Source: Candidatus Aphodovivens avistercoris
Lineage (GTDB): Bacteria > Actinomycetota > Coriobacteriia > Coriobacteriales > Eggerthellaceae
Length of the DNA stretch: 64,000 bases
Assembly (NCBI GenBank): GCA_018710945.1
Contig: DVIW01000006.1
Span: 1 to 64,000 of the forward strand
Direction: 5' to 3'
Part shown: in pieces, positions 1 through 64,000 of the stretch
Position numbering within the stretch: the first letter of the stretch is position 1
How the letters are laid out: each line of letters starts with the position of its first letter
Notes under the pieces: generated by a model
What the model saw: the letters and a program-made list of their open reading frames with translations, nothing else
What the model was told of the DNA's origin: nothing
Database searches by the model: none
Program-made: the position numbers and the translations under genes

Positions 1-1221
1 GTCCGATTCTCGCTTGGCATCCCAGTTCAGGCATTCTTTTCCCCGGAAGAAGTTGCCGAGGGGCCGGGGTGAGCGGTGAATAATCCAAGGTGCGCCGTCT
101 GCGGCGGGAAGACCAAGAAGAACGGGACGACCTCGTCGGGCACGCCGCGCTTCCGATGCACGGCTTGCGGCGCGTCTTCGACAAGGAAGATTGACACCCG
201 GGCCAAAAGGCTCTCCGAGTTCCTCGCCTGGCTGTTCTCGAAGGGGTCCCAAAAGGAAATGGCGGGGGAAGGGCGCACCTTCAGGCGCCGGGTCGGCGAG
301 TTCTGGAGGATATGGCCCATAGCGCCCTGCACGGGAGAGGTCTGCGACGTCGTGTTCCTGGACGGCATCTGGATCGCGCGGCGCGTCGTCGTGCTCATAG
401 CGAGCACCCGCGGGCACGTGCTCGCATGGCATCTGGCGCGAAGCGAGTGCTCCGAGGCCTGGGCGGCCCTCATGCTCCGCATCCCGGCCCCGACGATGGC
501 GGTGTCCGACGGATCCCCCGGCCTCGCCAAGGCCGCGCGCGCCGTGTGGCCGAAGACGCGCCTCCAGCGCTGCCTCTTCCACGTCTTCGAATCGGTGAGA
601 AGGCGCACGACCGCCCGCCCGAAGCTCGAGTGCGGGCGCGAGCTCTACGCCATCGCGAAGAGGCTCTTGAAGGCGAAGGACGCGGACGGTGCCGCCGCAT
701 GGCTCGCCGAGTACGCCGGATGGTGCTCCAGGTGGGAGCGCTTCCTGCGCGAGTTCACGCTGAAAGACGGGCGCCGCCAGTACGCCCACGAGCGCCTGCG
801 CAAGGCGAGGAACGTCCTGAACCGCCTGGTCGAGGATGGAACGATGTTCACGTTCGTGGAGCTTCAGGAAGAGCTGGGAGGGATGTGGGAGTCAACCAAC
901 AACGCCATAGAGGGCGGCGTGAACGCCCAGCTGAGAAGGCTCCTGCGAAACCACTCCGGCATGACGACGATGCACCGCGTCAAGGCCGTGTTCTGGTGGC
1001 GCCACATGCACGCCGAATGCCCGATGCCCGCCGCCGAGACCCTGCGCATGATGCCCACCGACGACGAGGTCGACGGGCTGTTCGCCAACGCTTCCGGCAG
1101 CGAGGAGAAAGTCGGCGCGCCGCCCGAAGGGCACGGCGCGGGGATCGTCTGGAGCGAGTTCCATATGCCTACCGAGTACAGGCAGTGAATAATCGAGGCG
1201 GACACACTTTTTGTCCTATAG
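1..1221 (+). mobile_element. partial IS256-family element (IS1249-type), left end cut by window edge
   Basis: A single transposase gene is followed by a terminal-repeat-like sequence at about 1199-1221 (reads CGGACACACTTTTTGTCC then TATAG). The window begins with GTCCG, which matches the inner end of the reverse complement of that repeat, so the left inverted repeat probably lies just outside the window. The boundary on the right is an estimate; no target-site duplication can be checked because the left flank is missing. Confidence 0.6.
76..1188 (+). CDS. IS256-family (IS1249-like) transposase
   Basis: DDE transposase of 370 residues that would catalyse cut/copy-and-paste movement of its own element. 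The N terminus has a zinc-ribbon-like pair of CxxC motifs (C6/C9 and C28/C31), typical of the IS1249 group. Candidate catalytic acidic residues are D96 in FLDGIW, D145 in VSDGSPGL and E272 or E279 in WESTNNAIEGG. The start is GTG at 76. The reading frame is intact from start to stop with no frameshift, so the copy may be functional if its left end is complete outside the window. It sits next to a tRNA gene, but nothing suggests it is part of a larger island here. Confidence 0.85.
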   Translation: MNNPRCAVCGGKTKKNGTTSSGTPRFRCTACGASSTRKIDTRAKRLSEFLAWLFSKGSQKEMAGEGRTFRRRVGEFWRIWPIAPCTGEVCDVVFLDGIWIARRVVVLIASTRGHVLAWHLARSECSEAWAALMLRIPAPTMAVSDGSPGLAKAARAVWPKTRLQRCLFHVFESVRRRTTARPKLECGRELYAIAKRLLKAKDADGAAAWLAEYAGWCSRWERFLREFTLKDGRRQYAHERLRKARNVLNRLVEDGTMFTFVELQEELGGMWESTNNAIEGGVNAQLRRLLRNHSGMTTMHRVKAVFWWRHMHAECPMPAAETLRMMPTDDEVDGLFANASGSEEKVGAPPEGHGAGIVWSEFHMPTEYRQ

Positions 1222-1364
1222 CCCTGAAAGCGCAGCTCGCGCCCCGTTATCGCATGGCCGCCGCACACGACAGCGCCAGCCTGCACCCCGCCGCTGCATG
1301 GCCGCCACACACAGCCGCTCCGCTTGCAAAGCACCCCCGGAACCCGAACCTGCAAGCACCCCGG

Positions 1365-1402
1365 AAAAGCGAAAAGGCCACCGGGAAATGACCCGGTGGC
1401 CT
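1365..1402 (-). terminator. intrinsic terminator of tRNA-Val
   Basis: Perfect 11-bp stem (arms 1375-1385 and 1392-1402, six-base loop) followed, in the minus direction, by a T-rich run (TTTTCGCTTTT). It lies immediately downstream of the tRNA 3' end, as expected for a monocistronic tRNA unit. Confidence 0.85.
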
Positions 1403-1412
1403 GCGGTTTCGG

Positions 1413-1487
1413 TGGTGGGCGATGAGGGATTTGAACCCCCGACCTTGACCTTGTAAGGGTCCTGCGCTCCCGCTGCGCCAATCGCCC
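1413..1487 (-). tRNA. tRNA-Val (anticodon TAC)
   Basis: A full cloverleaf can be drawn on the minus strand: 7-bp acceptor stem GGGCGAT/ATCGCCC, D arm, anticodon loop CTTACAA giving anticodon TAC, and T arm with loop TTCAAAT. The CCA tail is encoded (1413-1415). The outermost anticodon-stem pair is a mismatch (G27-A43), and the other pairs are sound. It decodes GUA-type valine codons. Confidence 0.95.
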
Positions 1488-1536
1488 GGATGCCTGCGTC
1501 CGTCGCTGGCGGCGCCAACCGGACGAAGCGCAGACC

Positions 1537-1565
1537 ATTGTCGCATACCGACGTTGCGGTGGCAA
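1537..1565 (-). promoter_or_regulatory. probable promoter of tRNA-Val
   Basis: On the minus strand a -35-like TTGCCA (1560-1565) and a -10-like GACAAT (1537-1542) are separated by exactly 17 bp and sit about 50 bp upstream of the tRNA 5' end. This resembles a sigma-70/HrdB-type promoter. Inference from motif and position only. Confidence 0.5.
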
Positions 1566-1696
1566 CCGACGCGGCCATGCGGTATAGTTGACCGGCTTTG
1601 TCGTCGTTCGGCCCGGCTGGCTGGCTAGCTGACTGGCTTGCGAGCAGCGAAGCCGAAAACCCCGCCCCGGCAACCCACCACCTCGAAGGAGCCCGC

Positions 1697-3022
1697 ATGG
1701 CCTTGCGCCGTTTGGCACGCATCATCAGGCAGAACGCCACCGCTGCCATCGCAGCTGCGGCGGCGCTGATCACGATGCTCGTCGTGCCGCCCGATGCGGC
1801 CTACCTCGGCTACTTCGACGTGGGCACGCTCGCCTGCCTGTTCGCCTTGCTGGCCGTCATCCGCGCGCTGCGCAACGCGGGCTTCTTCGAGTCCATTGCG
1901 CGGGCCGTCGTCCGGCGCTTCAAGACGCTGCGCGGGCTGGGATGCGCGCTGGTGGGCGTGACGCTGGTCTGCTCGATGTTCGCGACCAACGACATGGCGC
2001 TGCTCATGCTGCTGCCGCTGTCCACCGTGACGCTGGCCTCCACCGGCAACGAGCGTGCGCTGCCGTTCGCCTTCGTCATGCAGGCCATCGCGGCGAACCT
2101 CGGCGGGATGATCCTGCCGTTCGGCAACCCGCAGAACATCTTTTTGGCCTCGCGCTTCAGCATCGGCTTCGGCGACTTCCTGGCGGCGATGGCGCTACCG
2201 TTCGGCGTCTCGATCGCGCTCATCGCGCTGTGCTGCGCCATTGGGTTCAAGCCCACGCCCCTCGAAAGCGCCGCTGCAGCCGCCGCGCCGGCAAACGCGA
2301 AAGCGAAAGAGAACGCGAAGACAGGCACCCCATCCGCCAAGCGAACCGCAGCCGCAACCGCCGCCGCCAACCCCGCCGAAAGCGCGCCCAGCCCCGCACT
2401 CGCCGCCCCCGCTGCGCCCAACCCCGCGTCCACCACATCCGCCGCCGCGCCCAGCTCCGCCCCCACCCCGCTCCCCCGCGCCCGGATCGCGCTCTACCTG
2501 GCGCTGTTCGCGTTCTCGCTCGGCATGGTGTTCAAGGTCGTGCCGCCTGCTGCCGGGGCGACGGTCGTCGCCGTTGCGCTGCTCTTCGCCGACCGCCGAG
2601 CGCTCGCGCACGTGGATTGGGGGCTTCTGGCCACCTTCGCGCTGTTCTTCGTGTTCTCGGGCAACATGGCGCGCATCCCGGAGGTGCAGGGCTTCTTCCA
2701 AGCGCTGCTCGGCCAAAGCACGCTGCTCACCAGCGCGCTTGCCAGCCAGGCGATCAGCAACGTGCCCGCCGCCATCCTGCTGGCGCCCTTCGCCGACGGC
2801 TGGCGCGCGCTGCTCGTCGGCGTCAACGTCGGCGGCGCCGGCACGCTGATCGCTTCGCTGGCAAGCCTCATCGCCTTCAACCACTTCCGCGCCATCAAGC
2901 GCGGCATGAAGCGCCCCGGCATCCGCGCGCTGTCCACCAAGCGCTACCTGGCCCTGTTCAGCGCGCTGAACTTCGGGTTCCTGGCTGTGCTGCTGGCCGT
3001 GTGCCTGGCGGCGGGCATCTGA
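1697..3022 (+). CDS. ArsB/CitMHS-type ion permease (SLC13-like)
   Basis: Integral membrane protein of 441 residues resembling the citrate transporter/ArsB superfamily: many hydrophobic helices, a conserved TNDMALLMLLPL stretch and a PFGNPQNIF motif typical of the first re-entrant half, with a SNVPAAILLAPF motif in the second half. It likely moves a dicarboxylate, anion or arsenite-type substrate; the substrate cannot be told. The ATG at 1697 is chosen because GAAGGAG stands 5-6 bp upstream; the frame extends back to 1598 without such a site. An Ala/Pro-rich, charged spacer (roughly residues 185-255) separates the two halves and is unusually long for the family. It stands alone between the tRNA and an untranscribed-looking gap. 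Confidence 0.75.
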   Translation: MALRRLARIIRQNATAAIAAAAALITMLVVPPDAAYLGYFDVGTLACLFALLAVIRALRNAGFFESIARAVVRRFKTLRGLGCALVGVTLVCSMFATNDMALLMLLPLSTVTLASTGNERALPFAFVMQAIAANLGGMILPFGNPQNIFLASRFSIGFGDFLAAMALPFGVSIALIALCCAIGFKPTPLESAAAAAAPANAKAKENAKTGTPSAKRTAAATAAANPAESAPSPALAAPAAPNPASTTSAAAPSSAPTPLPRARIALYLALFAFSLGMVFKVVPPAAGATVVAVALLFADRRALAHVDWGLLATFALFFVFSGNMARIPEVQGFFQALLGQSTLLTSALASQAISNVPAAILLAPFADGWRALLVGVNVGGAGTLIASLASLIAFNHFRAIKRGMKRPGIRALSTKRYLALFSALNFGFLAVLLAVCLAAGI

Positions 3023-3586
3023 CGCGCGCGAATTTCTGATCGTGAACGTCCTGCGCGGCAAGCATACAAAGCGATGCAGCGCAAAACAGCCGGCGACAAG
3101 CCGACAGATGAGAGCCCCACGCTTGGTAAGCGAAAGCTTGGCTCTGCGCGATGGCTGCTGATGGCCTTCATTACCCATTTCGGCCATCGAATGCAGCACA
3201 ACCATCCGACACGTTTCCTCAGACCGATGGCGAGACTTTGGATGCTTGCAAACGGTTTCTTTTTCGTCTCGAACGCTCGGCTTTTTTCTCTCTGCTTCCT
3301 CATTCCATAATCGAAACTGGGAAGCCTACAGCTGGGATCTCAAAAAGCTGCGCGAAGAAACTGAAGAATTCGAAGAAGCGCCCGACCGACCCGAGCAGGC
3401 AAAAGGAAGGACGATTGAAAACGGCTCCCCAAAAGCGCCATCGAGCGCAGCTGCGGCATGACGCGCCTCGGCGCTGCCACCCCGCCACGAAACGTCGTCT
3501 CACTCTGCAACAGCATCTTGACCTGCGGCCTCCAGCGATGCATCTGCAACGTGCTCGACAGGAGCCGAGCATCTAGAACCGCAACG
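3023..3586. other. 564-bp stretch with no convincing gene
   Basis: Several overlapping short open frames exist here (the longest about 70-140 codons), but none has a plausible ribosome binding site together with recognisable protein character. No hairpin with a T tract follows the permease stop. The base composition around 3240-3440 is more AT-rich than the neighbours, which could mark decayed DNA. Confidence 0.5.
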
Positions 3587-4273
3587 TCAGGAAAGCGTCT
3601 TGATGCAGCTTTCATCGTAGGCAAAATCGCGGTAATAGGCCAGATCTATCGGCAGCGCGTCAAAAGCGGCGCGACCCGCACGGTCGTATTCGGCGATAGT
3701 CTCGTCATCCAATCCCACTTGACGCAAGAAGAACCTGACGGCGAAACGAGCGGGCTGATCGAACGTATAATCGTTTGGATACAAGGAGGTAAGCCTGAGA
3801 AGTTCATCGGTCATCCCTGTCTGGGCGCTGACGATGAAGCCGAATTCCAGATCGTCGATCTCCACGCCTTGCTCGTCCATGACGCATTCGTAAAAGTACG
3901 CTATGCAATCCCACGTCGAACGATCCGGAATCTTCTCCCCGCTCAAATCAAGCAGGAAACGACGGATATGGGCATCTTGGAATATCTTTTGCCACAGGTG
4001 GTAGTTCTCTATCACCGCCAACGTGGTCTTATCGTAAGCGCCGTTGCAGATCTTCTCGATGTAAATCTTGTTCTGAGCCTCGTACTCAGCATGGATGATC
4101 GCACCGATGTCGCGCTTGCCATCAAAATGATAGGTTATTGATCCTGCGGGAATGTCAGCCGCCTCGCAGATGTCATGGTATGTGGTGCTCTTGTAGCCTT
4201 TGCGGTAAAACAGCTTCTTACAAACATCCAAGATGAGCCTGCGTTTTTTCTCACCGGCGCTGTAGCGGACCAT
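3587..4273 (-). CDS. TetR-family transcriptional regulator
   Basis: Protein of 228 residues with an N-terminal TetR helix-turn-helix (about residues 8-55: KKLFYRKGYKSTTYHDICEA then an IPAGSITYHF recognition segment) and a longer, divergent ligand-binding C-terminal half. The start at 4273 is supported by GGAGAGG 6 bp upstream; the frame extends further upstream without a good site. It is divergent from the nitrilase-family gene, and an AATACCAAA palindrome lies in the shared promoter region, so it probably represses that gene and itself. The inducer is unknown. This gene and the region around it are less GC-rich than the rest of the window. Confidence 0.85.
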   Translation of the reverse strand: MVRYSAGEKKRRLILDVCKKLFYRKGYKSTTYHDICEAADIPAGSITYHFDGKRDIGAIIHAEYEAQNKIYIEKICNGAYDKTTLAVIENYHLWQKIFQDAHIRRFLLDLSGEKIPDRSTWDCIAYFYECVMDEQGVEIDDLEFGFIVSAQTGMTDELLRLTSLYPNDYTFDQPARFAVRFFLRQVGLDDETIAEYDRAGRAAFDALPIDLAYYRDFAYDESCIKTLS

Positions 4274-4401
4274 GCAACCACCTCTCCTTCGATGACGAAG
4301 GATACAACAATTCAAAACCCTTCCCTGGCGGATCGACATCGCGCAACGCGCATTGCGCAAAAAGGGCAATTCCCCTCTGTTCTTTCCCCTCTTGCCGAAT
4401 T

Positions 4402-4445
4402 ATAATGACAATACCAAATTTGAGTGCACCCATTTTTTGGTATTA
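4402..4445 (+). promoter_or_regulatory. promoter and palindromic operator of the nitrilase-family gene
   Basis: A consensus -10 box TATAAT is at 4402-4407. Directly downstream is a perfect inverted repeat: AATACCAAA at 4411-4419 and TTTGGTATT at 4437-4445 (17-bp spacer). The dyad covers the expected transcription start and early leader, an ideal position for repression by the divergent TetR protein. No clear -35 box is visible. Confidence 0.65.
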
Positions 4446-4473
4446 CCCAATTTTTAGGAAGGCGAGGTGCCTT

Positions 4474-5379
4474 ATGGCGATCCTTTCATCAGTCTCCTTC
4501 GAGATCTCCCGCACAAGCAAAGCCAGCAACCTCTCCCATATGGAAGGCTTCATTGAGCAGGCAGTCGAGCAGAATGCCGATCTCGTCGTATTTCCAGAGC
4601 TCGCATTGACCGGCGTCCCCCTGCAGCCTATGCAAACGTTCGACCCCAACGACGCTACGTACCAGCATCAGGTTGCCGAGCCAGTGCCCGAAGGCCCCAG
4701 CACGCAACGGCTCATCGAGCTGGCAAAAAAAGGCGACATCTACATCATCTGGGGCATGGCCGAACAAAGCTCTGAACGGCACGACGTGCTATACAACACA
4801 GTGGTTCTGGTAGGCCCCGAAGGATACATCGGCAAATACCGCAAAGTTCACCAACCCCTCACGGAACGCCTGATGTTCTACCCCGGTACCGGCGATTATC
4901 CGGTATACGAAACGCGCTTCGGCAGGCTGGGATTGATGTGCTGTTTCGACAAGGCGTACCCGGAAGTATCCCGCCTGCTGGCATTGAAAGGCGCCCAAGT
5001 GCTCGTATGCCCCACCGCGTGGCCGGCACTCGAGCCAAATGAAGACGACAGCGACGTCAAAGCAGCAAACGTCTTCTCGTTCGCACGCGCGCTTGAGAAC
5101 ATGGTGTTCTTCATCGACTCCTGCATGTCCGGCGAATTCGCTATGGGTCACAGCCGCATCTTGGGACCACGTCCCATGCAGGTGTGCGCGACAACCGGAT
5201 TCGAAGAGGGCCTGGCAGTCGCAAATGTCGATATAGAGGACGAGATCGTCCATGCGCGGCTGTTCGCCATGGGAGGATCCGATCTTCTGAAAGACCGAAA
5301 GCCAGCCACATACAAAGGGTTGAGCGACCCCAATCCCTACAACCCCATTTCGGGGGACATCGGCCAGATCGAAGGCTAA
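4474..5379 (+). CDS. carbon-nitrogen hydrolase (nitrilase superfamily)
   Basis: Soluble 301-residue enzyme with the Glu-Lys-Cys triad of the nitrilase superfamily: E42 in VVFPELALTG, K124 in KYRKVH and C157 in LMCCFDKAYPE. Such proteins hydrolyse amides, carbamoyl compounds or nitriles; the exact substrate is not decidable. The start at 4474 is chosen by the AGGAAGGCGAGG sequence just upstream and the usual family start. It is controlled from the palindrome-containing promoter shared with the divergent TetR gene, suggesting induction by an amide-type compound. The cysteine environment (CCFD) and length near 300 fit the general N-carbamoyl/amidase branches better than true nitrilases. Confidence 0.85.
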   Translation: MAILSSVSFEISRTSKASNLSHMEGFIEQAVEQNADLVVFPELALTGVPLQPMQTFDPNDATYQHQVAEPVPEGPSTQRLIELAKKGDIYIIWGMAEQSSERHDVLYNTVVLVGPEGYIGKYRKVHQPLTERLMFYPGTGDYPVYETRFGRLGLMCCFDKAYPEVSRLLALKGAQVLVCPTAWPALEPNEDDSDVKAANVFSFARALENMVFFIDSCMSGEFAMGHSRILGPRPMQVCATTGFEEGLAVANVDIEDEIVHARLFAMGGSDLLKDRKPATYKGLSDPNPYNPISGDIGQIEG

Positions 5380-5420
5380 GCGAACCACGGCCCCGATGGC
5401 AAGTTGCAGCCTACGGGGCC

Positions 5421-6806
5421 CTACGAATCCAGCATGATGCGGATGATCTCGTCGTTGGTGGCGCGCATGCCCTCGCGACCGACGCGGCAGACGCTTTCGA
5501 TGGTGTTTTCCACGCCCTTCTTCACGATGCCGTCGCCGCCGTGGAACTGCTGGCCAGCGCGGTACATCTCGAAACCAAGGATGCCGGCGTTCACCGACAT
5601 GGCGATCTTCGCGGCGCACGAGGGCTTGGCTCCGTCGCATACGATGCCCGACACGATGGACAGCGCGTTCACCACGGCATGCACGGCGTCCTTGTAGCCG
5701 CCGCCGTTCAGGTACGCGATGCCCGCAGCCGCCGCCGCACCCGCGCACACGGCGCCGCAGAACGCCGACAGCGTGCCGATGCCCGTCTTCTGGTGGATGG
5801 CGGTGAGGTTGGAAAGCACCAGCGCGCGGTAGAGCCGTTCTTCGCTCGACCCCAGCTCACGCGCGTAGGCGATGACGGGCATCGAGACCGTGAGTCCCTG
5901 GTTGCCGCTGCCGGAGTTGATGACCACCGGCAGCTCGCAGCCGCCCATGCGCGCGTCGGACCCGGCAGCGGCCAGCGCGCACGCGCGCACCTTCACGTCG
6001 TCGCCGAACGCGGACAGAAGCACGCTGCCGATGTTGGCGCCCCAATCGCCCGCCAAGCCCTCCTCCGCGATGGCCGTGTTGCAGGCGATCTGCCTGCCGA
6101 TGACCGCGCGCACGTCGTCAAGGTCCGCCGTCATGGCGAAGTCCCAGATGCCTTCCATGGTCAGCAGCGAGCGGTCGGTACGGTGCTCGCATCCGGCGGC
6201 TTCGTCCCCGGCCTTGGTCTCTTCGGTCCCTTCAGCCCCTTCGGCCGCGCCCGTGGCGTCGTCGCCCGCCGCGCGGGTCGCGTCGGCGGTGGCGCCGGCC
6301 AGCGGCGCCTCGTGCAGCACCAGCCCGTCGCGCTGCTCGCACACGATGTTGGTGTGGAATTCGGCGATGCGCACCTCGCCGGAATGCTCGCGCCCCTCCG
6401 CCGTGCGGAACGCGCGCACCGTCAGGTCGAAGTCCAAGTTAGTGTCGGCGCGCGTCACCGCAATGGGCGCCGCCGCCAGATACGCCGCGATGGCGTCCTG
6501 CTCCGCTTCGCCCACCTGGGCCAGCACCTCCAGCCACGCGTCCGCGCGCCCGGCCACCGCGCCGGCCGCCGCCGCGGCCTCGATGCCCTTCAGCCCGCCG
6601 GTGTGCGGCACCACCACGCTCTTGGCGTTCTTCACGATGCTTCCGCTCACCTCAAGCTCCATGCGGTCGGGCAAGCCCCCCGCCAGCTCGCGCGCCCGCG
6701 CGGCGGCAAGCGCGATGGCGATGGGCTCGGTGCACCCCATGGCGGGAATGAGCTCTTCCTCCAAAATGGCGATGTAGGCGCCGTAGCAGGCGTCCGACTT
6801 GTCCAT
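5421..6806 (-). CDS. UPF0597-type L-cysteine desulfidase / L-serine dehydratase alpha-like protein
   Basis: Protein of 461 residues resembling the Fe-S-dependent serine dehydratase alpha family and the E. coli YhaM (CyuA) anaerobic cysteine desulfidase. Visible marks are LIPAMGCTEP near the N terminus (a cluster-ligand cysteine), a SGSGNQGLT motif and C-terminal cysteines in FCGAVCAGA and IVCDGAKPSC. It would release sulfide or ammonia plus pyruvate from cysteine or serine in the cytosol. The start at 6806 has GGAAGGAAG upstream. An Ala/Glu/Thr-rich insertion of about 45 residues sits mid-protein (near residues 205-250), absent from typical family members as far as I recall. A TATCAT -10-like box lies at 6875-6880 on the minus strand. 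Confidence 0.75.
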   Translation of the reverse strand: MDKSDACYGAYIAILEEELIPAMGCTEPIAIALAAARARELAGGLPDRMELEVSGSIVKNAKSVVVPHTGGLKGIEAAAAAGAVAGRADAWLEVLAQVGEAEQDAIAAYLAAAPIAVTRADTNLDFDLTVRAFRTAEGREHSGEVRIAEFHTNIVCEQRDGLVLHEAPLAGATADATRAAGDDATGAAEGAEGTEETKAGDEAAGCEHRTDRSLLTMEGIWDFAMTADLDDVRAVIGRQIACNTAIAEEGLAGDWGANIGSVLLSAFGDDVKVRACALAAAGSDARMGGCELPVVINSGSGNQGLTVSMPVIAYARELGSSEERLYRALVLSNLTAIHQKTGIGTLSAFCGAVCAGAAAAAGIAYLNGGGYKDAVHAVVNALSIVSGIVCDGAKPSCAAKIAMSVNAGILGFEMYRAGQQFHGGDGIVKKGVENTIESVCRVGREGMRATNDEIIRIMLDS

Positions 6807-6914
6807 GCGCGCTTCCTTCCCCGTATTCCTGCCGCAGCTGCCGCAGCGTTCAGCCAGCAGATGAACCGCGCTCCATGATAGCAAAAGCCGGAAAGACCCT
6901 ATGCGGTCGCTAAG

Positions 6915-7994
6915 CTAGAAGCTCAGCCCCACGGTCATGTGCGTCATGTAGAAGGCGAAGCGCATGATGAAGATGCCGGCGAACGCCAGGACGCACGCGC
7001 CCGCAGCCGGCGCCAGACGGCGGGCGGCGGCGCGCCACGAGGGGGATGAGGGGGCGAGGGCGTTCGCGGCTGCGGCTGAGGCTGCGGCCTCGGGTCCGCT
7101 CGACGTCGCGTCCGCGGCCTCGGATCCGTCTGCGGAATCTTCCGCACCCGCGCCTTCCACTGCGCTGCGGCCGTCGCTGGCAGGACCCTCGGCCGCCGCG
7201 CTTGCTCCACCCGCACGCCCTTCCGCCCCGCGCCCATCGCGCACGAGCAGCCACGCGTCCAGCGCCACCGCGCCGGCGCACAGCAACAGAAACGCCCCTG
7301 TCGCGACGCCGAACCCCGGCGCCAGATCGGTCGCCGGCCCCACTGCGTTGCGGACGCCCGCCAGCGCGCCGCCCTGCAGCGCGTACACCGCCGCGTTCGC
7401 CGCCGCGCTTGCCGCCGCCGTCGCCAGCAGCGCCGCGCCCGGCGCCCCCGCCAGCCGCACGCGCGCGGCCCGCAGGCCGAAAAACGCCAGCAAGGGGCCT
7501 CCCACCAGGGAGTTCAGCACCAGCGCGACGGGAACGTGCCACAGGCTCCACGTGGGGATGGTCGGCTGGCGGTACGCCAGCGCCACCGCGGCCACGAACA
7601 CCGCCGCCAGTGCCATGGACACCGCCAGCCACGCGCGCTGCGCCCCCAAGGGGAAGCGGGAAGAGAACGTCAGCAGCCAGAACACGCCGGCTAGCGCCAG
7701 AAACGCCACCGCGCAGGCCACTTCGGTGGAAAGCGGGCTGCGCCCCACGCCGGCCAGCACGTACAGCGCGTTGTCGGGGTTGCCCAGGTGCGTGGCCGAG
7801 GCCACCAGCCCCACCATGGCCACCACCAGCGGGATGCACAGCAGCTTCGACAGGCGCGCCCGCACGTCCGCCGGAAGGCCGCTGCGGAACAGCGGCGCGC
7901 CCATCAGCGCGAACGCCACCGCGCCCGACGGCGCAAGCGTCGTGAACAGCACCAGCGTCAACTCGCTTGCCGCAAAGGCGAACCCCGCTCCCAC
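6915..7994 (-). CDS. second DmsC-type quinol-oxidising membrane anchor subunit
   Basis: Integral membrane protein of 359 residues with about eight hydrophobic helices, resembling the DmsC anchor that passes electrons from menaquinol to a molybdoenzyme Fe-S subunit. It shares the LVLFTTLAPSGAVAF, HLGNPDNA and GVGRSPLSTE pattern with the other DmsC copy of this window (10597-11460), so the two are paralogs. The GTG start at 7994 is supported by AGGAGG 5 bp upstream; the TorD stop is only 9 bp away, implying one transcript. Oddities: there is no adjacent A or B subunit of its own, and a long Ala/Gly/Ser-rich acidic segment is inserted before the last helix. Confidence 0.8.
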   Translation of the reverse strand: MGAGFAFAASELTLVLFTTLAPSGAVAFALMGAPLFRSGLPADVRARLSKLLCIPLVVAMVGLVASATHLGNPDNALYVLAGVGRSPLSTEVACAVAFLALAGVFWLLTFSSRFPLGAQRAWLAVSMALAAVFVAAVALAYRQPTIPTWSLWHVPVALVLNSLVGGPLLAFFGLRAARVRLAGAPGAALLATAAASAAANAAVYALQGGALAGVRNAVGPATDLAPGFGVATGAFLLLCAGAVALDAWLLVRDGRGAEGRAGGASAAAEGPASDGRSAVEGAGAEDSADGSEAADATSSGPEAAASAAAANALAPSSPSWRAAARRLAPAAGACVLAFAGIFIMRFAFYMTHMTVGLSF

Positions 7995-8003
7995 CGCCGC
8001 CTC

Positions 8004-8651
8004 CTACCGGTAGAACCGCGGCACGTCCACGGCCAGCCCGCGCGCGTCGCGCATTCCCTCAAGGCTCAGCCGCGTCAGGCGCGCCAGGCCCTCGTAGAAC
8101 GGATGCCGCGTTTCGCGCTCCATCAGCTCCAGGAAATGCGGCGCCCAGGTAAGCAGGTGCAGCCGCAGGAACTCGTCCAGACAGGCGGGCTTGTTGCGCG
8201 CCAGCCACGCCGCCAGCTCCAGCAAAAGCCCGATGTGGTCTTCCGGGTCGTTGGCGCCGCCCAGGCGCTCAACGCCGCGCTCGCGCATCCATTGGCGCAG
8301 GTCAAGCGTCGATATGCCAAACATCACGCACTCGCGGTCGGTGTAGACCGACCCCCACGGCGGGCACGCCTTGCGCCCTGGCCCCACGAACAGGCGCCGG
8401 TACTCCCACATCAGGTCGTCATCGACGCCGCCGCGCAGCCCTTCCTGCATGCGCTCAAGGCACGCGCGCGCCTCGCTCTCCGCCACGAAGGGCCACTCGG
8501 CCGCAGCCGCTTCCGCATCCAGCGCCGCCATCGCCGCGAACGACGGCGCCGCCGTCCCCTTCTTTGGGTCCCGCAGGAAGAACGGCGCCAACGCCTCGCC
8601 AACGAACGCGACGGCCTCTAGCCCGCTTTCGGTCTGGTTCGGTTCCGCCAT
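8004..8651 (-). CDS. TorD/DmsD-family molybdoenzyme chaperone
   Basis: Cytosolic all-helical protein of 215 residues of the TorD family, which binds Tat leaders and helps insert the molybdopterin cofactor before export. Recognisable features are the conserved WEYRRLFVGPGRKACPPWGS region, the SVYTD segment and a C-terminal PEDHIGLLLELAAWL helix (E/DxxHxxxE-like). The start at 8651 is set by GAAGGAGAAGGGAG upstream. It lies between putP and the second DmsC anchor and probably serves the molybdoenzyme encoded at 12100-14586, which has no other chaperone beside it. Confidence 0.85.
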   Translation of the reverse strand: MAEPNQTESGLEAVAFVGEALAPFFLRDPKKGTAAPSFAAMAALDAEAAAAEWPFVAESEARACLERMQEGLRGGVDDDLMWEYRRLFVGPGRKACPPWGSVYTDRECVMFGISTLDLRQWMRERGVERLGGANDPEDHIGLLLELAAWLARNKPACLDEFLRLHLLTWAPHFLELMERETRHPFYEGLARLTRLSLEGMRDARGLAVDVPRFYR

Positions 8652-8695
8652 CGTGCTCCCTTCTCCTTCGCGCGGCCCTCCGCCCGCCCGCGCGC

Positions 8696-10258
8696 TTACA
8701 CGTCCAGGTCCATGTAGGTGTCGAACTCTTCCTTGATCTCGTCGGAGGGCTCCTTGGTCAGAAGCGACACCATCACGATGACCGCCAGCGCGATGACGAA
8801 GCCCGGCAGCAGCTCGTAGACGCCGAACCACCCGCCAAGCGGCTTCACGAACATGTTCCACACCACCACGGTGGCCGCGCCCGACAGCATGCCGGCGACG
8901 GCACCGGGCAGCGTCGTGCGCTTCCAGTACAGCGCGCACAGCATCAGCGGGCCGAACGACGCGCCGAAGCCCGCCCACGCGTACGACACGATGTTGAAGA
9001 TCGACGAGTTCTGGTCAAGCGAGATGAACACGCCGAAGAACAGCACGGCCACCAGCGTCAGGCGCGCCACGATCATCACCTGCTGGTCGGTGGCGTCGCG
9101 CTTGATGAGGCCCTTGAAGATGTTGTTCGCCACCGCCGAGCCGGAGATGAGCAGGTACGACGACGACGAGCTCATGGCCGCCGCGAAGATGCCCGACACC
9201 ACCAGGCCGCACATGAACGACGGCAGGATCATCCGCGACAGGATGATGAAGATGTTCTCGGCCGCCGACTGCGTGAGGAACTCGATGGGCACCACCGCGC
9301 GGCCGATGAGCCCGATGCACACCGCCGATGACAGCGAGATGACCAGCCAGATCATCGCGATGATGCGCGACTTCTTGATCTCGTCGGAATGGCGCACCGA
9401 CATGAAGCGCACCAGCACCTGCGGCATGCCGAAGTACCCCAAGCCCCACGCCAGACCGCTGACGATGGTGACGATGCCGTAGGTGGTCGGGTCGCCGAAC
9501 AGCGGCATCCCGTTCTCCACCATCTGGTTGCCGGCCTCGTCAAGCAGCGGCGTGGCCATCTGCGTGCCCGACAGGAAGCCGGGGATGTTCTGGAGGAACG
9601 CCACCGTGTTGTCCACGCCGCCCGCCGCAGCCACCGACCCGATGAACACCGTAGCCAGCGCGAAGAACATCAGCGTGCCCTGGATGAGGTCGGTCGCGCA
9701 CACCGACAGGTAACCGCCCAGGAAGGTGTAGAGGAACACGATGATGGCGCCGATCACCATCATGGTGGCGTAGTCCCAGCCGAACAGCGTGGCGAACAGC
9801 TTGCCGCAGGTCACAAAGCAGCTGCCCGTGTAGATGCTGAAGAACAGCAGGATGATCAGCGCCGCCAGCGTCATGAGGATGTGCTTGGAGTCATGGAAGC
9901 GGTTGGAGAAGAAGTCGGGCACGGTGATGGCGTTACCGGCTTTCTCGGAGTACTTGCGCAGCCGCTTCGCCACGAACTTCCAGTTCAGGTACGTGCCGAT
10001 GATCAGGCCGATGGCCGTCCACATGGCGTCGGAGGCGCCCGTGAAGTACGCGATGCCCGGCAGGCCCATCAGCAGCCAGCCCGACATGTCCGACGCCTCG
10101 GCCGAGAGCGCCGTCAGCCACGGGCCCAGCCCGCGCCCGCCCAGGAAGTACTCTTCGCTCGACGAGTTCGAGCGCTTCGCATAGATGAAGCCGACGACGA
10201 CCACCACCACGAAGTACAGCAGCATCGCCAGCATGACCAATACGTCATTGCCGATCAT
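8696..10258 (-). CDS. putP: sodium/proline (solute) symporter, PutP type
   Basis: Sodium:solute symporter family (SSS) protein of 520 residues with about 13 transmembrane helices. Sequences such as SSEEYFLGGRGLGPW, ASDMSGWLLMGLPG and GYFGMPQVLVRF are characteristic of PutP, which imports proline with Na+. The start at 10258 is preceded by CGAGGAACC. A TATAAT -10 box is located about 55 bp upstream. It is the first gene of a unit that continues into torD and the second dmsC-like gene, an odd pairing of a solute carrier with respiratory-enzyme genes; substrate identity is inferred from family resemblance only. Confidence 0.85.
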   Translation of the reverse strand: MIGNDVLVMLAMLLYFVVVVVVGFIYAKRSNSSSEEYFLGGRGLGPWLTALSAEASDMSGWLLMGLPGIAYFTGASDAMWTAIGLIIGTYLNWKFVAKRLRKYSEKAGNAITVPDFFSNRFHDSKHILMTLAALIILLFFSIYTGSCFVTCGKLFATLFGWDYATMMVIGAIIVFLYTFLGGYLSVCATDLIQGTLMFFALATVFIGSVAAAGGVDNTVAFLQNIPGFLSGTQMATPLLDEAGNQMVENGMPLFGDPTTYGIVTIVSGLAWGLGYFGMPQVLVRFMSVRHSDEIKKSRIIAMIWLVISLSSAVCIGLIGRAVVPIEFLTQSAAENIFIILSRMILPSFMCGLVVSGIFAAAMSSSSSYLLISGSAVANNIFKGLIKRDATDQQVMIVARLTLVAVLFFGVFISLDQNSSIFNIVSYAWAGFGASFGPLMLCALYWKRTTLPGAVAGMLSGAATVVVWNMFVKPLGGWFGVYELLPGFVIALAVIVMVSLLTKEPSDEIKEEFDTYMDLDV

Positions 10259-10310
10259 GGTTCCTCGATTCTTTTGCAGATGAAGCCCCCAAGCTTCGAA
10301 ACAATCGAGG

Positions 10311-10316
10311 ATTATA
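10311..10316 (-). promoter_or_regulatory. -10 box of the putP-torD-dmsC2 unit
   Basis: Perfect TATAAT on the minus strand 53 bp upstream of the putP start codon, with no recognisable -35 at 17 bp. It supports putP starting a transcript separate from the upstream dmsABC-like operon. Confidence 0.45.
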
Positions 10317-10480
10317 GCGCGCGATGCCCGAACCTCATGCGTGAGAGAAGGCGGATGCGGGAGATTTTTCGATCGTGAAACGAACGATGAGAGAAAGGCG
10401 TGCCGAAGGGACACACCTAATGGTACGCCGCAGGTCGAGCATGAGTCAGCGAGCGGCGCTCCGACGAGTGCAGATGACGC

Positions 10481-10525
10481 GAAAACGCCCTGCGATTGGA
10501 CTTCGGTCCATCGCAGGGCGTTTGA
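10481..10525. terminator. bidirectional-looking terminator after the dmsABC-like operon
   Basis: Stem of about 14-15 bp (CGCCCTGCGAT...ATCGCAGGGCG, arms around 10486-10500 and 10506-10520, TTCG-type loop), followed by TTTTC in the minus direction and TTT in the plus direction. It would end the minus-strand molybdoenzyme operon before putP. Confidence 0.75.
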
Positions 10526-10565
10526 ACGTCAGCTGTGCCGTCGGAGCGCCGCGCAGCGTCGGCTG

Positions 10566-10593
10566 GTTCTGCGGTTCGGCAGAACCGCAGAAC
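10566..10593 (-). other. perfect 12-bp hairpin directly after the dmsC stop codon
   Basis: Arms 10566-10577 and 10582-10593 (GTTCTGCGGTTC and its complement) with a four-base loop, only 3 bp downstream of the stop codon of the anchor-subunit gene. It lacks a T tract, so it may stabilise the 3' end of the mRNA or act together with the true terminator about 50 bp further on. Confidence 0.6.
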
Positions 10594-10596
10594 TAA

Positions 10597-11460
10597 TTAG
10601 CAGGCCAAGCCCACCGACAGCTGCGTCGCGTAGAACGCCAGGCGCAGGCAGAAGATGCCCACGAGCGCCAGCACGACGGCCAGGCCGGCCAGCGGCACCG
10701 AGCCCTTGCCCAGGCACACCACGAACAGGGTGCCCGCGCCGGCCAGCACACACACGATGCCCGCGATGAGCAGCGGCAGCGCCTCGGCCACCAAATCGGC
10801 GCCCGACACCACGGCGTTGGACAGGCTGGCCACGCCGCCGATCTGCGCGCCGGCCGCGAACACGCCCAGAAGCGCGCCCACGCCGCCCACGATCAGCAGC
10901 ACGTTCTTGCCCTGGCGTCCCAGCGCCTCGCCCGCACAGCCCGCCAGGCACAACGCCAGCGCAGCCAGCGCGGCGCCGCCCACCAGGCTGAAGCCCACGA
11001 TCTCGAACGGCAGCAGCGGCGAGCTCCACGAAGCGATGGTGTCCATCATGTACGCCGCACCCGTGAAGCCGGCGAACACCACGGCCAGCACGGCCACGAG
11101 GGCGGCGAAGCCCTTGCGCGCCGCGCCCTGCAGCTTGCCGGTCAGCGCCACGACGGTGTAGACGATGGCGACGACCACGAACACGCTGCCCACCAGGATC
11201 TCGTTGGACAGCGGCGAGGACCCCACGCCAGAGAACACGCCCACCGCGTTCAGCGGGCTGGCCAGGTGGAAGAACGAGCAGAGAAAGCCCACCAGCACCA
11301 CGACAAGCGGCACCAGCGTCATGCGGTCGATCTTCTTCAGCTGCTCGCTGGAAAACGACGTGGCGAAGAAGACGCAGGCCAAAGCGACGAAGGCGCCGGC
11401 GCCCGCCGGGGCCAGGGTCGTGAACAGAGCCAAAGGCAGCTCGGCGAAGGCGGCCTCCAT
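10597..11460 (-). CDS. DmsC-type membrane anchor subunit of the first molybdoenzyme
   Basis: Membrane protein of 287 residues, about eight helices, DmsC-like: N-terminal ELPLALFTTLAPAGAGAF, HLASPLNAVGVFSGVGSSPL and a C-terminal FCLRLAFYATQL helix. It would oxidise menaquinol in the membrane and feed the ferredoxin-like B subunit. Its ATG lies 1 bp beyond the stop of the B-subunit gene, with GGAGGTG inside that gene's end as ribosome site, so the two are translationally coupled. It is the third gene of an A-B-C operon and is followed by two hairpins. Confidence 0.85.
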   Translation of the reverse strand: MEAAFAELPLALFTTLAPAGAGAFVALACVFFATSFSSEQLKKIDRMTLVPLVVVLVGFLCSFFHLASPLNAVGVFSGVGSSPLSNEILVGSVFVVVAIVYTVVALTGKLQGAARKGFAALVAVLAVVFAGFTGAAYMMDTIASWSSPLLPFEIVGFSLVGGAALAALALCLAGCAGEALGRQGKNVLLIVGGVGALLGVFAAGAQIGGVASLSNAVVSGADLVAEALPLLIAGIVCVLAGAGTLFVVCLGKGSVPLAGLAVVLALVGIFCLRLAFYATQLSVGLAC

Positions 11461-11461
11461 G

Positions 11462-12082
11462 CTACATCACCTCCACGGGGTTCGCGACGATGCCCTCGGC
11501 GGAGTCGGCCGGGCGGGCATCAGGGGTTGCCTTGATGTACAGGTTCGGGCTCGTGTAGCTGGCCGAAGGCAGCGGCGCGATGTCGGCGCGCTCGCCCAGG
11601 GCGGCCATCTCGTCCACGGGGCCGAACTCCAGCGCGCGCAGCGGGCAGGCGCCCACGCAGATGGGCTCCTTCCCCTCGGCCACGCGCTCGGCGCAGCCGT
11701 CGCACTTCACCGAGTGGCCCAGCGTGCGGTCCACAGTAGGCACGTTGTAGGGGCAGGCCATGTGGCAGTAGCCGCAGCCCACGCACTTGCCGGCGTCCAC
11801 GCTGACGATGCCCGTCTCGGCGTCCTTGTGCATGGCGCCGGTGGGGCACACCTGCACGCACGCGGGGTCGTCGCAATGCTGGCAGCCCAGCGACACGTGG
11901 TACACGAACGCGCTGGTGGTGCAGATGCCCTCGTCGTCAACCTCGCAGGTGCCGCCCTCGTAGTCGTACACCTTGCGGAAGTGGATGCCCTCCGAGGAAT
12001 CCTTGTAGTCCTTGCACGCCATCTCGCAGGTCCGGCAGCCGGTGCAGCGAGTGGAGTCGAAGTAGAAAGCGTATTGCGTCAT
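11462..12082 (-). CDS. DmsB-type [4Fe-4S] electron-transfer subunit
   Basis: Protein of 206 residues with four cysteine clusters in the order expected for a four-[4Fe-4S] DmsB/PsrB-type subunit: CTGCRTCEMAC, CQHCDDPACVQVCP, CVGCGYCHMACP and CDGCAERV...CVGACP. It relays electrons from the membrane anchor to the molybdenum subunit. There is no signal peptide; such subunits are exported as a complex using the Tat leader of the A subunit. The start at 12082 has GAGGAGG upstream. It sits 17 bp after the A-subunit stop, in a tight operon. Confidence 0.92.
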   Translation of the reverse strand: MTQYAFYFDSTRCTGCRTCEMACKDYKDSSEGIHFRKVYDYEGGTCEVDDEGICTTSAFVYHVSLGCQHCDDPACVQVCPTGAMHKDAETGIVSVDAGKCVGCGYCHMACPYNVPTVDRTLGHSVKCDGCAERVAEGKEPICVGACPLRALEFGPVDEMAALGERADIAPLPSASYTSPNLYIKATPDARPADSAEGIVANPVEVM

Positions 12083-12099
12083 GGTTTCCTCCTCTCGCG

Positions 12100-14586
12100 T
12101 TAAGCCTTAGCCACCTGGACGATCATCGAATGGGCGTTGCCGTTGCCCTTCGACAGCGGCGTGGGATGGTACGTGGACAGGGTGTTCACGCAGCCGCCCT
12201 CGTCGATGCGGTCGCCGTTCATGTCGGCGTTGTGCCAGGCGCCCTGCGGGATGCCCACCGTGCCGGGGATGATGCGCGGCGTCACCTTCGCGTCGATGCG
12301 GATCTCGCCGGCCGGGCTCTTCACCGAGCAGCGGTCGCCGTTCTTGATGCCGCGCTCTTCGGCGTCGACGGGGTTGATCCACACTTCCTGGCGCGCCACT
12401 TCCTCCAGCTCTTCGATGAAGCCGAACGACGAGTGGGTGCGGCTCTTGTGATGGAAGCCGGCGCCGTACAGCGGGAACTCCTCGGTCACGCTGCCGTAGC
12501 CCTGGAAGCCCGGCTCGAACATCGGGATGGGGTTGATGTGCTCGCCCTCTTCCAGTTCGTAGGTCTCGGCCAGCTGGGCCAGCGTCTCGGAGTAGATCTC
12601 GATCTTGCCCGACGGCGTGGCCAGCGGGTGGCCGGTCGGGTCGTTGCGGAAGTCCTCCAGGCCGATCTTGCAGGGCAGCTCGCGCTTGAACGGGCCGCTT
12701 TCCTGGATCTCGTCGAAGGTGGGCATGGCGCCGTCCTTCGCCGCGCCTTCCTCGTAGAGGTGCTGGATCCACTCTTCCTGGGTGCGGCCTTCCGTGAACT
12801 CCTCGCGCAGGCCGAACTTGTCGGCGATGTCGGCGCACACGTCGTAGCTGGTGCGGCACTCGCCGGGCGCGCTCTGCGCCGGGCCGCCCACCGTCACGCC
12901 GGTGTACCACTCGGTGTAGCCCTGCGTGTACATGTTCAGCTGCTCGCCGCGCATGGCGTCAGGCAGCAGGATATCGGCGTACTTGGCGGAGTCGGTCATC
13001 ACCGTGTCCCACACCAGGATGAACTCGCACTTGCTCTCGTCCTGCAGGATGTCGTGCACCAGGTTGATGTCGCCGTGCTGGTTGGTGATGCAGTTGCCGG
13101 CGTACTCCCAAAGGAACTTGATGCCGCAGGGCAGCTTGTCCACACCCTTGATGCCGGCGTTCTCGGCGGTCATTTCCTCGCCGTGGTCAACGGCGTTCAG
13201 CCACTGGTACACGGGGATGGAGGCGGTCACGTGGCTCTTCTCGGCCAGCGCCGGCAGGCTTCCCACCAGCGACACGTAGGGCTCGGCCTCGCGCTGGCCC
13301 GTGTTGGTGCCGGGCAGGCCGAACTTGCCGATGAGGATGGGCAGCATGCAGATGGCGCGGGTGGCGTCCTCGCCGTTGGTGTGGCGCTGCGGGCCCCAGC
13401 CCTGCACGATGAACGGTGCCTCGGCCGCCGCGATCTCGCGCGCCAGCTCGCGGATGGTGTCGGCGGCGATGCCCGTGATGGGGGCGGCCCACTCGGGGGT
13501 CTTCTCCACCATGTCGTAGCCGGTGCCCATGATGTAGTCCTTGTAGGACTTGTTCTGGCCCTTGGCGCTCTCGGGCAGGGTCTCTTCATCGTAGCCCACG
13601 CAGTAGGTGTGCAGGAAGTCCAGGTCCACCTTGTCCTCGGCGATCCACTCGTGCGCGATGGCGTTCACCAGCGCGGCGTCGGTGCCGGGACGGATGGGCA
13701 GCCATTCCTCGGAGTGGCCCGAAGAGGTCTCGTTCAGGCGGTAGTCGATGCTGATGATGCGGCCGCCGCGGCTCTGCACGGCCTCGCGGACGCGGGCGAA
13801 GTCCCACACGATGTTCGCGCCGCCCATGCGCGTCTCCGCCGGGCTGTTGCCGAACATGACCACCAGGTCGCTGGCGCGCTCGGCCTCGGTCATGGAGCTG
13901 GCGTTGGTGGCGTCGTAGGGCGTGAACGCGGTGGCGGGCACGCCGAGGGTCTTGTGGTTGCCATCCTCGTCCAGGTTGTCGGCACTGCCGTACATGTAGG
14001 TCATCACGCACTGCAGCATGTGGGTGGAGTAGTCGTACAGCGGGTTCAGGCGGCCGCCCAGCAGGTTCAGCAGGCGGTCGGACGGGTTGCCCGTCACCGA
14101 GTACATGCCCGAGCCGTAGGTGCGGTAGATGGCCTCGTTGCCGTAGGTGTCGATGGTATACTTCAGCTGGTCGGCGATGGTCTGGATGGCCTCATCCCAG
14201 CTGATGGGCTCGAACTTGCCCTCGCCGCGCTTGCCCACGCGCTTCATGGGCTGCGTCAGGCGGTCCGGATGGTTCAGCCAGCGGCGCATGGAACGGCCGC
14301 GCAGGCAGGCGCGGGCCTGGAAGTCGGCTTCGCCGGTGTTGTCGGTCTCCATGTAGACGACCTTGCCGTCGCGCGTGTGCCACTGAAACACGCAGCAGCC
14401 GCCGCAGTTCACGTTGCACTGGCTCCAGACGATCTTCTCTTCCCCCTCGGCGAACGCCTGCTCGGGCGCCGCGCCGAAAAGGGAATCGGCCGCAACCGCC
14501 GTGCCGCCGGCGGCGGCCAGGGCGCCAAGCGCGCCGGTCGTCTTCACGAACGTTCGGCGGCTCACGCTGGGCGTCATGTCGGTCAT
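12100..14586 (-). CDS. DmsA-type molybdopterin oxidoreductase, Tat-exported
   Basis: Catalytic subunit of 828 residues of the DMSO-reductase superfamily. A twin-arginine leader SRRTFVKTTG lies at about residues 8-17 with an Ala-rich hydrophobic stretch. A [4Fe-4S] binding pattern CNVNCGGCC with a later ACLRGRS cysteine follows. The middle holds molybdopterin-binding segments such as GNSPAETRMGG and GWGPQRHTNGE. The C terminus (WINPVDAEERGIKNGD onwards) is the molydopterin dinucleotide domain. It likely reduces an S- or N-oxide or a related small molecule outside the membrane as a terminal electron acceptor; the substrate is not decidable. It heads the operon and is divergent from a membrane LuxR regulator. 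Confidence 0.9.
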   Translation of the reverse strand: MTDMTPSVSRRTFVKTTGALGALAAAGGTAVAADSLFGAAPEQAFAEGEEKIVWSQCNVNCGGCCVFQWHTRDGKVVYMETDNTGEADFQARACLRGRSMRRWLNHPDRLTQPMKRVGKRGEGKFEPISWDEAIQTIADQLKYTIDTYGNEAIYRTYGSGMYSVTGNPSDRLLNLLGGRLNPLYDYSTHMLQCVMTYMYGSADNLDEDGNHKTLGVPATAFTPYDATNASSMTEAERASDLVVMFGNSPAETRMGGANIVWDFARVREAVQSRGGRIISIDYRLNETSSGHSEEWLPIRPGTDAALVNAIAHEWIAEDKVDLDFLHTYCVGYDEETLPESAKGQNKSYKDYIMGTGYDMVEKTPEWAAPITGIAADTIRELAREIAAAEAPFIVQGWGPQRHTNGEDATRAICMLPILIGKFGLPGTNTGQREAEPYVSLVGSLPALAEKSHVTASIPVYQWLNAVDHGEEMTAENAGIKGVDKLPCGIKFLWEYAGNCITNQHGDINLVHDILQDESKCEFILVWDTVMTDSAKYADILLPDAMRGEQLNMYTQGYTEWYTGVTVGGPAQSAPGECRTSYDVCADIADKFGLREEFTEGRTQEEWIQHLYEEGAAKDGAMPTFDEIQESGPFKRELPCKIGLEDFRNDPTGHPLATPSGKIEIYSETLAQLAETYELEEGEHINPIPMFEPGFQGYGSVTEEFPLYGAGFHHKSRTHSSFGFIEELEEVARQEVWINPVDAEERGIKNGDRCSVKSPAGEIRIDAKVTPRIIPGTVGIPQGAWHNADMNGDRIDEGGCVNTLSTYHPTPLSKGNGNAHSMIVQVAKA

Positions 14587-14700
14587 GAGCGCTCCCCTCT
14601 CCTTCGGTTTCCTCGTCTTCCCCCTCCGCTGCCGGCGCGTCGGTTGCCCCCGCGCGCCTGCAGGCGGAATTCATGGATGCCAGTGTAGCCCGCACGTGGG

Positions 14701-14712
14701 GCGGGCGTGTCA
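14701..14712. promoter_or_regulatory. 12-bp motif shared by both respiratory divergent promoters
   Basis: GCGGGCGTGTCA here is found identically at 41464-41475, in the equivalent gap between the second molybdoenzyme operon and its LuxR regulator. It lies about 115 bp upstream of the A-subunit start codon and next to an AT-richer stretch (ACATAAAAC...TTATC). A candidate regulator-binding site; function inferred. Confidence 0.5.
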
Positions 14713-15064
14713 CATAAAACGGGTTATCTTTGCGTTTTGGCTGATGGGGAAGATGAAGGAAACGGGTGACAAGGACGGGATGGGATGGCGGGACCGGTTG
14801 GGGCGCGCGGGCGAGGCGCTTGCGGGGCCGGCGGCGGACGGCGGGTTTGCGGCTGCGAGCGGCGGCGAGGTGCGGGGGGCACTGCGGGCGCGGGGCGCGG
14901 CAGGCGAAAACAGCACGGACGCCGAACAAGCGACGACAGGCAGATGCGGACGCAAGCGGGCGAACGGAACGCAAGCCGGCGCCCCGCCCGCAAGCCACCC
15001 GCGAACGCATGGGGCCCGCAGGCGCCTCGCGGGCGGCAGCCGCCGTGAACGCCGCCTGATCGCG

Positions 15065-15070
15065 TATACT
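15065..15070 (+). promoter_or_regulatory. -10 box of the first membrane LuxR regulator
   Basis: TATACT lies 41 bp upstream of the ATG at 15111, leaving a leader of about 34 bases that contains a GGAGGG ribosome site. No consensus -35 is seen 17 bp upstream. Confidence 0.45.
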
Positions 15071-15110
15071 AGGCGCTGCGAACGGAGGGACGAAAGCGGA
15101 GGGAGGGCGC

Positions 15111-16814
15111 ATGGGTGCTGCGGGCATCGTCGGCGTGTTCAAGCCGAACGTGGCCTCGCTGGGCTATGCGCTGTTTTTGGCCGTCAACGCCACCGGGGTG
15201 TGGGGCGGCGTGTTCCCCTTCCTGCCGCTCGATTTCCAAACGCCCACCATCCTGCTGGGGTTCTTCCTGGCGCAGTCGGTCACCTTCTTCGCCTGCTTTT
15301 TGGCAAGCGCGCTGGGCTCCTACTTCCTGCCCGGGCCCACCAAGCGCCTCTCGGCGGTGCTGGCGGGCGCGCCCTACCTGGCAGGCTGGTGCTGCCTCAT
15401 CGCCGCCATCTACCTGGACGCCCTTGCGCTGCCGCTCGTCGCGGCCGGCGGAGCGCTTCTGGGGCTGGGCTCTGCGGGCTTCTACATGCTGTGGCAACGT
15501 CTGTTCGCCAGCCGCGACGCCGACGCCGGCAACCGCGACCTCATCGTGGGCACCGCCTACGCCGCCGTGTTCTACTTCGCGCTGTACCTGGTGCCGCGCG
15601 CGGTGACGGCCTTCCTCATCCCGCTGGTGTTCATGCCGCTGTTCGGGCTGGCCATCGTCGTGCAAAGCCGCACGGTGGACCGCGACCAGCCCATGTTCCA
15701 AGACGTGCCGCGCGAGCACCCGCACGTGTACCGCCAGGTCATCCGCGACTACTGGCGCAGCGCGCTTTCCGTGGGGGCGCTGGGGTTCTGCGCCGGCGTC
15801 ATGCGCTCGCTGGCTTTGGGCGAGGTGCAGATGGGCACGATGGTCAACGCGCTGTCGATGGCCGGCGCGCTGGCCATGGCCGCCGCGATGCTGGTGTTGT
15901 GGCGGTTCAAGGGCCTGCACGTGAACGTGGTGTCGGCGTACCGCTTCTTCTTCCCCTTCGTCATCACGTCGTTTCTGCTGCTGCCGTTTCTGCCGCCCGA
16001 CTACGAGCGGTGGCTGGCGGCCATCCTCTACGCGCTGTACAGCGCCGCCATCGTGCTGATGATGGTGCAGTGCGCCCAAGCGGCGCGCGACGGCGGCATC
16101 AACCCGGTGTTCGTCTACGGCCTGTTCGGCAGCGTGGTGTACGCCCTGCACGACCTGGGTTTCTTCGGCGGCACGTTCGCGGAGGGGCTGAACGTGCTGG
16201 GCATGGCGCCGCTGGCCGTGGTGGCGCTGGTGGCGGTGTATCTGCTGGGCATGATGTACTTTGTGGGCCAGGGCGGGCTGCGGCGCGTTCTGGGCTTCGA
16301 CGAGCGCGACACGAGCATCGAGCTGGTGGCGCTGCAGCCGGTTGCCGCGGCGCGCCCAGCAGGCGCGAAGCGGCCGGGGACGGCCGATGCGCGGCAGCCG
16401 GGAGCGGCGGGCGGGCAGACGCAGGATGCGGAAGGCGCCGGCGCGGAACCTGCGGAAACGGCGCGGAGGGACGGTGGCGCAGCGGCAGGCAGCGCGGGCG
16501 CAGGCGCGAACGGCGACGCGGCACGGGGCGGCACGGGCGCCGAACGCGCGGCAGCCGGCGGCGCGCCGGGCTACCCTGATCGCTTGGCAGCCCAGGCCGA
16601 CCGGGTGCGGAGCCGCTACCGCCTGTCGGCGCGCGAGGCCGAGGTGATGGAGCTCATCGCGCGCGGCAACACCGTCGCGCGCATCGCCGAGCTGCTGGTG
16701 GTGTCCGAGAACACCATCCGCACCCATTCGAAGCGCATTTACGCGAAGCTGGGCGTGCACAAGCGCCAAGAGCTGCGCGACCTCATCGAAGCGACCGACC
16801 TCGACGACGCGTAG
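15111..16814 (+). CDS. membrane-embedded LuxR-family one-component regulator
   Basis: Protein of 567 residues: about twelve hydrophobic helices in the first 390 residues, an Ala/Gly-rich acidic linker (about 400-495), then a LuxR-type helix-turn-helix (YRLSAREAEVMELIARGNTV, then VSENTIRTHSKRIYAKLG). This layout, an MFS-like sensor domain joined to LuxR, is common next to respiratory enzymes in Eggerthellaceae. It would sense a substrate or redox cue in or across the membrane and act on DNA from there. The start at 15111 has GGAGGGAGG upstream. Its divergent partner is the dmsABC-like operon, its probable target. Confidence 0.88.
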   Translation: MGAAGIVGVFKPNVASLGYALFLAVNATGVWGGVFPFLPLDFQTPTILLGFFLAQSVTFFACFLASALGSYFLPGPTKRLSAVLAGAPYLAGWCCLIAAIYLDALALPLVAAGGALLGLGSAGFYMLWQRLFASRDADAGNRDLIVGTAYAAVFYFALYLVPRAVTAFLIPLVFMPLFGLAIVVQSRTVDRDQPMFQDVPREHPHVYRQVIRDYWRSALSVGALGFCAGVMRSLALGEVQMGTMVNALSMAGALAMAAAMLVLWRFKGLHVNVVSAYRFFFPFVITSFLLLPFLPPDYERWLAAILYALYSAAIVLMMVQCAQAARDGGINPVFVYGLFGSVVYALHDLGFFGGTFAEGLNVLGMAPLAVVALVAVYLLGMMYFVGQGGLRRVLGFDERDTSIELVALQPVAAARPAGAKRPGTADARQPGAAGGQTQDAEGAGAEPAETARRDGGAAAGSAGAGANGDAARGGTGAERAAAGGAPGYPDRLAAQADRVRSRYRLSAREAEVMELIARGNTVARIAELLVVSENTIRTHSKRIYAKLGVHKRQELRDLIEATDLDDA

Positions 16815-17191
16815 CGCGTGGGCGCCGCTTCGCGGGCCGCGCTGCGCGCAATGCCGAACGACGCCCGCGCACATGCCGTCGCGCAGCCGCCCCCGCCATC
16901 ACCCGCGCGCGGCGAACGCACCCGGTCGGGCCCCGGCGGCAGCCATCTGTTCGCCAAAACGAATAGATGAAGGAGCAAACGGCCCGAAACGGGTCGGCAA
17001 CGCAACCTATCCGCCGCATGCACCGCCAATTTAGGCGGCAAACGGCAGATGCCCCCAGCCGCCGTTTCCTCTACGATGGCCTTCGAAGCGGAGCGCGGTG
17101 AGCATGGCCCGGTTCCGCAGCCAAGGCCCATCCAGCTGGCCATGCCGGGCGTGCAGCCCGAAGCGCCGACGCCTCCAAGGGGATAACGACG
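16815..17191 (+). promoter_or_regulatory. 377-bp control region upstream of the first giant surface protein
   Basis: Contains copy A of the duplicated regulatory block (16933-17078) and, beyond it, a leader of roughly 110 bases to the ATG at 17192. Dyads CCGCC-AATTTA-GGCGG are visible near 17026-17041. No gene is supported here. Confidence 0.6.
16933..17078 (+). repeat. copy A of a ~146-bp duplicated promoter/regulatory block
   Basis: The first 31 bp (16933-16963, ending CGCCAAAACGAA) are identical to 21092-21122. A second conserved segment (AACGGCAG at 17041, then TTTCCT and a TACGAT -10-like box at 17072-17077) matches 21200-21237 at exactly the same 108-bp offset. The sequence between them is partly alike (caaacggcccgaaacgg versus ccaacggcgcaaaacgg). 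Fixed spacing at both ends argues for a conserved multi-site promoter with several protein contacts. Confidence 0.8.
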
Positions 17192-20100
17192 ATGACGCGC
17201 TCAGAATCGACCGCCCGCGCCTTCAAGGCGATCCTCGCCGTGCTGGCCGCAGCCCTTATCGCAACCGCTTTCGCCTTCGCCGCTCGCGCCTGGGCGACAG
17301 AGGATGGCCAGGCCGCAGCACAGGCGGAAGGCGCCGGCTCCGAGGACGCCGAAACCGGCGGCGTGGGCGGATCGTGGCACGACTGGAACCCCGATCCCGG
17401 CGACACGGTCAACATCTCGGACGCAAACTGGAACACCACGATCACCTTCTCCAAGCCGGGCACTTACCGCCTCACCGGGAGCAGCACAAACGTGTGCGTC
17501 GTGGTGGATCCAGGACAGGGCGAGGAGATCACCCTGATGCTCGCCGACGGACTGCGCATCGATCCGGGCATCTCGGCCAACGTAGGCGTCCGAGCATCGG
17601 CGATCGAGATCGTCGAGCGCGACGAAGCCACCGTAAGGCTCGTCTCGGAGGCGGGCGCGAGCTCATACTTCGGCAGCTACCTGCTGGCCCCGGCCATCCG
17701 CAAGTCGGGCACGCAAACCCAGCTCGTCTTCGAAACCGCAAATTCGAGCAATCCCGGCACCATCACCGCGCGCTCGAGCAACACGAGCTTGAGCGCCGGC
17801 ATCGGCACGGTCCCCTATGCGGCCCTTTCCAACCCCGCCCCTGCGGGCAACATGGTGTTCAGCAGCGGCAAAGTCGTGGCGGAAGGCGGCCTTGGCGGCG
17901 CGGGCATCGGCGGCGGAAACAACTGCGGCGCAAAGCTCATCTCGATCACCGGCGGCGAGGTCATAGCCACAGGCGGCGGTGCGGGCATCGGCGGCGGCGC
18001 GGGCGGCGGGGCGAGCAACATCACCATTTCGGGCGGCACCATCACGGCCACCGGCAGCGGCGGCGCGGGCATCGGCAGCGGGAGCATGGCCTCCAACCGC
18101 AACAAATCCTTCGCTGACTGGATCTCCATCAGCGGCGGCACCGTCACCGCCACCTCCACCTACGAGAACGGCAGCGGCATCGGAGCGGGAGACTTCCTCG
18201 TGCGCACCGACTACATCTACGTCTACGGCGGAACGGTAACCGCCAAGGGCGGCAACGGTGAGCATTCGGCGGGAATCGGAGGGGGCTACCCCGACACATA
18301 CGACGCCCCCTCCTCCGGCGTCACCAGCATCAAAATATACGGCGGGGTCATCGACGCCGAGGGCAGCGCGGTTGGAATCGGCACCGTTAGCGACAAGGGA
18401 GATGCAGGATTGACCAGCATCTCCATCTACGGCGGAACCATCAAGGCGAACGGCATGTATTCCAACGTCGACATCGGAGACGCCACCCATAGCAGCAGCG
18501 GCACCGTGATGATCTGCGGCGGGTCGATCGATTGCGACAGCATCGCAGGTCGGGTCACCGATTCGCAGGCGTGCGAGATAAGGCGAACCGTCGTCCAGCT
18601 CGAAGGCGCCGACGAAGGCGTGCGCGTAACCAGCTTGGATGTTTCCCGCGCCTCCGGGGCGGGCCTGCATAGGCCCTTCGGCGCAAATGACGTGCTGACG
18701 TCCGAAGACGGCAAGCTGTACCTGTGGATATGCTCGAAATCGACCGTCGTGGGGGCAACGGACGAGAACTTGGAAGTCTACAGCGGACGCATCCACGGCG
18801 TGAGGGACCGAGAGGGCGTGCTGCACAAACGCCCGGGGATCGTGCTGGATAAGAACGGCGGCAACGCCAACGGCAGCGCCAACGCCGTATCGCTCGCCGG
18901 TTCGTTGGACATCCTCTCCGCGCCCACCGGCCCCGACGGCTGGACGATCGGCGGGTACGGAACCACCCCCAACCCCACCGACGAGGGCGCGCGCAAGGTG
19001 GCGAACGCCGACGGCAGCCTGCTCATCAACGTGGACGGGTACACCGACGAGAACGGCAGGTGGATCTACCAGAAGACGAGCTCGGATCAGCTGAGGCTCT
19101 ACACCTGGTGGTACAAGCCGCACTACTACGTCGCCTACAACGCCAACGTCCCCGACACGGCGAGCACGCAGGCGAGCGGCAGGATGACCGCGCAAAACGT
19201 TGCGGTCGATGCGACGTTCAACCTCAAGGAGAACGGGTACAGCCTGCCCGGGTACACGTTCGCGGGATGGAACACGGCGGCGGACGGCAGCGGCGCCAAC
19301 TACGCTGCGGGACAGGAGGTTTCGAACCTCGCCACCGACGACGGGGCAACCGTCGTCCTGTACGCGCAATGGAAGCCGCTGGGTTATGAGGTGACGCTGC
19401 GCATCGAGGATCCCGATAGCGGATCCGCCTCCATCCAAACCATCGACGCCAAGTTCGACCAGCAGTTCGCCCTCTCGTGGAACGGGGCGGTTCCCGGCGG
19501 CGGAGCGATCGTGGGTTGGAGCGGGCTCGCGCTCGGGTCCTTCTACCCCGACGGAACCTCGGCGACGAACCTTTGCACGCTCAACGAAGACGGAACGGTT
19601 ACGGGAGGCGCTACGTTCGACGCAGTGGTCGCCCAGGAAGGTTGCGCCTACCTCTCGGTCACGAACGACGGAGACGGCGTCTTCCTGGATCCGTCAGCCA
19701 TCACGCTGACGCAAGAGGGCGGGGCGACGTTCGCTGGGCAGTTCTCCGAATCCGGAACGCCGGGCCTCTACATCGCCCGGGGCGTTAGGGAAGGAACCTA
19801 TGCCGTTTCCATCATCGACTGGAATACCCGGGGCAAGGCTATCGAGATCGATTCCGCTGGCAACGGGACGCTGTCGCTCGAGTATTTCACCGTGACGGCG
19901 GCGGCAGACGACAACGCGAGCGCCTGGATCGTCGATCCGGCGGATCCCGGCGCGCGCGTCGGCTCTGTCGAGAAGCGCATGGCGGGCGACACGGTGACGA
20001 TCGGCGCCTCGGCGGACGAGGGCTACGCGTTCGAGAGCTGGACGGCAGGGGGCATCGCCCCGACTTGGGGCGGCGATCCGTCTCAGGCGAGCCAGACCGT

Positions 20101-21082
20101 AACGCTCAACGGGGCCGTCTCCCTAGAGGCGCACGCTGCGGCCAACGTCTACCACGTGAAGTTCGAGGCGAATGGCGGCGCGGGCACGATGGAGACGCAG
20201 GACATGGTCTACGGGGAACCCCAGGAGCTCTTCGCCAACGCGTTCTCCCGCGACGGGTACGACTTCGCCGGGTGGACGACCACACCGGAGTGGACGGGAG
20301 CGCTCTATGCCGATCTTCAAGAAGTCCAAAACCTCACCTCGGAGGACGGCGGCATGGTGACGCTCTACGCGCAGTGGAGTCCGTGGCCCTACGAAGTGCT
20401 CTTCCTTCCCAACGGCGCAGGTGGGGAAGCCGCCATGCCACCCCAGGTTATCTACCACGACGCCGAGACGGAGCTTGCACCCAACGAGTTCACCTGGGCG
20501 GATCACGGCTTCCTCGGTTGGAACACCGAGGCCGACGGCAGCGGGCAATGGTACGCCGACGGCGAGACGGTCGCCAACCTCTCCGTCGAGAGGTGGGGAC
20601 AGGTGGTTCTCTACGCCCAATGGGAGCATGACTCCTACACGGTTGAATACAACGCCAACGGAGGCACCGGCGAAATGGAGCCCCAGACCGTGCTGACCAA
20701 CTTCGGCGAGATACTGCGCTCGTGCACGTTCTCCCGCGAGGGGTACGAGTTCGCGGGTTGGAGCACCACGCCCGACGGGAGCGGAACAACCTACCAGCCC
20801 GGCGAGCAGATTTGGGACGACCTCGCGGAAGCCGGCGAGACCGTGACCCTCTACGCGCAGTGGAACGAGATCCCCGGCCCTTCGCCCGACCCCGATCCGA
20901 ATCCCGACCCATCGCCCGATCCGGATCAAGGGAACGGAAACGGCTCCGACGACCCCGGGGCAGCCAAGCCCCTCCCCCGTGCCGGCGACGCTGCAGTGCC
21001 CTTGGCAGCGGCCGTCGCAGCTGCTGCGATCGCCGCCGGAGCAGGCGCCGTCGGCGCCTGGCGCAAAAAGAGGGACGCCTGA
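17192..21082 (+). CDS. giant surface protein 1: beta-helix repeats plus InlB-type repeats, LPRAG sorting signal
   Basis: Secreted protein of 1296 residues. A Sec signal peptide covers about residues 1-36 (hydrophobic core, AWA/TE cleavage). Residues about 100-480 hold repeats of the SGGTVTA / GAGIGGG kind, like carbohydrate-binding parallel beta-helix proteins. At least four InlB-B (Listeria-Bacteroides) repeats, each ending LYAQW, lie near residues 647-730, 987-1065, 1068-1145 and 1149-1226. A Pro-Asp linker precedes LPRAG (1261-1265), a hydrophobic helix and a RKKR tail: a sortase-type cell-wall signal. The role is probably adhesion to glycans or host surfaces. Its promoter carries copy A of the duplicated block. 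The module at 730-1065 recurs in giant protein 3. Confidence 0.85.
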   Translation: MTRSESTARAFKAILAVLAAALIATAFAFAARAWATEDGQAAAQAEGAGSEDAETGGVGGSWHDWNPDPGDTVNISDANWNTTITFSKPGTYRLTGSSTNVCVVVDPGQGEEITLMLADGLRIDPGISANVGVRASAIEIVERDEATVRLVSEAGASSYFGSYLLAPAIRKSGTQTQLVFETANSSNPGTITARSSNTSLSAGIGTVPYAALSNPAPAGNMVFSSGKVVAEGGLGGAGIGGGNNCGAKLISITGGEVIATGGGAGIGGGAGGGASNITISGGTITATGSGGAGIGSGSMASNRNKSFADWISISGGTVTATSTYENGSGIGAGDFLVRTDYIYVYGGTVTAKGGNGEHSAGIGGGYPDTYDAPSSGVTSIKIYGGVIDAEGSAVGIGTVSDKGDAGLTSISIYGGTIKANGMYSNVDIGDATHSSSGTVMICGGSIDCDSIAGRVTDSQACEIRRTVVQLEGADEGVRVTSLDVSRASGAGLHRPFGANDVLTSEDGKLYLWICSKSTVVGATDENLEVYSGRIHGVRDREGVLHKRPGIVLDKNGGNANGSANAVSLAGSLDILSAPTGPDGWTIGGYGTTPNPTDEGARKVANADGSLLINVDGYTDENGRWIYQKTSSDQLRLYTWWYKPHYYVAYNANVPDTASTQASGRMTAQNVAVDATFNLKENGYSLPGYTFAGWNTAADGSGANYAAGQEVSNLATDDGATVVLYAQWKPLGYEVTLRIEDPDSGSASIQTIDAKFDQQFALSWNGAVPGGGAIVGWSGLALGSFYPDGTSATNLCTLNEDGTVTGGATFDAVVAQEGCAYLSVTNDGDGVFLDPSAITLTQEGGATFAGQFSESGTPGLYIARGVREGTYAVSIIDWNTRGKAIEIDSAGNGTLSLEYFTVTAAADDNASAWIVDPADPGARVGSVEKRMAGDTVTIGASADEGYAFESWTAGGIAPTWGGDPSQASQTVTLNGAVSLEAHAAANVYHVKFEANGGAGTMETQDMVYGEPQELFANAFSRDGYDFAGWTTTPEWTGALYADLQEVQNLTSEDGGMVTLYAQWSPWPYEVLFLPNGAGGEAAMPPQVIYHDAETELAPNEFTWADHGFLGWNTEADGSGQWYADGETVANLSVERWGQVVLYAQWEHDSYTVEYNANGGTGEMEPQTVLTNFGEILRSCTFSREGYEFAGWSTTPDGSGTTYQPGEQIWDDLAEAGETVTLYAQWNEIPGPSPDPDPNPDPSPDPDQGNGNGSDDPGAAKPLPRAGDAAVPLAAAVAAAAIAAGAGAVGAWRKKRDA

Positions 21083-21091
21083 TCGGGGCCT

Positions 21092-21237
21092 CCGGCGGCA
21101 GCCATCTGTTCGCCAAAACGAACACATTGCGCAACCAACGGCGCAAAACGGACGTTCAGCGAGGTCGAAGCCGTATCGGCATCGCCGTTTTGACGGGAAA
21201 ACGGCAGGTATCCGCACGGTAGGTTTCCTTTACGATG
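21092..21237 (+). repeat. copy B of the ~146-bp duplicated promoter/regulatory block
   Basis: Matches copy A (16933-17078): the first 31 bp are identical and the distal AACGGCAG...TTTCCTTTACGATG segment is conserved at the same offset. The TACGAT -10-like box (21231-21236) is only 28 bp from the start codon of giant protein 2, fitting a short leader. A perfect 8-bp dyad GCCGTTTT-GACGGG-AAAACGGC lies at about 21184-21205. Confidence 0.8.
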
Positions 21238-21263
21238 CTTGGAGAACGAAAGGAGGCCACCCT

Positions 21264-24200
21264 ATGACCGATCGCGAGCCCAGCCGCCCCAACGCCCCCG
21301 CACCCGGTTCCATCCGCGCAACCTCCCCCGATCGCGCTTCGGCCCCGCGGGCGCTCACGCGACGCTCCTTCCTGATGGGTGGAGGAGCCACCGTCGCCGC
21401 CATCATGCTGCCCTGCCTGGGCGTCTTCAACGGCAAGCGCGCCTACGCGCTCGACCCGGATGCCAAATCCGACGGCGGCGACCCCACCACTCAGTTCGTC
21501 GTGCTTTCCGCCAACGAGATAGGCCTGGCGGTATACGATGTGGACGCTCAGGGCAAAAACGCCCCAGTGCCAGGAGCGAAAGTGGTCATCACCGCCGCAA
21601 GCGACTCGTCCCAGCGACTTGAGGCCGTAGCCGACAACCTGGGCGCCGTGGTGTTCGACATCCGCAGCTTGGGAGCCACTGTCGACTTAGGACCCGATGG
21701 CGTGCGCTACCGTTTCGAGGGATCGGTCACCGTGTCCAACGGCAATGGCTATCGCATCTGCACGCTCACCAAAATCCGTGTGGATTCCGGCACGGCGATG
21801 GCGTTGCCCTGCTGCAAGATCGACGACCCCTCCATCCCCTACTTCGAATACCTGTCGTTCAACGGTTGGGACATGCAGTACTGCGACTGCGAGGCGCTGC
21901 GCACCGGAGCCGCCTACAACCCCGTCCCCATCACAGGCAAGCTGCACATGGCGGGCACGCAGGCCGTGGAGGTGTCGTTCTGGGCGCGCACGACCGACGA
22001 TGCGCGCAAGCTCGACGGCAAAGCGCTTTTCACGACGACCGTCAACGTGAAGGGCGGCTCGGGGACGTTCAAACGCAGCGACCTGTTCTTGAAGCTGGAG
22101 CCGCCCTCCGACGCACTTCTGCCCAAAGACCGCAGCTTCGAAGTGCACGTGAAGGCGGGCGGCACCACCTACGTGTTCCCGACGAAGCTTTCCGCGCACG
22201 ATTCGCCGATACCGTTCAAGACGGGCAACGCCAACGTGGTGCCGGAGGTGTCTTTCGGGCAAGCGGGCTCGTCGGCGAACATCTTCACGCTGCCGTCGTC
22301 GTTCCCGGCGGTGCTAAGGGGCTCGAGCCTCACCTGCTGGGTACCCACCTTCCCCCTCCAGTTCTACCTAAACCCGCTTGGATACTTCTTTCTGGGGGGC
22401 GGAATCTGCATCTCCAAGGAAGGCCAAGGCATCGAGGGGTTCAAGCAGGAAGGCTTCGCGAACGAGACCCGCAAGAGCTTCGACCAGCAATTCGGCGAGC
22501 TCGTGGAACGCTGGAACAGCAAGTACGACGCGTACCAAAACATGCGGAGGGGAACCAACCCCGGCACCACGAACAAATTCGGCCATCAGTTCTCCAGCAA
22601 AATCGGCATATCGTTCGCGCTCCAAGCCTACATCTCGGCGCAGTGCAACGTCCTAGAAAACCCAAGCGACATGAAATTCACCGGCGTCATGGCGGCCATC
22701 GTCGACGCCTACGCGTTCGCCCACCTGTGCCAGCAGTTCACCATCGGGCCGGTTCCCTTCTTCATCGCGCTCAACATCTCACTCGATACGCGGCTGTTGT
22801 CCCTCTACGCCTCCTGCGAGTCCCCGGCGGGAGACCCCCTCAAGATCAGCCTCGTTCCCTCGGCAACCGGCGCGGCGGTCGTAGCCACCTTCGCCATATC
22901 GCCAAGCATAGGCCTCGGACTGGACGGCGTGCTGGCGGTGTCGCTGTGCGGAACCGGCCAGATATCCACCTACATCGGCCTGATCTCATGCGAAACGACG
23001 CTATCGAGCCCGCGACACGTCGTGGTGAGCGCATCGCTTTCCCTCGACCTGGTGCTTCAGGCGCTTATATTCAAATGGAGCGGCAACATCTGGTCGGAGG
23101 ACTGGCCCCGGCTCTACGACAACTGGAAGGCCGACGGCAACGATGCGATCGAAGGCACCTCGATAGCGTCCTGCCCGACCCATCTGGCGCTCGGAGTCGA
23201 TACCGACGGCAAGGGCATCTACTCCAACGAAGAGCCCGCAGCCCTTGCCGCAGCAGCCGCCAACGGCGACGAGGTCATCTCTCTTGCGGAGTTTGGAAAG
23301 CTTGCCACCATCGTCACCTCCGACGAGCTGCTGAGGACGAAGGAGGCGACGGCGACGGCGGTCGCCGGGTTCCAAGCCGCGCCTGCTTCCGACCCCGTGG
23401 AGATCGGCGGCGGCCTGCACGCCACCCCGATGAGCGTCGCCGACCTTGATGCCGAGGACGCCCTTGGCGAAGGCGCCGACGGCTACCAATATGCGGATGC
23501 CGGCGAGGATCCCGCAGGCGTCTGCAACGGCATCGCCGCCGTGGGCGGGATCGCGGAGGCAGGCGGCGTGCTGCCGGATAAAGACGTCAGGATCATCAGC
23601 AAGTCGTTCAGCAATCCGCGCGAGAAGGTCGTCGTCTACAACGGCGCGACCATCCTATTCAGGCTCGCGAACGTCGAATACGAAGTGAACGGCGCGCACG
23701 TGGGTCGCCCGCGTCTGGTCGCCCAGGTCTACAACGATGCAACGGGGCACTGGGGCCGCCCGAAAGTGCTCGACATTCCCGTCACGGTTCCGAATATCGA
23801 TCGCGCCGATATGTTCGACTGCGATTTCGACGTGAGCATGCAGACTAATTCGAATCCCTCTTCGCATCTGTACCAAGGAATCTACGTGAGCCTGGTAAGC
23901 ACCCTGCGCCAGAACGGGGATGGCACCTCGTTCTTCAGCGCCGCCTGCGCCCCGGTGCTCACGGTTGCCGTGTTCAACCGCGACCTGCGCCGTCTGTCCT
24001 CGGTCATGTGGCGCGACGCCCCGGATGCCACGCAGGCAGGCGCCTATGCGATCACCTGCCCGCGCGTGACGACGGTCGAGCGCAACGGCAACCCCTTCTG
24101 CATCGCGATGGCGTACCTGCGCCACGCCGCCGGCAACACGCAGGACGTATTCGGCTCAAACGCGAGCACCACCTGCTGCATCGCCATACCCATGGCGGCC

Positions 24201-25727
24201 AACCTCGTCCATGCCTCCAGCCTCCAGGTCGCGCCCACGACAAGCAATCTGACCATTTCGAGCATCAAGTCGGCTCCCGCGCAAACCGACGACGATACGG
24301 CGTCCGCCGCGTTCAGCCTGTACTTCACCGCGGGAGGAACGCTGAGCATCACCTCGGTCACCCTAACCATAGATCCTCAGCTTGCAGCCGCTGGGCCCGA
24401 AGACGAGCTGGATGCACTGAAACAAATCGCCATCGAGTTTTCGTTCACCAACAACATCAGCGGCGTGGAAGGCGTCACCGGCATGCAGCCTTGGCCCGGG
24501 CGCTCGTCGTTCCTCATGCTTTCAAACGGGGACTTGACGGAATGCTCGTTCGATCCCTCAGTCACGGACGGGACGCTCTCCAGGCGCACCGTGGGCCCCT
24601 CGCGCGCCAAGCTAAGCGCGTTTCGGATCAGCGACAACGGCAACGTGCTGTTCTTCACCGAGAACAAGGAGGGTAAAAGCGGGCAGAACTTCGACGATGC
24701 GGGCGAACCCACCGACGCTCAAACCGAAACGCGCCACCGCATCATGGCGAGCATCTACGTTGACGGACTGTTCTCCGAACCGTTCGTTCTGGGGCAGACC
24801 GCGCACGCGCTCGACTCCATCGCCGGAGTGTCGGGGCACAGCAGTTACACGTTCATCACCTCCAGCATCATAGACATGGCCAGCAGCATGGCGGACATGT
24901 ACTACGTGGACATCCCCATCGTCGCCACAGCGACGACGCTGGGCTTCGCGGCGGAAAGCGTCTTCACCCTTCAAGGCGAGGAAGCCTCGTTCACCTTGGT
25001 GCTGCGCAACGACGGCAACGTCATCCTAACAGGCTGCCGGGCGACGCTGGTCGATGCGGACACCGGCGAAAATGCGGACAGCGTCCTGCTGAGCTTCGCA
25101 GCCGAGAACCTGTGCGCCTCGGCGTGGAACCCCGAGCTTTTCGACGACACCACCGAAGAGGACATCGCCGCAACCAAGGCGTACACCGACGATGCGGTGG
25201 CAGCGGCGCTGGAAGCAGCCGGCATCGAAGGAACCCACCTGCTTGCAGACCCCGCTGAAGCCGGCGTGCTTCTCCCAGGAAAAACCGCACAGTACCGGGT
25301 TACGTTCACGGTACCGGCCAACTGGCATGGCACGAAGAACGTCTACGCCGCTCTGAGCGAGTTCAGCTACAAGACAGTCGTATCGGCGGCACCCGACGGC
25401 GAGGAGGTGCGCCCGCTTGACCACCAGGCACCCAGCGACGATCTCCCGCGCGCCGAGTTTGCCGTGCAGGCGAGCGACGAACCCTTCGACCCCGGGCTGA
25501 GCGCGCCGACAATCGGGGTTGTCACAGACGACGGAAACGAGACCCCTTCCGAGGGCGGCGAAGACGGCACGGGCACTTTGGCGGGGCTTGCCACCACTGG
25601 CGACGGCACGGGGCTGGGCATGCTCGGGCTTGCGGCGGGCGCAGCAGCGGCGGCGTTCACCGCGTACAGCGCCCGGCGGACGGCGCTGGCGCGCGAGAGG
25701 AAGGACGCGCCCGACGACAGGCCATGA
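21264..25727 (+). CDS. giant surface protein 2: twin-arginine leader and LATTG sorting signal
   Basis: Protein of 1487 residues whose function I do not recognise. The leader has TRRSFLMGGG (RR at 33-34) and a hydrophobic core ending near AYALD, a Tat signal, unlike the Sec-type leaders of its two neighbours. Residues about 75-150 look like an Ig/CnaB-like fold (PVPGAKVVITA...). The C-terminal third includes a fold with FTLVLRNDGNVILTGC, as in extracellular domain repeats. LATTG (1442-1446), a hydrophobic helix and a basic tail form a class-E-like sortase signal. The start at 21264 has AAGGAGG upstream; the longer frame back to 20979 would overlap protein 1. It is followed after 90 bp by giant protein 3, possibly co-transcribed. 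Confidence 0.8.
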   Translation: MTDREPSRPNAPAPGSIRATSPDRASAPRALTRRSFLMGGGATVAAIMLPCLGVFNGKRAYALDPDAKSDGGDPTTQFVVLSANEIGLAVYDVDAQGKNAPVPGAKVVITAASDSSQRLEAVADNLGAVVFDIRSLGATVDLGPDGVRYRFEGSVTVSNGNGYRICTLTKIRVDSGTAMALPCCKIDDPSIPYFEYLSFNGWDMQYCDCEALRTGAAYNPVPITGKLHMAGTQAVEVSFWARTTDDARKLDGKALFTTTVNVKGGSGTFKRSDLFLKLEPPSDALLPKDRSFEVHVKAGGTTYVFPTKLSAHDSPIPFKTGNANVVPEVSFGQAGSSANIFTLPSSFPAVLRGSSLTCWVPTFPLQFYLNPLGYFFLGGGICISKEGQGIEGFKQEGFANETRKSFDQQFGELVERWNSKYDAYQNMRRGTNPGTTNKFGHQFSSKIGISFALQAYISAQCNVLENPSDMKFTGVMAAIVDAYAFAHLCQQFTIGPVPFFIALNISLDTRLLSLYASCESPAGDPLKISLVPSATGAAVVATFAISPSIGLGLDGVLAVSLCGTGQISTYIGLISCETTLSSPRHVVVSASLSLDLVLQALIFKWSGNIWSEDWPRLYDNWKADGNDAIEGTSIASCPTHLALGVDTDGKGIYSNEEPAALAAAAANGDEVISLAEFGKLATIVTSDELLRTKEATATAVAGFQAAPASDPVEIGGGLHATPMSVADLDAEDALGEGADGYQYADAGEDPAGVCNGIAAVGGIAEAGGVLPDKDVRIISKSFSNPREKVVVYNGATILFRLANVEYEVNGAHVGRPRLVAQVYNDATGHWGRPKVLDIPVTVPNIDRADMFDCDFDVSMQTNSNPSSHLYQGIYVSLVSTLRQNGDGTSFFSAACAPVLTVAVFNRDLRRLSSVMWRDAPDATQAGAYAITCPRVTTVERNGNPFCIAMAYLRHAAGNTQDVFGSNASTTCCIAIPMAANLVHASSLQVAPTTSNLTISSIKSAPAQTDDDTASAAFSLYFTAGGTLSITSVTLTIDPQLAAAGPEDELDALKQIAIEFSFTNNISGVEGVTGMQPWPGRSSFLMLSNGDLTECSFDPSVTDGTLSRRTVGPSRAKLSAFRISDNGNVLFFTENKEGKSGQNFDDAGEPTDAQTETRHRIMASIYVDGLFSEPFVLGQTAHALDSIAGVSGHSSYTFITSSIIDMASSMADMYYVDIPIVATATTLGFAAESVFTLQGEEASFTLVLRNDGNVILTGCRATLVDADTGENADSVLLSFAAENLCASAWNPELFDDTTEEDIAATKAYTDDAVAAALEAAGIEGTHLLADPAEAGVLLPGKTAQYRVTFTVPANWHGTKNVYAALSEFSYKTVVSAAPDGEEVRPLDHQAPSDDLPRAEFAVQASDEPFDPGLSAPTIGVVTDDGNETPSEGGEDGTGTLAGLATTGDGTGLGMLGLAAGAAAAAFTAYSARRTALARERKDAPDDRP

Positions 25728-25817
25728 CCGGCACCGCTGCACGGCGCGCGCAGCAGCCCAGCACCGAAGGGCTCCGGCAACCGCACGCTGAAACGCACAC
25801 TGAAACGAGGAACGCAC

Positions 25818-28800
25818 ATGGAAACACGGAGACCAACGGCAAAGGAACCGAACGCCCTGCGGCAGCGCCTGCCCAGAAGAGCGACGGCGCTGGCACAGGG
25901 CGCAACCCTGCTCGTCGCAGCGGCGCTGCTGGCGACGATCCCCGCGCTCTTCCCCATCGGGGAAGCGAACGCCGAGCCGGACGGCAGCGCGGGGACGGCT
26001 GCCGACGGGAGCGCGTCGCCGCGCAGCACCATCGTGCTCGAGCCGGGGCAGTCCTTCGATCTGAGCTCCGCTTCCGCCGGCTCAACCGTGTTCATCAGCA
26101 GATCCGGAACCTACGAGCTGCGCGGAACCACCCAAGCGCACGTCGAAATCTATGCGCAAGGCGACTCTGAAATCACCGTGCGCCTGGCCAACGGAACAAG
26201 CGTGACCCCCGACAACAGCAACATCCCCAGCAATACGGCAGCGCTGATCATCAACGCCTACGCAGATTCTAGCGGCACCCCTCGCGTCTCCATCGTTACC
26301 GAGGAAAACGCCCAAGCGAGCCTGAAGGGGGCAAACAGGGGAAGCGGGGTCGCGGTGATGGTCGCGAACACGAACCAGTCCGCGCCGCCCACCACCGAGC
26401 CGGCGGTCTCCTTCGCCGGGGAAAGCGGCAGCACGCTGCAGGTCTCCAGCGACATGAGCACGGGCATGGCGCTGAGCTCAGCGCGCGGTCCCAACGCCAG
26501 CACCGCCGCCGTTGCCATCACCGGGGGAACCTTGGTCGCCACCGGAGACTCTCGCCCGGCGATTATCTGCGAAATTCCGCTGAAGATCATGGGCTCCGCC
26601 CGGGTGGAGGCGACCAGCGACGGAGACGTCCCCACCCCCGCCATCGGGAGCATAGCCAACAATGTCTCCTTATCGATCGAAGGCGGCTCCGTGCAGGCCA
26701 TCACGCGCAGCGATGCCCCCGGCATCGGCAGCATCGATGGAAACGCCAATATCTCCATCTCGGGAGGCTCCGTCGACTTCCGGTCCAATGGAAACAGTTT
26801 CCGCCAAGCGAACACGCCCGCCATTGGCAGCGTAGAGGGCAATGCGTCCATAAACGTGTCGGGAGGGCTCGTCCGCGCCGACGACTTGCCTTACGGCGAC
26901 CTGATCCTGGGAAGCCGCAACGGCGACGCCAACGTGCACATCTCGGGCGGCACGGTGGACGTCGGGTTCGGAGGGGCGGGCGTCCCCCGCGATAGCGACG
27001 GCAAGGGTTCGCTCTCGGTTACGGGCGGATCCTTCACCGGGTTCGCGATGACCGGCGAAAGCGAGCCGTCCGCGCACGCCACGGACGGATACGGAACCAC
27101 GGTCTACCGCACATTCGCCGCCCTTGAAAATGCCTCACCCCAAACAGCAGTCACCTCGCTCGATGTCGGCGGAGTGAGCTATGGAACCAACGACCTGCAA
27201 ACCTCGCTCATCAAATTCAAGGACGACGTGTACCTGTCGGGCGTGATGCTCTGGCTGCCGGCGAACGGCGAGGTGACAGGCGCCATCGATGAGGACGGGA
27301 ACCGCTATGCCGGTGAGGTGCACCCCACCGACCTGTCCTCGCCGCTCGATTACGGCTGGCTCTACTTGACGAGCAACCTGACGCTCAACGCCAACATCGA
27401 CACGGGCTACGACGGAAGCGCACGGGTACGCATCGGTTCGGACGAGGTCGTCGTGGAGGAAACGGTCGACCCCAACGAAGGCGGGTACACGCTGCGGGGA
27501 TTCTTCGATGAACCCGAGGGCGGCACCTTGATAATGAACGCGCAGTACCGACTTGTAGCGAACGTCAAGGACTGGACCGATGGCGCAGGGCGCTGGGCAC
27601 GGACGGACGGCCCGTTCATCCTGTACGCGCAATGGGAGCGTACATACACGGTAGCGTTCGACGCGAACGCGCCTCGGACGGCTAGCACGACGGTTTCAGG
27701 CTCGATGGCGAACATCGAACCGGCTGTGGGAACGACGCAAAAACTAACCGCATGCGGCTTTACCCTGCCGGGATATGCGTTCGCGGGCTGGAACACCGCA
27801 CCCGACGGCACGGGAACGGCGTACGAGGACGGCGCCGAGGTGCTTGACCTCGCCGAAGGCGGCGAGACCGTGACCCTCTATGCCCAATGGGAGCCGCTTT
27901 CCTACACGGTGTCGTTCGAAGGCGGACAAGGCGCCAGCGGCCAGATGGCAGCGCAAACGCTCGTATTCGACCGCTCCGCCCCGCTCGAAGCCAACGCGTT
28001 CTCCGCCCCGACGGGCGCCGTCTTCTTGAGCTGGCGCGACGACGTAACGGGGAAGCTGTACTCCGACCAAGCGCAGGCGGTGAACCTTTGCGAGATCAAC
28101 GAAGACGGAAGCCTTGCCGGGCGCGCGTTGACCGCGCAGTGGGCCAACAACGCCGTCACGCTGACCATCACGCGCGACAGCGCACCTGTGACGCTCGACA
28201 GCCCGGAAGATTCGATCGAGCTCATCCCCGAAGCCGGCGGAACCCCGGTCGATGGGTTTTCCGCCGATGACGGCAGTCCTGGAACGTACTTCCTTGAGAA
28301 CATCGAACCCGGCACCTACGGCATTAACATCAACAACGGAGGCGATGCCGGCGGCGCACTGCCAACTGGCGGAATGACGGTGGCCGTGGAAGCCGGCGCC
28401 CCCGCCGCACTGTCCCTCGAATACGCAACCGTCGAAGCCGAAACGCAAGGTGGCGGGATCGCCGCATGGATCAGCGGCCCCGGCGTTACCAAACGCGTTG
28501 TGCGCGTAGGGGACACGGTGAGTGCCAGCTGCGGCGCCGACGCCGCCAACGGCTACGTGTTCGACGGCTGGAGCTGCCAAGGAGTCGCGCCCTCGGGATT
28601 CGACGCAGGCTCCCAGGACCTGGCGGGCATGACGATCAACGGGCCGGTCACGCTTACCGCCCATTCCCGCCCCGCCGCCTACACCGTCGCCTTCGACGCC
28701 AACGGCGGCGAAGGCCAGATGGCGGATCAGGAGATGACCTGCCACGAGACGTGCGCGCTCGACCCCTGCGCGTTTCGACGGGACGGCTACGCTTTCGCCG

Positions 28801-30398
28801 GCTGGAACACGGCAGCGGACGGCAGCGGGACGTTCTACGCCGACAGCGCCGAGGTGGCCGACCTCGCCCTGACCGACGGCGCCGCCGTAACGCTGTACGC
28901 GCAGTGGGCGGCGCGCTACACGGTGGCCTTCGACGCCAACGCGCCGGAGGATGCAAGCACGTCCGTTACGGGATCGACCTCCGCGCTTTCGATGATCGCC
29001 GGACAGCCGAGCAACCTGCCCGCATGCGGCTTCGCCCTGCCGGGATACCGGTTCGCAGGCTGGAACACCGCCGCCGACGGCAGCGGGGATGCCTATGCCG
29101 ACGGCGCCAAGGTGGTCGACCTTTCCACCGAAGCCAAGGCGACGGTGACGCTCTACGCCCAATGGAAGCCGCGTTCCTACACGGTCGAGCTGCTCTTGGC
29201 GGGCGATGACGGAACGATGACCCTTTTGCGCAGCATCGATGCGACGTTCGACGAACCGCTTACCCTGCCGGACGAAGCGGAGGGGATTCCCGACGGCAGG
29301 GTGCTGCTGGGATGGGAGACGCTGGGGTTCGGGTCGTTCTACCGCGCGGGATCGCAGGCGGCCAACCTCTGCACGCTTGGCGCCGACGGCACGCCCGTCG
29401 GCACCAAGCTCTACGCGCGCCTTGGCAGCGCGGAAGCGTTCTACCTGGTCATGGAGAACGACGGCTCCCCCGTCGTTCTCGAGGATCCCGCAAGCGAAAT
29501 CGAACTGGTTTCCGGATCGGGCACCTCGTTCATCGGGGGTTTCACGATGGTCGAGCCCGGCATCTACAGCATAAGCAGCATCCCGCCGGGCGCTTATTCC
29601 CTGGCGATCGAAGGATGGAGCACCGAAGGCGAAGCCGCCATCGTCGGGGAAGACGGCGGCGGCAGGATCGTGCTTGCGTACTGCACCGTGGAGGCGGCGG
29701 CGGAGAAGCACGCCGAGGCCTGGCTCGTCGATCCCGCGACCGGCGAGCCCGTAGACCGGGTCGAGCGGGTGCCGATTGGTTCCGCGATAGAGATAGGAGC
29801 GTCGGCGGAGACGGGCTACGCGTTCGAAAGCTGGACGGCCATCGGAGCGGCCCCCGCATGGGAGAACGACGATCCCTCGCAGGCAAGCCAGACGATCACA
29901 GCGAACGGGCGCGTGCTCTTGGAAGCGCACCCTGCGGCGAACCGCTACCAGGTGCTTTTCGATGCGAACGGCGGCACGGGAACGATGGAGCCGCAGGATA
30001 TGGTGTACGGCGAACCGCAGCGTCTTTTCGATTGTGCATTCGTTCGCGAAGGTTTCTCCTTCGCCGGATGGAACACCGAAGCGGACGGCAGCGGAACCGC
30101 TTACGCCGACGGCGCCGAGGCGATCAACCTCTCCGCAGAAGACGGAGCGACCGTGACGCTGTACGCGCAGTGGACCGCAAGCCCGGCGCCCGGCCCCGAT
30201 CCGGATCCCGATCCCGACCCGGACCCCACGCCGGACGATCCGGACGATAACGCGACGGACGGCCAGGAGACGGCGGCCAAGCGGCTTGCGGGCACCGGCG
30301 ACGCAGCCGCGCCCTTGGCAGCAACCGCCGTCGCGGCCGCGATCGCCGCAGGCACGGGCAGCGCCTACGCCTGGTGCAGAAGGAGAAGAGACCGCTAA
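25818..30398 (+). CDS. giant surface protein 3: beta-helix repeats plus InlB-type repeats, LAGTG sorting signal
   Basis: Secreted protein of 1526 residues with a Sec signal peptide (about 1-53, ending GEANA/EP). Residues about 90-420 contain beta-helix-like repeats (NISISGGSV, NVHISGGTV). InlB-B repeats lie at about 609-694, 695-778, 954-1030, 1033-1115 and 1376-1452, most ending LYAQW. A Pro-Asp linker leads to LAGTG (1490-1494), a hydrophobic helix and CRRRRDR, a LAXTG-type sorting signal as used by class E sortases. A ~330-residue module (about 1117-1451) closely follows residues 730-1065 of giant protein 1, and a more diverged copy lies at 695-1030. The start has GAGGAACGCAC upstream. Probable surface adhesin; paralog of protein 1. 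Confidence 0.85.
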   Translation: METRRPTAKEPNALRQRLPRRATALAQGATLLVAAALLATIPALFPIGEANAEPDGSAGTAADGSASPRSTIVLEPGQSFDLSSASAGSTVFISRSGTYELRGTTQAHVEIYAQGDSEITVRLANGTSVTPDNSNIPSNTAALIINAYADSSGTPRVSIVTEENAQASLKGANRGSGVAVMVANTNQSAPPTTEPAVSFAGESGSTLQVSSDMSTGMALSSARGPNASTAAVAITGGTLVATGDSRPAIICEIPLKIMGSARVEATSDGDVPTPAIGSIANNVSLSIEGGSVQAITRSDAPGIGSIDGNANISISGGSVDFRSNGNSFRQANTPAIGSVEGNASINVSGGLVRADDLPYGDLILGSRNGDANVHISGGTVDVGFGGAGVPRDSDGKGSLSVTGGSFTGFAMTGESEPSAHATDGYGTTVYRTFAALENASPQTAVTSLDVGGVSYGTNDLQTSLIKFKDDVYLSGVMLWLPANGEVTGAIDEDGNRYAGEVHPTDLSSPLDYGWLYLTSNLTLNANIDTGYDGSARVRIGSDEVVVEETVDPNEGGYTLRGFFDEPEGGTLIMNAQYRLVANVKDWTDGAGRWARTDGPFILYAQWERTYTVAFDANAPRTASTTVSGSMANIEPAVGTTQKLTACGFTLPGYAFAGWNTAPDGTGTAYEDGAEVLDLAEGGETVTLYAQWEPLSYTVSFEGGQGASGQMAAQTLVFDRSAPLEANAFSAPTGAVFLSWRDDVTGKLYSDQAQAVNLCEINEDGSLAGRALTAQWANNAVTLTITRDSAPVTLDSPEDSIELIPEAGGTPVDGFSADDGSPGTYFLENIEPGTYGININNGGDAGGALPTGGMTVAVEAGAPAALSLEYATVEAETQGGGIAAWISGPGVTKRVVRVGDTVSASCGADAANGYVFDGWSCQGVAPSGFDAGSQDLAGMTINGPVTLTAHSRPAAYTVAFDANGGEGQMADQEMTCHETCALDPCAFRRDGYAFAGWNTAADGSGTFYADSAEVADLALTDGAAVTLYAQWAARYTVAFDANAPEDASTSVTGSTSALSMIAGQPSNLPACGFALPGYRFAGWNTAADGSGDAYADGAKVVDLSTEAKATVTLYAQWKPRSYTVELLLAGDDGTMTLLRSIDATFDEPLTLPDEAEGIPDGRVLLGWETLGFGSFYRAGSQAANLCTLGADGTPVGTKLYARLGSAEAFYLVMENDGSPVVLEDPASEIELVSGSGTSFIGGFTMVEPGIYSISSIPPGAYSLAIEGWSTEGEAAIVGEDGGGRIVLAYCTVEAAAEKHAEAWLVDPATGEPVDRVERVPIGSAIEIGASAETGYAFESWTAIGAAPAWENDDPSQASQTITANGRVLLEAHPAANRYQVLFDANGGTGTMEPQDMVYGEPQRLFDCAFVREGFSFAGWNTEADGSGTAYADGAEAINLSAEDGATVTLYAQWTASPAPGPDPDPDPDPDPTPDDPDDNATDGQETAAKRLAGTGDAAAPLAATAVAAAIAAGTGSAYAWCRRRRDR

Positions 30399-30425
30399 GC
30401 CGTGCGAAGCCGTCCTGGCCGCGCC

Positions 30426-30459
30426 TTGACCGAGCGTTTCCCGCCGAAACGAATACAAT
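30426..30459 (+). promoter_or_regulatory. promoter of the dual-HTH regulator with a third copy of the core motif
   Basis: CGCCGAAACGAATA (30442-30455) differs in one base from CGCCAAAACGAATA in copy A (16952-16965) and in two from copy B. It overlaps a TACAAT -10-like box (30454-30459); TTGACC at 30426-30431 is a -35 candidate although the spacing (22 bp) is long. A shared operator for the downstream regulator, including autoregulation, is inferred. Confidence 0.5.
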
Positions 30460-30494
30460 TGATCTGCTGGATTCAACAGAGGGGAGAACACGCG

Positions 30495-31850
30495 ATGGAC
30501 TACGCGAGCACGCGCGAGACCGCTGCGGCTTGGAACGTGTCGGAGCGGCTCGTCCAGCGCCTGTGCGCCGAAGGGCGCATTCCCGGCGCACGCAAGGTCG
30601 GCGGCTCTTGGATCGTGCCTGAAGATGCAGAAAAACCCGGCGACCAGCGCAAGCGCACCGCCGTCGCGCTCCATCCAGAAAACGGCACCGCATCCGAAAG
30701 CGGCGACCTCGGCCCCGATGCCCTTGAAAACGCAAACGGCAACCGCTTCGAGCGACGGCCTTGCCCCCGAACCCTTGACACCGACACGCCGGATCCCCTC
30801 CCCGCTTCCGCCGTCCCCAAGCGCACCGACGGCGCGGCCGACGAAGCGCGCATCTTCGGCCGGCTTATGCCCCTCTTGAACACGTCCTTCGCTCCTGGAA
30901 CATGCCAGGCCGCCATCGAAAGCTTCGACGACCCCGGCATGCGCGCCGTCGCCCGCGCCGAGTACTTCTACTTCAGCGGCCAGGCGGAAGAGGCGGTCCA
31001 CGCCGCAAGCGAGCTGCTCTCCCACGACGATCTGGCGGTGCGCCTTTCCTCCTGCCTGATCTACACCTACGCCAACCTTCCCTTGGGCAACATCAACAGC
31101 GCGCGGTTCGCGCTGGCCGAGCTGCGCCTGGCGCTGGAAGCCAACGCTTCTTCGCAGTCCTCCGAAATCCGCGCGGCAGAGGCGTTCGTCGGCTCTGCGG
31201 CCTCCGTGCTGCTGCATCTGCCCCTGCCCGACAACGCGCCTCCCGTCGAGACCTTCCTTCCGCTGCTTCCCGTCGGTCTGCGGTCGTTCGCCCTGTACGT
31301 GCGGGCGCACCAGATGTACCTGCAGGGCGACTACGCGCACAGCCTGGGACTGGTGGAGTCCGCGCTGTTGATGGGCGCGACCGACTACCCCATCCCCCAG
31401 ATCTACCTGCGCATGGTGGCGGTGATGGACTGCATGAGCCTCAAGCAAGCCGACGATGCGCGAAGGCATCTGCTCGCCGCCTGGGACCTCGGCCGGCCCG
31501 ACGGCCTGATCGAGGCGTTCGGAGAGCATCATGGGCTTTTGGGAGGGATGCTGGAATCGGTCATCAAGAAGGAATGGCCCGAGGATTTCAAGCGGATCAT
31601 CGACATCACCTACCGGTTCTCGGCGGGATGGCGGCGCATACACAACCCCGCCACCGAGGAAACGATCGCCGACAACCTCACCACCACCGAGTTCGCGGTG
31701 TCGATGCTCGCCGCGCGCAAATGGACCAACCGCGAGATCGCCGCGCATCTTTCAGTGTCGGAAAGCACCGTGAAGGGGCATCTTGCCTCCGCCTTCCGCA
31801 AGCTGGACATCAGAAAGCGGCGGGAGCTGGGAAAGTTCATGCTGCGCTGA
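30495..31850 (+). CDS. regulator with excisionase-type HTH at the N terminus and LuxR HTH at the C terminus
   Basis: Protein of 451 residues. Residues about 3-48 (TRETAAAWNVSERLVQRLCA then GRIPGARKVGGSWIV) form a MerR/excisionase-like helix-turn-helix (HTH_17). A charged linker follows, then about 250 residues of helical, TPR-like sequence rich in Ala and Leu. Residues about 390-450 form a LuxR-type HTH (MLAARKWTNREIAAHLSVSE, then TVKGHLASAFRKLDIRKRRE). No transmembrane segment is visible. The start at 30495 has GAGGGGAGAA upstream. It lies 96 bp after giant protein 3, in the same direction, and its promoter shares a motif with those of proteins 1 and 2, so it likely controls the surface-protein locus. 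Confidence 0.85.
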   Translation: MDYASTRETAAAWNVSERLVQRLCAEGRIPGARKVGGSWIVPEDAEKPGDQRKRTAVALHPENGTASESGDLGPDALENANGNRFERRPCPRTLDTDTPDPLPASAVPKRTDGAADEARIFGRLMPLLNTSFAPGTCQAAIESFDDPGMRAVARAEYFYFSGQAEEAVHAASELLSHDDLAVRLSSCLIYTYANLPLGNINSARFALAELRLALEANASSQSSEIRAAEAFVGSAASVLLHLPLPDNAPPVETFLPLLPVGLRSFALYVRAHQMYLQGDYAHSLGLVESALLMGATDYPIPQIYLRMVAVMDCMSLKQADDARRHLLAAWDLGRPDGLIEAFGEHHGLLGGMLESVIKKEWPEDFKRIIDITYRFSAGWRRIHNPATEETIADNLTTTEFAVSMLAARKWTNREIAAHLSVSESTVKGHLASAFRKLDIRKRRELGKFMLR

Positions 31851-31947
31851 AAACGAAGGAGCGGCAGCCGCAGGGCGCGCCCGGCCGGAAACAGTGGCTG
31901 CGCGGCGGTTGCGCAACGGCTGCGCGGCGGCCGTGCGAGGCGGCTTC

Positions 31948-32616
31948 CTACCAGTTCGTCACGTCGCCCGACTGGTCCAGGCTCACCGGCTCGCTCATGA
32001 CCGTCGGCTCCGCCTTCACCAGCGTCTGGAAGAAGTCCTTGGTGCGCGCGGGGATCTCGCGCAGGTCGTACCAGTCCTGGTTTTCGTAGGCGTGGTAGTC
32101 GCTCGGCACGCCGACGGCTTCCATCCCCAGGCCCTTCGCCGCGTACAGCGCGCGATAGAGGTGGTAGGTCTGGGTGGCCACGACGATGCGCTGCGCGCCG
32201 AACACGTGCCGCACGCGGTACATGGTCTCGTAGGTGGAGAAGCCCGCGTGGTCGCAGAACACGTCCTCGCTCGGCACGCCGCGTTCCACCGCGTAGCGCT
32301 TCATGGCCCAGCACTCGTTGTAGGAGGCGCTGCCGTTGTCGCCGCTCATGATGATCTTCGGCGCCGCGCCGGCGAAGTACAGCGCGATGGCGTCGTCCAG
32401 GCGGTCCTGCAAAATGCCCGAGGGCGTGCCGTCGGGCAGCACCGAAGCACCCAGCACCACGATGGCGTCGGCGTTATAGGCGGCGGCTTGCTCGGGCTCC
32501 ACGATGTCACCGCGGCTGGACAGGATCACCGCCGCGTTCGTGCCAATGACGACCAGCGCCGCAGCGAGGGCGAGCGCAAGCGCCGCGCCTATCACCCGCA
32601 CCACCACCTTGAGCAT
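31948..32616 (-). CDS. SanA/YdcF-like DUF218 membrane protein
   Basis: Protein of 222 residues with one N-terminal transmembrane helix (about residues 4-30) and a DUF218 domain outside the membrane, recognisable from ADAIVVLGASVLPDGTPS, the RLDDAIALYFAG helix, IIMSGDN and VATQTYHLYRALYAA. Family members (SanA, ElyC, YdcF) affect envelope integrity and vancomycin sensitivity; the biochemical activity is unclear. The start at 32616 has GGAGGACGG upstream, and a TATCAT -10-like box is at 32685-32690. It converges on the dual-HTH regulator from downstream and is probably unrelated to it. Confidence 0.85.
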   Translation of the reverse strand: MLKVVVRVIGAALALALAAALVVIGTNAAVILSSRGDIVEPEQAAAYNADAIVVLGASVLPDGTPSGILQDRLDDAIALYFAGAAPKIIMSGDNGSASYNECWAMKRYAVERGVPSEDVFCDHAGFSTYETMYRVRHVFGAQRIVVATQTYHLYRALYAAKGLGMEAVGVPSDYHAYENQDWYDLREIPARTKDFFQTLVKAEPTVMSEPVSLDQSGDVTNW

Positions 32617-32848
32617 GCCAAGCCGTCCTCCCGTTTCGCGTTTTGCGCCGTCCGCCCCCAAGGACCAACCCTTCGGGGCGTTCGATGATAGCAAACGGCG
32701 CGCAGCAGGCGGCCCCGTCCACCCATACCCCGCCGAAAAGGAAGCGATCCTTCATAAGCCCAGAACAGCGAGGCGCGGGGCGGCGGGACGCGAGCGGGCG
32801 CGATGGGCCGCCGCAACGCAGCGGTGCAGCGGGCGGCTGCGCCCGCGG

Positions 32849-33400
32849 CTATTCGAACGCGTCCACGAAGTGCTTGACAAGGGCGGCGCTGGTGGGCGTG
32901 CACAGTTCGCCTTCGCCCAGATCGTCGCAGGTGGGAATACCCTGCGCCAGGATGGCTGCCGTGGCGGGCGCGGGAATGGGCAGCTCGCCGTGGGCGCACA
33001 CCACCGTGCCGCTGCCCGTCTGCACCGGCGTCGCCGTGATGCGCTTCGGGTCGAGCATCTCGACGGCCAGGCACACGGCGCACACGCAGCGGATGGCCTC
33101 GCCGTTGCCCACCTCGTGGAAGTGGGTCTGCTCCACCGGACAGCCGTGCACCGCAGCCTCGGCGTACGCCAGGATGGCGTAGACCGCACGCATGTCGGCC
33201 TTCACGCGCTCGCTCGCGACGAGCGCGTCGATGGCGGCGTTCACCTCGCCGATGTCGTGGTGGTGCCGGTCGGCGACGCCGGCTTTCTCCACCGCCGCGT
33301 CAAGCGCCGCCTGCTGCTCGGCGGTCAGGCGCCCGCGCAGGTCGGCCAGAATGTGGCGGCGAGTGGCGTTTTCGGAAAGATCAAGATGGAGCACGTCCAT
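32849..33400 (-). CDS. short LarC-related protein (mini-LarC)
   Basis: Protein of 183 residues that matches only the central part of LarC, the CTP-dependent nickel insertase that completes the nickel-pincer cofactor. Recognisable are EQTHFHEVGNGEAI, GSGTVVCAHGELPIPAPA and ELCTPTSAAL. The usual N-terminal motif (CFSGISGDM) is replaced by unrelated sequence and the C-terminal ~200 residues are absent; the stop codon is intact and no downstream frame continues the homology, so this is not the programmed frameshift seen in lactobacilli. The start at 33400 has AAAGGAACC upstream. It is the last gene of a larE-larB-mini-larC unit. Confidence 0.75.
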   Translation of the reverse strand: MDVLHLDLSENATRRHILADLRGRLTAEQQAALDAAVEKAGVADRHHHDIGEVNAAIDALVASERVKADMRAVYAILAYAEAAVHGCPVEQTHFHEVGNGEAIRCVCAVCLAVEMLDPKRITATPVQTGSGTVVCAHGELPIPAPATAAILAQGIPTCDDLGEGELCTPTSAALVKHFVDAFE

Positions 33401-33456
33401 GAAAGGTTCCTTTCGGTTTTCGAAAAAGAGTCGTTTGCGCGGGATCGGGAAAGCCC

Positions 33457-34213
<757 letters not shown>

Positions 34214-34227
<14 letters not shown>

Positions 34228-35050
34228 CGTCGTCCTCCTTGCCAGCTCCGCTTGCGGCATCCGCTTTGCCGTTTCCAGCCGACGGCGCCAAGGGTTCCGG
34301 AACGTTCCAGGGGCGCCGCCCGCCGTCTACGCCGCGTTCGCGCGCCGCCTGCGCCAGCGACGCTTCCGTGAGCCGCTCTCCCTGCGCAACCGCCGTGGCC
34401 AAGCACGAGAAGCTCGGCTTGTCCGCCGTGGGCACGCCCAGCGCGCGCGACGCGGCGCGCACGTCCTCCTTCGTCATGCCCGCACGACGCAGCGGCGACA
34501 CCGCGCCCAGCTCCGCAAGCGCGCGGAACCCGGGACGGCGCGCCGGGTCGTCGGTGGCGTTCGTGCCGTCTGCCAGCACGTCGAATCCGTCACGTGCCGC
34601 CGCCTCGCGCACGGCACCCAGGATGAACCGCTTGCACAAATAGCAGCGGTCAGGCGGGTTGGCGCACACGTCAGGCTGGGACAGCACGTCCAGCCGCAGG
34701 ACGCGCATGCCGCGCACCGCATCGTCTGCCGCGGCGTCGCGCCCCAGCGCGCGCAGTACCATGCGGGCGTCGTCCAGCTCGAAATCAGCCTGGAACGCGG
34801 TTTTCACGCAGTAGACACCCACCGTGCAGCCCGCGCGCAGCGCCGCCGCCAGCAGATAGGCCGAATCCGCCCCGCCCGAGAACGCCAGCGCGAACCGCGG
34901 AGCGCGCGCGAAGAACGCGTCCAAGGACTCCGCGTCCAAACGCTGCCCTTCGCCCACCGTCACCTCGGGAGCGCCCGCATCGCGCGCATCCTGCGCGGCG
35001 CGCACATCCGAAGCAGCGCACTCATTCGGTACCGCCTCCTTCTCCAGCAT
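34214..35050 (-). CDS. larE: nickel-pincer cofactor sulfur transferase LarE
   Basis: LarE (278 residues) adenylates and thiolates the pincer precursor. The PP-loop FSGGADS lies at 57-63. Cysteines C136 and C139 in DRCYLCK plus C216 in SFSCLAT match the arrangement described for LarE proteins that use a [4Fe-4S] cluster and recycle sulfur, rather than the single sacrificial cysteine of Lactobacillus LarE; this is inference from the motif. The start at 35050 has AAAGGAGGG upstream. It leads the lar unit, and an unusual inverted-repeat region (35171-35423) lies upstream. Confidence 0.9.
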
Positions 35051-35170
35051 CCGCCCTCCTTTCGAACGCATGCAGCATAACGCTTGGAGCGCACTCAAAG
35101 GCAAGGGAAGCACCATCGCCGCCAAACGCGACGCCAATCCCTCCCGACAGCCCTTCTCGGCGGCCCCCGT

Positions 35171-35423
35171 AACCCCAACAAACAGCTTTTTTACTATTTC
35201 GGATCAAAAAACGCGTTTGTTGGGGTCAATCGATGCAAGAATCGCCAGAAAAGAACCCGTCGCGCTCTTTTCCGCACCCGGAGCATCATCTGTTCCCAAT
35301 CAAGAATGATTCCTACCTGGTGCTTTCTGAAGGCGTGCTTTCCGCAGCAACTTCAGGCGCGCACTGAAACCCAAGAAACGTCTTTTCTGTTCCAAAATCT
35401 CAATTTTGCTGTTTGTTGGGGTT
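35171..35423. repeat. three-copy CCCCAACAAAC inverted-repeat element
   Basis: A 16-bp sequence AACCCCAACAAACAGC (35171-35186) is repeated as a perfect inverted copy at 35408-35423. A third, 12-bp inverted copy lies at 35215-35226 and can pair with the first to form a hairpin of 12 bp plus 6 bp (TTTTTT/AAAAAA). The copies are each preceded, in the GTTTGTTGGGGT sense, by an A/T-rich run. It could be a small non-autonomous element, a terminator pair or a nested regulatory site. Confidence 0.7.
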
Positions 35424-35470
35424 GCGACAGCGAATGCGTCGGGGTCGGGCCGCTGGAGAGCGCGACGGCA

Positions 35471-35531
35471 GCGCCCCTCACAGCCAGGGCGCCCCTCACA
35501 GCCAGGGCGCCCCTCGCAACCGGGGCGCCCC
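35471..35531. repeat. 18-bp tandem repeat (3.4 units) just after ychF
   Basis: Units GCGCCCCTCACAGCCAGG at 35471-35488 and 35489-35506, a variant at 35507-35524 and a partial unit to 35531. On the minus strand the last units can fold as GGGCGCCCC / GGGGCGCCC, so the array may terminate ychF transcription. The ychF stop is only 11 bp away. Confidence 0.75.
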
Positions 35532-35541
35532 ACCCCGCACG

Positions 35542-36606
35542 CTACACGTTGAACTTGAAGTGCATCACGTCGCCGTCCTGCACCACGTACTCCTTGCCTT
35601 CCTGGCGCAGCTTGCCGGCGTCACGGCAGCCCTTCTCGCCGCCGAGCGCCACGTAGTCCTCGAAGCTCGCGGTCTCGGCCTTGATGAAGCCGCGCTCGAA
35701 ATCAGTGTGGATGACGCCGGCCGCCTGCGGCGCCTTCGCGCCGATGGGGATGGTCCAGGCGCGCGTCTCGGTCTCGCCGCTGGTGAAGTAGCTCTGCAGT
35801 CCCAGCAGGCGATACGCCTCGCGCACCAGGCGCGCCAGGCCGCTTTCCTCAAGGCCCATGGCCTCCAGGTACTCCTTGGCTTCCTCAGGGTCCAGCTCGG
35901 CCAGGTCGGCCTCCACCTTCGCGGAGATGGGCACCGGCGTGCAGCCGTCGATCTCGGGCAGCTCGGCGTCCAGCTGGTCCTCGTCCACGTTGGCGATGTA
36001 GAGCATCGGCTTCATCGTCAGCAGGTGCAGCTCGTAGACGGCCGCGCGCTCGTCGTCGGAAAGCTCCAGCGTGCGCGCGCGGTGCCCCTCGTTCAGCCCG
36101 TCGAGCACCTTCTTCGCCACCGCCAGCTTCGCCGCGCCCGCCTTGTCGCGCTTGGCCTCTTTCTCAAGGCGCGGGATGGCCTTCTCGATGGTGGCCATGT
36201 CGGCCAGGATCAGCTCGGTCTTGATGGTCTCCACGTCGCTTTGCGGGTCCACCTTGCCCGCCACGTGCACCACGTCCGGGTCGCCGAAGAAGCGCACGAC
36301 CTCGCAGATAGCGTCCGTCTCGCGGATGTTCGCCAGGAACTGGTTGCCCAGGCCCTCGCCCTGCGACGCACCCGCCACCAAACCGGCGATGTCCACGAAC
36401 TCCACCGTGGCCGGCACGATCTTGGCCGGGTTGTCGATCTTCGCCAGCGCCTCCAGGCGCGCGTCGGGCACCGGCACGATGCCCACGTTGGGCTCGATGG
36501 TGGCGAAGGGGTAGTTGGCGGCCAGCCCGCCTTTGTTGGTGAGCGCCGTGAACAGCGTGGACTTGCCCACGTTGGGCAGCCCCACGATACCGATGGAAAG
36601 CGACAT
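35542..36606 (-). CDS. ychF: YchF/OLA1-family ATPase
   Basis: Universally conserved OBG-like P-loop protein of 354 residues that binds ATP and ribosomes. The G1 motif GLPNVGKST is at residues 9-17, with DIAGLV (G3) and the C-terminal TGS domain ending in the conserved [16 protein letters not shown]. Length is typical. The start at 36606 has AGAAGGAAG upstream, and a TATCAT -10-like box is at 36647-36652. A tandem TTTGTCAC array lies further upstream. It is transcribed alone. Confidence 0.95.
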
Positions 36607-36704
36607 GGGAATCTTCCTTCTAGCGTTTCGTTACCGTAACCGCTTTATGATACCGCACGCCGCGCCCCGCCGCAGCAAGACGGCAACGGTGTCATCGGAT
36701 GCGT

Positions 36705-36770
36705 CCCTTTGTCACTTTGCCTTTGTCACTTTGTCACCCCTTTGTCACCCCTTTGTCACCGTCGCGCCGC
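36705..36770. repeat. tandem CCTTTGTCAC array upstream of ychF
   Basis: Five copies of TTTGTCAC occur in 66 bp, arranged as two 14-bp units (CCTTTGTCACTTTG) followed by shorter 11-bp units (CCTTTGTCACC). On the minus strand this reads as repeated GGGGTGACAAAG. It lies 50-120 bp upstream of the ychF -10-like box and could be an iterated binding site or slippage-prone DNA. Confidence 0.75.
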
Positions 36771-36777
36771 GCCATCC

Positions 36778-36821
36778 CCATAAACGCGAGGGCCGCCCCG
36801 CCGAAGCGGAACGGCCCTCGC
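36778..36821 (-). terminator. terminator of the second molybdoenzyme operon
   Basis: Stem GCGAGGGCCG (36786-36795) with CGGCCCTCGC (36812-36821), followed on the minus strand by GTTTAT. It lies 24 bp after the stop codon of the NrfD-like gene. Confidence 0.75.
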
Positions 36822-36844
36822 AAAGGGGAAGGAAACCGGAGCGG

Positions 36845-37738
36845 CTACACCAGCGGCACCACGATGGTCACGGGAACCGCCGCCGCCACGATCAGGAAGC
36901 GGAGCAAGAAGCCGCCCACCAGCACGCCGGCGTCAGAGAAGAAGCTGATCCAGTGCGCCTTGCGGCTCTCCTCGAACTCCTTCGGGCTGAAGAACAGAAG
37001 CCAGGTCTCAAGCACGGTGGGAAGCACCAGGCCGATGAGCACCAGGCCAATCCAGAACCACAGCGCCCACTCGCCGGCCACCAGGCTCATGATGGAAGCG
37101 TTGCCCGCGAAGCCGGTCTGCGCGGTGATGAAGCACAGCGAGGCCACCAGCACCAGCTCGATGATGGGCAGGCAGAAGTGGAACTTCTTCAGCACGCCCA
37201 CGCGGATGAACTCGTCGGCGTGGCGCACCACGGCTACCATCAGCACCGACGCCGCGCCGGAGGACAGCGCCGACACCACGAACAGGATGGGCAGCAGCGC
37301 GTTGTTCCACAGCGGGTAGGTCTGGCACACGCCCAGCAGCGCACCCGTGTAGATAGCCACGCACACCGCCAGCACCACGCCGGCGATCTCAAGCCAGTTG
37401 GGTATGGCGCGCTTCATGCGGTCCAGGATGAACGCCACGATGGCCACCACCATGAACAGGCCCAGGAACACCACGCCCCACATCATCACGGAGCCGGGGT
37501 TCATCAGCAGGTAGAAGAAGCGGATGGGGTTGTGCAGGCCCGCTTCGGCGTCCACCATCAGAAGGACCAGGCCAACGGCTACCGCCAGCGGGGCGATGAT
37601 GCGGCCCATCTTCTGCATGGACGTGGCCTCAGGATGGCGCCAGCCCAGAAACGCGGAGGTGATGAACGCGCCCGCGCCCAGGCCCGCAAGGAACAGGTAC
37701 CACGAGATGATGGGACCCCAGATGGGTTCGAACGTCAT
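36845..37738 (-). CDS. NrfD/PsrC-type membrane subunit
   Basis: Membrane protein of 297 residues with about eight helices of the NrfD/PsrC family, the quinol-handling anchor of polysulfide/thiosulfate-reductase-type complexes. Marks: IISWYLFLAGLGAGAFITSA at the N terminus and NPGSVMMWGVVFLGLF. The start at 37738 has GAGGTGATTCC upstream and lies 5 bp after the stop of the ferredoxin subunit. It completes a TorD-A-B-C operon and is followed by a terminator. Unlike the first operon, which uses DmsC, this one uses NrfD, so the two respiratory enzymes draw electrons through different anchor families. Confidence 0.9.
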   Translation of the reverse strand: MTFEPIWGPIISWYLFLAGLGAGAFITSAFLGWRHPEATSMQKMGRIIAPLAVAVGLVLLMVDAEAGLHNPIRFFYLLMNPGSVMMWGVVFLGLFMVVAIVAFILDRMKRAIPNWLEIAGVVLAVCVAIYTGALLGVCQTYPLWNNALLPILFVVSALSSGAASVLMVAVVRHADEFIRVGVLKKFHFCLPIIELVLVASLCFITAQTGFAGNASIMSLVAGEWALWFWIGLVLIGLVLPTVLETWLLFFSPKEFEESRKAHWISFFSDAGVLVGGFLLRFLIVAAAVPVTIVVPLV

Positions 37739-37743
37739 AGGAA

Positions 37744-38289
37744 TCACCTCACGTAGAAGATCTTGGCCGTCGTCAGATCGCCTGCGATGGGCAGCGCGTT
37801 CTTCTCGACGATGGCGCGGGACAGCTCGCAGTCGGGGTCGTCCAGGTCGCCGAAGATGCGGCACCCGGTCACGCACGCGGTCACGCACGTGTTCGACGGG
37901 GTCTCAGGATGCTCGTAGACCCAGTGGTGGCAGAACTTGCACTTCTCCACGGCGCCCGACACCTTGTTGTGCACGCGCACCTGGTAGGGGCACGCGGCCA
38001 TGCAGTAGCGGCAGCCGATGCACTTGCTCTCGTCCACCGTCACCACGCCGCCCTCGCCGATGGCGGAAGCGCCCGTGGGGCACACGCTCACGCAGGGGGC
38101 GTCCTCGCAGTGCATGCACTGCAGCGGCACGCTCTCGTGGCGCACGTTGGGCAGGGTGCCCGTCTCGCGCTCTTCGTAGCGGATGTAGTCCACCTCGGCA
38201 TCCAGGCCGTTTTGGCGCTGGCACGCGGTGCGGCAGGCGTAGCAGCCGATGCAGTTGGTGGTATCTATCAGCATTCCGTAGCGGGTCAT
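37744..38289 (-). CDS. PsrB/NrfC-type [4Fe-4S] subunit
   Basis: Protein of 181 residues with four cysteine clusters: CIGCYACRTAC, CMHCEDAPCVSVCP, CIGCRYCMAACP and CKFCHHWVY...CVTAC, the standard set for four [4Fe-4S] centres. It carries electrons between the NrfD anchor and the molybdenum subunit. Its ATG overlaps the A-subunit stop (TAATG, 38289), so the two are translationally coupled. No export signal of its own. Confidence 0.92.
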   Translation of the reverse strand: MTRYGMLIDTTNCIGCYACRTACQRQNGLDAEVDYIRYEERETGTLPNVRHESVPLQCMHCEDAPCVSVCPTGASAIGEGGVVTVDESKCIGCRYCMAACPYQVRVHNKVSGAVEKCKFCHHWVYEHPETPSNTCVTACVTGCRIFGDLDDPDCELSRAIVEKNALPIAGDLTTAKIFYVR

Positions 38290-40490
38290 TATGCACCTAC
38301 CTTCTTAACCGTGACGATGGTCTCCTGAGACATCGTCCCGCCGTAGCCCGGCTCGATGTGGAACGGCACGAAGTCCATCTGGCGCAGGCCCACGTTGTAG
38401 GCCGTCTTCTGCTCGGGCACCGAGCAGCCGTAGTGGCTCGGCAGGTAGATCGACGTGGGCTCGATGCGCTGGGTCACCTTCACGCGCGTCGTGCCGGTGT
38501 GCGTCTCGGAGGACACCTCCACCTCGTCGCCGTCGGCGATGCCCATCTGCGCCGCCACGTCGGCGTTCATCCAGATGCGCTCCAGCCCGTACATCTTCGT
38601 GATGGCCATCAGCGGCTCGATGTTGGCCGTCTGGGTGTGGGTGTGGATGGCCTGCTTGCCGCCCACCAGGCGGAACTGGCCCTCGCCCGGGGTCACCTTC
38701 GTTTCAAGCCAGCCAGGGGAAGCCGGGAATCCGGCCGCCACGCAGGCGTCGCTGGTGAAGTGGACCTTCTTGTCGGCGGTGCCCCACGTGGTCTTGAGAG
38801 CGTACTTCAGCTCCTTCTCGGGGAAGGTGATGGTGCCGCCGGCCTCGCGCAGCGCGTCGAGGGACAGGCCGATGGTCTGCAGCTGGGCGTCGGCCAGCTC
38901 GTCGACGGTGAACTGGAAGTACTCGCCCACGCCGCAGGCGTTCGCCAGCTCGGTGAAGATCTCGTCCACCGGCTTGGTGTTCGGGTGGATCTTCTCGATC
39001 ACGCGGTCGCGCAGGCTGACCACGGGGATCTTGCCGCCCACGAACTCGGGCACCTCGAGGCGCTCCAAGTAGCACGTGTCGGGCAGGACGTACTGGCAGG
39101 CCTGGCAGGTCTCGGTCAGCTGCACGTCGATGGCCACCGACAGCTCGGCGCCGGAGAGGAACTCGGTCAGCTGCGCCGGGTTGGAGTAGCCCGCCACGCA
39201 GTTGGACTGGTAGAAAAACACGCCCTTGACCTTGCCCTCGGGGATGAGCGAGAGCGCGTAGGTGGACACGCCCATGCCGCCGGAGGACAGCGGATACTCG
39301 GCCTGGCCGATGATCTTGCCCTCGGGCTTGGCGGGAGCGGCGAACTTCGGGTCGGTCAGCTTGCCGGCCGCGGCGCTGGCCGGGAAGTAGGCGCCACCCT
39401 CAAGGCCCCAGCAGCCCAGCAGCGTGTTGAACAGGCACAGCGCACGCGCGGTCTCGCCGGAGTTCTGGTGCGCGCAGCCGAACGCCGCACGCCAGCCCTG
39501 CTCGATGCAGGCCTTCGGCGCAGCTTCCCACATCTCGTTGGCAAGGCGCTCGATGGTCTCGGCGGGAATGCCGGTGATCTCGGAGGCCCACTCGGGCGTG
39601 TACTCGGTCACGCGCTCGGCCCAGTCCTCGAAGCCCACCGTGTAGTTGGCGATGTAGTCGGCGTCGTACTTGTTCTGCGAGATCAGCACGTTGGCCATCG
39701 CCAGGATGAGCGCCAGGTCGGTACCGGGCTTGATGGGCACCCACTCGTCGGCGTACAGGCAGCTGGCGTTCTGGCGCGGATCTACGATCACGACGTGCAC
39801 GCCGTTGGCCTTCGCGTCGCGCAGCGCGTGCAGCGAGCTGGGGCGGATGCCGTCAGCGTAGCTGCGGCCCAGGAACATGACCATGTTGGCGTTGGCGACG
39901 TCGGCCGTGAAGTCGGCTGCGCCGATGGCCTGGGTCATGCCGGAGTTCTTCGACATGTTGCACGCCACGCCATGGGTGTAGGTGTTGGGCGACCCGAGCG
40001 CCTGCATGAAGCGGGCGGTGTAGAAGCTGCCCGACGGACGCGGGTCCTGGATCATCACCAGGGCGTTGGGGCCGTCGGCGTCGATGATGCCCTGCACCTT
40101 CTCGGAGATCTCGGCCAGCGCCTGGTCCCAGGAAATGGCCTCGAACTTGCCGGAGTCGTTCTTCTTCAGCGGGTCGGTCAGGCGATCCTCCGACCACGCG
40201 ATGGACGCGTAGCCGTAGCCGCGCGCGCACAGCGTGCCGTCGCAGTACGGATGGTCCTTGTCGCCCACCATCTCGGTGAAGCGGCCGTCCTCGCCCACGT
40301 AAGCGGTGAACCCGCACTTGGACGAGCAGGAGTTGCACAGCGAATGCACGGCCTTCTTCTCGCCGCCAGCGGCGTGCGCCTGCTCGGCCTCCCAGGCGGA
40401 AAAGCCCAGAAAGCCGCTGCCGGCCGCCCCCGCGGCAACACCCGCGCTGCGCGCGAGGAAGCTTCGCCTGGTGATCGAGTTTTCCGTCAT
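38289..40490 (-). CDS. PsrA/PhsA-like molybdopterin oxidoreductase, Tat-exported
   Basis: Catalytic subunit of 733 residues. TRRSFLARSAG (residues 7-17) is a twin-arginine leader with an Ala/Gly-rich core. CNSCSSKCGF is the CX2CX3C start of the [4Fe-4S] site, with LCARGY supplying the fourth cysteine. GVACNMSKNSG in the middle is a candidate for the molybdenum-ligand loop, where polysulfide/thiosulfate-type enzymes use cysteine. VDPRQNASCLYADEWVPIKPG and the C-terminal MGIADGDEVEVSSE domain fit the family. Reduction of sulfur compounds is a reasonable guess, but related Eggerthellaceae enzymes use diverse organic substrates. It follows a TorD chaperone and precedes B and C subunits. Confidence 0.88.
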   Translation of the reverse strand: MTENSITRRSFLARSAGVAAGAAGSGFLGFSAWEAEQAHAAGGEKKAVHSLCNSCSSKCGFTAYVGEDGRFTEMVGDKDHPYCDGTLCARGYGYASIAWSEDRLTDPLKKNDSGKFEAISWDQALAEISEKVQGIIDADGPNALVMIQDPRPSGSFYTARFMQALGSPNTYTHGVACNMSKNSGMTQAIGAADFTADVANANMVMFLGRSYADGIRPSSLHALRDAKANGVHVVIVDPRQNASCLYADEWVPIKPGTDLALILAMANVLISQNKYDADYIANYTVGFEDWAERVTEYTPEWASEITGIPAETIERLANEMWEAAPKACIEQGWRAAFGCAHQNSGETARALCLFNTLLGCWGLEGGAYFPASAAAGKLTDPKFAAPAKPEGKIIGQAEYPLSSGGMGVSTYALSLIPEGKVKGVFFYQSNCVAGYSNPAQLTEFLSGAELSVAIDVQLTETCQACQYVLPDTCYLERLEVPEFVGGKIPVVSLRDRVIEKIHPNTKPVDEIFTELANACGVGEYFQFTVDELADAQLQTIGLSLDALREAGGTITFPEKELKYALKTTWGTADKKVHFTSDACVAAGFPASPGWLETKVTPGEGQFRLVGGKQAIHTHTQTANIEPLMAITKMYGLERIWMNADVAAQMGIADGDEVEVSSETHTGTTRVKVTQRIEPTSIYLPSHYGCSVPEQKTAYNVGLRQMDFVPFHIEPGYGGTMSQETIVTVKKVGA

Positions 40491-40613
40491 CGTCTCCCCC
40501 TTCTCTTTCTCGTCTATCCCTTTGCCTTGCTTCTATTCGCATGCGTCGAAACGCTAGACGAACCGTAAGTGCCGGAAGAGGCGCGGCGCCCCTCCCGTTG
40601 CGCGCGACCTTTC

Positions 40614-41312
40614 TTACGCAGAGGCCGCCGCGAGCGCGCCGACAACCAGCTCCTGCTGGGCGCGGATGCCCAGCAGCGCATCCACCAGCGCCAGGTAGAA
40701 CAGGGCCTCATCCCCCAGCCCCACCAGCTTCAGCCGGTAGGCGGTCAGCCAGCCGGTGCGCTCCAAGAACAGCTGGCGCGCGTCGGCGGCGCGGCCGGCT
40801 TCCAGCAGCACCGACACGCACTCCAGCTCCAGCGCCAGATGGTCGGGGCAGGCCGAGAACTCCTCGGGCACCTGCATCCCCAGCGACGCGATGAGGTCTT
40901 CCATGTACAGCGCGGTGTCGGCCTTGTACAGCCCGCTTTGATGGGCGAACGGGCCGCGCACGGGATCGTGCGTCCATTCCACGTAGAGCGACTCGACAGG
41001 CAGCGCGCTTTCCGGCAGGCCTCCGGTGAAGTGGCGCGCGGCGAAGGTGCGCTTCTCGGCGAACGAGGGCGGGGCGAACAGGGCGTCCACCTCGCGCTCG
41101 GCCAGAAACTCCTGCAGCGGTGCGCCGCGGTGCGCCCGCGCGATGGGGGCGTCGCCGGCTCCCCAGACAGAAGCGTCGGAAAGCAGCGCGCGCAGGCGGG
41201 AAAGGAAGGCCTCCCATTCGTCGGTGCGCACGACGTCGCGCCAGGCGTCCTCGGACGCCGGACCGAAGCACTGCGCCGCCACGGACATGAAGCGGGCGTC
41301 GTCCATCGCCAT
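40614..41312 (-). CDS. TorD-family chaperone of the second molybdoenzyme
   Basis: Helical protein of 232 residues of the TorD/DmsD type, with the conserved VESLYVEWTHDPVRGPFAHQ-like segment, SGLYKADTALYMEDLI and the PDHLALELECVSVLLEAG helix. It would bind the Tat leader of the A subunit encoded 123 bp downstream. The start at 41312 has GGGGAGGGGG upstream; the open frame continues far upstream as a GC-rich artefact. It is the first gene of the operon and is divergent from a membrane LuxR regulator. Confidence 0.82.
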   Translation of the reverse strand: MAMDDARFMSVAAQCFGPASEDAWRDVVRTDEWEAFLSRLRALLSDASVWGAGDAPIARAHRGAPLQEFLAEREVDALFAPPSFAEKRTFAARHFTGGLPESALPVESLYVEWTHDPVRGPFAHQSGLYKADTALYMEDLIASLGMQVPEEFSACPDHLALELECVSVLLEAGRAADARQLFLERTGWLTAYRLKLVGLGDEALFYLALVDALLGIRAQQELVVGALAAASA

Positions 41313-41670
41313 GTCGGGTCCCCCTCCCCTTGTATGATGCCCCTCGGCCCTCCGCCGGCGGCGTGCCGCGGAGGGGCCGGCGCGCCCGGCGGATCGGGCG
41401 GGCGCGCCGTTGCGCCGCCGCATCGGGCGGCTTGCGCTGCATCGAAGTATGGGGGCGCAGGCGGCGGGCGTGTCATCTGTTAGGGGCGAAATCTGCCGGA
41501 AATCGCCGCCAGACGACAGGAACGCCGTGTCCTCCGTTTCAGATGACACGGCGGGCGAATGATGGAGCATAGTTCTTCTCACCTGGGATTTTAAGCAAGA
41601 TGACGCTGAAGGCGACAAGCGGGGCGCCGCGACGGGCGCGCCAGGGGACACGCGGGGGAAGGAAGGGCGC
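41313..41670. promoter_or_regulatory. divergent control region between the torD-psr-like operon and its LuxR regulator
   Basis: A 358-bp gap holding the 12-bp motif GCGGGCGTGTCA (41464-41475) also found at 14701-14712, and a perfect 11-bp inverted repeat CGTGTCATCTG (41469-41479) / CAGATGACACG (41540-41550) that includes it. The 60-bp spacer between arms suggests looping or two half-site dimers rather than an RNA hairpin. Confidence 0.6.
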
Positions 41671-43302
41671 ATGCAGACAGCCGACACGGCGCAGGACGCG
41701 AACGCGCGCGAACGGGAGGGCTTCTTCGCGCGCCATGCCGCGCTGTGGCCGGTGGCATGCGGCCTGGCCTGCGCCCACATGGGGCTCACGGTGGCCACGG
41801 CGGGTAGCCTGCGCTTCACCGACGAGGGCGTGTTCACCGACGGCGCCGCAGTGGTGGCGCTGGTTCCCCTGCTCGTGGCCGCCGTCTTCCTGTACAAGGC
41901 GAAGGCCCGCTGCGACCGGCGGCACATGACCGCGCTCATCCGCATCGCCATAGCCGCGCAGGTGCTCATCGTGGTGACGATGGGCGTTTTGCGGTTCAGC
42001 GGGCTGTGCACCTTCCCCGTCCGCTTCGCGCTGAGCGTGGCGGCCACTTTCGCCTCGGTCACCTGCATCGCGTGCTGGCTGCGCCGCCCGCACGACGACG
42101 GCTGGCCGCTGGGGATGGCCGGCGGGGCCGTGCTGGTGTTCTCGGCCCTGGCTATAAGCCAGGTTCCCGTGTTCGCCACCGTGCTTCTGCCCGACGGGCT
42201 GCGCTGCCTGTTCATCGCTCCGTTCACGGCGGCGCAGTACCTCTGCCTGCGCTGGGCGCGCAAGCGGGGCGGGACCGACCGCGCCGCCGTGCTGGCCGCC
42301 GATGACTACTTCGCCTTCATGCGCGCCGGCGGGGCCAGCCGGCGCTTCCTGACCGCCTGCGCGCTTGGCCTGGCGGCGCTGTCGCTGGTGGCGGGCTTTC
42401 TGGAGGGCTTCCCCGACGGTGAGCCCATCCCCTTCACGCTGCCGGCGCGGACGGCGTGCTTCATCATCGGCGAGGCGATGTCCGTCCTGTTCGTCGTCGC
42501 CGTGACGCGGCGGCGCCGGCGCGCGATGACGGTGGGCATCTGGATCGTCATGGAGCTTCTGGCCGCGGTGACGCTGGTGCTGTACTGCGCCTTCCCCGGG
42601 CATCTGGAGGTGGGCGCCATCGCCGTCACCCTGCTGGGGACGCTCATGACGGCGTTCGTATGGCACCTGGTGATCGCCTACGTGTCTACCGGGTGGCGCG
42701 ACCCGTTCTACTACGCCGTGGTGGTGTGGGGCGTCTGGACGGCGGCGGAGGCGGCGGGGCGCTTCGTGCTGCTGGGGGTCATGCCCACCGGCGGCGACAG
42801 CCACTTCACCGGCACCGTGATAAGCCTGCTTCTGCTCATATCCACGCAGATCATCCTCGTGAAGCTGATCGACGTGACGGAGTTCGCCGCGCGGGCCGCG
42901 CTCGGAGGCGCGCCGACCCCGGCAGGCGCCGCCGACGCAGCGGCAGCCGTCGAAGCTCCTGGCGCAGACGACGCCGCGCAGCCCGAAGCCGACGAGGCGC
43001 CCGCGAAGCCGCGCGCGCTGGAGCGCATCCTGGGCCTGGACGAGGACTCCACGCTGGCCGACGCGCGCCATGCGGTGGCGCGCCACAACGCCGAGCTGAT
43101 GGGCACCCAGTTCCTGCTGTCCGGCCGCGAGGTGGAGGTGCTAGCGCTCTACGTGTCCGGCTTCACGCAGAAGCGCGTGGCCGAGGAGCTGCACATCTCG
43201 CAGACGACGGCCCACACCCACATCGGCCGCATCTACTCCAAAACCGGCCTGCACTCCCGCCAAGAACTCCTCGACTACATGCGCCAATACGGCGATATGT
43301 AG
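41671..43302 (+). CDS. second membrane-embedded LuxR-family regulator
   Basis: Protein of 543 residues with about twelve hydrophobic helices in the first 410 residues, an Ala/Pro/Glu-rich linker, then a C-terminal LuxR HTH (LSGREVEVLALYVSGFTQKR, then LHISQTTAHTHIGRIYSKTG). Same architecture as the regulator at 15111-16814 but little direct similarity in the membrane part, so the two probably sense different signals. The start at 41671 has GGGGGAAGGAAGG upstream. Its divergent neighbour, the TorD-led molybdoenzyme operon, is the likely target. Confidence 0.88.
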   Translation: MQTADTAQDANAREREGFFARHAALWPVACGLACAHMGLTVATAGSLRFTDEGVFTDGAAVVALVPLLVAAVFLYKAKARCDRRHMTALIRIAIAAQVLIVVTMGVLRFSGLCTFPVRFALSVAATFASVTCIACWLRRPHDDGWPLGMAGGAVLVFSALAISQVPVFATVLLPDGLRCLFIAPFTAAQYLCLRWARKRGGTDRAAVLAADDYFAFMRAGGASRRFLTACALGLAALSLVAGFLEGFPDGEPIPFTLPARTACFIIGEAMSVLFVVAVTRRRRRAMTVGIWIVMELLAAVTLVLYCAFPGHLEVGAIAVTLLGTLMTAFVWHLVIAYVSTGWRDPFYYAVVVWGVWTAAEAAGRFVLLGVMPTGGDSHFTGTVISLLLLISTQIILVKLIDVTEFAARAALGGAPTPAGAADAAAAVEAPGADDAAQPEADEAPAKPRALERILGLDEDSTLADARHAVARHNAELMGTQFLLSGREVEVLALYVSGFTQKRVAEELHISQTTAHTHIGRIYSKTGLHSRQELLDYMRQYGDM

Positions 43303-43350
43303 AGGGCGGCGCCACCCGCCGCAGCGCTGCCGCGGCCGGGGCGGCGCGCG

Positions 43351-44727
43351 TTACAGCGTGATGATGCCCAGGGTCTGGGCCACGTAGGCGATCAGGATGA
43401 TGACGATGCACACCGGCGCGATGTACTTGATCATGACGGTCCACGCGCCCGCCAAGCTGAACTTGGCGGAAAGGCGCACCTCGTCGATGAGCATCTTGGG
43501 TTTGATGACCCAGCCGACGAACACGCAGGTGAGGATCGCCGAGATGGGCATCATCACCGAGTTGGAGATGAAGTCGAGGAAGTCCAGGATCGAGGTGCCC
43601 TCGCCCAGCGGCTGGATGAACGCAAGGTTGCTGTAGCCTAGGTTCACCACGGCTCCCACGGCGGTGGTGAACACCACCACGATGACGAGCGCCTTCTTGC
43701 GCGACATGCGCGTGCCGTCGGCGATGATGCTGGTGCACGTCTCGACCAGCGAGATGGAGCTTGTCAACGCCGCGAAGATAACCAAGATGAAGAACACGCA
43801 TCCGATGATGGCGCCCGCATCGCCCATGCTGTTGAACACCTGCGGCAGGATGACGAACATCAGCGACGGGCCGGCGTTCTGCGCCACAGCCTCGCCGGAG
43901 CCCAGCGCGGCAAACGTGGAGGGGATGATCATCAAGCCGGCAAGCAACGAGATGGCGAACGTGGTGCCCGCGATCTGCATGACCGAGGAGGTGAGCTTCT
44001 CCTCCTTCTTGAGGTACGATCCATAGGTGACCATGATGCCCATGGCGAGCGACAAAGTGAAGAACGTCTGGCCAAGCGCCGCCACGATCAGCTCGGGCGA
44101 GAACTTGCTCACGTCAGGCACCAGGTAGAACGCCAGACCGTCCATGGCGCCTGGCAGGCTCAGCGCGTAGACGGCGAGCACCGCGGACACGATGATGAGC
44201 GCCGGCATCATGATGAGGTTGGCCTTTTCTATGCCTTTGTTCACACCCAGAGCGACCACCAGATAGGTGAGCGCCATGAAGATAAGCATGAACAGCATGC
44301 TCTCGGGAGTGTTGGCGATGAAGCTTGAGAAATATCCGCCGCCATCGGCCAGCGCCGCAGGACCGTCGGTGAGGTAGGCGGTCATGTACTTGGTGGTCCA
44401 GCCGCCGATCACGCAGTAGTACGGCACGATGATGAACGGGATCGCCGACATGAACACGCCGATGAACGCGTATTTCTTCGCCAGCACCTTGAACGAGCCG
44501 ATGGAGCTCAAGCCCGTATGACGCCCCAACGCGGTCTCCAGCAGCAGAAGCGAGATGCCGATGGTGAACACGAACACCAGGTAGACGAACAAAAACGTGC
44601 CGCCGCCGTACTTCGCCGCCAGATAGGGGAAGCGCCACATGCTGCCCAAACCCACCGCCGAAGCGGCGGCCGCCAGCACGAACGCCAGTTTGCCAGACCA
44701 GGTCGCGCGACCGTTTCCCGTTGCCAT
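43351..44727 (-). CDS. neurotransmitter:sodium symporter (NSS/SNF) family transporter
   Basis: Membrane protein of 458 residues with the NSS family hallmark ASAVGLGSMWRFPYLAAKYG in the first helix, which forms the Na+ and amino-acid site, then GGWTTKYM and the SISLVETCTSIIAD helix. About eleven helices, typical of bacterial NSS carriers that take up amino acids such as tryptophan, tyrosine or alanine with Na+. The start at 44727 has CGGAGG upstream; a TATAAT lies 153 bp upstream of it. Convergent with the LuxR regulator (48-bp gap). Confidence 0.92.
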   Translation of the reverse strand: MATGNGRATWSGKLAFVLAAAASAVGLGSMWRFPYLAAKYGGGTFLFVYLVFVFTIGISLLLLETALGRHTGLSSIGSFKVLAKKYAFIGVFMSAIPFIIVPYYCVIGGWTTKYMTAYLTDGPAALADGGGYFSSFIANTPESMLFMLIFMALTYLVVALGVNKGIEKANLIMMPALIIVSAVLAVYALSLPGAMDGLAFYLVPDVSKFSPELIVAALGQTFFTLSLAMGIMVTYGSYLKKEEKLTSSVMQIAGTTFAISLLAGLMIIPSTFAALGSGEAVAQNAGPSLMFVILPQVFNSMGDAGAIIGCVFFILVIFAALTSSISLVETCTSIIADGTRMSRKKALVIVVVFTTAVGAVVNLGYSNLAFIQPLGEGTSILDFLDFISNSVMMPISAILTCVFVGWVIKPKMLIDEVRLSAKFSLAGAWTVMIKYIAPVCIVIILIAYVAQTLGIITL

Positions 44728-45050
44728 TGGATAACCTCCGTTTGATCTTAGCGCCGCAAGCGCAAGCCCGCAAAGACGACGCCTCCCCGCATCGCCTCGC
44801 AAGGCGCTTCAAGCCAATTGAAAAGACCGGGTGGAAAACGCCTCCGATAAGGCGAGCCGCCGTTCGGCCTAAATATCGCATTATAGCGAAGTCCCGCCGA
44901 ATGGATAGGCACATCAAGCCAACGGGATCGGTTTCCCCTGAGCGTCGCGCAGCGGACCGTGAAAGGCAAACGACAGCGCGCAGATGACGCGCACGACGGC
45001 GGGCGACAGGCGACGCGGCGGCAGAGAGTTGGAAGGGCGCGGGCGCGCGT
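44728..45050 (-). promoter_or_regulatory. leader and promoter region of the NSS symporter gene
   Basis: 323-bp gap. The minus strand has TATAAT at 44880-44885, implying a leader of about 145 bases. The leader can form several stems (for example AGCGCC pairing with GGCGCT across about 50 bases), so structured-RNA control is possible, but I cannot match it to a known riboswitch; the glycine-riboswitch core is not seen. No promoter -35 is apparent. Confidence 0.4.
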
Positions 45051-47075
45051 CTAGCCCTGTGCGGGCTTCGCTCGGTCCACGAAGTAGATCTGGTACCACA
45101 TCAGGAACATGTAGACGATCCAGATCTTGCGCGAGCGGTCGGCGCCGGCCTTGTGCTCGTCCAGCAGGCGCACCAACTCGTCGGTGTTGAAGAAGCGCCG
45201 CGCGATGTCGCCGGTGAACCACGCGCGCACTTCCTCAAGGTAGCGGTCCTGGCGCAGCCAGTTGACCACCGGCACGGGGAAGCCCAGCTTCTCCTTCTGC
45301 GCCCAGTCGCGCGGGATGGCGCGTTCGGCCGCTTCGCGCAGCGCGATCTTGGTCTGACGCCCGTCCGCCTTCAGCGCAAGCGGCACCGTGGAGGCAAGCT
45401 CGAAGACGCGCTTGTCCAGAAACGGCACGCGGCTTTCCAGCGAATGCGCCATCGACATCTTGTCGGTCTTCAGCAGGATGTCGCCCACCAGCCAGAAGGA
45501 CAGGTCCACGTGCTGCATGCGCGTCGTTTCGTCCAGGCCCGCCACCTCGGCGTACACCGGGGCGACAAGCTCTTGCGGCAGCGCTGCCGGCTTCGCGTCC
45601 GCGCCCGCGCCGCGCTTGCCCGCGCGCAGCCGCTCGCGCTCAGCGGGGCTGAACGCCACGCCGTTGGCGTTGGTGTAGTACCAGTCCTCCACCGTTTCGC
45701 TGGCGCGCTCCAGGTAGTTCGCACCGCGCACGCCCAGCGCGCGGGCCGCCCTCGACGCGCCGCGCAGCAAACCGTGCGGCGCCCAGCCCAGCTTTTTGTT
45801 GGAGAACGGCACCTGGTAGATGCGGTAGCCGCCGAAGAACTCGTCGGCGCCTTCGCCCGACAGCACGGCCTTCACCTGCGTGGCAGCCAGCTGGTCCACG
45901 AAGTACAGCGCCACCGCGCTCGGATCCGCCGACGGCTCGTCCATGTGCCACTGCACCAACGGCAGGCTGGCCCAGTACTCGTCTTCGCCGATGTGGTGCG
46001 CGGCGTTGGCGATGCCCAGCTCGTCGGCCAGCTCGCGCGCCCAGCTGATCTCGTCGCGCTCGCCTTCGTATTCGGCAAAGCCCACGGTGAACGTCTTGAT
46101 GGCGGGGTTTTCCTTCGCCAGGCACGCGGCCAGGTAGCTGGAGTCGATGCCGCTGGAGAGGAACGACCCCACCTCCACGTCGGCCACGTTGTGATAGCGC
46201 ACGCTCTCGCGCAAGGCGGCGTCGATGGCGTCCACCGTGTCCTGGCGGCTGCGCGCCGCATCGAAGCGGTAGGCAGGCCGCCAGTAGCGGCGCATTTCCA
46301 ACGAGCCGTCAGCGTGCACGCGCAGGCAGTGGGCAGGCGGCAGCTTGAAGATGCCTTTGAAGAACGTCTCGGGCAGGGCGCTGAACTGGAAGCACAGGTA
46401 CTGCTCCAGCGCCTCCTCGTTCAGTTGGCGCTCGTAGGCGGGATGCTCCAGGATGCACTTGATCTCGGAGGCGAAGATGAACCGCGGGGCGGCATCGCCT
46501 TCGCCCGCGTCGCCCGAACGCACGCCGGCCGCACCCGGCTGCACCGTGTAGTAGAACGGCTTGATGCCGAAGAAGTCGCGGGCGCAGAACAGCTCGCGGG
46601 TCTGAGCGTCCCAGATGGCGAACGCGAACATGCCGCGCAGCCGGTCCAGCACGCCCTCGCCCCAGGCCAGATACCCTACCAGCAGCACCTCGGTGTCGGA
46701 GCTGGTCTCAAACGTCCAGCCGTCGGCCTCAAGCTCGGCGCGCAGGTCGCGGTAGTTGTAGATCTCGCCGTTGAACGCAATGGCGAACCGCCCGATGGCG
46801 CGCGCGTCGGCTTCGGATTCGCGGAAGGCGCCGTCCAGATTGCGCGCGGGCGAGGTCACGCGCGCGGCGGGCGCGGCGTCGGCGCGCACCATGGGCTGGT
46901 TGCCGCCCTCCAGGTCGATGAGCGACAGCCGCCGATGCCCCAGCGCGATGCCGCTTTCAGCATCGAGGTACTGGCCTTCGCCGTCCGGCCCGCGATGCGC
47001 CATCACGTCGCACATCGCCTTCACGATGGGCGCATCGGCCGCCTTCGCCCCCGTGAACCCGCAGATACCGCACAT
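45051..47075 (-). CDS. asnB: glutamine-hydrolysing asparagine synthetase
   Basis: Cytosolic enzyme of 674 residues that makes asparagine from aspartate, ATP and glutamine. The mature N-terminal cysteine of the glutaminase domain is residue 2 (MCGICGFTG), followed by AHRGPDGEG; the synthetase domain has the PP-loop SSGIDSSYLAACLA and later LSGEGADEFFGGY. The start is fixed at 47075 by the required MCGI sequence and a GGAGGG ribosome site, although the frame continues upstream into the hsdR relic. It is longer than the E. coli enzyme because of Ala-rich insertions near residues 80-100 and 210. Confidence 0.95.
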   Translation of the reverse strand: MCGICGFTGAKAADAPIVKAMCDVMAHRGPDGEGQYLDAESGIALGHRRLSLIDLEGGNQPMVRADAAPAARVTSPARNLDGAFRESEADARAIGRFAIAFNGEIYNYRDLRAELEADGWTFETSSDTEVLLVGYLAWGEGVLDRLRGMFAFAIWDAQTRELFCARDFFGIKPFYYTVQPGAAGVRSGDAGEGDAAPRFIFASEIKCILEHPAYERQLNEEALEQYLCFQFSALPETFFKGIFKLPPAHCLRVHADGSLEMRRYWRPAYRFDAARSRQDTVDAIDAALRESVRYHNVADVEVGSFLSSGIDSSYLAACLAKENPAIKTFTVGFAEYEGERDEISWARELADELGIANAAHHIGEDEYWASLPLVQWHMDEPSADPSAVALYFVDQLAATQVKAVLSGEGADEFFGGYRIYQVPFSNKKLGWAPHGLLRGASRAARALGVRGANYLERASETVEDWYYTNANGVAFSPAERERLRAGKRGAGADAKPAALPQELVAPVYAEVAGLDETTRMQHVDLSFWLVGDILLKTDKMSMAHSLESRVPFLDKRVFELASTVPLALKADGRQTKIALREAAERAIPRDWAQKEKLGFPVPVVNWLRQDRYLEEVRAWFTGDIARRFFNTDELVRLLDEHKAGADRSRKIWIVYMFLMWYQIYFVDRAKPAQG

Positions 47076-47232
47076 GTCCGCCCGACCCTCCGTCCGCTCG
47101 CCAAACCTTTCTTCATGATAACGTCGGCGCAGAAGGCCCCTGCGAGTGTTTACAAAAGCGAAAAGACGGACCGCGGGGTGCGCGGGCGCGGAACCCTTTG
47201 CGCCCGCGTCCACGCGCACCCGAGCCATGGGG

Positions 47233-47525
47233 GGGCGGCACTTCGCCTCGTTCGTTTGCAGCAGCGAGTCGCCCACGAACACCTGCTCGAGCACGCGAAC
47301 CGCCTCTTGGCATTCCTCGGGCGTCAGATGCTCGTTCAGCTCTTCGAGGGCGTACAGCAGGTCGCGCTTGAGCAGCACGTCTCAGTAAGAGCCACGGCCC
47401 AGGGTGCCATCCGAACCGAGCACCTCTTCGTCAAAGCAGTAATGCACATCCCAGCCGAGCCTTGACAGCAGCTCGCCGGCAGGTTTTTGGACGGCCTCCG
47501 CCTCTGAGTATTTGTTTCGAGACAT
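47233..47525 (-). pseudogene. hsdR: relic of type I restriction subunit HsdR (N-terminal part)
   Basis: Reading from 47525 gives MSRNKYSEAEAVQKPAGELL, then an in-frame TGA at 47382-47384, then DVLLKRDLLYALEELNEHLT and SLLQTNEAKCR, which is the familiar start of HsdR proteins (the R.VL.KRDL.AL..LN..LTPE and LQTNEAK patterns). The homology stops at about 47233, so more than 90 percent of the gene is gone. The remaining frame happens to run into asnB. The stop plus truncation show this is not functional. Confidence 0.75.
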
Positions 47526-47558
47526 GCGATCACCTGCTTAACGTCAAATGTCTTCTCC

Positions 47559-48232
47559 CTACAGCCGCGCCTGCAGATCCTCGGGTGACGGAAGAATGCC
47601 CTCATATTCTTCCGGAAGCGCGTCGCCCAAACGGTATTCGCTCACGCCGATGGGCTCGCTGATGCTTTGCAGAGAGTACTCTGCCACCACATCGTTTTTC
47701 GTTTTGCAGAGAAGAAGTCCGATTGTCGGGTTGTCCGCCTCCCCTGCGAGCTCGCCGTCGACCGCCACAACGTAGAAGCCAAGCTTGCCAGCATATTCAG
47801 GTTGAAGCGGCGCGTTCTTGAGTTCGATGACAACATAGCATCTGAGCTTGGTATTGTAAAAGAGCAGGTCGATGTAGAAATCCTCGCCGCCAACGACAAG
47901 ATGGTACTGCCGTCCCATGAACGCAAAGCCCGTGCCCAATTCCAGCAGCAGCTGCACAATTCGGAATCGACTTCACGAGCGAACTTGGCCATGTATTTGA
48001 GACTGCGGACCGAAAAGCCCTTGATTCCCGGAAACGCCGCACGGATGTCGCGGGACAGCGTGTCGATGAACTTGCTACCCTACTCCGCACGCTCGTTGAT
48101 CTCCTGACCTACAAGCCAATACATGCGCACCATCTCGGCAGACGCCTTCTGGACGGCATTCGCGCGCGCTTGGCTCACGATATCGACGACGCAGTCGAAA
48201 GCACCCTTGTATTCGTTCGTGTTCATCAGCAT
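47559..48232 (-). pseudogene. relic of a YhcG/DUF1016 PDDEXK nuclease-like protein
   Basis: From the ATG at 48232 the frame reads MLMNTNEYKGAFDCVVDIVS, reaches an in-frame TAG at 48080-48082, then continues SKFIDTLSRDIRAAFPGIKG and KYMAKFA, the DUF1016 N-terminal pattern. The match then jumps to a different frame, where LLLELGTGFAFMGRQYHLVV, DFYIDLLFYNTKLRCYVVIE and YSLQSISEPIGVSEY form the PDDEXK C-terminal domain. The middle of the protein is deleted. The C-terminal part alone (from about 47957) keeps an open frame of 132 codons. YhcG-like genes are often found inside type I R-M operons, as here. Confidence 0.75.
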
Positions 48233-48408
48233 GGCTGCACCCCGATCTCTCCGGACATGAGCTTAGGCAGCAGACGGTCGCGCGCCTCGCGGGCGGCAGC
48301 GATTTGCGATTCCAACTTCGACATCATCTCACAGAAAAAGTTGTCAGATGCCTGGATCACCCCGCTCTCTTCGCGAGACAGACTGGTCGATTGCCACGGC
48401 CCCACCCC
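48226..48408 (-). pseudogene. hsdS: relic of type I specificity subunit HsdS (C-terminal end)
   Basis: A 60-codon frame, bounded upstream by an in-frame TAA (48409-48411), ends with MMSKLESQIAAAREARDRLL and PKLMSGEIGV, the standard C terminus of HsdS proteins (coiled coil followed by LLPKLMSGEI). All target-recognition sequence is gone. Its stop overlaps the start of the yhcG relic, the usual operon spacing, so the three relics were once one hsdS-yhcG-hsdR transcript. Confidence 0.75.
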
Positions 48409-48451
48409 TTAACCGTCTCAGATGCCCGCCATTGGCGATTCCGCCGGTATC

Positions 48452-49381
48452 CTACAGACGATGTGCCCCGAAACGCCCCTCGTGCACCTTCGCCCTCAAA
48501 TGCGCGTCGAGCTCGCGGGTTTCAAAGGCGGCGTCGGGCATGCCCAGCGAGAGAATGGCCTCCAGCTGATACGGTTTCGGGATGCCGAGCAGCTCGACGA
48601 CGTATTCCTGCGTAGAACGCCCATCGGCTGCCTGGCGCATGCGGCCCTGGACCCAGCAGCTGCCCAACCCGCAGGCGGAAGCCTCCAGATGCATGTTCGC
48701 CATGACGATGGAGCAATCCTCGATCCAGGTATCGGCTACATCGGGGTTCCCCACCACCACGATGGCGGCGGAGGCGCCAGCAAGCATGCCCGCACCATGG
48801 TCGCGACAAGCGGACAGCGCCTCAAGCTGCGCGCGATCGCGCACGACGACGAGCTCCCACGGGCGCAGGCCGCGGCCCGAGGCCGAGCGCAGCCCCGCCT
48901 CGATGACGCGCTCGAGCAGCTCGTCGGGCACGGGTTCGTCCGCGTAGCTGCGCACGCTGCGGCGCCTTCCCATGGCGTCCAGCACGTCGATGCCGCCTTG
49001 CGGGGCGAACTCGGCTCGCTCCGGCACGATCTCCAGCCAGCAGCCGTCGGGATCCTCGATGAAGTGCAGCCCCATGGCCTCGTTCACGTGGCAGACGCAG
49101 TCCATCTTCTCGTGCAGAAGGAGCGCGGCCTCGTAATCGGGCACCGTGAACGCGATGTGCGAATCACGCCCCCCGTTGTCGTAAGGCAGCTTGCGGCCGC
49201 GGTTCCAGGTGAGCTCCAGCTGGAAACCGGACGTCCGGTTGCCGACGAACACGTTGACCCACGAGCCGTCTTCCGCCCCCACGCGCCGAATCTCGGTCAG
49301 CCCGAGCGCCTCCTCGTAGAACTCAAGCGATTTTTCCAGATCGATCACGTGCAGGCAGCGATGGATGGCCTTTCCTTCCAT
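48452..49381 (-). CDS. fusion of a VOC/glyoxalase domain with a nitroreductase
   Basis: Protein of 309 residues. Residues about 4-128 are a VOC (lactoylglutathione lyase-like) domain: HVIDLEKSLEFYEEALGLTE, DSHIAFTVPDYEAA and FIEDPDGCWLEIVP. Residues about 133-309 are an FMN nitroreductase: AMGRRRSVRSYADEPVPDEL, GLRSASGRGLRPWELVVV and a Cys-rich SACGLGSCWVQGR. Separate proteins of both kinds are common; a single chain is unusual. A single reading frame with no slippage supports a real fusion. The start at 49381 has GAGGAAAGGAACG upstream. Possibly it binds and reduces a bulky aromatic or enone substrate; not determinable. Confidence 0.85.
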   Translation of the reverse strand: MEGKAIHRCLHVIDLEKSLEFYEEALGLTEIRRVGAEDGSWVNVFVGNRTSGFQLELTWNRGRKLPYDNGGRDSHIAFTVPDYEAALLLHEKMDCVCHVNEAMGLHFIEDPDGCWLEIVPERAEFAPQGGIDVLDAMGRRRSVRSYADEPVPDELLERVIEAGLRSASGRGLRPWELVVVRDRAQLEALSACRDHGAGMLAGASAAIVVVGNPDVADTWIEDCSIVMANMHLEASACGLGSCWVQGRMRQAADGRSTQEYVVELLGIPKPYQLEAILSLGMPDAAFETRELDAHLRAKVHEGRFGAHRL

Positions 49382-49784
49382 GGCGTTCCTTTCCTCGAAG
49401 GGTCTTTCCCCTAAGCCTAGCAGATGGACGAGGCGAAAAGGAAGGATGCGGCGGAGACAGGCGAATCGGAGGGCGTGGCGTATTCGCCGTGGCTGGCCTG
49501 CTCTTACGCTTTGCAACCGGCCTCGAGCGCGTTCTCCGCCCCAAGCGGCACGTAACGCCCATCAAGGCCAGCCTCGACCGTGAAACCCCACGTGCGCCTG
49601 TGCTTCCTTCGTTTCCGCGTCGTCGGAGTCGCCGTCCAGGATGACGGTCGCATGCGACTTGGCTAGAATCGAAGAAGACGCATTTCGCGAGGCGAAATGC
49701 CGCACGGGCTCGACCGGGGGGCCGCCCATCTGGGCGCCGCCTCTCTAGCGCGCCCGTGCGGCAAAGGGGCAGCAAGGAGACGCT
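49382..49784 (+). promoter_or_regulatory. 403-bp leader region of the PucR-type regulator
   Basis: Contains two inverted repeats close to the regulator gene. One is a 9-bp hairpin GCATTTCGC (49680-49688) / GCGAAATGC (49692-49700) with a three-base loop. The other is a 12-bp pair TGCCGCACGGGC (49698-49709) / GCCCGTGCGGCA (49753-49764) enclosing a 43-base loop that is itself GC-rich. The two overlap by 3 bases, so alternative folds are possible. No gene is supported between 49382 and 49680. Confidence 0.55.
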
Positions 49785-51347
49785 ATGCCAAGCATGAGGT
49801 TCATCCTGAAGACGTTCGAGGGACACGTTCTCGACGCTGATTTTGTTCCGGGCTGGACGGAGGCAGGGGGAAGCCTGGCCGTCCTGGAGCCAGCGAAAAT
49901 GTACGAAGGCGGCAGAACGTATCTTGTGGACGCCGGCTACGAGCCTTCTGCCCATGCGAGCGTCGGCGAAGGCGCTGCCTTTCTATTCTGCGGCAACGCC
50001 CAAGGCCCCGCTCCGAAGAACCGGCTTGCCATCTACCTGGACGAGCCTCTTGTGCGAGTGTTCAACGTCATGGACCGCATCATGCGCAAGGAGCGCTCTT
50101 GGAAGGAGGCGTTCGACTCCCTTCGGGCCGAGCCTGGCGAAACCGACTTTCAATCCGTCGTCTCGCTTGCTTCGAACCTTGGCCGATGCCCCGCGCTGAT
50201 GGCGAACGAGCAGGGGAAGATCATCTGCAGCAGCCTGCTTCGCGAAAGCCCTTCGCTTCGGGTCAGGCCGTTTGTCAACGATCTGGCAAGCAACCCCGCA
50301 GCGCAGGAGATCGTAGAATCGTTCGTGCGAAGCGGGTCTTCGAAGGAAGCCTATCCCACCGGCGCCGGCTCGACGGTTCACTGCCACGAGATCCTGCACC
50401 CTGGCGGATCCCGCAGCATCATGATCATGGAGGACGTGCGCGGAGAGCTCGACATCGAAACCCTCACGGCGCTTGCCGCCGGCAAGCTGAGCCGGATAAG
50501 CCGCAAGGCCAGCCTGAAGGCGGTCCACGAAGACATAAAGGCGTTTCTCAGCTGCTGGGAAGACATTGTGGGTATGAACCTCACCACCACCGTCGAGGTG
50601 CGAGACGCCATCTCCCACCTGCCGCACAAGGTCGACAGGTTCGTGTCCTTGGCGCTGGTCTCGTTTCCCCATCGAAAAGCGAGGAGCCCCTATCGCAACG
50701 CCTTGCTGCAGCTGCGCAGATTCTTCCCGAACGAGAACATGACGCTGTACCAGGGCGACATAATCATCATGCTCAGCAGGAAGGAAAGGACGCTGCGCCC
50801 GAACTTCGAAGACGTCGACACCGACGCGCTTTCGGAGTTTCTCATCGAGAACGACGCGATAATGGTGGTTACGTCGAAGACGCGGCGCCTGGACGGCCTG
50901 CTGTCGATTTACAAGCTCGCCAAACGCACGGCGCTGCTCGCGTTCGCGCTCAACGACTCGCTGGCGCAAAAGAGGATCGTCTACTACGAAGACTACAGCA
51001 TCTACTGCCTGATAGACCTCGCGGTCAGGCAGTACTTGACAGACCCCGAGAACAACGACGTGGTGTACCTGGTCCACACGGCGGTGATACAGCTTACGCG
51101 CTACGACAGAGAGCACGGCACCGACCTGCGCGACCTTCTGTACCACTACCTGATGTGCGACCGCAACGCGGCCGCTACCGCTGCGGCGACCTTCATGCAC
51201 CGCAACACCGTTTTGAACAAGGTCAACAAGATAAACAGCGTGCTGCAGCTCGACCTCGGCGATCCGCGGCTTCGCCAGAAGCTCATCCTGTCATGCCAGG
51301 TGATTCTATACATGGAACGCGTGATGAACCTGAGCCTGGGTCAGTGA
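49785..51347 (+). CDS. PucR/CdaR-type transcriptional regulator
   Basis: Protein of 520 residues with a PucR-family C-terminal HTH (HGTDLRDLLYHYLMCDRNAA, then ATFMHRNTVLNKVNKINSVL) at about residues 440-510. The N-terminal part contains a degenerate sensor domain and a GGDEF-like fold of the CdaR type, with no transmembrane helix. Such regulators activate catabolic operons in response to metabolites. The start at 49785 has AGCAAGGAG upstream. It converges on the UroD-type methyltransferase and MatC-like permease genes (52-bp gap), which are its most likely targets. Confidence 0.85.
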   Translation: MPSMRFILKTFEGHVLDADFVPGWTEAGGSLAVLEPAKMYEGGRTYLVDAGYEPSAHASVGEGAAFLFCGNAQGPAPKNRLAIYLDEPLVRVFNVMDRIMRKERSWKEAFDSLRAEPGETDFQSVVSLASNLGRCPALMANEQGKIICSSLLRESPSLRVRPFVNDLASNPAAQEIVESFVRSGSSKEAYPTGAGSTVHCHEILHPGGSRSIMIMEDVRGELDIETLTALAAGKLSRISRKASLKAVHEDIKAFLSCWEDIVGMNLTTTVEVRDAISHLPHKVDRFVSLALVSFPHRKARSPYRNALLQLRRFFPNENMTLYQGDIIIMLSRKERTLRPNFEDVDTDALSEFLIENDAIMVVTSKTRRLDGLLSIYKLAKRTALLAFALNDSLAQKRIVYYEDYSIYCLIDLAVRQYLTDPENNDVVYLVHTAVIQLTRYDREHGTDLRDLLYHYLMCDRNAAATAAATFMHRNTVLNKVNKINSVLQLDLGDPRLRQKLILSCQVILYMERVMNLSLGQ

Positions 51348-51399
51348 GCGCATCGCGGCAGCCGTCCCATCGTGGGACTGCGATGAGACGGCCCCTTGT

Positions 51400-52389
51400 C
51401 TACCAGTCGGTGCGGCTGCGTTCGGCGATGCAGCGCGTGACCTCGTCGTACACGCCGGGGAAGGTGCTCGCCGGCGCGCCTGACGTGAGGCAGGGAATGT
51501 AAAACGTCTTGGCCTCCATGCGGTTCAGAGCGTCGTCGACCACGGCCCTCACGGATTCGGGCGTCCAGTCCGCGCGATCCGCCTCGGTGCTCGCGATGCC
51601 GCCCATGAACGACAGCTTCCCTCCGTAGCGTCTCACCAGGTCGGGCAGGTCGTTGGAGTCCAGCAGGCATCCCTGCCAGATGTCGATCCCCATCTCTATC
51701 ATGTACGGCACCAGCGTTGCCGCGTAGGTGTCGGAATGGTGCACGATCAGCTGCACCCCATGGCTTTTGTAGTACCCGTAGACCTTCTTGTAGCGCTCGA
51801 GGAAGAACTCCTCGAACATCTCCGGCTTCATGAAGGTGGACTTTGCCGTGCCCCAGTCGTCGGCGTGCACGATGCCGTCGGGCTTGAGGTAGGTGCAGAT
51901 CGCCTCGGCTTGCTCCAGCTCCACCTCGGTGATGACATCCAAGATCTCCTTCACCTCGTCGGGGCTCTCGTAAAGCGCCATGAGCGCGTCCGCCATGCCG
52001 CATAGGTAATGCAGCCTCTCGAACTGGCCCGGCGAGACCAAAGCCATGACGAACTGCTCGTCACGGTCGACCTTCTCGGCTTTCTCCTGAAGCGGCTCCC
52101 ACTGCGCCGGAGAGGACCACACGCCCCTGGGGACCGTCTTGAGGTAGTCCTTCCACTCGTCGATGTCCTTCACCACCAGGTGCGGCCCATCGTTGAGCGG
52201 CATGCGCCCCGGCTGCCCCGCCACCTGGAAGAGAACGCCCCATTCGTCGGTCATCTGGCCGTTTTCGTCGGTGGTGCGGTCGCAGACCGGGTTGCCGCGC
52301 ACGATGGCGAACGCCTCCCACTGGTTCACATAGCGGTCGGGTTTTCCTCCGTGAATGCACTCCAGCAGGTTCTGGCGCTTGGTAAGCAT
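51400..52389 (-). CDS. UroD-family methyltransferase-like protein
   Basis: Protein of 329 residues with the uroporphyrinogen-decarboxylase fold used by MtaA/CmuA-type methyltransferases: an N-terminal TKRQNLLECIHGGKPDRYVN, a GIVHADDWGTAKSTFM segment, VQLIVHHSDTYAATLVPYMI and KLSFMGGIAST. It lacks the arginine-rich pattern of true heme-pathway UroD as far as can be seen. Relatives demethylate methoxylated aromatics or methylamines together with a corrinoid protein; no corrinoid protein is adjacent. It shares an apparent operon with a MatC-like permease (gap 115 bp), suggesting uptake plus demethylation or breakdown of one substrate. The start at 52389 has GAGAGGAG upstream. Confidence 0.75.
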   Translation of the reverse strand: MLTKRQNLLECIHGGKPDRYVNQWEAFAIVRGNPVCDRTTDENGQMTDEWGVLFQVAGQPGRMPLNDGPHLVVKDIDEWKDYLKTVPRGVWSSPAQWEPLQEKAEKVDRDEQFVMALVSPGQFERLHYLCGMADALMALYESPDEVKEILDVITEVELEQAEAICTYLKPDGIVHADDWGTAKSTFMKPEMFEEFFLERYKKVYGYYKSHGVQLIVHHSDTYAATLVPYMIEMGIDIWQGCLLDSNDLPDLVRRYGGKLSFMGGIASTEADRADWTPESVRAVVDDALNRMEAKTFYIPCLTSGAPASTFPGVYDEVTRCIAERSRTDW

Positions 52390-52504
52390 GGGCGCGCGCT
52401 CCTCTCTCGGCTGGCAGGCAGCCGCATCGAAACATACCTCCTGCGAGCGCCCTTGTCCAGGCGCCCGCAGGAACCGGGCGTGACGTTACGCTACGCTCTT
52501 CCGC

Positions 52505-53827
52505 CTAGCCAGCGAGCACCGGGGTCAGAACGTCGGGGAACAGGTTCCAGATGCCCGTGGCGGAGATCACTGCACCGAAGATGATGCCGGCGATGGTGAA
52601 GATAAGCTGCTTGGTGACCAGGCTCTCCTGCAGTTCCTTGGGGGTGGAGCCTACGATCAAGGCGCCCGCAAGGGAGAAGGGCGACATGCCCGCTGCCATG
52701 CAGCCGCACCACACAGAGCACAGCAGGCCGACCGGGTTCAGGCCGGTGGCCGCCGCAATGGAGGGAACCACGGCGTAGGCGATGGGGAACACAACCGAGG
52801 TCATAGACGAGAAGAAGGTCAGGAAGCCGCAGAACAGGGCCAGCAGCGGGGCGATAAGCCACACCGGGAAGTCATCGTGACTCACGATCGAGGCGATGGC
52901 GTCGCCCAGGCCGGCTTCGGTGGCAACACCGACCATGATGCAAACGCCGCAGATCTGGATGATGGTGTTCCACGGAACGGCGGCGATGATCTTCTTCTGA
53001 TCCGCCAAACGCAACGCGATGCAGACGAGAGCCGCGATAACCATGATGGACTGAGGCTGGCAGACGCGCGCCAGGACGGCGAGCCATTCGATGTCAGGGA
53101 AGAACATCGAGAACATGACCGGGAAGAACATCAGGCACAGCGAAACGATCATGATGGCAAGGGTTATGCGCTGATCGCCTTTGAACGCAGGCGGCTTTTC
53201 GATCATCTTCACCTTCTTGGCCTTGTGGCATCCCAGCACGAAGTAGGTGACGACAAGCCACACGATGCAGGCGATGGTGACCGAGATGAACTGGTACATG
53301 GTGGATTCGAACGCCGCATCGTATCCGTAGTTCGCCTCCAGAAGGCCAAGGCCGACAACCCCTCCGAACCCGTTGATGGGATTGGAGCCGAACACGAACG
53401 CACCCATGCAGATGGCGATAGCTCCCATGACAGGAGACAAGCCGGCAGACACCATCATCGGAATCACAATAGGCGCCATGATGCCAGGCGTGGATCCGCC
53501 CGCGCCAAGGACGTCGATGACGCCCGTCAGCAGAAAGACCGCGAACGGAAGGATCTTGGCGTTGCCGCCCACCGCGTACAGCATCTTCTGGCTGAGCAGG
53601 TCAAGCGTGCCCGTCTCGATAGCATGACCGAACAAAAGCGCAATCGCAACAAGGAAGAACATGATGCGGATCGGCCAGAAGTTGACGATGTCGGAAACCG
53701 TCAGGCCCAAACCGACGGCGCCGATGATGAAGGCGATCGACATGGCGATGATGCCGGTATTGATCTTCGTGACGTTGCCGATGACGATCGCCGCAGCAAG
53801 GCCGATCAACGAAAGTGCGAGAACCAT
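52505..53827 (-). CDS. MatC-like/SLC13-type permease
   Basis: Membrane protein of 440 residues with about twelve helices, resembling the dicarboxylate carrier MatC / SLC13-like permeases: LLTGVIDVLGAGGSTPGIMA, GSNPINGFGGVVGLGL and a C-terminal GCMAAGMSPFSLAGALIVGS. It likely takes up a carboxylated substrate for the UroD-type enzyme encoded next. The start at 53827 has AAGGAGGGG upstream. The long region upstream (53828-54396) carries a 15-bp inverted repeat that may be the operator of this unit. Confidence 0.8.
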   Translation of the reverse strand: MVLALSLIGLAAAIVIGNVTKINTGIIAMSIAFIIGAVGLGLTVSDIVNFWPIRIMFFLVAIALLFGHAIETGTLDLLSQKMLYAVGGNAKILPFAVFLLTGVIDVLGAGGSTPGIMAPIVIPMMVSAGLSPVMGAIAICMGAFVFGSNPINGFGGVVGLGLLEANYGYDAAFESTMYQFISVTIACIVWLVVTYFVLGCHKAKKVKMIEKPPAFKGDQRITLAIMIVSLCLMFFPVMFSMFFPDIEWLAVLARVCQPQSIMVIAALVCIALRLADQKKIIAAVPWNTIIQICGVCIMVGVATEAGLGDAIASIVSHDDFPVWLIAPLLALFCGFLTFFSSMTSVVFPIAYAVVPSIAAATGLNPVGLLCSVWCGCMAAGMSPFSLAGALIVGSTPKELQESLVTKQLIFTIAGIIFGAVISATGIWNLFPDVLTPVLAG

Positions 53828-54082
53828 TTTTTCAACCCCTCCTTATGAAGCCATTCGAACCGATTCTCTTCTTCTATAGCCACCAGAACGAGGCCCGCCC
53901 GTCCCTTGCACGCTGCGAAAGGACGCTTCCTTTTCACAGCGCCGAGCGATAGCAGCTGCTTGGTTTCGCCAGCACAGCCGTTCGCCCCGTTCTGGATTGG
54001 CTCGATAAGAAACGAGTCTTCGAGATTGCTTGCATCAAGGGTTTTACTTCGGCGCCGCGCGCGTTTCAAGGCAGGAGACATA

Positions 54083-54134
54083 CGATGTGCCGCTTGCCTT
54101 CCAATCGGGGTTTCGATGTGCAAGCGGCACATCG
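54083..54134. promoter_or_regulatory. 15-bp perfect inverted repeat, candidate operator
   Basis: CGATGTGCCGCTTGC (54083-54097) and GCAAGCGGCACATCG (54120-54134) with a 22-bp spacer. A third direct CGATGTGC lies at 54114-54121 inside it, so the half-site CGATGTGC occurs three times in 52 bp. Its position upstream of the permease-uroD unit makes it a candidate site for the nearby PucR-type regulator; this is inference. Confidence 0.6.
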
Positions 54135-54266
54135 GGAAGCCTTCCCCATTGCCTGACCGAGGTGTTTCGACAGCAACCAAACGTCATCGATGCATTCATG
54201 ATTGCAATTGCATCGAGGAGAGAACCTGCGACGGACGTCCCGCAACTCTGATCCCGCATCCGTACG

Positions 54267-54307
54267 CAAAAAAAAACGGCCCGGCGCGTTTGGAACGCAC
54301 CGGGCCG
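54267..54307 (-). terminator. strong intrinsic terminator of the reductase operon
   Basis: Stem CGGCCCGG...CCGGGCCG (arms around 54277-54284 and 54299-54306, extended by weaker pairs) followed, on the minus strand, by nine T residues. It lies about 90 bp after the stop of the CMD-cupin gene and ends the operon that starts near 57713. Confidence 0.9.
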
Positions 54308-54396
54308 CAAGACGGCGACAGAGCGGCGGCGCTGTCGCGAGACGACCGCACAACGGCTCCCGCTCCGCGCCTCTCCGCGCGACGTGGGAGCGCCGT

Positions 54397-55146
54397 CTAC
54401 GCCTGGGGGTACTGCCCGTCGTCCACCGGCTCGAGCCACTCGTTCGAGCAGCCCTCGCCCGGCGCCTCGAAGGCGATGTGGGAGAACCAGCTGTCGGCGG
54501 CTGCGCCGTGCCAGTGCTTCACGCCGGCAGGGATCACCACCACGGTGCCAGGCGTGAGCGCCTGGGGCTCCTTGCCCCATTCCTGGTACCAGCCGCGGCC
54601 GTCGGTGCAGATGAGGATCTGCCCGCCGCCGCGCTCGGCGTGGTGGATGTGCCAGTTGTTGCGGCAGCCCGGCTCGAACGTCACGTTCGCCAGGAACACG
54701 CCCGCCTCGGCGGGGTCGGTCAGCGGGTTGAGGTACGAGTTGCCGACGAAGTACTGCGCGTACGCGTCGTTGGAGCTGCCGATGCCGAACATCGGGGAGA
54801 AGTCGTCGCCCGCACCGTCGTCCGCCTCATCGCCGTACACTTCCAGCGCCACGCGGAACGCCGCCCACGCGTTCGGCCAACCAGCGTAGAACGCCACATG
54901 CGTGAGGATCTCGCCCATTTCCTTGCGTGTGACGCCGTTCGTCTTTGCCGTCATCATATGGTACTTGAACGAGCTGTCCATAAGCCCCTTGCTCACGAGC
55001 ACCGTCACCGTGAGGATCGAGCGCATCTTAAGCGACAGCGCCTCTTCGCGGTTCCACACCTCCCCGAACAGCACGTCATCGTTGAGCTGGGCGAACTTCG
55101 GCGCGAAATCGCCGAGCTGGTCCCGTCCTGCCGTCTGCTTCACCAT
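54397..55146 (-). CDS. carboxymuconolactone decarboxylase-like domain fused to a cupin
   Basis: Protein of 249 residues. Residues about 10-110 are a CMD/AhpD-like helical domain (MRSILTVTVLVSKGLMDSSF, GVTRKEMGEILTHVAFYAGW) without the CxxC pair of AhpD. Residues about 140-235 are a cupin with metal-binding histidines in NNWHIHHAERGGGQ and AGVKHWHG. Such fusions are usually quinol/quinone or lactone handling proteins. The start at 55146 has GAGGAAAGGAAG upstream. It is the last gene of the flavodoxin-FMN reductase-AKR series and is followed by a strong terminator. Confidence 0.85.
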   Translation of the reverse strand: MVKQTAGRDQLGDFAPKFAQLNDDVLFGEVWNREEALSLKMRSILTVTVLVSKGLMDSSFKYHMMTAKTNGVTRKEMGEILTHVAFYAGWPNAWAAFRVALEVYGDEADDGAGDDFSPMFGIGSSNDAYAQYFVGNSYLNPLTDPAEAGVFLANVTFEPGCRNNWHIHHAERGGGQILICTDGRGWYQEWGKEPQALTPGTVVVIPAGVKHWHGAAADSWFSHIAFEAPGEGCSNEWLEPVDDGQYPQA

Positions 55147-55315
55147 GTTCTGCTTCCTTTCCTCGAAATCTTCCTGTCTGTATCGTGCAGCCGGGTCGCC
55201 CCGGCGTTGTCTTCGAATCCGCCGTCTGCGCACGGGGGGCGCACTGCACAACGTCCGGCCCCTCGTCGCCGTCCGCACGCGAACGGCGGACGCCTGCCGC
55301 GCCAGCGTCGGCGCG

Positions 55316-56335
55316 CTACTTCTTCGCGTTGGGGTCGGTGGTTCCCGCAAGCGGCTTCTCGCCGGGACGCCCGATGGGGCCCACCAGCTCGTGCGCCGTG
55401 TAGGGCTCCTCCAGAAACGCCATCTCGTCGTCGGTCAGCTTCACCTCAAGCGCTGCCACCGCGTCATCAACGCGCGACGGCTTCGAGCAGCCCACGATAG
55501 GCGCCTCGATGCCGCGGCACAAAAGCCACGCCAACGCAATGCGCGCCATGGGAACGCCGCGGCGCTCGGCAAGCTCGGCGACGCAGCCTATGATGGGAAG
55601 GTCCTGGCGCTCCGCTAAGTCGTACTTGTCGCGCACCACGTCGTCGGTCGTTCCACGCACCGAATCCGATTCCCAGCCCACATGGCACAGATGCCCCGAC
55701 GCGAGCGGGCTGTAGGGCGTGACCGCCATGTCGAACTGGCGGCACACGGGGATCATCTCGCGCTCGTTCTCGCGGTAGAGCAGGTTGTGATGGCACTGCA
55801 TGCTCGTGAATTTCGTCCAGCCGTTGCGTTCGGCGACCATCTGCATGTTGTACAGCTGGTAGGCGTACATCTCGCTCGCGCCGATGGCACGAACCTTGCC
55901 TGCGCGCACAAGAGAGTCGAGCGCCTCCATCGTCTCTTCGACAGGCGTTTTGTAGTCGAACCGGTGGATGATGTAAAGGTCAAGGTAGTCGGTTCCCAAA
56001 CGGCGCAGCGTCCCGTCGATCTCGCGCTGGATCGCCTCGCGCGACAGGCGCCCCTCGTTGAAGAACACCTTGCTCGCCAGCACCACGTCCTCGCGGCGCA
56101 CGCCGAGGCGCTTGAGCGCCTGGCCGATGTACTCCTCGCTCGTGCCGGCGGCATAGCAGTTCGCGGTGTCTATGAAATTGACGCCGGTGTCGAGGGCGCG
56201 CTTGATCACCGCCTGCGTGTCCTCGGGACCGAGCGTCCACTGATGCCCGCCGGGGATCTTCTCGCCGAAGCTCATGCCGCCCAGGCAGATGCGCGACACC
56301 TCGATGCCGGAATGTCCCAGCTTGGCGTATTCCAT
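55316..56335 (-). CDS. aldo/keto reductase
   Basis: NADPH-dependent oxidoreductase of 339 residues, (beta/alpha)8 barrel. The catalytic tetrad is visible: D and Y in FIDTANCYAAGTSEEYIG, K in VVLASKVFFN and H in LYIIHRFDYK. The C terminus has ASEMYAYQLY and the GCSKPSRVDDAVAAL cofactor-binding segment, resembling YajO/Tas-type members. It reduces carbonyl compounds. The start at 56335 has AAGGGAGCGG upstream. It sits in a one-direction series with other redox genes under a divergent TetR. Confidence 0.92.
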   Translation of the reverse strand: MEYAKLGHSGIEVSRICLGGMSFGEKIPGGHQWTLGPEDTQAVIKRALDTGVNFIDTANCYAAGTSEEYIGQALKRLGVRREDVVLASKVFFNEGRLSREAIQREIDGTLRRLGTDYLDLYIIHRFDYKTPVEETMEALDSLVRAGKVRAIGASEMYAYQLYNMQMVAERNGWTKFTSMQCHHNLLYRENEREMIPVCRQFDMAVTPYSPLASGHLCHVGWESDSVRGTTDDVVRDKYDLAERQDLPIIGCVAELAERRGVPMARIALAWLLCRGIEAPIVGCSKPSRVDDAVAALEVKLTDDEMAFLEEPYTAHELVGPIGRPGEKPLAGTTDPNAKK

Positions 56336-56450
56336 GCTTTTCCGCTCCCTTCCACTCTCGTTCCCGCTTCGCCGCAGACACCCGTCAGCTCGGCCGCGCC
56401 TGCCGCTCTTGCGGCAGACCGCACGCGCTGCGGGGCCCGCTTCGCCGCAC

Positions 56451-56984
56451 CTACAGCGAGGCGCCCAGGTCGTAGGCGGCTTGCGGGTAGCGCGTGCGCT
56501 GCGTCATGCCGGGGGTGCCGCAGCCGTACCCGAGCACCATGCCCACGTCCTCCATGTGCAGATAGCGCACGAGCGTGCGGTAGTGGGCCTCAAGCGCGTC
56601 GAACGTCCAGCCGTCGGCGTTCCACGCCACCGCCAGCAGCGCGCACTTCATGCGCTTCGCGGTGATGCTGCCGTTGGCGGAGCAGAAGCGGTCCACCACG
56701 ATTTTGAGCTGCGCGCTCATGCCGTAGTAGTACAGCGGCGTGGCGAGCACGAGCATGTCGGCCGAAAGGATCTCGCGCCGCAGGGCGTCCATGCCGTCGT
56801 GCTGCGCGCACGGGCCCTCGTAGCCGCAAGCCACGCAGCCCGTGCACGGCGCCACATCGGCCTGGGCCACATCGACGCGGGAAACCTCGTGCCCCGCGCT
56901 GCGCGCACCGCTTGCGAACGCCTCGCAGAGCATGGCCATGGAGCCGTCTGCGTTCGGGCTCCCCTGCAAAATGACGGTCTTCAT
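56451..56984 (-). CDS. NADPH-dependent FMN reductase / flavodoxin-like protein
   Basis: Protein of 177 residues with the flavodoxin-like fold of multimeric FMN reductases: GSPNADGSMAML (FMN phosphate loop), APCTGCVACGYEGPC and ATPLYYYGMSAQLKIVVDRF. It transfers electrons from NADPH to flavin or an acceptor. The start at 56984 has GAAGGAGCG upstream. The preceding gene stops 27 bp further away in the direction of transcription, and the AKR gene follows after 115 bp. Confidence 0.9.
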   Translation of the reverse strand: MKTVILQGSPNADGSMAMLCEAFASGARSAGHEVSRVDVAQADVAPCTGCVACGYEGPCAQHDGMDALRREILSADMLVLATPLYYYGMSAQLKIVVDRFCSANGSITAKRMKCALLAVAWNADGWTFDALEAHYRTLVRYLHMEDVGMVLGYGCGTPGMTQRTRYPQAAYDLGASL

Positions 56985-57011
56985 CTTCGCTCCTTCCGTG
57001 CGCCCCTGCGC

Positions 57012-57713
57012 CTACAGCCCCAAGCCGTCCACCCAGGCGGCCACCTCGGACTCCGATGCGCCGGCGGCGAAGCGCTCGCCTGCCAGCCATTCGCCCGCGC
57101 CGGCCAGCGCCGCCAGGTTCTGCCCGCTCTGGCCCAGCGGCGATGACCCCGACGTGCAGAACGGGATCACCGTCTTGCCCGCAAAGTCGTTGCCGGACAC
57201 GAACCCGTTCACCGCCCACGAGGCGTTGCCCCACCAGATGGGGTAGCCCAGAAACACCGTGTCGTAGCCGTCGAAGCCATCCGGGGTCGTTTTCACCAGC
57301 TCGACCGAGGGGTCGTAGCTGGCGCGCTCGCGGCTCGTGCGGCTGTCGGGGTCGTTGTAGGCCAGGTCGGCCTCCGTGTAGGGCTCAACGGGTTCGATCT
57401 CGAACAAGTCGGCGCCCAGATGGTTCGCGATCTTCTCTGCCACGTCGCGCGTGTTGCCCATCGCGGAAAAGAACGCCACAAGCGCCCCCGACGCTTGCCC
57501 TGCCTGCGCAGCCTGTTCGGAAGACGTTTCCGCCGAGGCGTCCGAGGCGTCCGGCGCGGCCGGCTCTTCGGAGGCGCCCTGCGCAGCCGTCGGCCGCCCT
57601 GCCTCCGGCTGCCCGCCGCAAGCCGCAAGCAGCGCGCCAACCGGCAACAGCAGCGCCGCCGATGCCGCGCCCTTCACGAACGTCCTCCTGCTCAGCATGC
57701 CGTCGCTTTCCAT
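57012..57713 (-). CDS. Tat-exported flavodoxin lipoprotein
   Basis: Protein of 233 residues. The N terminus has SRRTFVKGAASAALLL (RR at 9-10) and a lipobox LLAAC with C32, so it is probably exported folded by Tat and lipid-anchored. A Ser/Ala/Glu-rich linker follows, then a flavodoxin domain with SAMGNTRDVAEKIANHLGAD, where the usual STGNT loop is SAMGNT, and GYPIWWGNASWAVNGFV. A flavodoxin outside the cytoplasm would shuttle electrons at the membrane surface. The start at 57713 has AGGAGAAGAAGGGGG upstream; a longer frame to 57818 is possible but lacks an equally good site. First gene of the operon facing the TetR regulator. Confidence 0.85.
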   Translation of the reverse strand: MESDGMLSRRTFVKGAASAALLLPVGALLAACGGQPEAGRPTAAQGASEEPAAPDASDASAETSSEQAAQAGQASGALVAFFSAMGNTRDVAEKIANHLGADLFEIEPVEPYTEADLAYNDPDSRTSRERASYDPSVELVKTTPDGFDGYDTVFLGYPIWWGNASWAVNGFVSGNDFAGKTVIPFCTSGSSPLGQSGQNLAALAGAGEWLAGERFAAGASESEVAAWVDGLGL

Positions 57714-57834
57714 GGCCGCCCCCTTCTTCTCCTGCCGCGCAGCGCCGTTGCCCGGCACCTGCGCAGGAGCCTCGTCCTTGCGCGGACGCACCTGTCCGCT
57801 CGGGTATCTGCGCTCCATTCTTTCACGTTTTCAT

Positions 57835-57863
57835 ACTTTACGTTACATTGTGTTTCTTGTAAA
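57835..57863 (-). promoter_or_regulatory. promoter of the flavodoxin-reductase operon
   Basis: On the minus strand a -35-like TTTACA (57858-57863) and a -10-like TAAAGT (57835-57840) are separated by exactly 17 bp, in the AT-rich divergent region shared with the TetR gene. Start codon 122 bp downstream. The plus strand has a TATACT -10-like box at 57912-57917 for the TetR gene. Confidence 0.6.
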
Positions 57864-57963
57864 TACCATTTGCGATGACTTTATTTTTATCGGTTCATTA
57901 ACTGCATGCGCTATACTGTACCCTGGACGAACGGATACGCGATTCAGCAAACGGGAGGCAGAC

Positions 57964-58608
57964 ATGGCCGAATTCGTGCGGGCGCGCAGCAACGCGCAGA
58001 AGGAGCAGCGCATGGACGCCATCAAGCGCGCCGCCGACGAGCTGTTTCGCGAACGCCCCTACCATGAGATCACGCTCAAGGCCATCTCCGAGCGTTTGGG
58101 CTGGTCGCATGCCGCGCTGTACAAATACGTCACCACCAAGGAGGACATCTTCCTGGAGGTGTGCGCCGACGCGCGGCGAGCGTACAACGACGCGCTGCTA
58201 TCGGCCTACCCCGCCGGCTGCGCGTACTCGCACGAGGTGCTGGCCGAGGTGTGGGCCGAGCAGCTCAACGCGCACCGCGACTACCTGGCCTACAGCGAGC
58301 TGCTGCTGTCGATCATTGAGCGCAACGTGTCGGTGGAGCGTCTGGCTGCGTTCAAGTGCGCCTACTACGACGAGCAGGCGGAGCTCGTCGAGCGCTTCTG
58401 CGGCAACCTGGGCATGAGCGCCGACGCCGCCGGGCGCCTGTTCAACGCCGTGCTGTTCCACGCCACCAGCATCAACGCCTGGAACCAGGACAATCCGCTG
58501 GTGAGCGAAGCGCTGAAGCTGGCCGGCATAAAGCGATGCGTGCCGCCGCTCAAAGAGGAGATGCGGGAGTTCATCGGCATGTGCCTTGCGCACTACTGCC
58601 GCCGCTAA
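57964..58608 (+). CDS. TetR-family regulator of the reductase operon
   Basis: Protein of 214 residues with an N-terminal TetR HTH (ADELFRERPYHEITLKAISE, then RLGWSHAALYKYVTTKEDIF) and a helical ligand-binding C-terminal domain. It is divergent from the operon 57713-54397, the expected target, and responds presumably to a reducible substrate or drug-like compound. The start at 57964 has GGGAGG upstream. The gene overlaps or abuts the C39-like gene (9-bp gap) and may be co-transcribed with it. Confidence 0.9.
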   Translation: MAEFVRARSNAQKEQRMDAIKRAADELFRERPYHEITLKAISERLGWSHAALYKYVTTKEDIFLEVCADARRAYNDALLSAYPAGCAYSHEVLAEVWAEQLNAHRDYLAYSELLLSIIERNVSVERLAAFKCAYYDEQAELVERFCGNLGMSADAAGRLFNAVLFHATSINAWNQDNPLVSEALKLAGIKRCVPPLKEEMREFIGMCLAHYCRR

Positions 58609-58617
58609 GGTCGCGGG

Positions 58618-59415
58618 ATGGGAAGGACCCCGATGCCGGGCAAGCGGATGGGAACGGCGACCGCCCTGGCCGTCGCGGCGCTCGTCGCGCTGGGCCTCGG
58701 CGCGGCCGGGCTTGCTGGCGCACGGTTGCAAACGCTGCCCGCGCTGGAAGAAGCCGCCGCTCAGACGCACGACCTTGCGCAGGTGCAGAACCAGAACGAC
58801 GCCGCGCTCTCGCCAGCACGCACGAAAGCCGATGCCGCCTCTGACGCCTTGCCCGCCCTGGACTACTGCGCGCATGTGCCCGAACTGCTGCAGTATCCCG
58901 AGATGTCCGCCGGCTGCGAGGTGTACGCGCTCACCGCGGTGCTGCGCGCGCTTGGCTGCGCCGCCGACCCGCACGTCATCGTCGCCGAGCATCTTCCCCT
59001 CGCATCCGAGGACGACGATCCCGCCGCCGTCTACGCAGGCGACCCCTACAGTTACGGCGAGGGCCTGCCGCCCGCCCTCGTGACGGCGGGCAACTCCTAC
59101 CTGGAGCAGGAGGGCTTGCCCGCGCGGTTCGCCAACGCCACCGGGGCGTCCTTTGAAGAATTGCTGGCCGAAACAGAAGCGGGCCGGCCCGTACTGGTGT
59201 GGACCACCATGTACTTCGCCGACCCCGGCTTCTTCGAGCCCTTGCCTGCCTACACGTTCTACAACCTGGAGCACTGCGTGGTGCTGTTGGGTGCCGGTGA
59301 GAACGCGGGCACCGTGCGCTGCATGGACCCGATGAGCGGCTACATGGAGGTGGACGCCGCATGGTTCCGTACCCTCTACGAGCTCTGCGGCAGCATGGCG
59401 ACCATCGTCGGCTAG
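58618..59415 (+). CDS. C39-like cysteine peptidase, membrane-anchored or secreted
   Basis: Protein of 265 residues with an N-terminal signal/anchor helix (about residues 12-32) and a Peptidase_C39_2-type domain: catalytic cysteine in SAGCEVYALTAVLRAL, histidine in NLEHCVVLLG and aspartate in CMDPMSG. Relatives cleave Gly-Gly leaders or act on cell-wall or secreted peptides, or are inactive binders. The start at 58618 and the ATG at 58633 both have usable ribosome sites; the shorter form keeps the full signal. Nine bp after the TetR stop, so probably the same transcript. Confidence 0.8.
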   Translation: MGRTPMPGKRMGTATALAVAALVALGLGAAGLAGARLQTLPALEEAAAQTHDLAQVQNQNDAALSPARTKADAASDALPALDYCAHVPELLQYPEMSAGCEVYALTAVLRALGCAADPHVIVAEHLPLASEDDDPAAVYAGDPYSYGEGLPPALVTAGNSYLEQEGLPARFANATGASFEELLAETEAGRPVLVWTTMYFADPGFFEPLPAYTFYNLEHCVVLLGAGENAGTVRCMDPMSGYMEVDAAWFRTLYELCGSMATIVG

Positions 59416-59638
59416 CGCGGTCTGCGCGGCACCGCGCCCCTTCCGCTCGCCCGCGCCAACGCGCCGCGCCCGCCCGCGCAACCCACACAGCGCCGCACAT
59501 CCAACGCCCAGTCCATCGGCCCGCCTGCTCCGCCCTCCCTTCCGCACCGCCAGCCGAGGTGCCATAATGAGGGGGTACGCGCTGCGCCCGGGCAGCCGCC
59601 TTGCGCAGCGAAACCGCCTGCGGAGGAAAGGATGCGCC

Positions 59639-60568
59639 ATGCTCCACGAAATCAACTTCCCGTCGTCCAACGGCCGCGACCAAGTGACCGGCTGGATCTA
59701 CGTTCCGGCGTGCGAGCCCGAGGGCGTCGTGCAGCTGGTGCACGGCTTCGGCGAGCATTCGCGCCGCTACTTCCACATGATCGTGGCGCTGATGGACGCC
59801 GGCTTCATCGTTGCCGCCGACGACCACGTGGGCCACGGCGCCACGGCCATCGCGAACGGCACCTGGGGCGACTGGGGCGACGCAGGCCCGCACGCCATGA
59901 TGGAGGACGAGAAGCGCTTCAAGGACGCCGTGTGCGAGAAGTACCCCGACCTGCCCTATTTCATGTTCGGGCATTCCATGGGCTCGATGATCGCGCGCGA
60001 CTTCTCCACGAAGTACGGCGACGAGCTGGACGGCGTCATCTACTGCGGCACCACCGGCATCTTCAAGAACACCCACGAGGTGCGCGCGAAGCTGGACGCC
60101 ATCATCGAGGCGGGCGGCGCGCATGACTCCGACCCGTCGTTCGTCGGCGAGCTGATGGGCTGGATGTTCGCCCGCTGCGAGGAGGGCGCCGAGCTGGGCA
60201 ACGAGTGGATCTGCCACGACCCCTACGTGCAGCGCGACCACGCCGAGGACCCCTTCGACGCGTTCACGCATCCCACGCACAACGTCAGCCTGCGCGACTT
60301 CATCGACATGATGCTCATCATCGAAGGCGAGGACTGGGCGCGTAAGGTGCCCGTCGACCTGCCCATCCTGCTGATCGCCGGCGACCAGGACCCCGTGGGC
60401 AACTTCGGCGAAGGCGTCTACCAGGTGGCGAACTGGCTCATCGACACCGGCCACGACAACGTGCTGACCAAGCTCTACCCCGGCTACCGCCACGAGATCC
60501 ACAACTACGACGACATCAAGGACGACGTGGAAGACACCATCATCGAATGGCTGCTCATCCAGAGCTAG
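59639..60568 (+). CDS. alpha/beta hydrolase, monoacylglycerol-lipase-like
   Basis: Serine hydrolase of 309 residues of the Hydrolase_4 family (monoacylglycerol lipase / lysophospholipase type). Nucleophile serine in FGHSMGSMIA, aspartate in LIAGDQDPVG and histidine in YRHEIHNY. VVQLVHGFGEHSRRYFHMIV is the usual oxyanion-side start. It probably cleaves glycerides, phospholipids or bile/xenobiotic esters. The start at 59639 has GGAGGAAAGG upstream and a CATAAT -10-like box at 59563-59568. Stands alone, with a terminator 40 bp downstream. Confidence 0.9.
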   Translation: MLHEINFPSSNGRDQVTGWIYVPACEPEGVVQLVHGFGEHSRRYFHMIVALMDAGFIVAADDHVGHGATAIANGTWGDWGDAGPHAMMEDEKRFKDAVCEKYPDLPYFMFGHSMGSMIARDFSTKYGDELDGVIYCGTTGIFKNTHEVRAKLDAIIEAGGAHDSDPSFVGELMGWMFARCEEGAELGNEWICHDPYVQRDHAEDPFDAFTHPTHNVSLRDFIDMMLIIEGEDWARKVPVDLPILLIAGDQDPVGNFGEGVYQVANWLIDTGHDNVLTKLYPGYRHEIHNYDDIKDDVEDTIIEWLLIQS

Positions 60569-60605
60569 GCGGGACAGAAGCCCGCAAAGCGGTTTGAAAG
60601 CGAAA

Positions 60606-60652
60606 ACGCGCCCGCACCGAATCGGCATGACGCCGGACGGTGCGGGCGCGTC
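60606..60652. terminator. bidirectional terminator between convergent genes
   Basis: Stem of about 13-14 bp (ACGCGCCCGCACCG with its complement ending GCGGGCGCGT) with T-rich flanks in both directions (GTTTCG on the plus side, GTTTTCGC on the minus side). It serves the plus-strand hydrolase and the minus-strand gene at 60743-61651. Confidence 0.75.
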
Positions 60653-60742
60653 GCGTTTCGAGCTCAGGGGCAAGCCACGCGTGGGCGCATTCCGCTGAAC
60701 GGGCGGACGGCCGCGGCCCTTCTGGCTGCGGCGGTGCGGAGG

Positions 60743-61651
60743 CTACCAGAGCGTGCCTTGTTCCACCTGGTAGATGATGTCTTGGATCGCGCTGGCGGCG
60801 GTGCGGTAGGTTTGTGAATCGGTGATGCCGCTTTCCTCCACCAGGCCCTCGGCGACGCTCACGGCGCTTTCCATCATGGCCTTCGTCTGCTGCGACACCC
60901 ATTGGCCGTCGCCCGACTCGAGCCACTGGCGCGCCTCGTCAAGGGCGCTTTGCAGCTCGCCGCGCGCGGCCTCCACGGCCGACGACGCCTCTTCAGCGGC
61001 AGATGCTTCCGCCGTAGCGTCGTCCAGGTCGCCCATCATGCGCTCGATCTCGGCTTTCTGCTCTTCGAACTCTTCCATCAGCTCCGCTTCGAACGAGCGC
61101 TGCTGCTCGGCGATACCCTCCTGCAGCATCGACTGCATGCCGCACGACACCACAAGGCTGGCCGCCACGGCCACGGCCGCAGCCACGGCCGCCAGAAGCG
61201 CCAAGGTGCGGATGCTCACGCCCAGCCCCGCCACGCCGCCGCCATCGACGGGCGGCTCGAAGTAGGAGGCATGGCGCGGAGCCTGCGCGCCGGAGCGGCG
61301 GCGATGCGACGCGGGAATGAACGCCGGGCCGTCCAGCGGAATGCTATCGGCTTCGGAATCCTCAGGGTCGGCGTCTTCGGGTTCGGAATCGGGATCGAAC
61401 GGATCACCGGCAACGCCAGCAGCGGCGCCATCGCCAGCGGCCTCCGCGCCCGCCTCGGCAGAAAGCGCTTCTTCTTCGCCAGCAGCGCCCGCTTCCGCGC
61501 TTTCTTCGTCAGCACGCTGGGCGGCATCCGACGCGGACGCAGGCTCGACCGCTTCCCCGCCGTCCTCCGCCGCGATGCTGTCCGGACGCTTCTCCGTCTC
61601 TTCGGTCGTCGCATCTCCCATCGCCTTGCGCACGCCCTCGCCTTCCGCCAT
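60743..61651 (-). CDS. single-pass membrane protein with acidic N terminus and coiled coil
   Basis: Protein of 302 residues with no recognised family. Residues about 1-105 are disordered, very rich in Ala, Glu and Asp. A transmembrane helix spans about 146-169 (ends SLVVSC). Residues about 175-215 (EEFEEQKAEIERMMGDLDDA region) form a coiled coil, and a short Ala/Gln-rich helical tail follows. The arrangement is that of a membrane-tethered scaffold or envelope-spanning linker. The start at 61651 has GAAAGGG upstream. Convergent with the hydrolase gene and followed by an intergenic region containing a long palindrome. Confidence 0.7.
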   Translation of the reverse strand: MAEGEGVRKAMGDATTEETEKRPDSIAAEDGGEAVEPASASDAAQRADEESAEAGAAGEEEALSAEAGAEAAGDGAAAGVAGDPFDPDSEPEDADPEDSEADSIPLDGPAFIPASHRRRSGAQAPRHASYFEPPVDGGGVAGLGVSIRTLALLAAVAAAVAVAASLVVSCGMQSMLQEGIAEQQRSFEAELMEEFEEQKAEIERMMGDLDDATAEASAAEEASSAVEAARGELQSALDEARQWLESGDGQWVSQQTKAMMESAVSVAEGLVEESGITDSQTYRTAASAIQDIIYQVEQGTLW

Positions 61652-62138
61652 AGCGCACCCTTTCTCGCCCCGCGCCTCGTTCCGTAACTTGTTCATGTTA
61701 CGCGAAACGCGCATCCCGTTTCAACAGGCGAAGGCCCAACGAGGCTCTACTTCCGGTTGACTGCCGTATTCCCCTCCTCGTTCGTCAAAGCAGCTTCGAA
61801 ACGCCGAACCGCCGCAACGGACAACGACCCGCAAGCGACAACGCACCGGCGCGCGCAAATGCGGCCGCAGCTGCGATTCGCGACCTTTCCACGCTAATCC
61901 GCCAAAACGTGCAGCATCGTCGCAAGTTTTGACGGATTAGCGCGAGAAGATGCAAGTAGGGACGAGGCGCGCCATGCGTGCTCGCAACCATGGCGCGTCT
62001 CCAGCGGACGAGGCGTTCGGCACACCTGGAGCGGCGCCCGCTCGTCCGCGACCTCGGCGCGGCGGGCCGATGCGACATGGCAGCTACGGCACGCGCTGAC
62101 GACCCGCGCGGCACGACAAACGCCGCCCGCTCGCGCCG
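61652..62138. other. 487-bp gap with a long near-perfect palindrome
   Basis: No supported gene. The arms CGCTAATCCGCCAAAAC (61892-61908) and GTTTTGACGGATTAGCG (61926-61942) pair over 17 bp with one G:T-type mismatch and a 17-base loop. No T tract follows in either direction, so it is not a clear terminator. Confidence 0.6.
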
Positions 62139-62486
62139 TCAGCGTAGGATCTTCTCCATCGGCTTGCCGCGGGCCAGCTCGTCTACGAGCTTGTCGAGGT
62201 AGCGGGCGTTCTGCTCCACGGGATCCTCTATCGCCGCAACGTCCACGCCGCAGATCTTTCCCGTGACGAGGACGCGGTTCGGGTTGAGCTGCGGTGCCTG
62301 CGCGAACAGCTCTTCGTAGGTGACGCCCGCCTCCAGCTGGCGCGCGAGCCCCTGCCCGTCGTAGCCGGTCAACCAGCAGATGACCTGGTCAATCTCGTCG
62401 CGCGTGCGCCCCTTCCGCTCGGCTTTCTTGACCAGGAGCGGGTAGATGTCGGCGAAAACCATCTCCGGAATCGTCTTTCTGGGCAT
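62139..62486 (-). CDS. DUF2200-family protein
   Basis: Small protein of 115 residues that I recognise as a DUF2200 protein by its start MPRKTIPEMVFADIYPLLVK and the segments EIDQVICWLTGYD and NRVLVTGKICGVDVAAIEDP. Soluble, no transmembrane helix. The function of the family is not established as far as I know. The start at 62486 has GGGGAGGGAGGGG upstream. It is 15 bp after the MFS gene in the direction of transcription and may be its operon partner. Confidence 0.8.
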   Translation of the reverse strand: MPRKTIPEMVFADIYPLLVKKAERKGRTRDEIDQVICWLTGYDGQGLARQLEAGVTYEELFAQAPQLNPNRVLVTGKICGVDVAAIEDPVEQNARYLDKLVDELARGKPMEKILR

Positions 62487-62501
62487 GGGCCCCTCCCTCC
62501 C

Positions 62502-63812
62502 CTACGCGTCGTCGCGGGACGCGTACACCACGTTCAGCTCGGCTTCGTCGCGCACCTCGCGCTTGATGATGCGGAAGCACAGCAGCGCCGTCACGGGAAT
62601 GGCCAGCGCCAGCGCCGCGCCGAAATCGAAGCTGTACACCGCGCCCAGCGTGTCCACCACGATGCCCGCCACCGTGGGCCCGAACGCCAAGCCGCAGGTG
62701 ATGCCGGCGTTGATCCAGGTGATGGCCTCGGTCAGCTGGTCACCGGGCACCGAGCGCTCGCAAGTGGCGTTCGCCACGATGAGGAACGGCGCATAGGTGA
62801 ACCCGCCCAGCGTGGCGATGATCAGAAGCGACGGCGCCGAGTCGATGAGCATCATCGTGCCGTAGACGCACCCGATGAGCACGGCGAACACCACCAGCTG
62901 GCGGTACTGCGGCATCTTCAGGCGGATCATGCCGAACACGAAGCCCATGAGCATGGAGGCCACCGCCGACACCATCAGCACGACGCTGGCGTAGGTGGTG
63001 TCGCCCATCTCCTCGGCGAACGACACGGTGCCGGTGTCCAGCACCCCGTAGAACGCGCCCACGAACAGCATCATCGCGAACAGGACGCGCACCACCGCCG
63101 AGGTGCGGAACACGCTCTTGCGGTGCGCGAAGTCCGCGTCCTTCGCCGGGGCAGCAGCTTCCGCAGCGCCTTCCGCCTCGGCGTTCCAGCCGGGATGCGG
63201 CTCGGTGGAGCGCGACAGCATCAGCAGCACGGTGCCCGCCGCGAACATGGCCGCGCCGAACAGCATGCCCGCCGGCGGCGCGATGGCCGAGGCCAGCGCC
63301 ACGGAAAGCGAGGGGCTGAACATGAAGCCGATGTCGTCCAGCACGCCCTCGTAGGAGAACATCGTGCGCATGATGGGCGCGGCGTCGCCCAGCCGGCCCG
63401 AGCGGATGAGGTAGGTCCAGCGCGTGCGCGCAAGCGCCGGCGGGTTCGGCGTGCAGCCCATCAGCACGGCGGCCAGAAACATCATCCATTCCGGCGCATC
63501 CAGCGCCACCACGCCGACCATGCCGCCCACGCCCGCCAGATTCAGAAGCGCCGCCCAGGGCACCACGCGCGACTGCCCGTAGGTGTCCACCAGCTTCGAG
63601 ATGCGGGGCGCCAAAAAGAACGTCGCCAGCGCGATGACCGACGATACCAGGCCCGACAGGAAGAACGAGCACCCCGACAGCGAGAGCATGGTGACGGTAC
63701 CGATGGTGTTCATGTACGGCAGAAAGCGCATGAGGAAGCAGCCAATGTCGAACGCGTACGCCTCGCGCACGCGCAGGATGGCCTTGTACACGCCGGGGTT
63801 GATCGCAGACAC
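62502..63812 (-). CDS. MFS transporter
   Basis: Membrane protein of 436 residues with about twelve helices of the major facilitator superfamily, with a charged Ala/Glu-rich central loop (WNAEAEGAAEAAAPAK region) dividing two six-helix halves. Drug-efflux-like in general character; substrate unknown. The start is GTG at 63812 with GGAGGGG upstream. It begins 9 bp after the stop of feoB, so both are probably one transcript, unusual company for an iron transporter. Confidence 0.8.
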   Translation of the reverse strand: MSAINPGVYKAILRVREAYAFDIGCFLMRFLPYMNTIGTVTMLSLSGCSFFLSGLVSSVIALATFFLAPRISKLVDTYGQSRVVPWAALLNLAGVGGMVGVVALDAPEWMMFLAAVLMGCTPNPPALARTRWTYLIRSGRLGDAAPIMRTMFSYEGVLDDIGFMFSPSLSVALASAIAPPAGMLFGAAMFAAGTVLLMLSRSTEPHPGWNAEAEGAAEAAAPAKDADFAHRKSVFRTSAVVRVLFAMMLFVGAFYGVLDTGTVSFAEEMGDTTYASVVLMVSAVASMLMGFVFGMIRLKMPQYRQLVVFAVLIGCVYGTMMLIDSAPSLLIIATLGGFTYAPFLIVANATCERSVPGDQLTEAITWINAGITCGLAFGPTVAGIVVDTLGAVYSFDFGAALALAIPVTALLCFRIIKREVRDEAELNVVYASRDDA

Positions 63813-63821
63813 GGCCCCTCC

Positions 63822-64000
63822 TTACGCCAGGCCCGCCAGGAGGCCCGCGCTGTGCACAACGAACGCGACGACCCACGCCACCGCCAGCTGGAACAGCGCC
63901 ACGCCCACGGCCCAGCGGCCGCCCAGCTCGCGCTTTACCGCGGCCAGCGCTGCGATGCAGGGCGTGTACAGCAGGCAGAACACCAGCAAAGACAGCGCCG
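63822..64000 (-). CDS. feoB: ferrous iron transport protein B, C-terminal end
   Basis: The last 59 codons of a protein whose start lies beyond the window. The translation runs ALSLLVFCLLYTPCIAALAA, VKRELGGRW and LAVAWVVAFVVH to the stop at 63822-63824. The LLYTPCIAALAA.KRE pattern is the conserved C-terminal membrane segment of FeoB, the GTP-driven Fe(II) permease. Too little is visible to judge the N-terminal G domain. Confidence 0.85.
   Translation of the reverse strand, partial: ALSLLVFCLLYTPCIAALAAVKRELGGRWAVGVALFQLAVAWVVAFVVHSAGLLAGLA

Follow-up and report, generated by a model that had tools for sequence, protein, structure and literature searches.

In MalT, the LuxR-type STAND regulator of maltose genes, maltotriose is the ligand of domain III. 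The RRNPP peptide sensors (NprR, PlcR, Rap) offer a second arrangement in which a helix-turn-helix (HTH) domain is joined to a TPR solenoid, with Rap lacking the HTH. In the Coriobacteriia, LuxR regulators with 10-12 transmembrane (TM) segments, namely DadR, HcdR and CadR, are encoded beside the gene that they activate (PMC9734109). Gut bacteria have many giant surface proteins, yet only for a few of these is the control known; sortase-anchored fibrillar adhesins combine a signal peptide, a stalk of InlB/Flg_new repeats and a C-terminal anchor (PMC9210967). Fibrillar adhesins with a linked regulator and two-site control were not described in the literature that we found.

The locus analyzed here lies in a 64,000-nucleotide stretch (the window) of a 2.45 Mb assembly from the Eggerthellaceae. 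As the original prediction had it, three giant genes run in one direction, and their ORFs have the predicted sizes: P1 (17192-21082, + strand, 1296 aa), P2 (21264-25727, +, 1487 aa) and P3 (25818-30398, +, 1526 aa), the last starting 90 nt past P2. The next gene, which we call REG (30495-31850, +; 451 aa counted from its ATG), was said to encode a regulator with two distinct HTH domains, and Pfam agrees, placing an excisionase/MerR-type HTH_17 at residues 5-44 and a LuxR HTH (GerE, 8e-9) at 394-445; GerE was matched in all 11 A1 members. We found no published description of REG among open-licence papers.

An AlphaFold model of REG built from 77 sequences (pLDDT 85.5) consists of a winged HTH (1-48), a disordered linker (60-113), a solenoid (115-383) and the C-terminal LuxR HTH. 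The solenoid is most similar to MalT domain III (1hz4; Z 19.6, rmsd 4.0 over 242 residues, 16% identity), whereas the next structures, generic TPR proteins, score Z 13.5, and PlcR and NprR about 12. REG thus resembles MalT in having a domain III-like TPR superhelix with a LuxR HTH behind it. The STAND ATPase half is absent from REG, however (no ATPase family was among its Pfam or NCBIfam matches), and for this reason we do not class it as a MalT member; in place of that half it has the winged HTH and the disordered linker, and it further differs from MalT in that its targets would be surface proteins and its predicted sites are palindromes. With the RRNPP proteins it shares an HTH and a TPR solenoid, but the HTH is HTH_17 rather than Xre, the solenoid is clearly nearer to MalT domain III, and no peptide gene came to light. 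Like DadR, HcdR and CadR it has a LuxR HTH and is encoded beside its putative target, but it differs in its sensor, in having a second HTH and in lacking transmembrane segments (zero hydrophobic segments). REG is probably a cytoplasmic regulator in which the TPR solenoid acts as the ligand sensor.

The surface proteins were predicted to end in a sorting motif, a helix and a basic tail, and all three do: after LPRAGDA in P1, LATTGDG in P2 and LAGTGDA in P3 there are a hydrophobic stretch and basic residues, with the tail helix of P3 weakly hydrophobic and the hydrophobic ends of P1 at residues 13-31 and 1269-1287. InlB-type and beta-helix repeats were recovered as well, since Pfam finds InlB/Flg_new repeats in P1 and P3 and a beta-helix repeat in P1, along with a match to Cthe_2159 below threshold in the N-terminal part of P1. 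P1 and P3 are InlB-repeat proteins, and we predict that both are secreted. P2 has a twin-arginine (Tat-type) signal, RRSF. None of its Pfam matches reached the threshold, and a profile search of the PDB gave no relative; the AlphaFold model of P2, made from three sequences, has a pLDDT of 28.7, and the P2 family is sparse, with proteins of about 1,300-1,600 aa in the Coriobacteriia. The locus shares with the described fibrillar adhesins (PMC9210967) the signal peptide, the stalk repeats and the C-terminal anchor, but P2 belongs to no described family.

The export signals and LPXTG-like tails are those of sortase-anchored surface proteins, and a search for a class E or related sortase elsewhere in the genome had been suggested. 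The source genome encodes two sortases, on contigs other than that of P1-REG, and both are class B-like. One (280 aa, contig C8) adjoins genes that by eye resemble purine-synthesis genes, and the other (257 aa, contig C11) adjoins a 1363-aa surface-like protein and genes resembling a conjugative element. Further sortase-type proteins of this genome end in LASTGD (L192 498-9197) and LAKTGD (L194 4426-5457), which supports LAxTGD as its usual sorting motif.

Upstream of P1, P2 and REG we recognized a TTCG-N6-CGAA palindrome, site A, which reads TTCG-CCAAAA-CGAA before both P1 (16950..16963, +) and P2 (21109..21122, +); the same palindrome is found upstream of REG in relatives. A second palindrome of the type CCCGTTTT, site B, precedes P1 and P2 only (CCGCCAATTTAGGCGGCAAACGGCAG at 17023..17048, + and TCGCCGTTTTGACGGGAAAACGGCAG at 21182..21207, +), in each case 79 bp from site A, centre-to-centre, and followed after exactly 23 nt by the predicted -10 box TACGAT (17072..17077, + and 21231..21236, +). 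The REG promoter (30438..30459, +) has a degenerate site A, TTCCCGCCGAAACGAA, that abuts a -10 box, TACAAT, at 30454-30459, and has no site B. The promoters of P1 and P2 had been described as copies of one block of about 146 bp. The repeat itself is real, with a 24-nt core (CAGCCATCTGTTCGCCAAAACGAA) present in two exact copies against 0 in 100 shuffles, and within the source genome the block occurs in these two copies only, at 83% identity over 60 nt. No uniform 146-bp copy exists, however, and what has been kept is palindromes A and B and the TACGAT. That P1 and P2 have both sites and REG only site A accounts for the duplicated block and for the shorter version of the motif that had been noted before the regulator. 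The promoter sites shared by P1 and P2 argue for co-regulation; P3 has neither site upstream and is probably co-transcribed with P2.

A genome scan with a REG alignment found 273 relatives, and our REG locus statistics rest on the best 80 of these. They belong to Coriobacteriia (Slackia, Olsenella, Enorma, Collinsella, Thermophilibacter) and to gut Clostridia, with many being MAGs from chicken gut, and 14 of 15 Coriobacteriia proteins fall in one supported group of the REG tree. In these loci site B takes the form ACCCRTTTT, 8 or 9 nt, AACGGGTGATG, and lies mostly 5 to 50 nt past the REG stop. By a rule (score of at least 28) that was tuned on the same loci it scored, it occurs within 400 nt past the REG stop in 51 of 78 loci, compared with 3 of 705 other genes (Fisher 3e-56); about a third of the REG loci have no clear site B. 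The checks independent of this tuning are the background genes, the P2 promoters outside the set and the spacing to the -10 box, which is outside the score: a TANNNT follows site B at 23 nt in 32 of the 51 loci and at 24 nt in 12, so that the spacing seen in the window is kept in relatives. Of the -10 boxes at site B, 42 of 53 are TG-extended, and in place of a -35 consensus these promoters have ATGTCA, ATGGCA or GTCTCA.

The P2 family provides one of these checks. Homologues of P2 were found in 10 of 100 relatives, and site B stands 23 or 24 nt from the -10 box before all P2 genes in the REG-linked clade: G000 (two), G002, G021, G076, G095 and Slackia, of which the Slackia and G095 genes were left out of profile building. 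It was not found at the P2 homologues of G081, G030, G054 and G033, the four tested in genomes lacking REG. Within the source genome, a B profile that included the window sites matched only P1, P2 and a P2 paralogue on contig C42 at E <1e-3. When the window's genus was left out, the C42 site was the top and only significant match; the window's own sites, in which GCC/GGC replaces CCC/GGG, were missed by that profile. The C42 paralogue of P2 (about 25% identical) lies beside a REG paralogue (both within L044 2063-7533) in which the winged HTH is missing and an in-frame TAG stands close to the start. There, a weak match to site B is also seen on the opposite strand, toward a divergent lipoprotein-like gene.

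Site A, searched for as T[TGA]CG, 4 to 7 nt, CG[ACT]A, lies upstream of REG in 56 of the best 80 loci (of 273), as opposed to 29 of 387 other genes and 112 of 1600 shuffles. It abuts the -10 box in 28 loci, and in 21 of these the -35 consensus is matched at 4-5 of 6 positions. Where the HTH_17 match is absent (G021, G047 and contig C10 of G071), site A is by eye absent too and B-like sites are kept, whereas the C42 copy lacks the HTH_17 match yet keeps its site A; any link between losing the winged HTH and losing site A is only suggestive.

We also considered what else the palindromes could be. They could also fold as RNA hairpins, so that a structured RNA is formally conceivable, although Rfam gave no family; on that ground a riboswitch or known RNA was rejected. 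A terminator at site B was rejected as well, as a -10 box comes next and there is no T run.

What follows REG on the same strand is usually a giant anchored surface protein, and in REG relatives that have no P2 a surface protein still comes next in most cases. A same-strand gene of at least 300 aa lies downstream in 58 of the best 80 (of 273) loci, and 40 of these genes are not cut by a contig end. An LPXTG-like or SLH end is seen in 22 of the 40 complete cases, compared with 26 of 728 genes in the background (Fisher 8e-19). A Pfam scan of 43 downstream genes gave InlB-type repeats (in 12 and 11 genes), SLH (5), dockerin (5), GDSL lipase (3) and Cthe_2159 (3). Some downstream genes encode non-surface proteins. 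At L128 and L139 REG is followed by a gene of about 1,050-1,090 aa with an end unlike that of a surface protein, and BTAD/AAA regulator domains were found in 2 of the 43 scanned genes, probably these two. Many Clostridia loci have a small gene (about 95-120 aa) between REG and the giant, with a conserved DCGSCRFYRQ...LIGVCGHE (L098-L100, L106, L107, L111, L117, L118, L121, L124, L160 and L165).

The exact gene order varies among relatives, and we abandoned the idea of a wholly conserved arrangement: REG is the last of the four genes in the window and comes first in Slackia equolifaciens (L091, L094), where it is followed by a 691-aa LPXTG protein, a P2 of 53% identity and a homologue of P3 (46%). 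In G076 the order is REG, P2 and an InlB giant of 1990 aa whose tail is putatively SLH; in G002, of the same genus as the source, P2 and P3 are on broken contigs. P2, a P3-type giant and REG thus travel together in varying order, and the conserved unit, to judge from these comparisons, is REG with an adjoining giant surface protein and sites A and B, found far beyond the Eggerthellaceae. A P1 homologue (50% identical) in the same-genus genome G001 (L199 3395-7285, -) has a site B with TATAAT 22 nt on, and G095 has site B before P2; REG was found in neither genome, so that either the link is not absolute or the assemblies are incomplete.

From the genes, the sites, their spacing and their association across two phyla, all of which can be read directly from the sequence, we infer a cis-encoded module in which REG represses its own promoter at site A and activates surface genes through site B, and we hold this to be the probable explanation of the locus. 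Palindrome A lies between the -35 and -10 boxes or just past the -10, where bound REG would hold its own promoter down. Palindrome B directly adjoins the -35 position of promoters with an extended -10 and no good -35, and from it REG, with a ligand on its solenoid, would activate transcription. This difference in setting is our main ground for proposing that REG represses at A and activates at B. In the window, P1 and the P2-P3 unit would be turned on. Their products would be exported, probably anchored in the cell wall by a class B-like sortase, and, given their domain resemblances, might serve as long fibres for glycan binding or adhesion. Of the coordinated adhesion locus originally proposed, the coordinated surface-protein part is upheld by the recurrence of the unit and by the promoter sites shared by P1 and P2, whereas adhesion comes from domain content only. 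A more specific version is conceivable but doubtful: a hitherto undescribed family of two-headed regulators, widespread in gut Actinomycetota and Bacillota, whose winged HTH reads A, limiting REG synthesis, and whose LuxR HTH reads B, switching on the giants. With 79 bp between A and B at P1 and P2, a single complex could span the two sites there by means of the flexible linker.

That REG instead represses the surface genes at B, with ligand binding relieving the block, is unlikely: polymerase can be blocked by a palindrome adjoining a promoter, and the A sites do occupy repressor positions, but B ends upstream of the -10 box at a fixed 23-24 nt, and an extended -10 with no good -35 is the usual layout for activation. 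We give slightly less credence to a reading that makes REG incidental and assigns the surface genes to the 10-12-TM LuxR gene upstream of P1 (15111-16814). Regulators of this type activate neighbouring genes in Eggerthella lenta (PMC9734109); the gene adjoins P1 in the window, a counterpart lies directly before P2 in G002, and a LuxR gene stands beside the site B-bearing P1 homologue of G001, where REG was not found. Nonetheless, a TM-LuxR-related neighbour occurs in only 1 of the best 80 REG loci (of 273), although A and B are present there, and absence from the other 79 makes such genes an unlikely common reader of site B; moreover, the window gene diverges from a Tat-exported oxidoreductase-like gene (12100-14586), the usual kind of partner. 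Common mobility alone, with no regulatory link between REG and the surface genes, is very improbable, for while the distribution is patchy and several REG copies are frame-broken, A and B are kept at fixed spacing in two phyla while the target proteins differ.

For giant surface proteins, a conserved regulator whose operator is recognizable and keeps a fixed spacing would allow regulons to be predicted from sequence in two phyla, and the ligand of its sensor domain could explain when gut bacteria change their surface.

The frame breaks in REG copies of several Coriobacteriia genomes (L083, L085, L086, L090) are at unrelated positions. Phase variation of REG was rejected, as the breaks in G071, G087 and G096 and the TAG of C42 have neither related positions nor repeats in common, which makes decay or assembly error the likelier cause.

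The LuxR regulator at 15111-16814 (+) has 567 aa and about nine hydrophobic segments. The divergent gene at 12100-14586 (-) encodes a Tat-exported, enzyme-like protein of 828 aa and is followed by ferredoxin-like and membrane genes; the pair resembles the TM-LuxR/molybdoenzyme pairs of E. lenta (PMC9734109). A second set of Tat enzyme, ferredoxin-like and membrane protein genes lies at 36845-40490 (-) in the window, with a TM-LuxR-type gene nearby at 41671-43302 (+).
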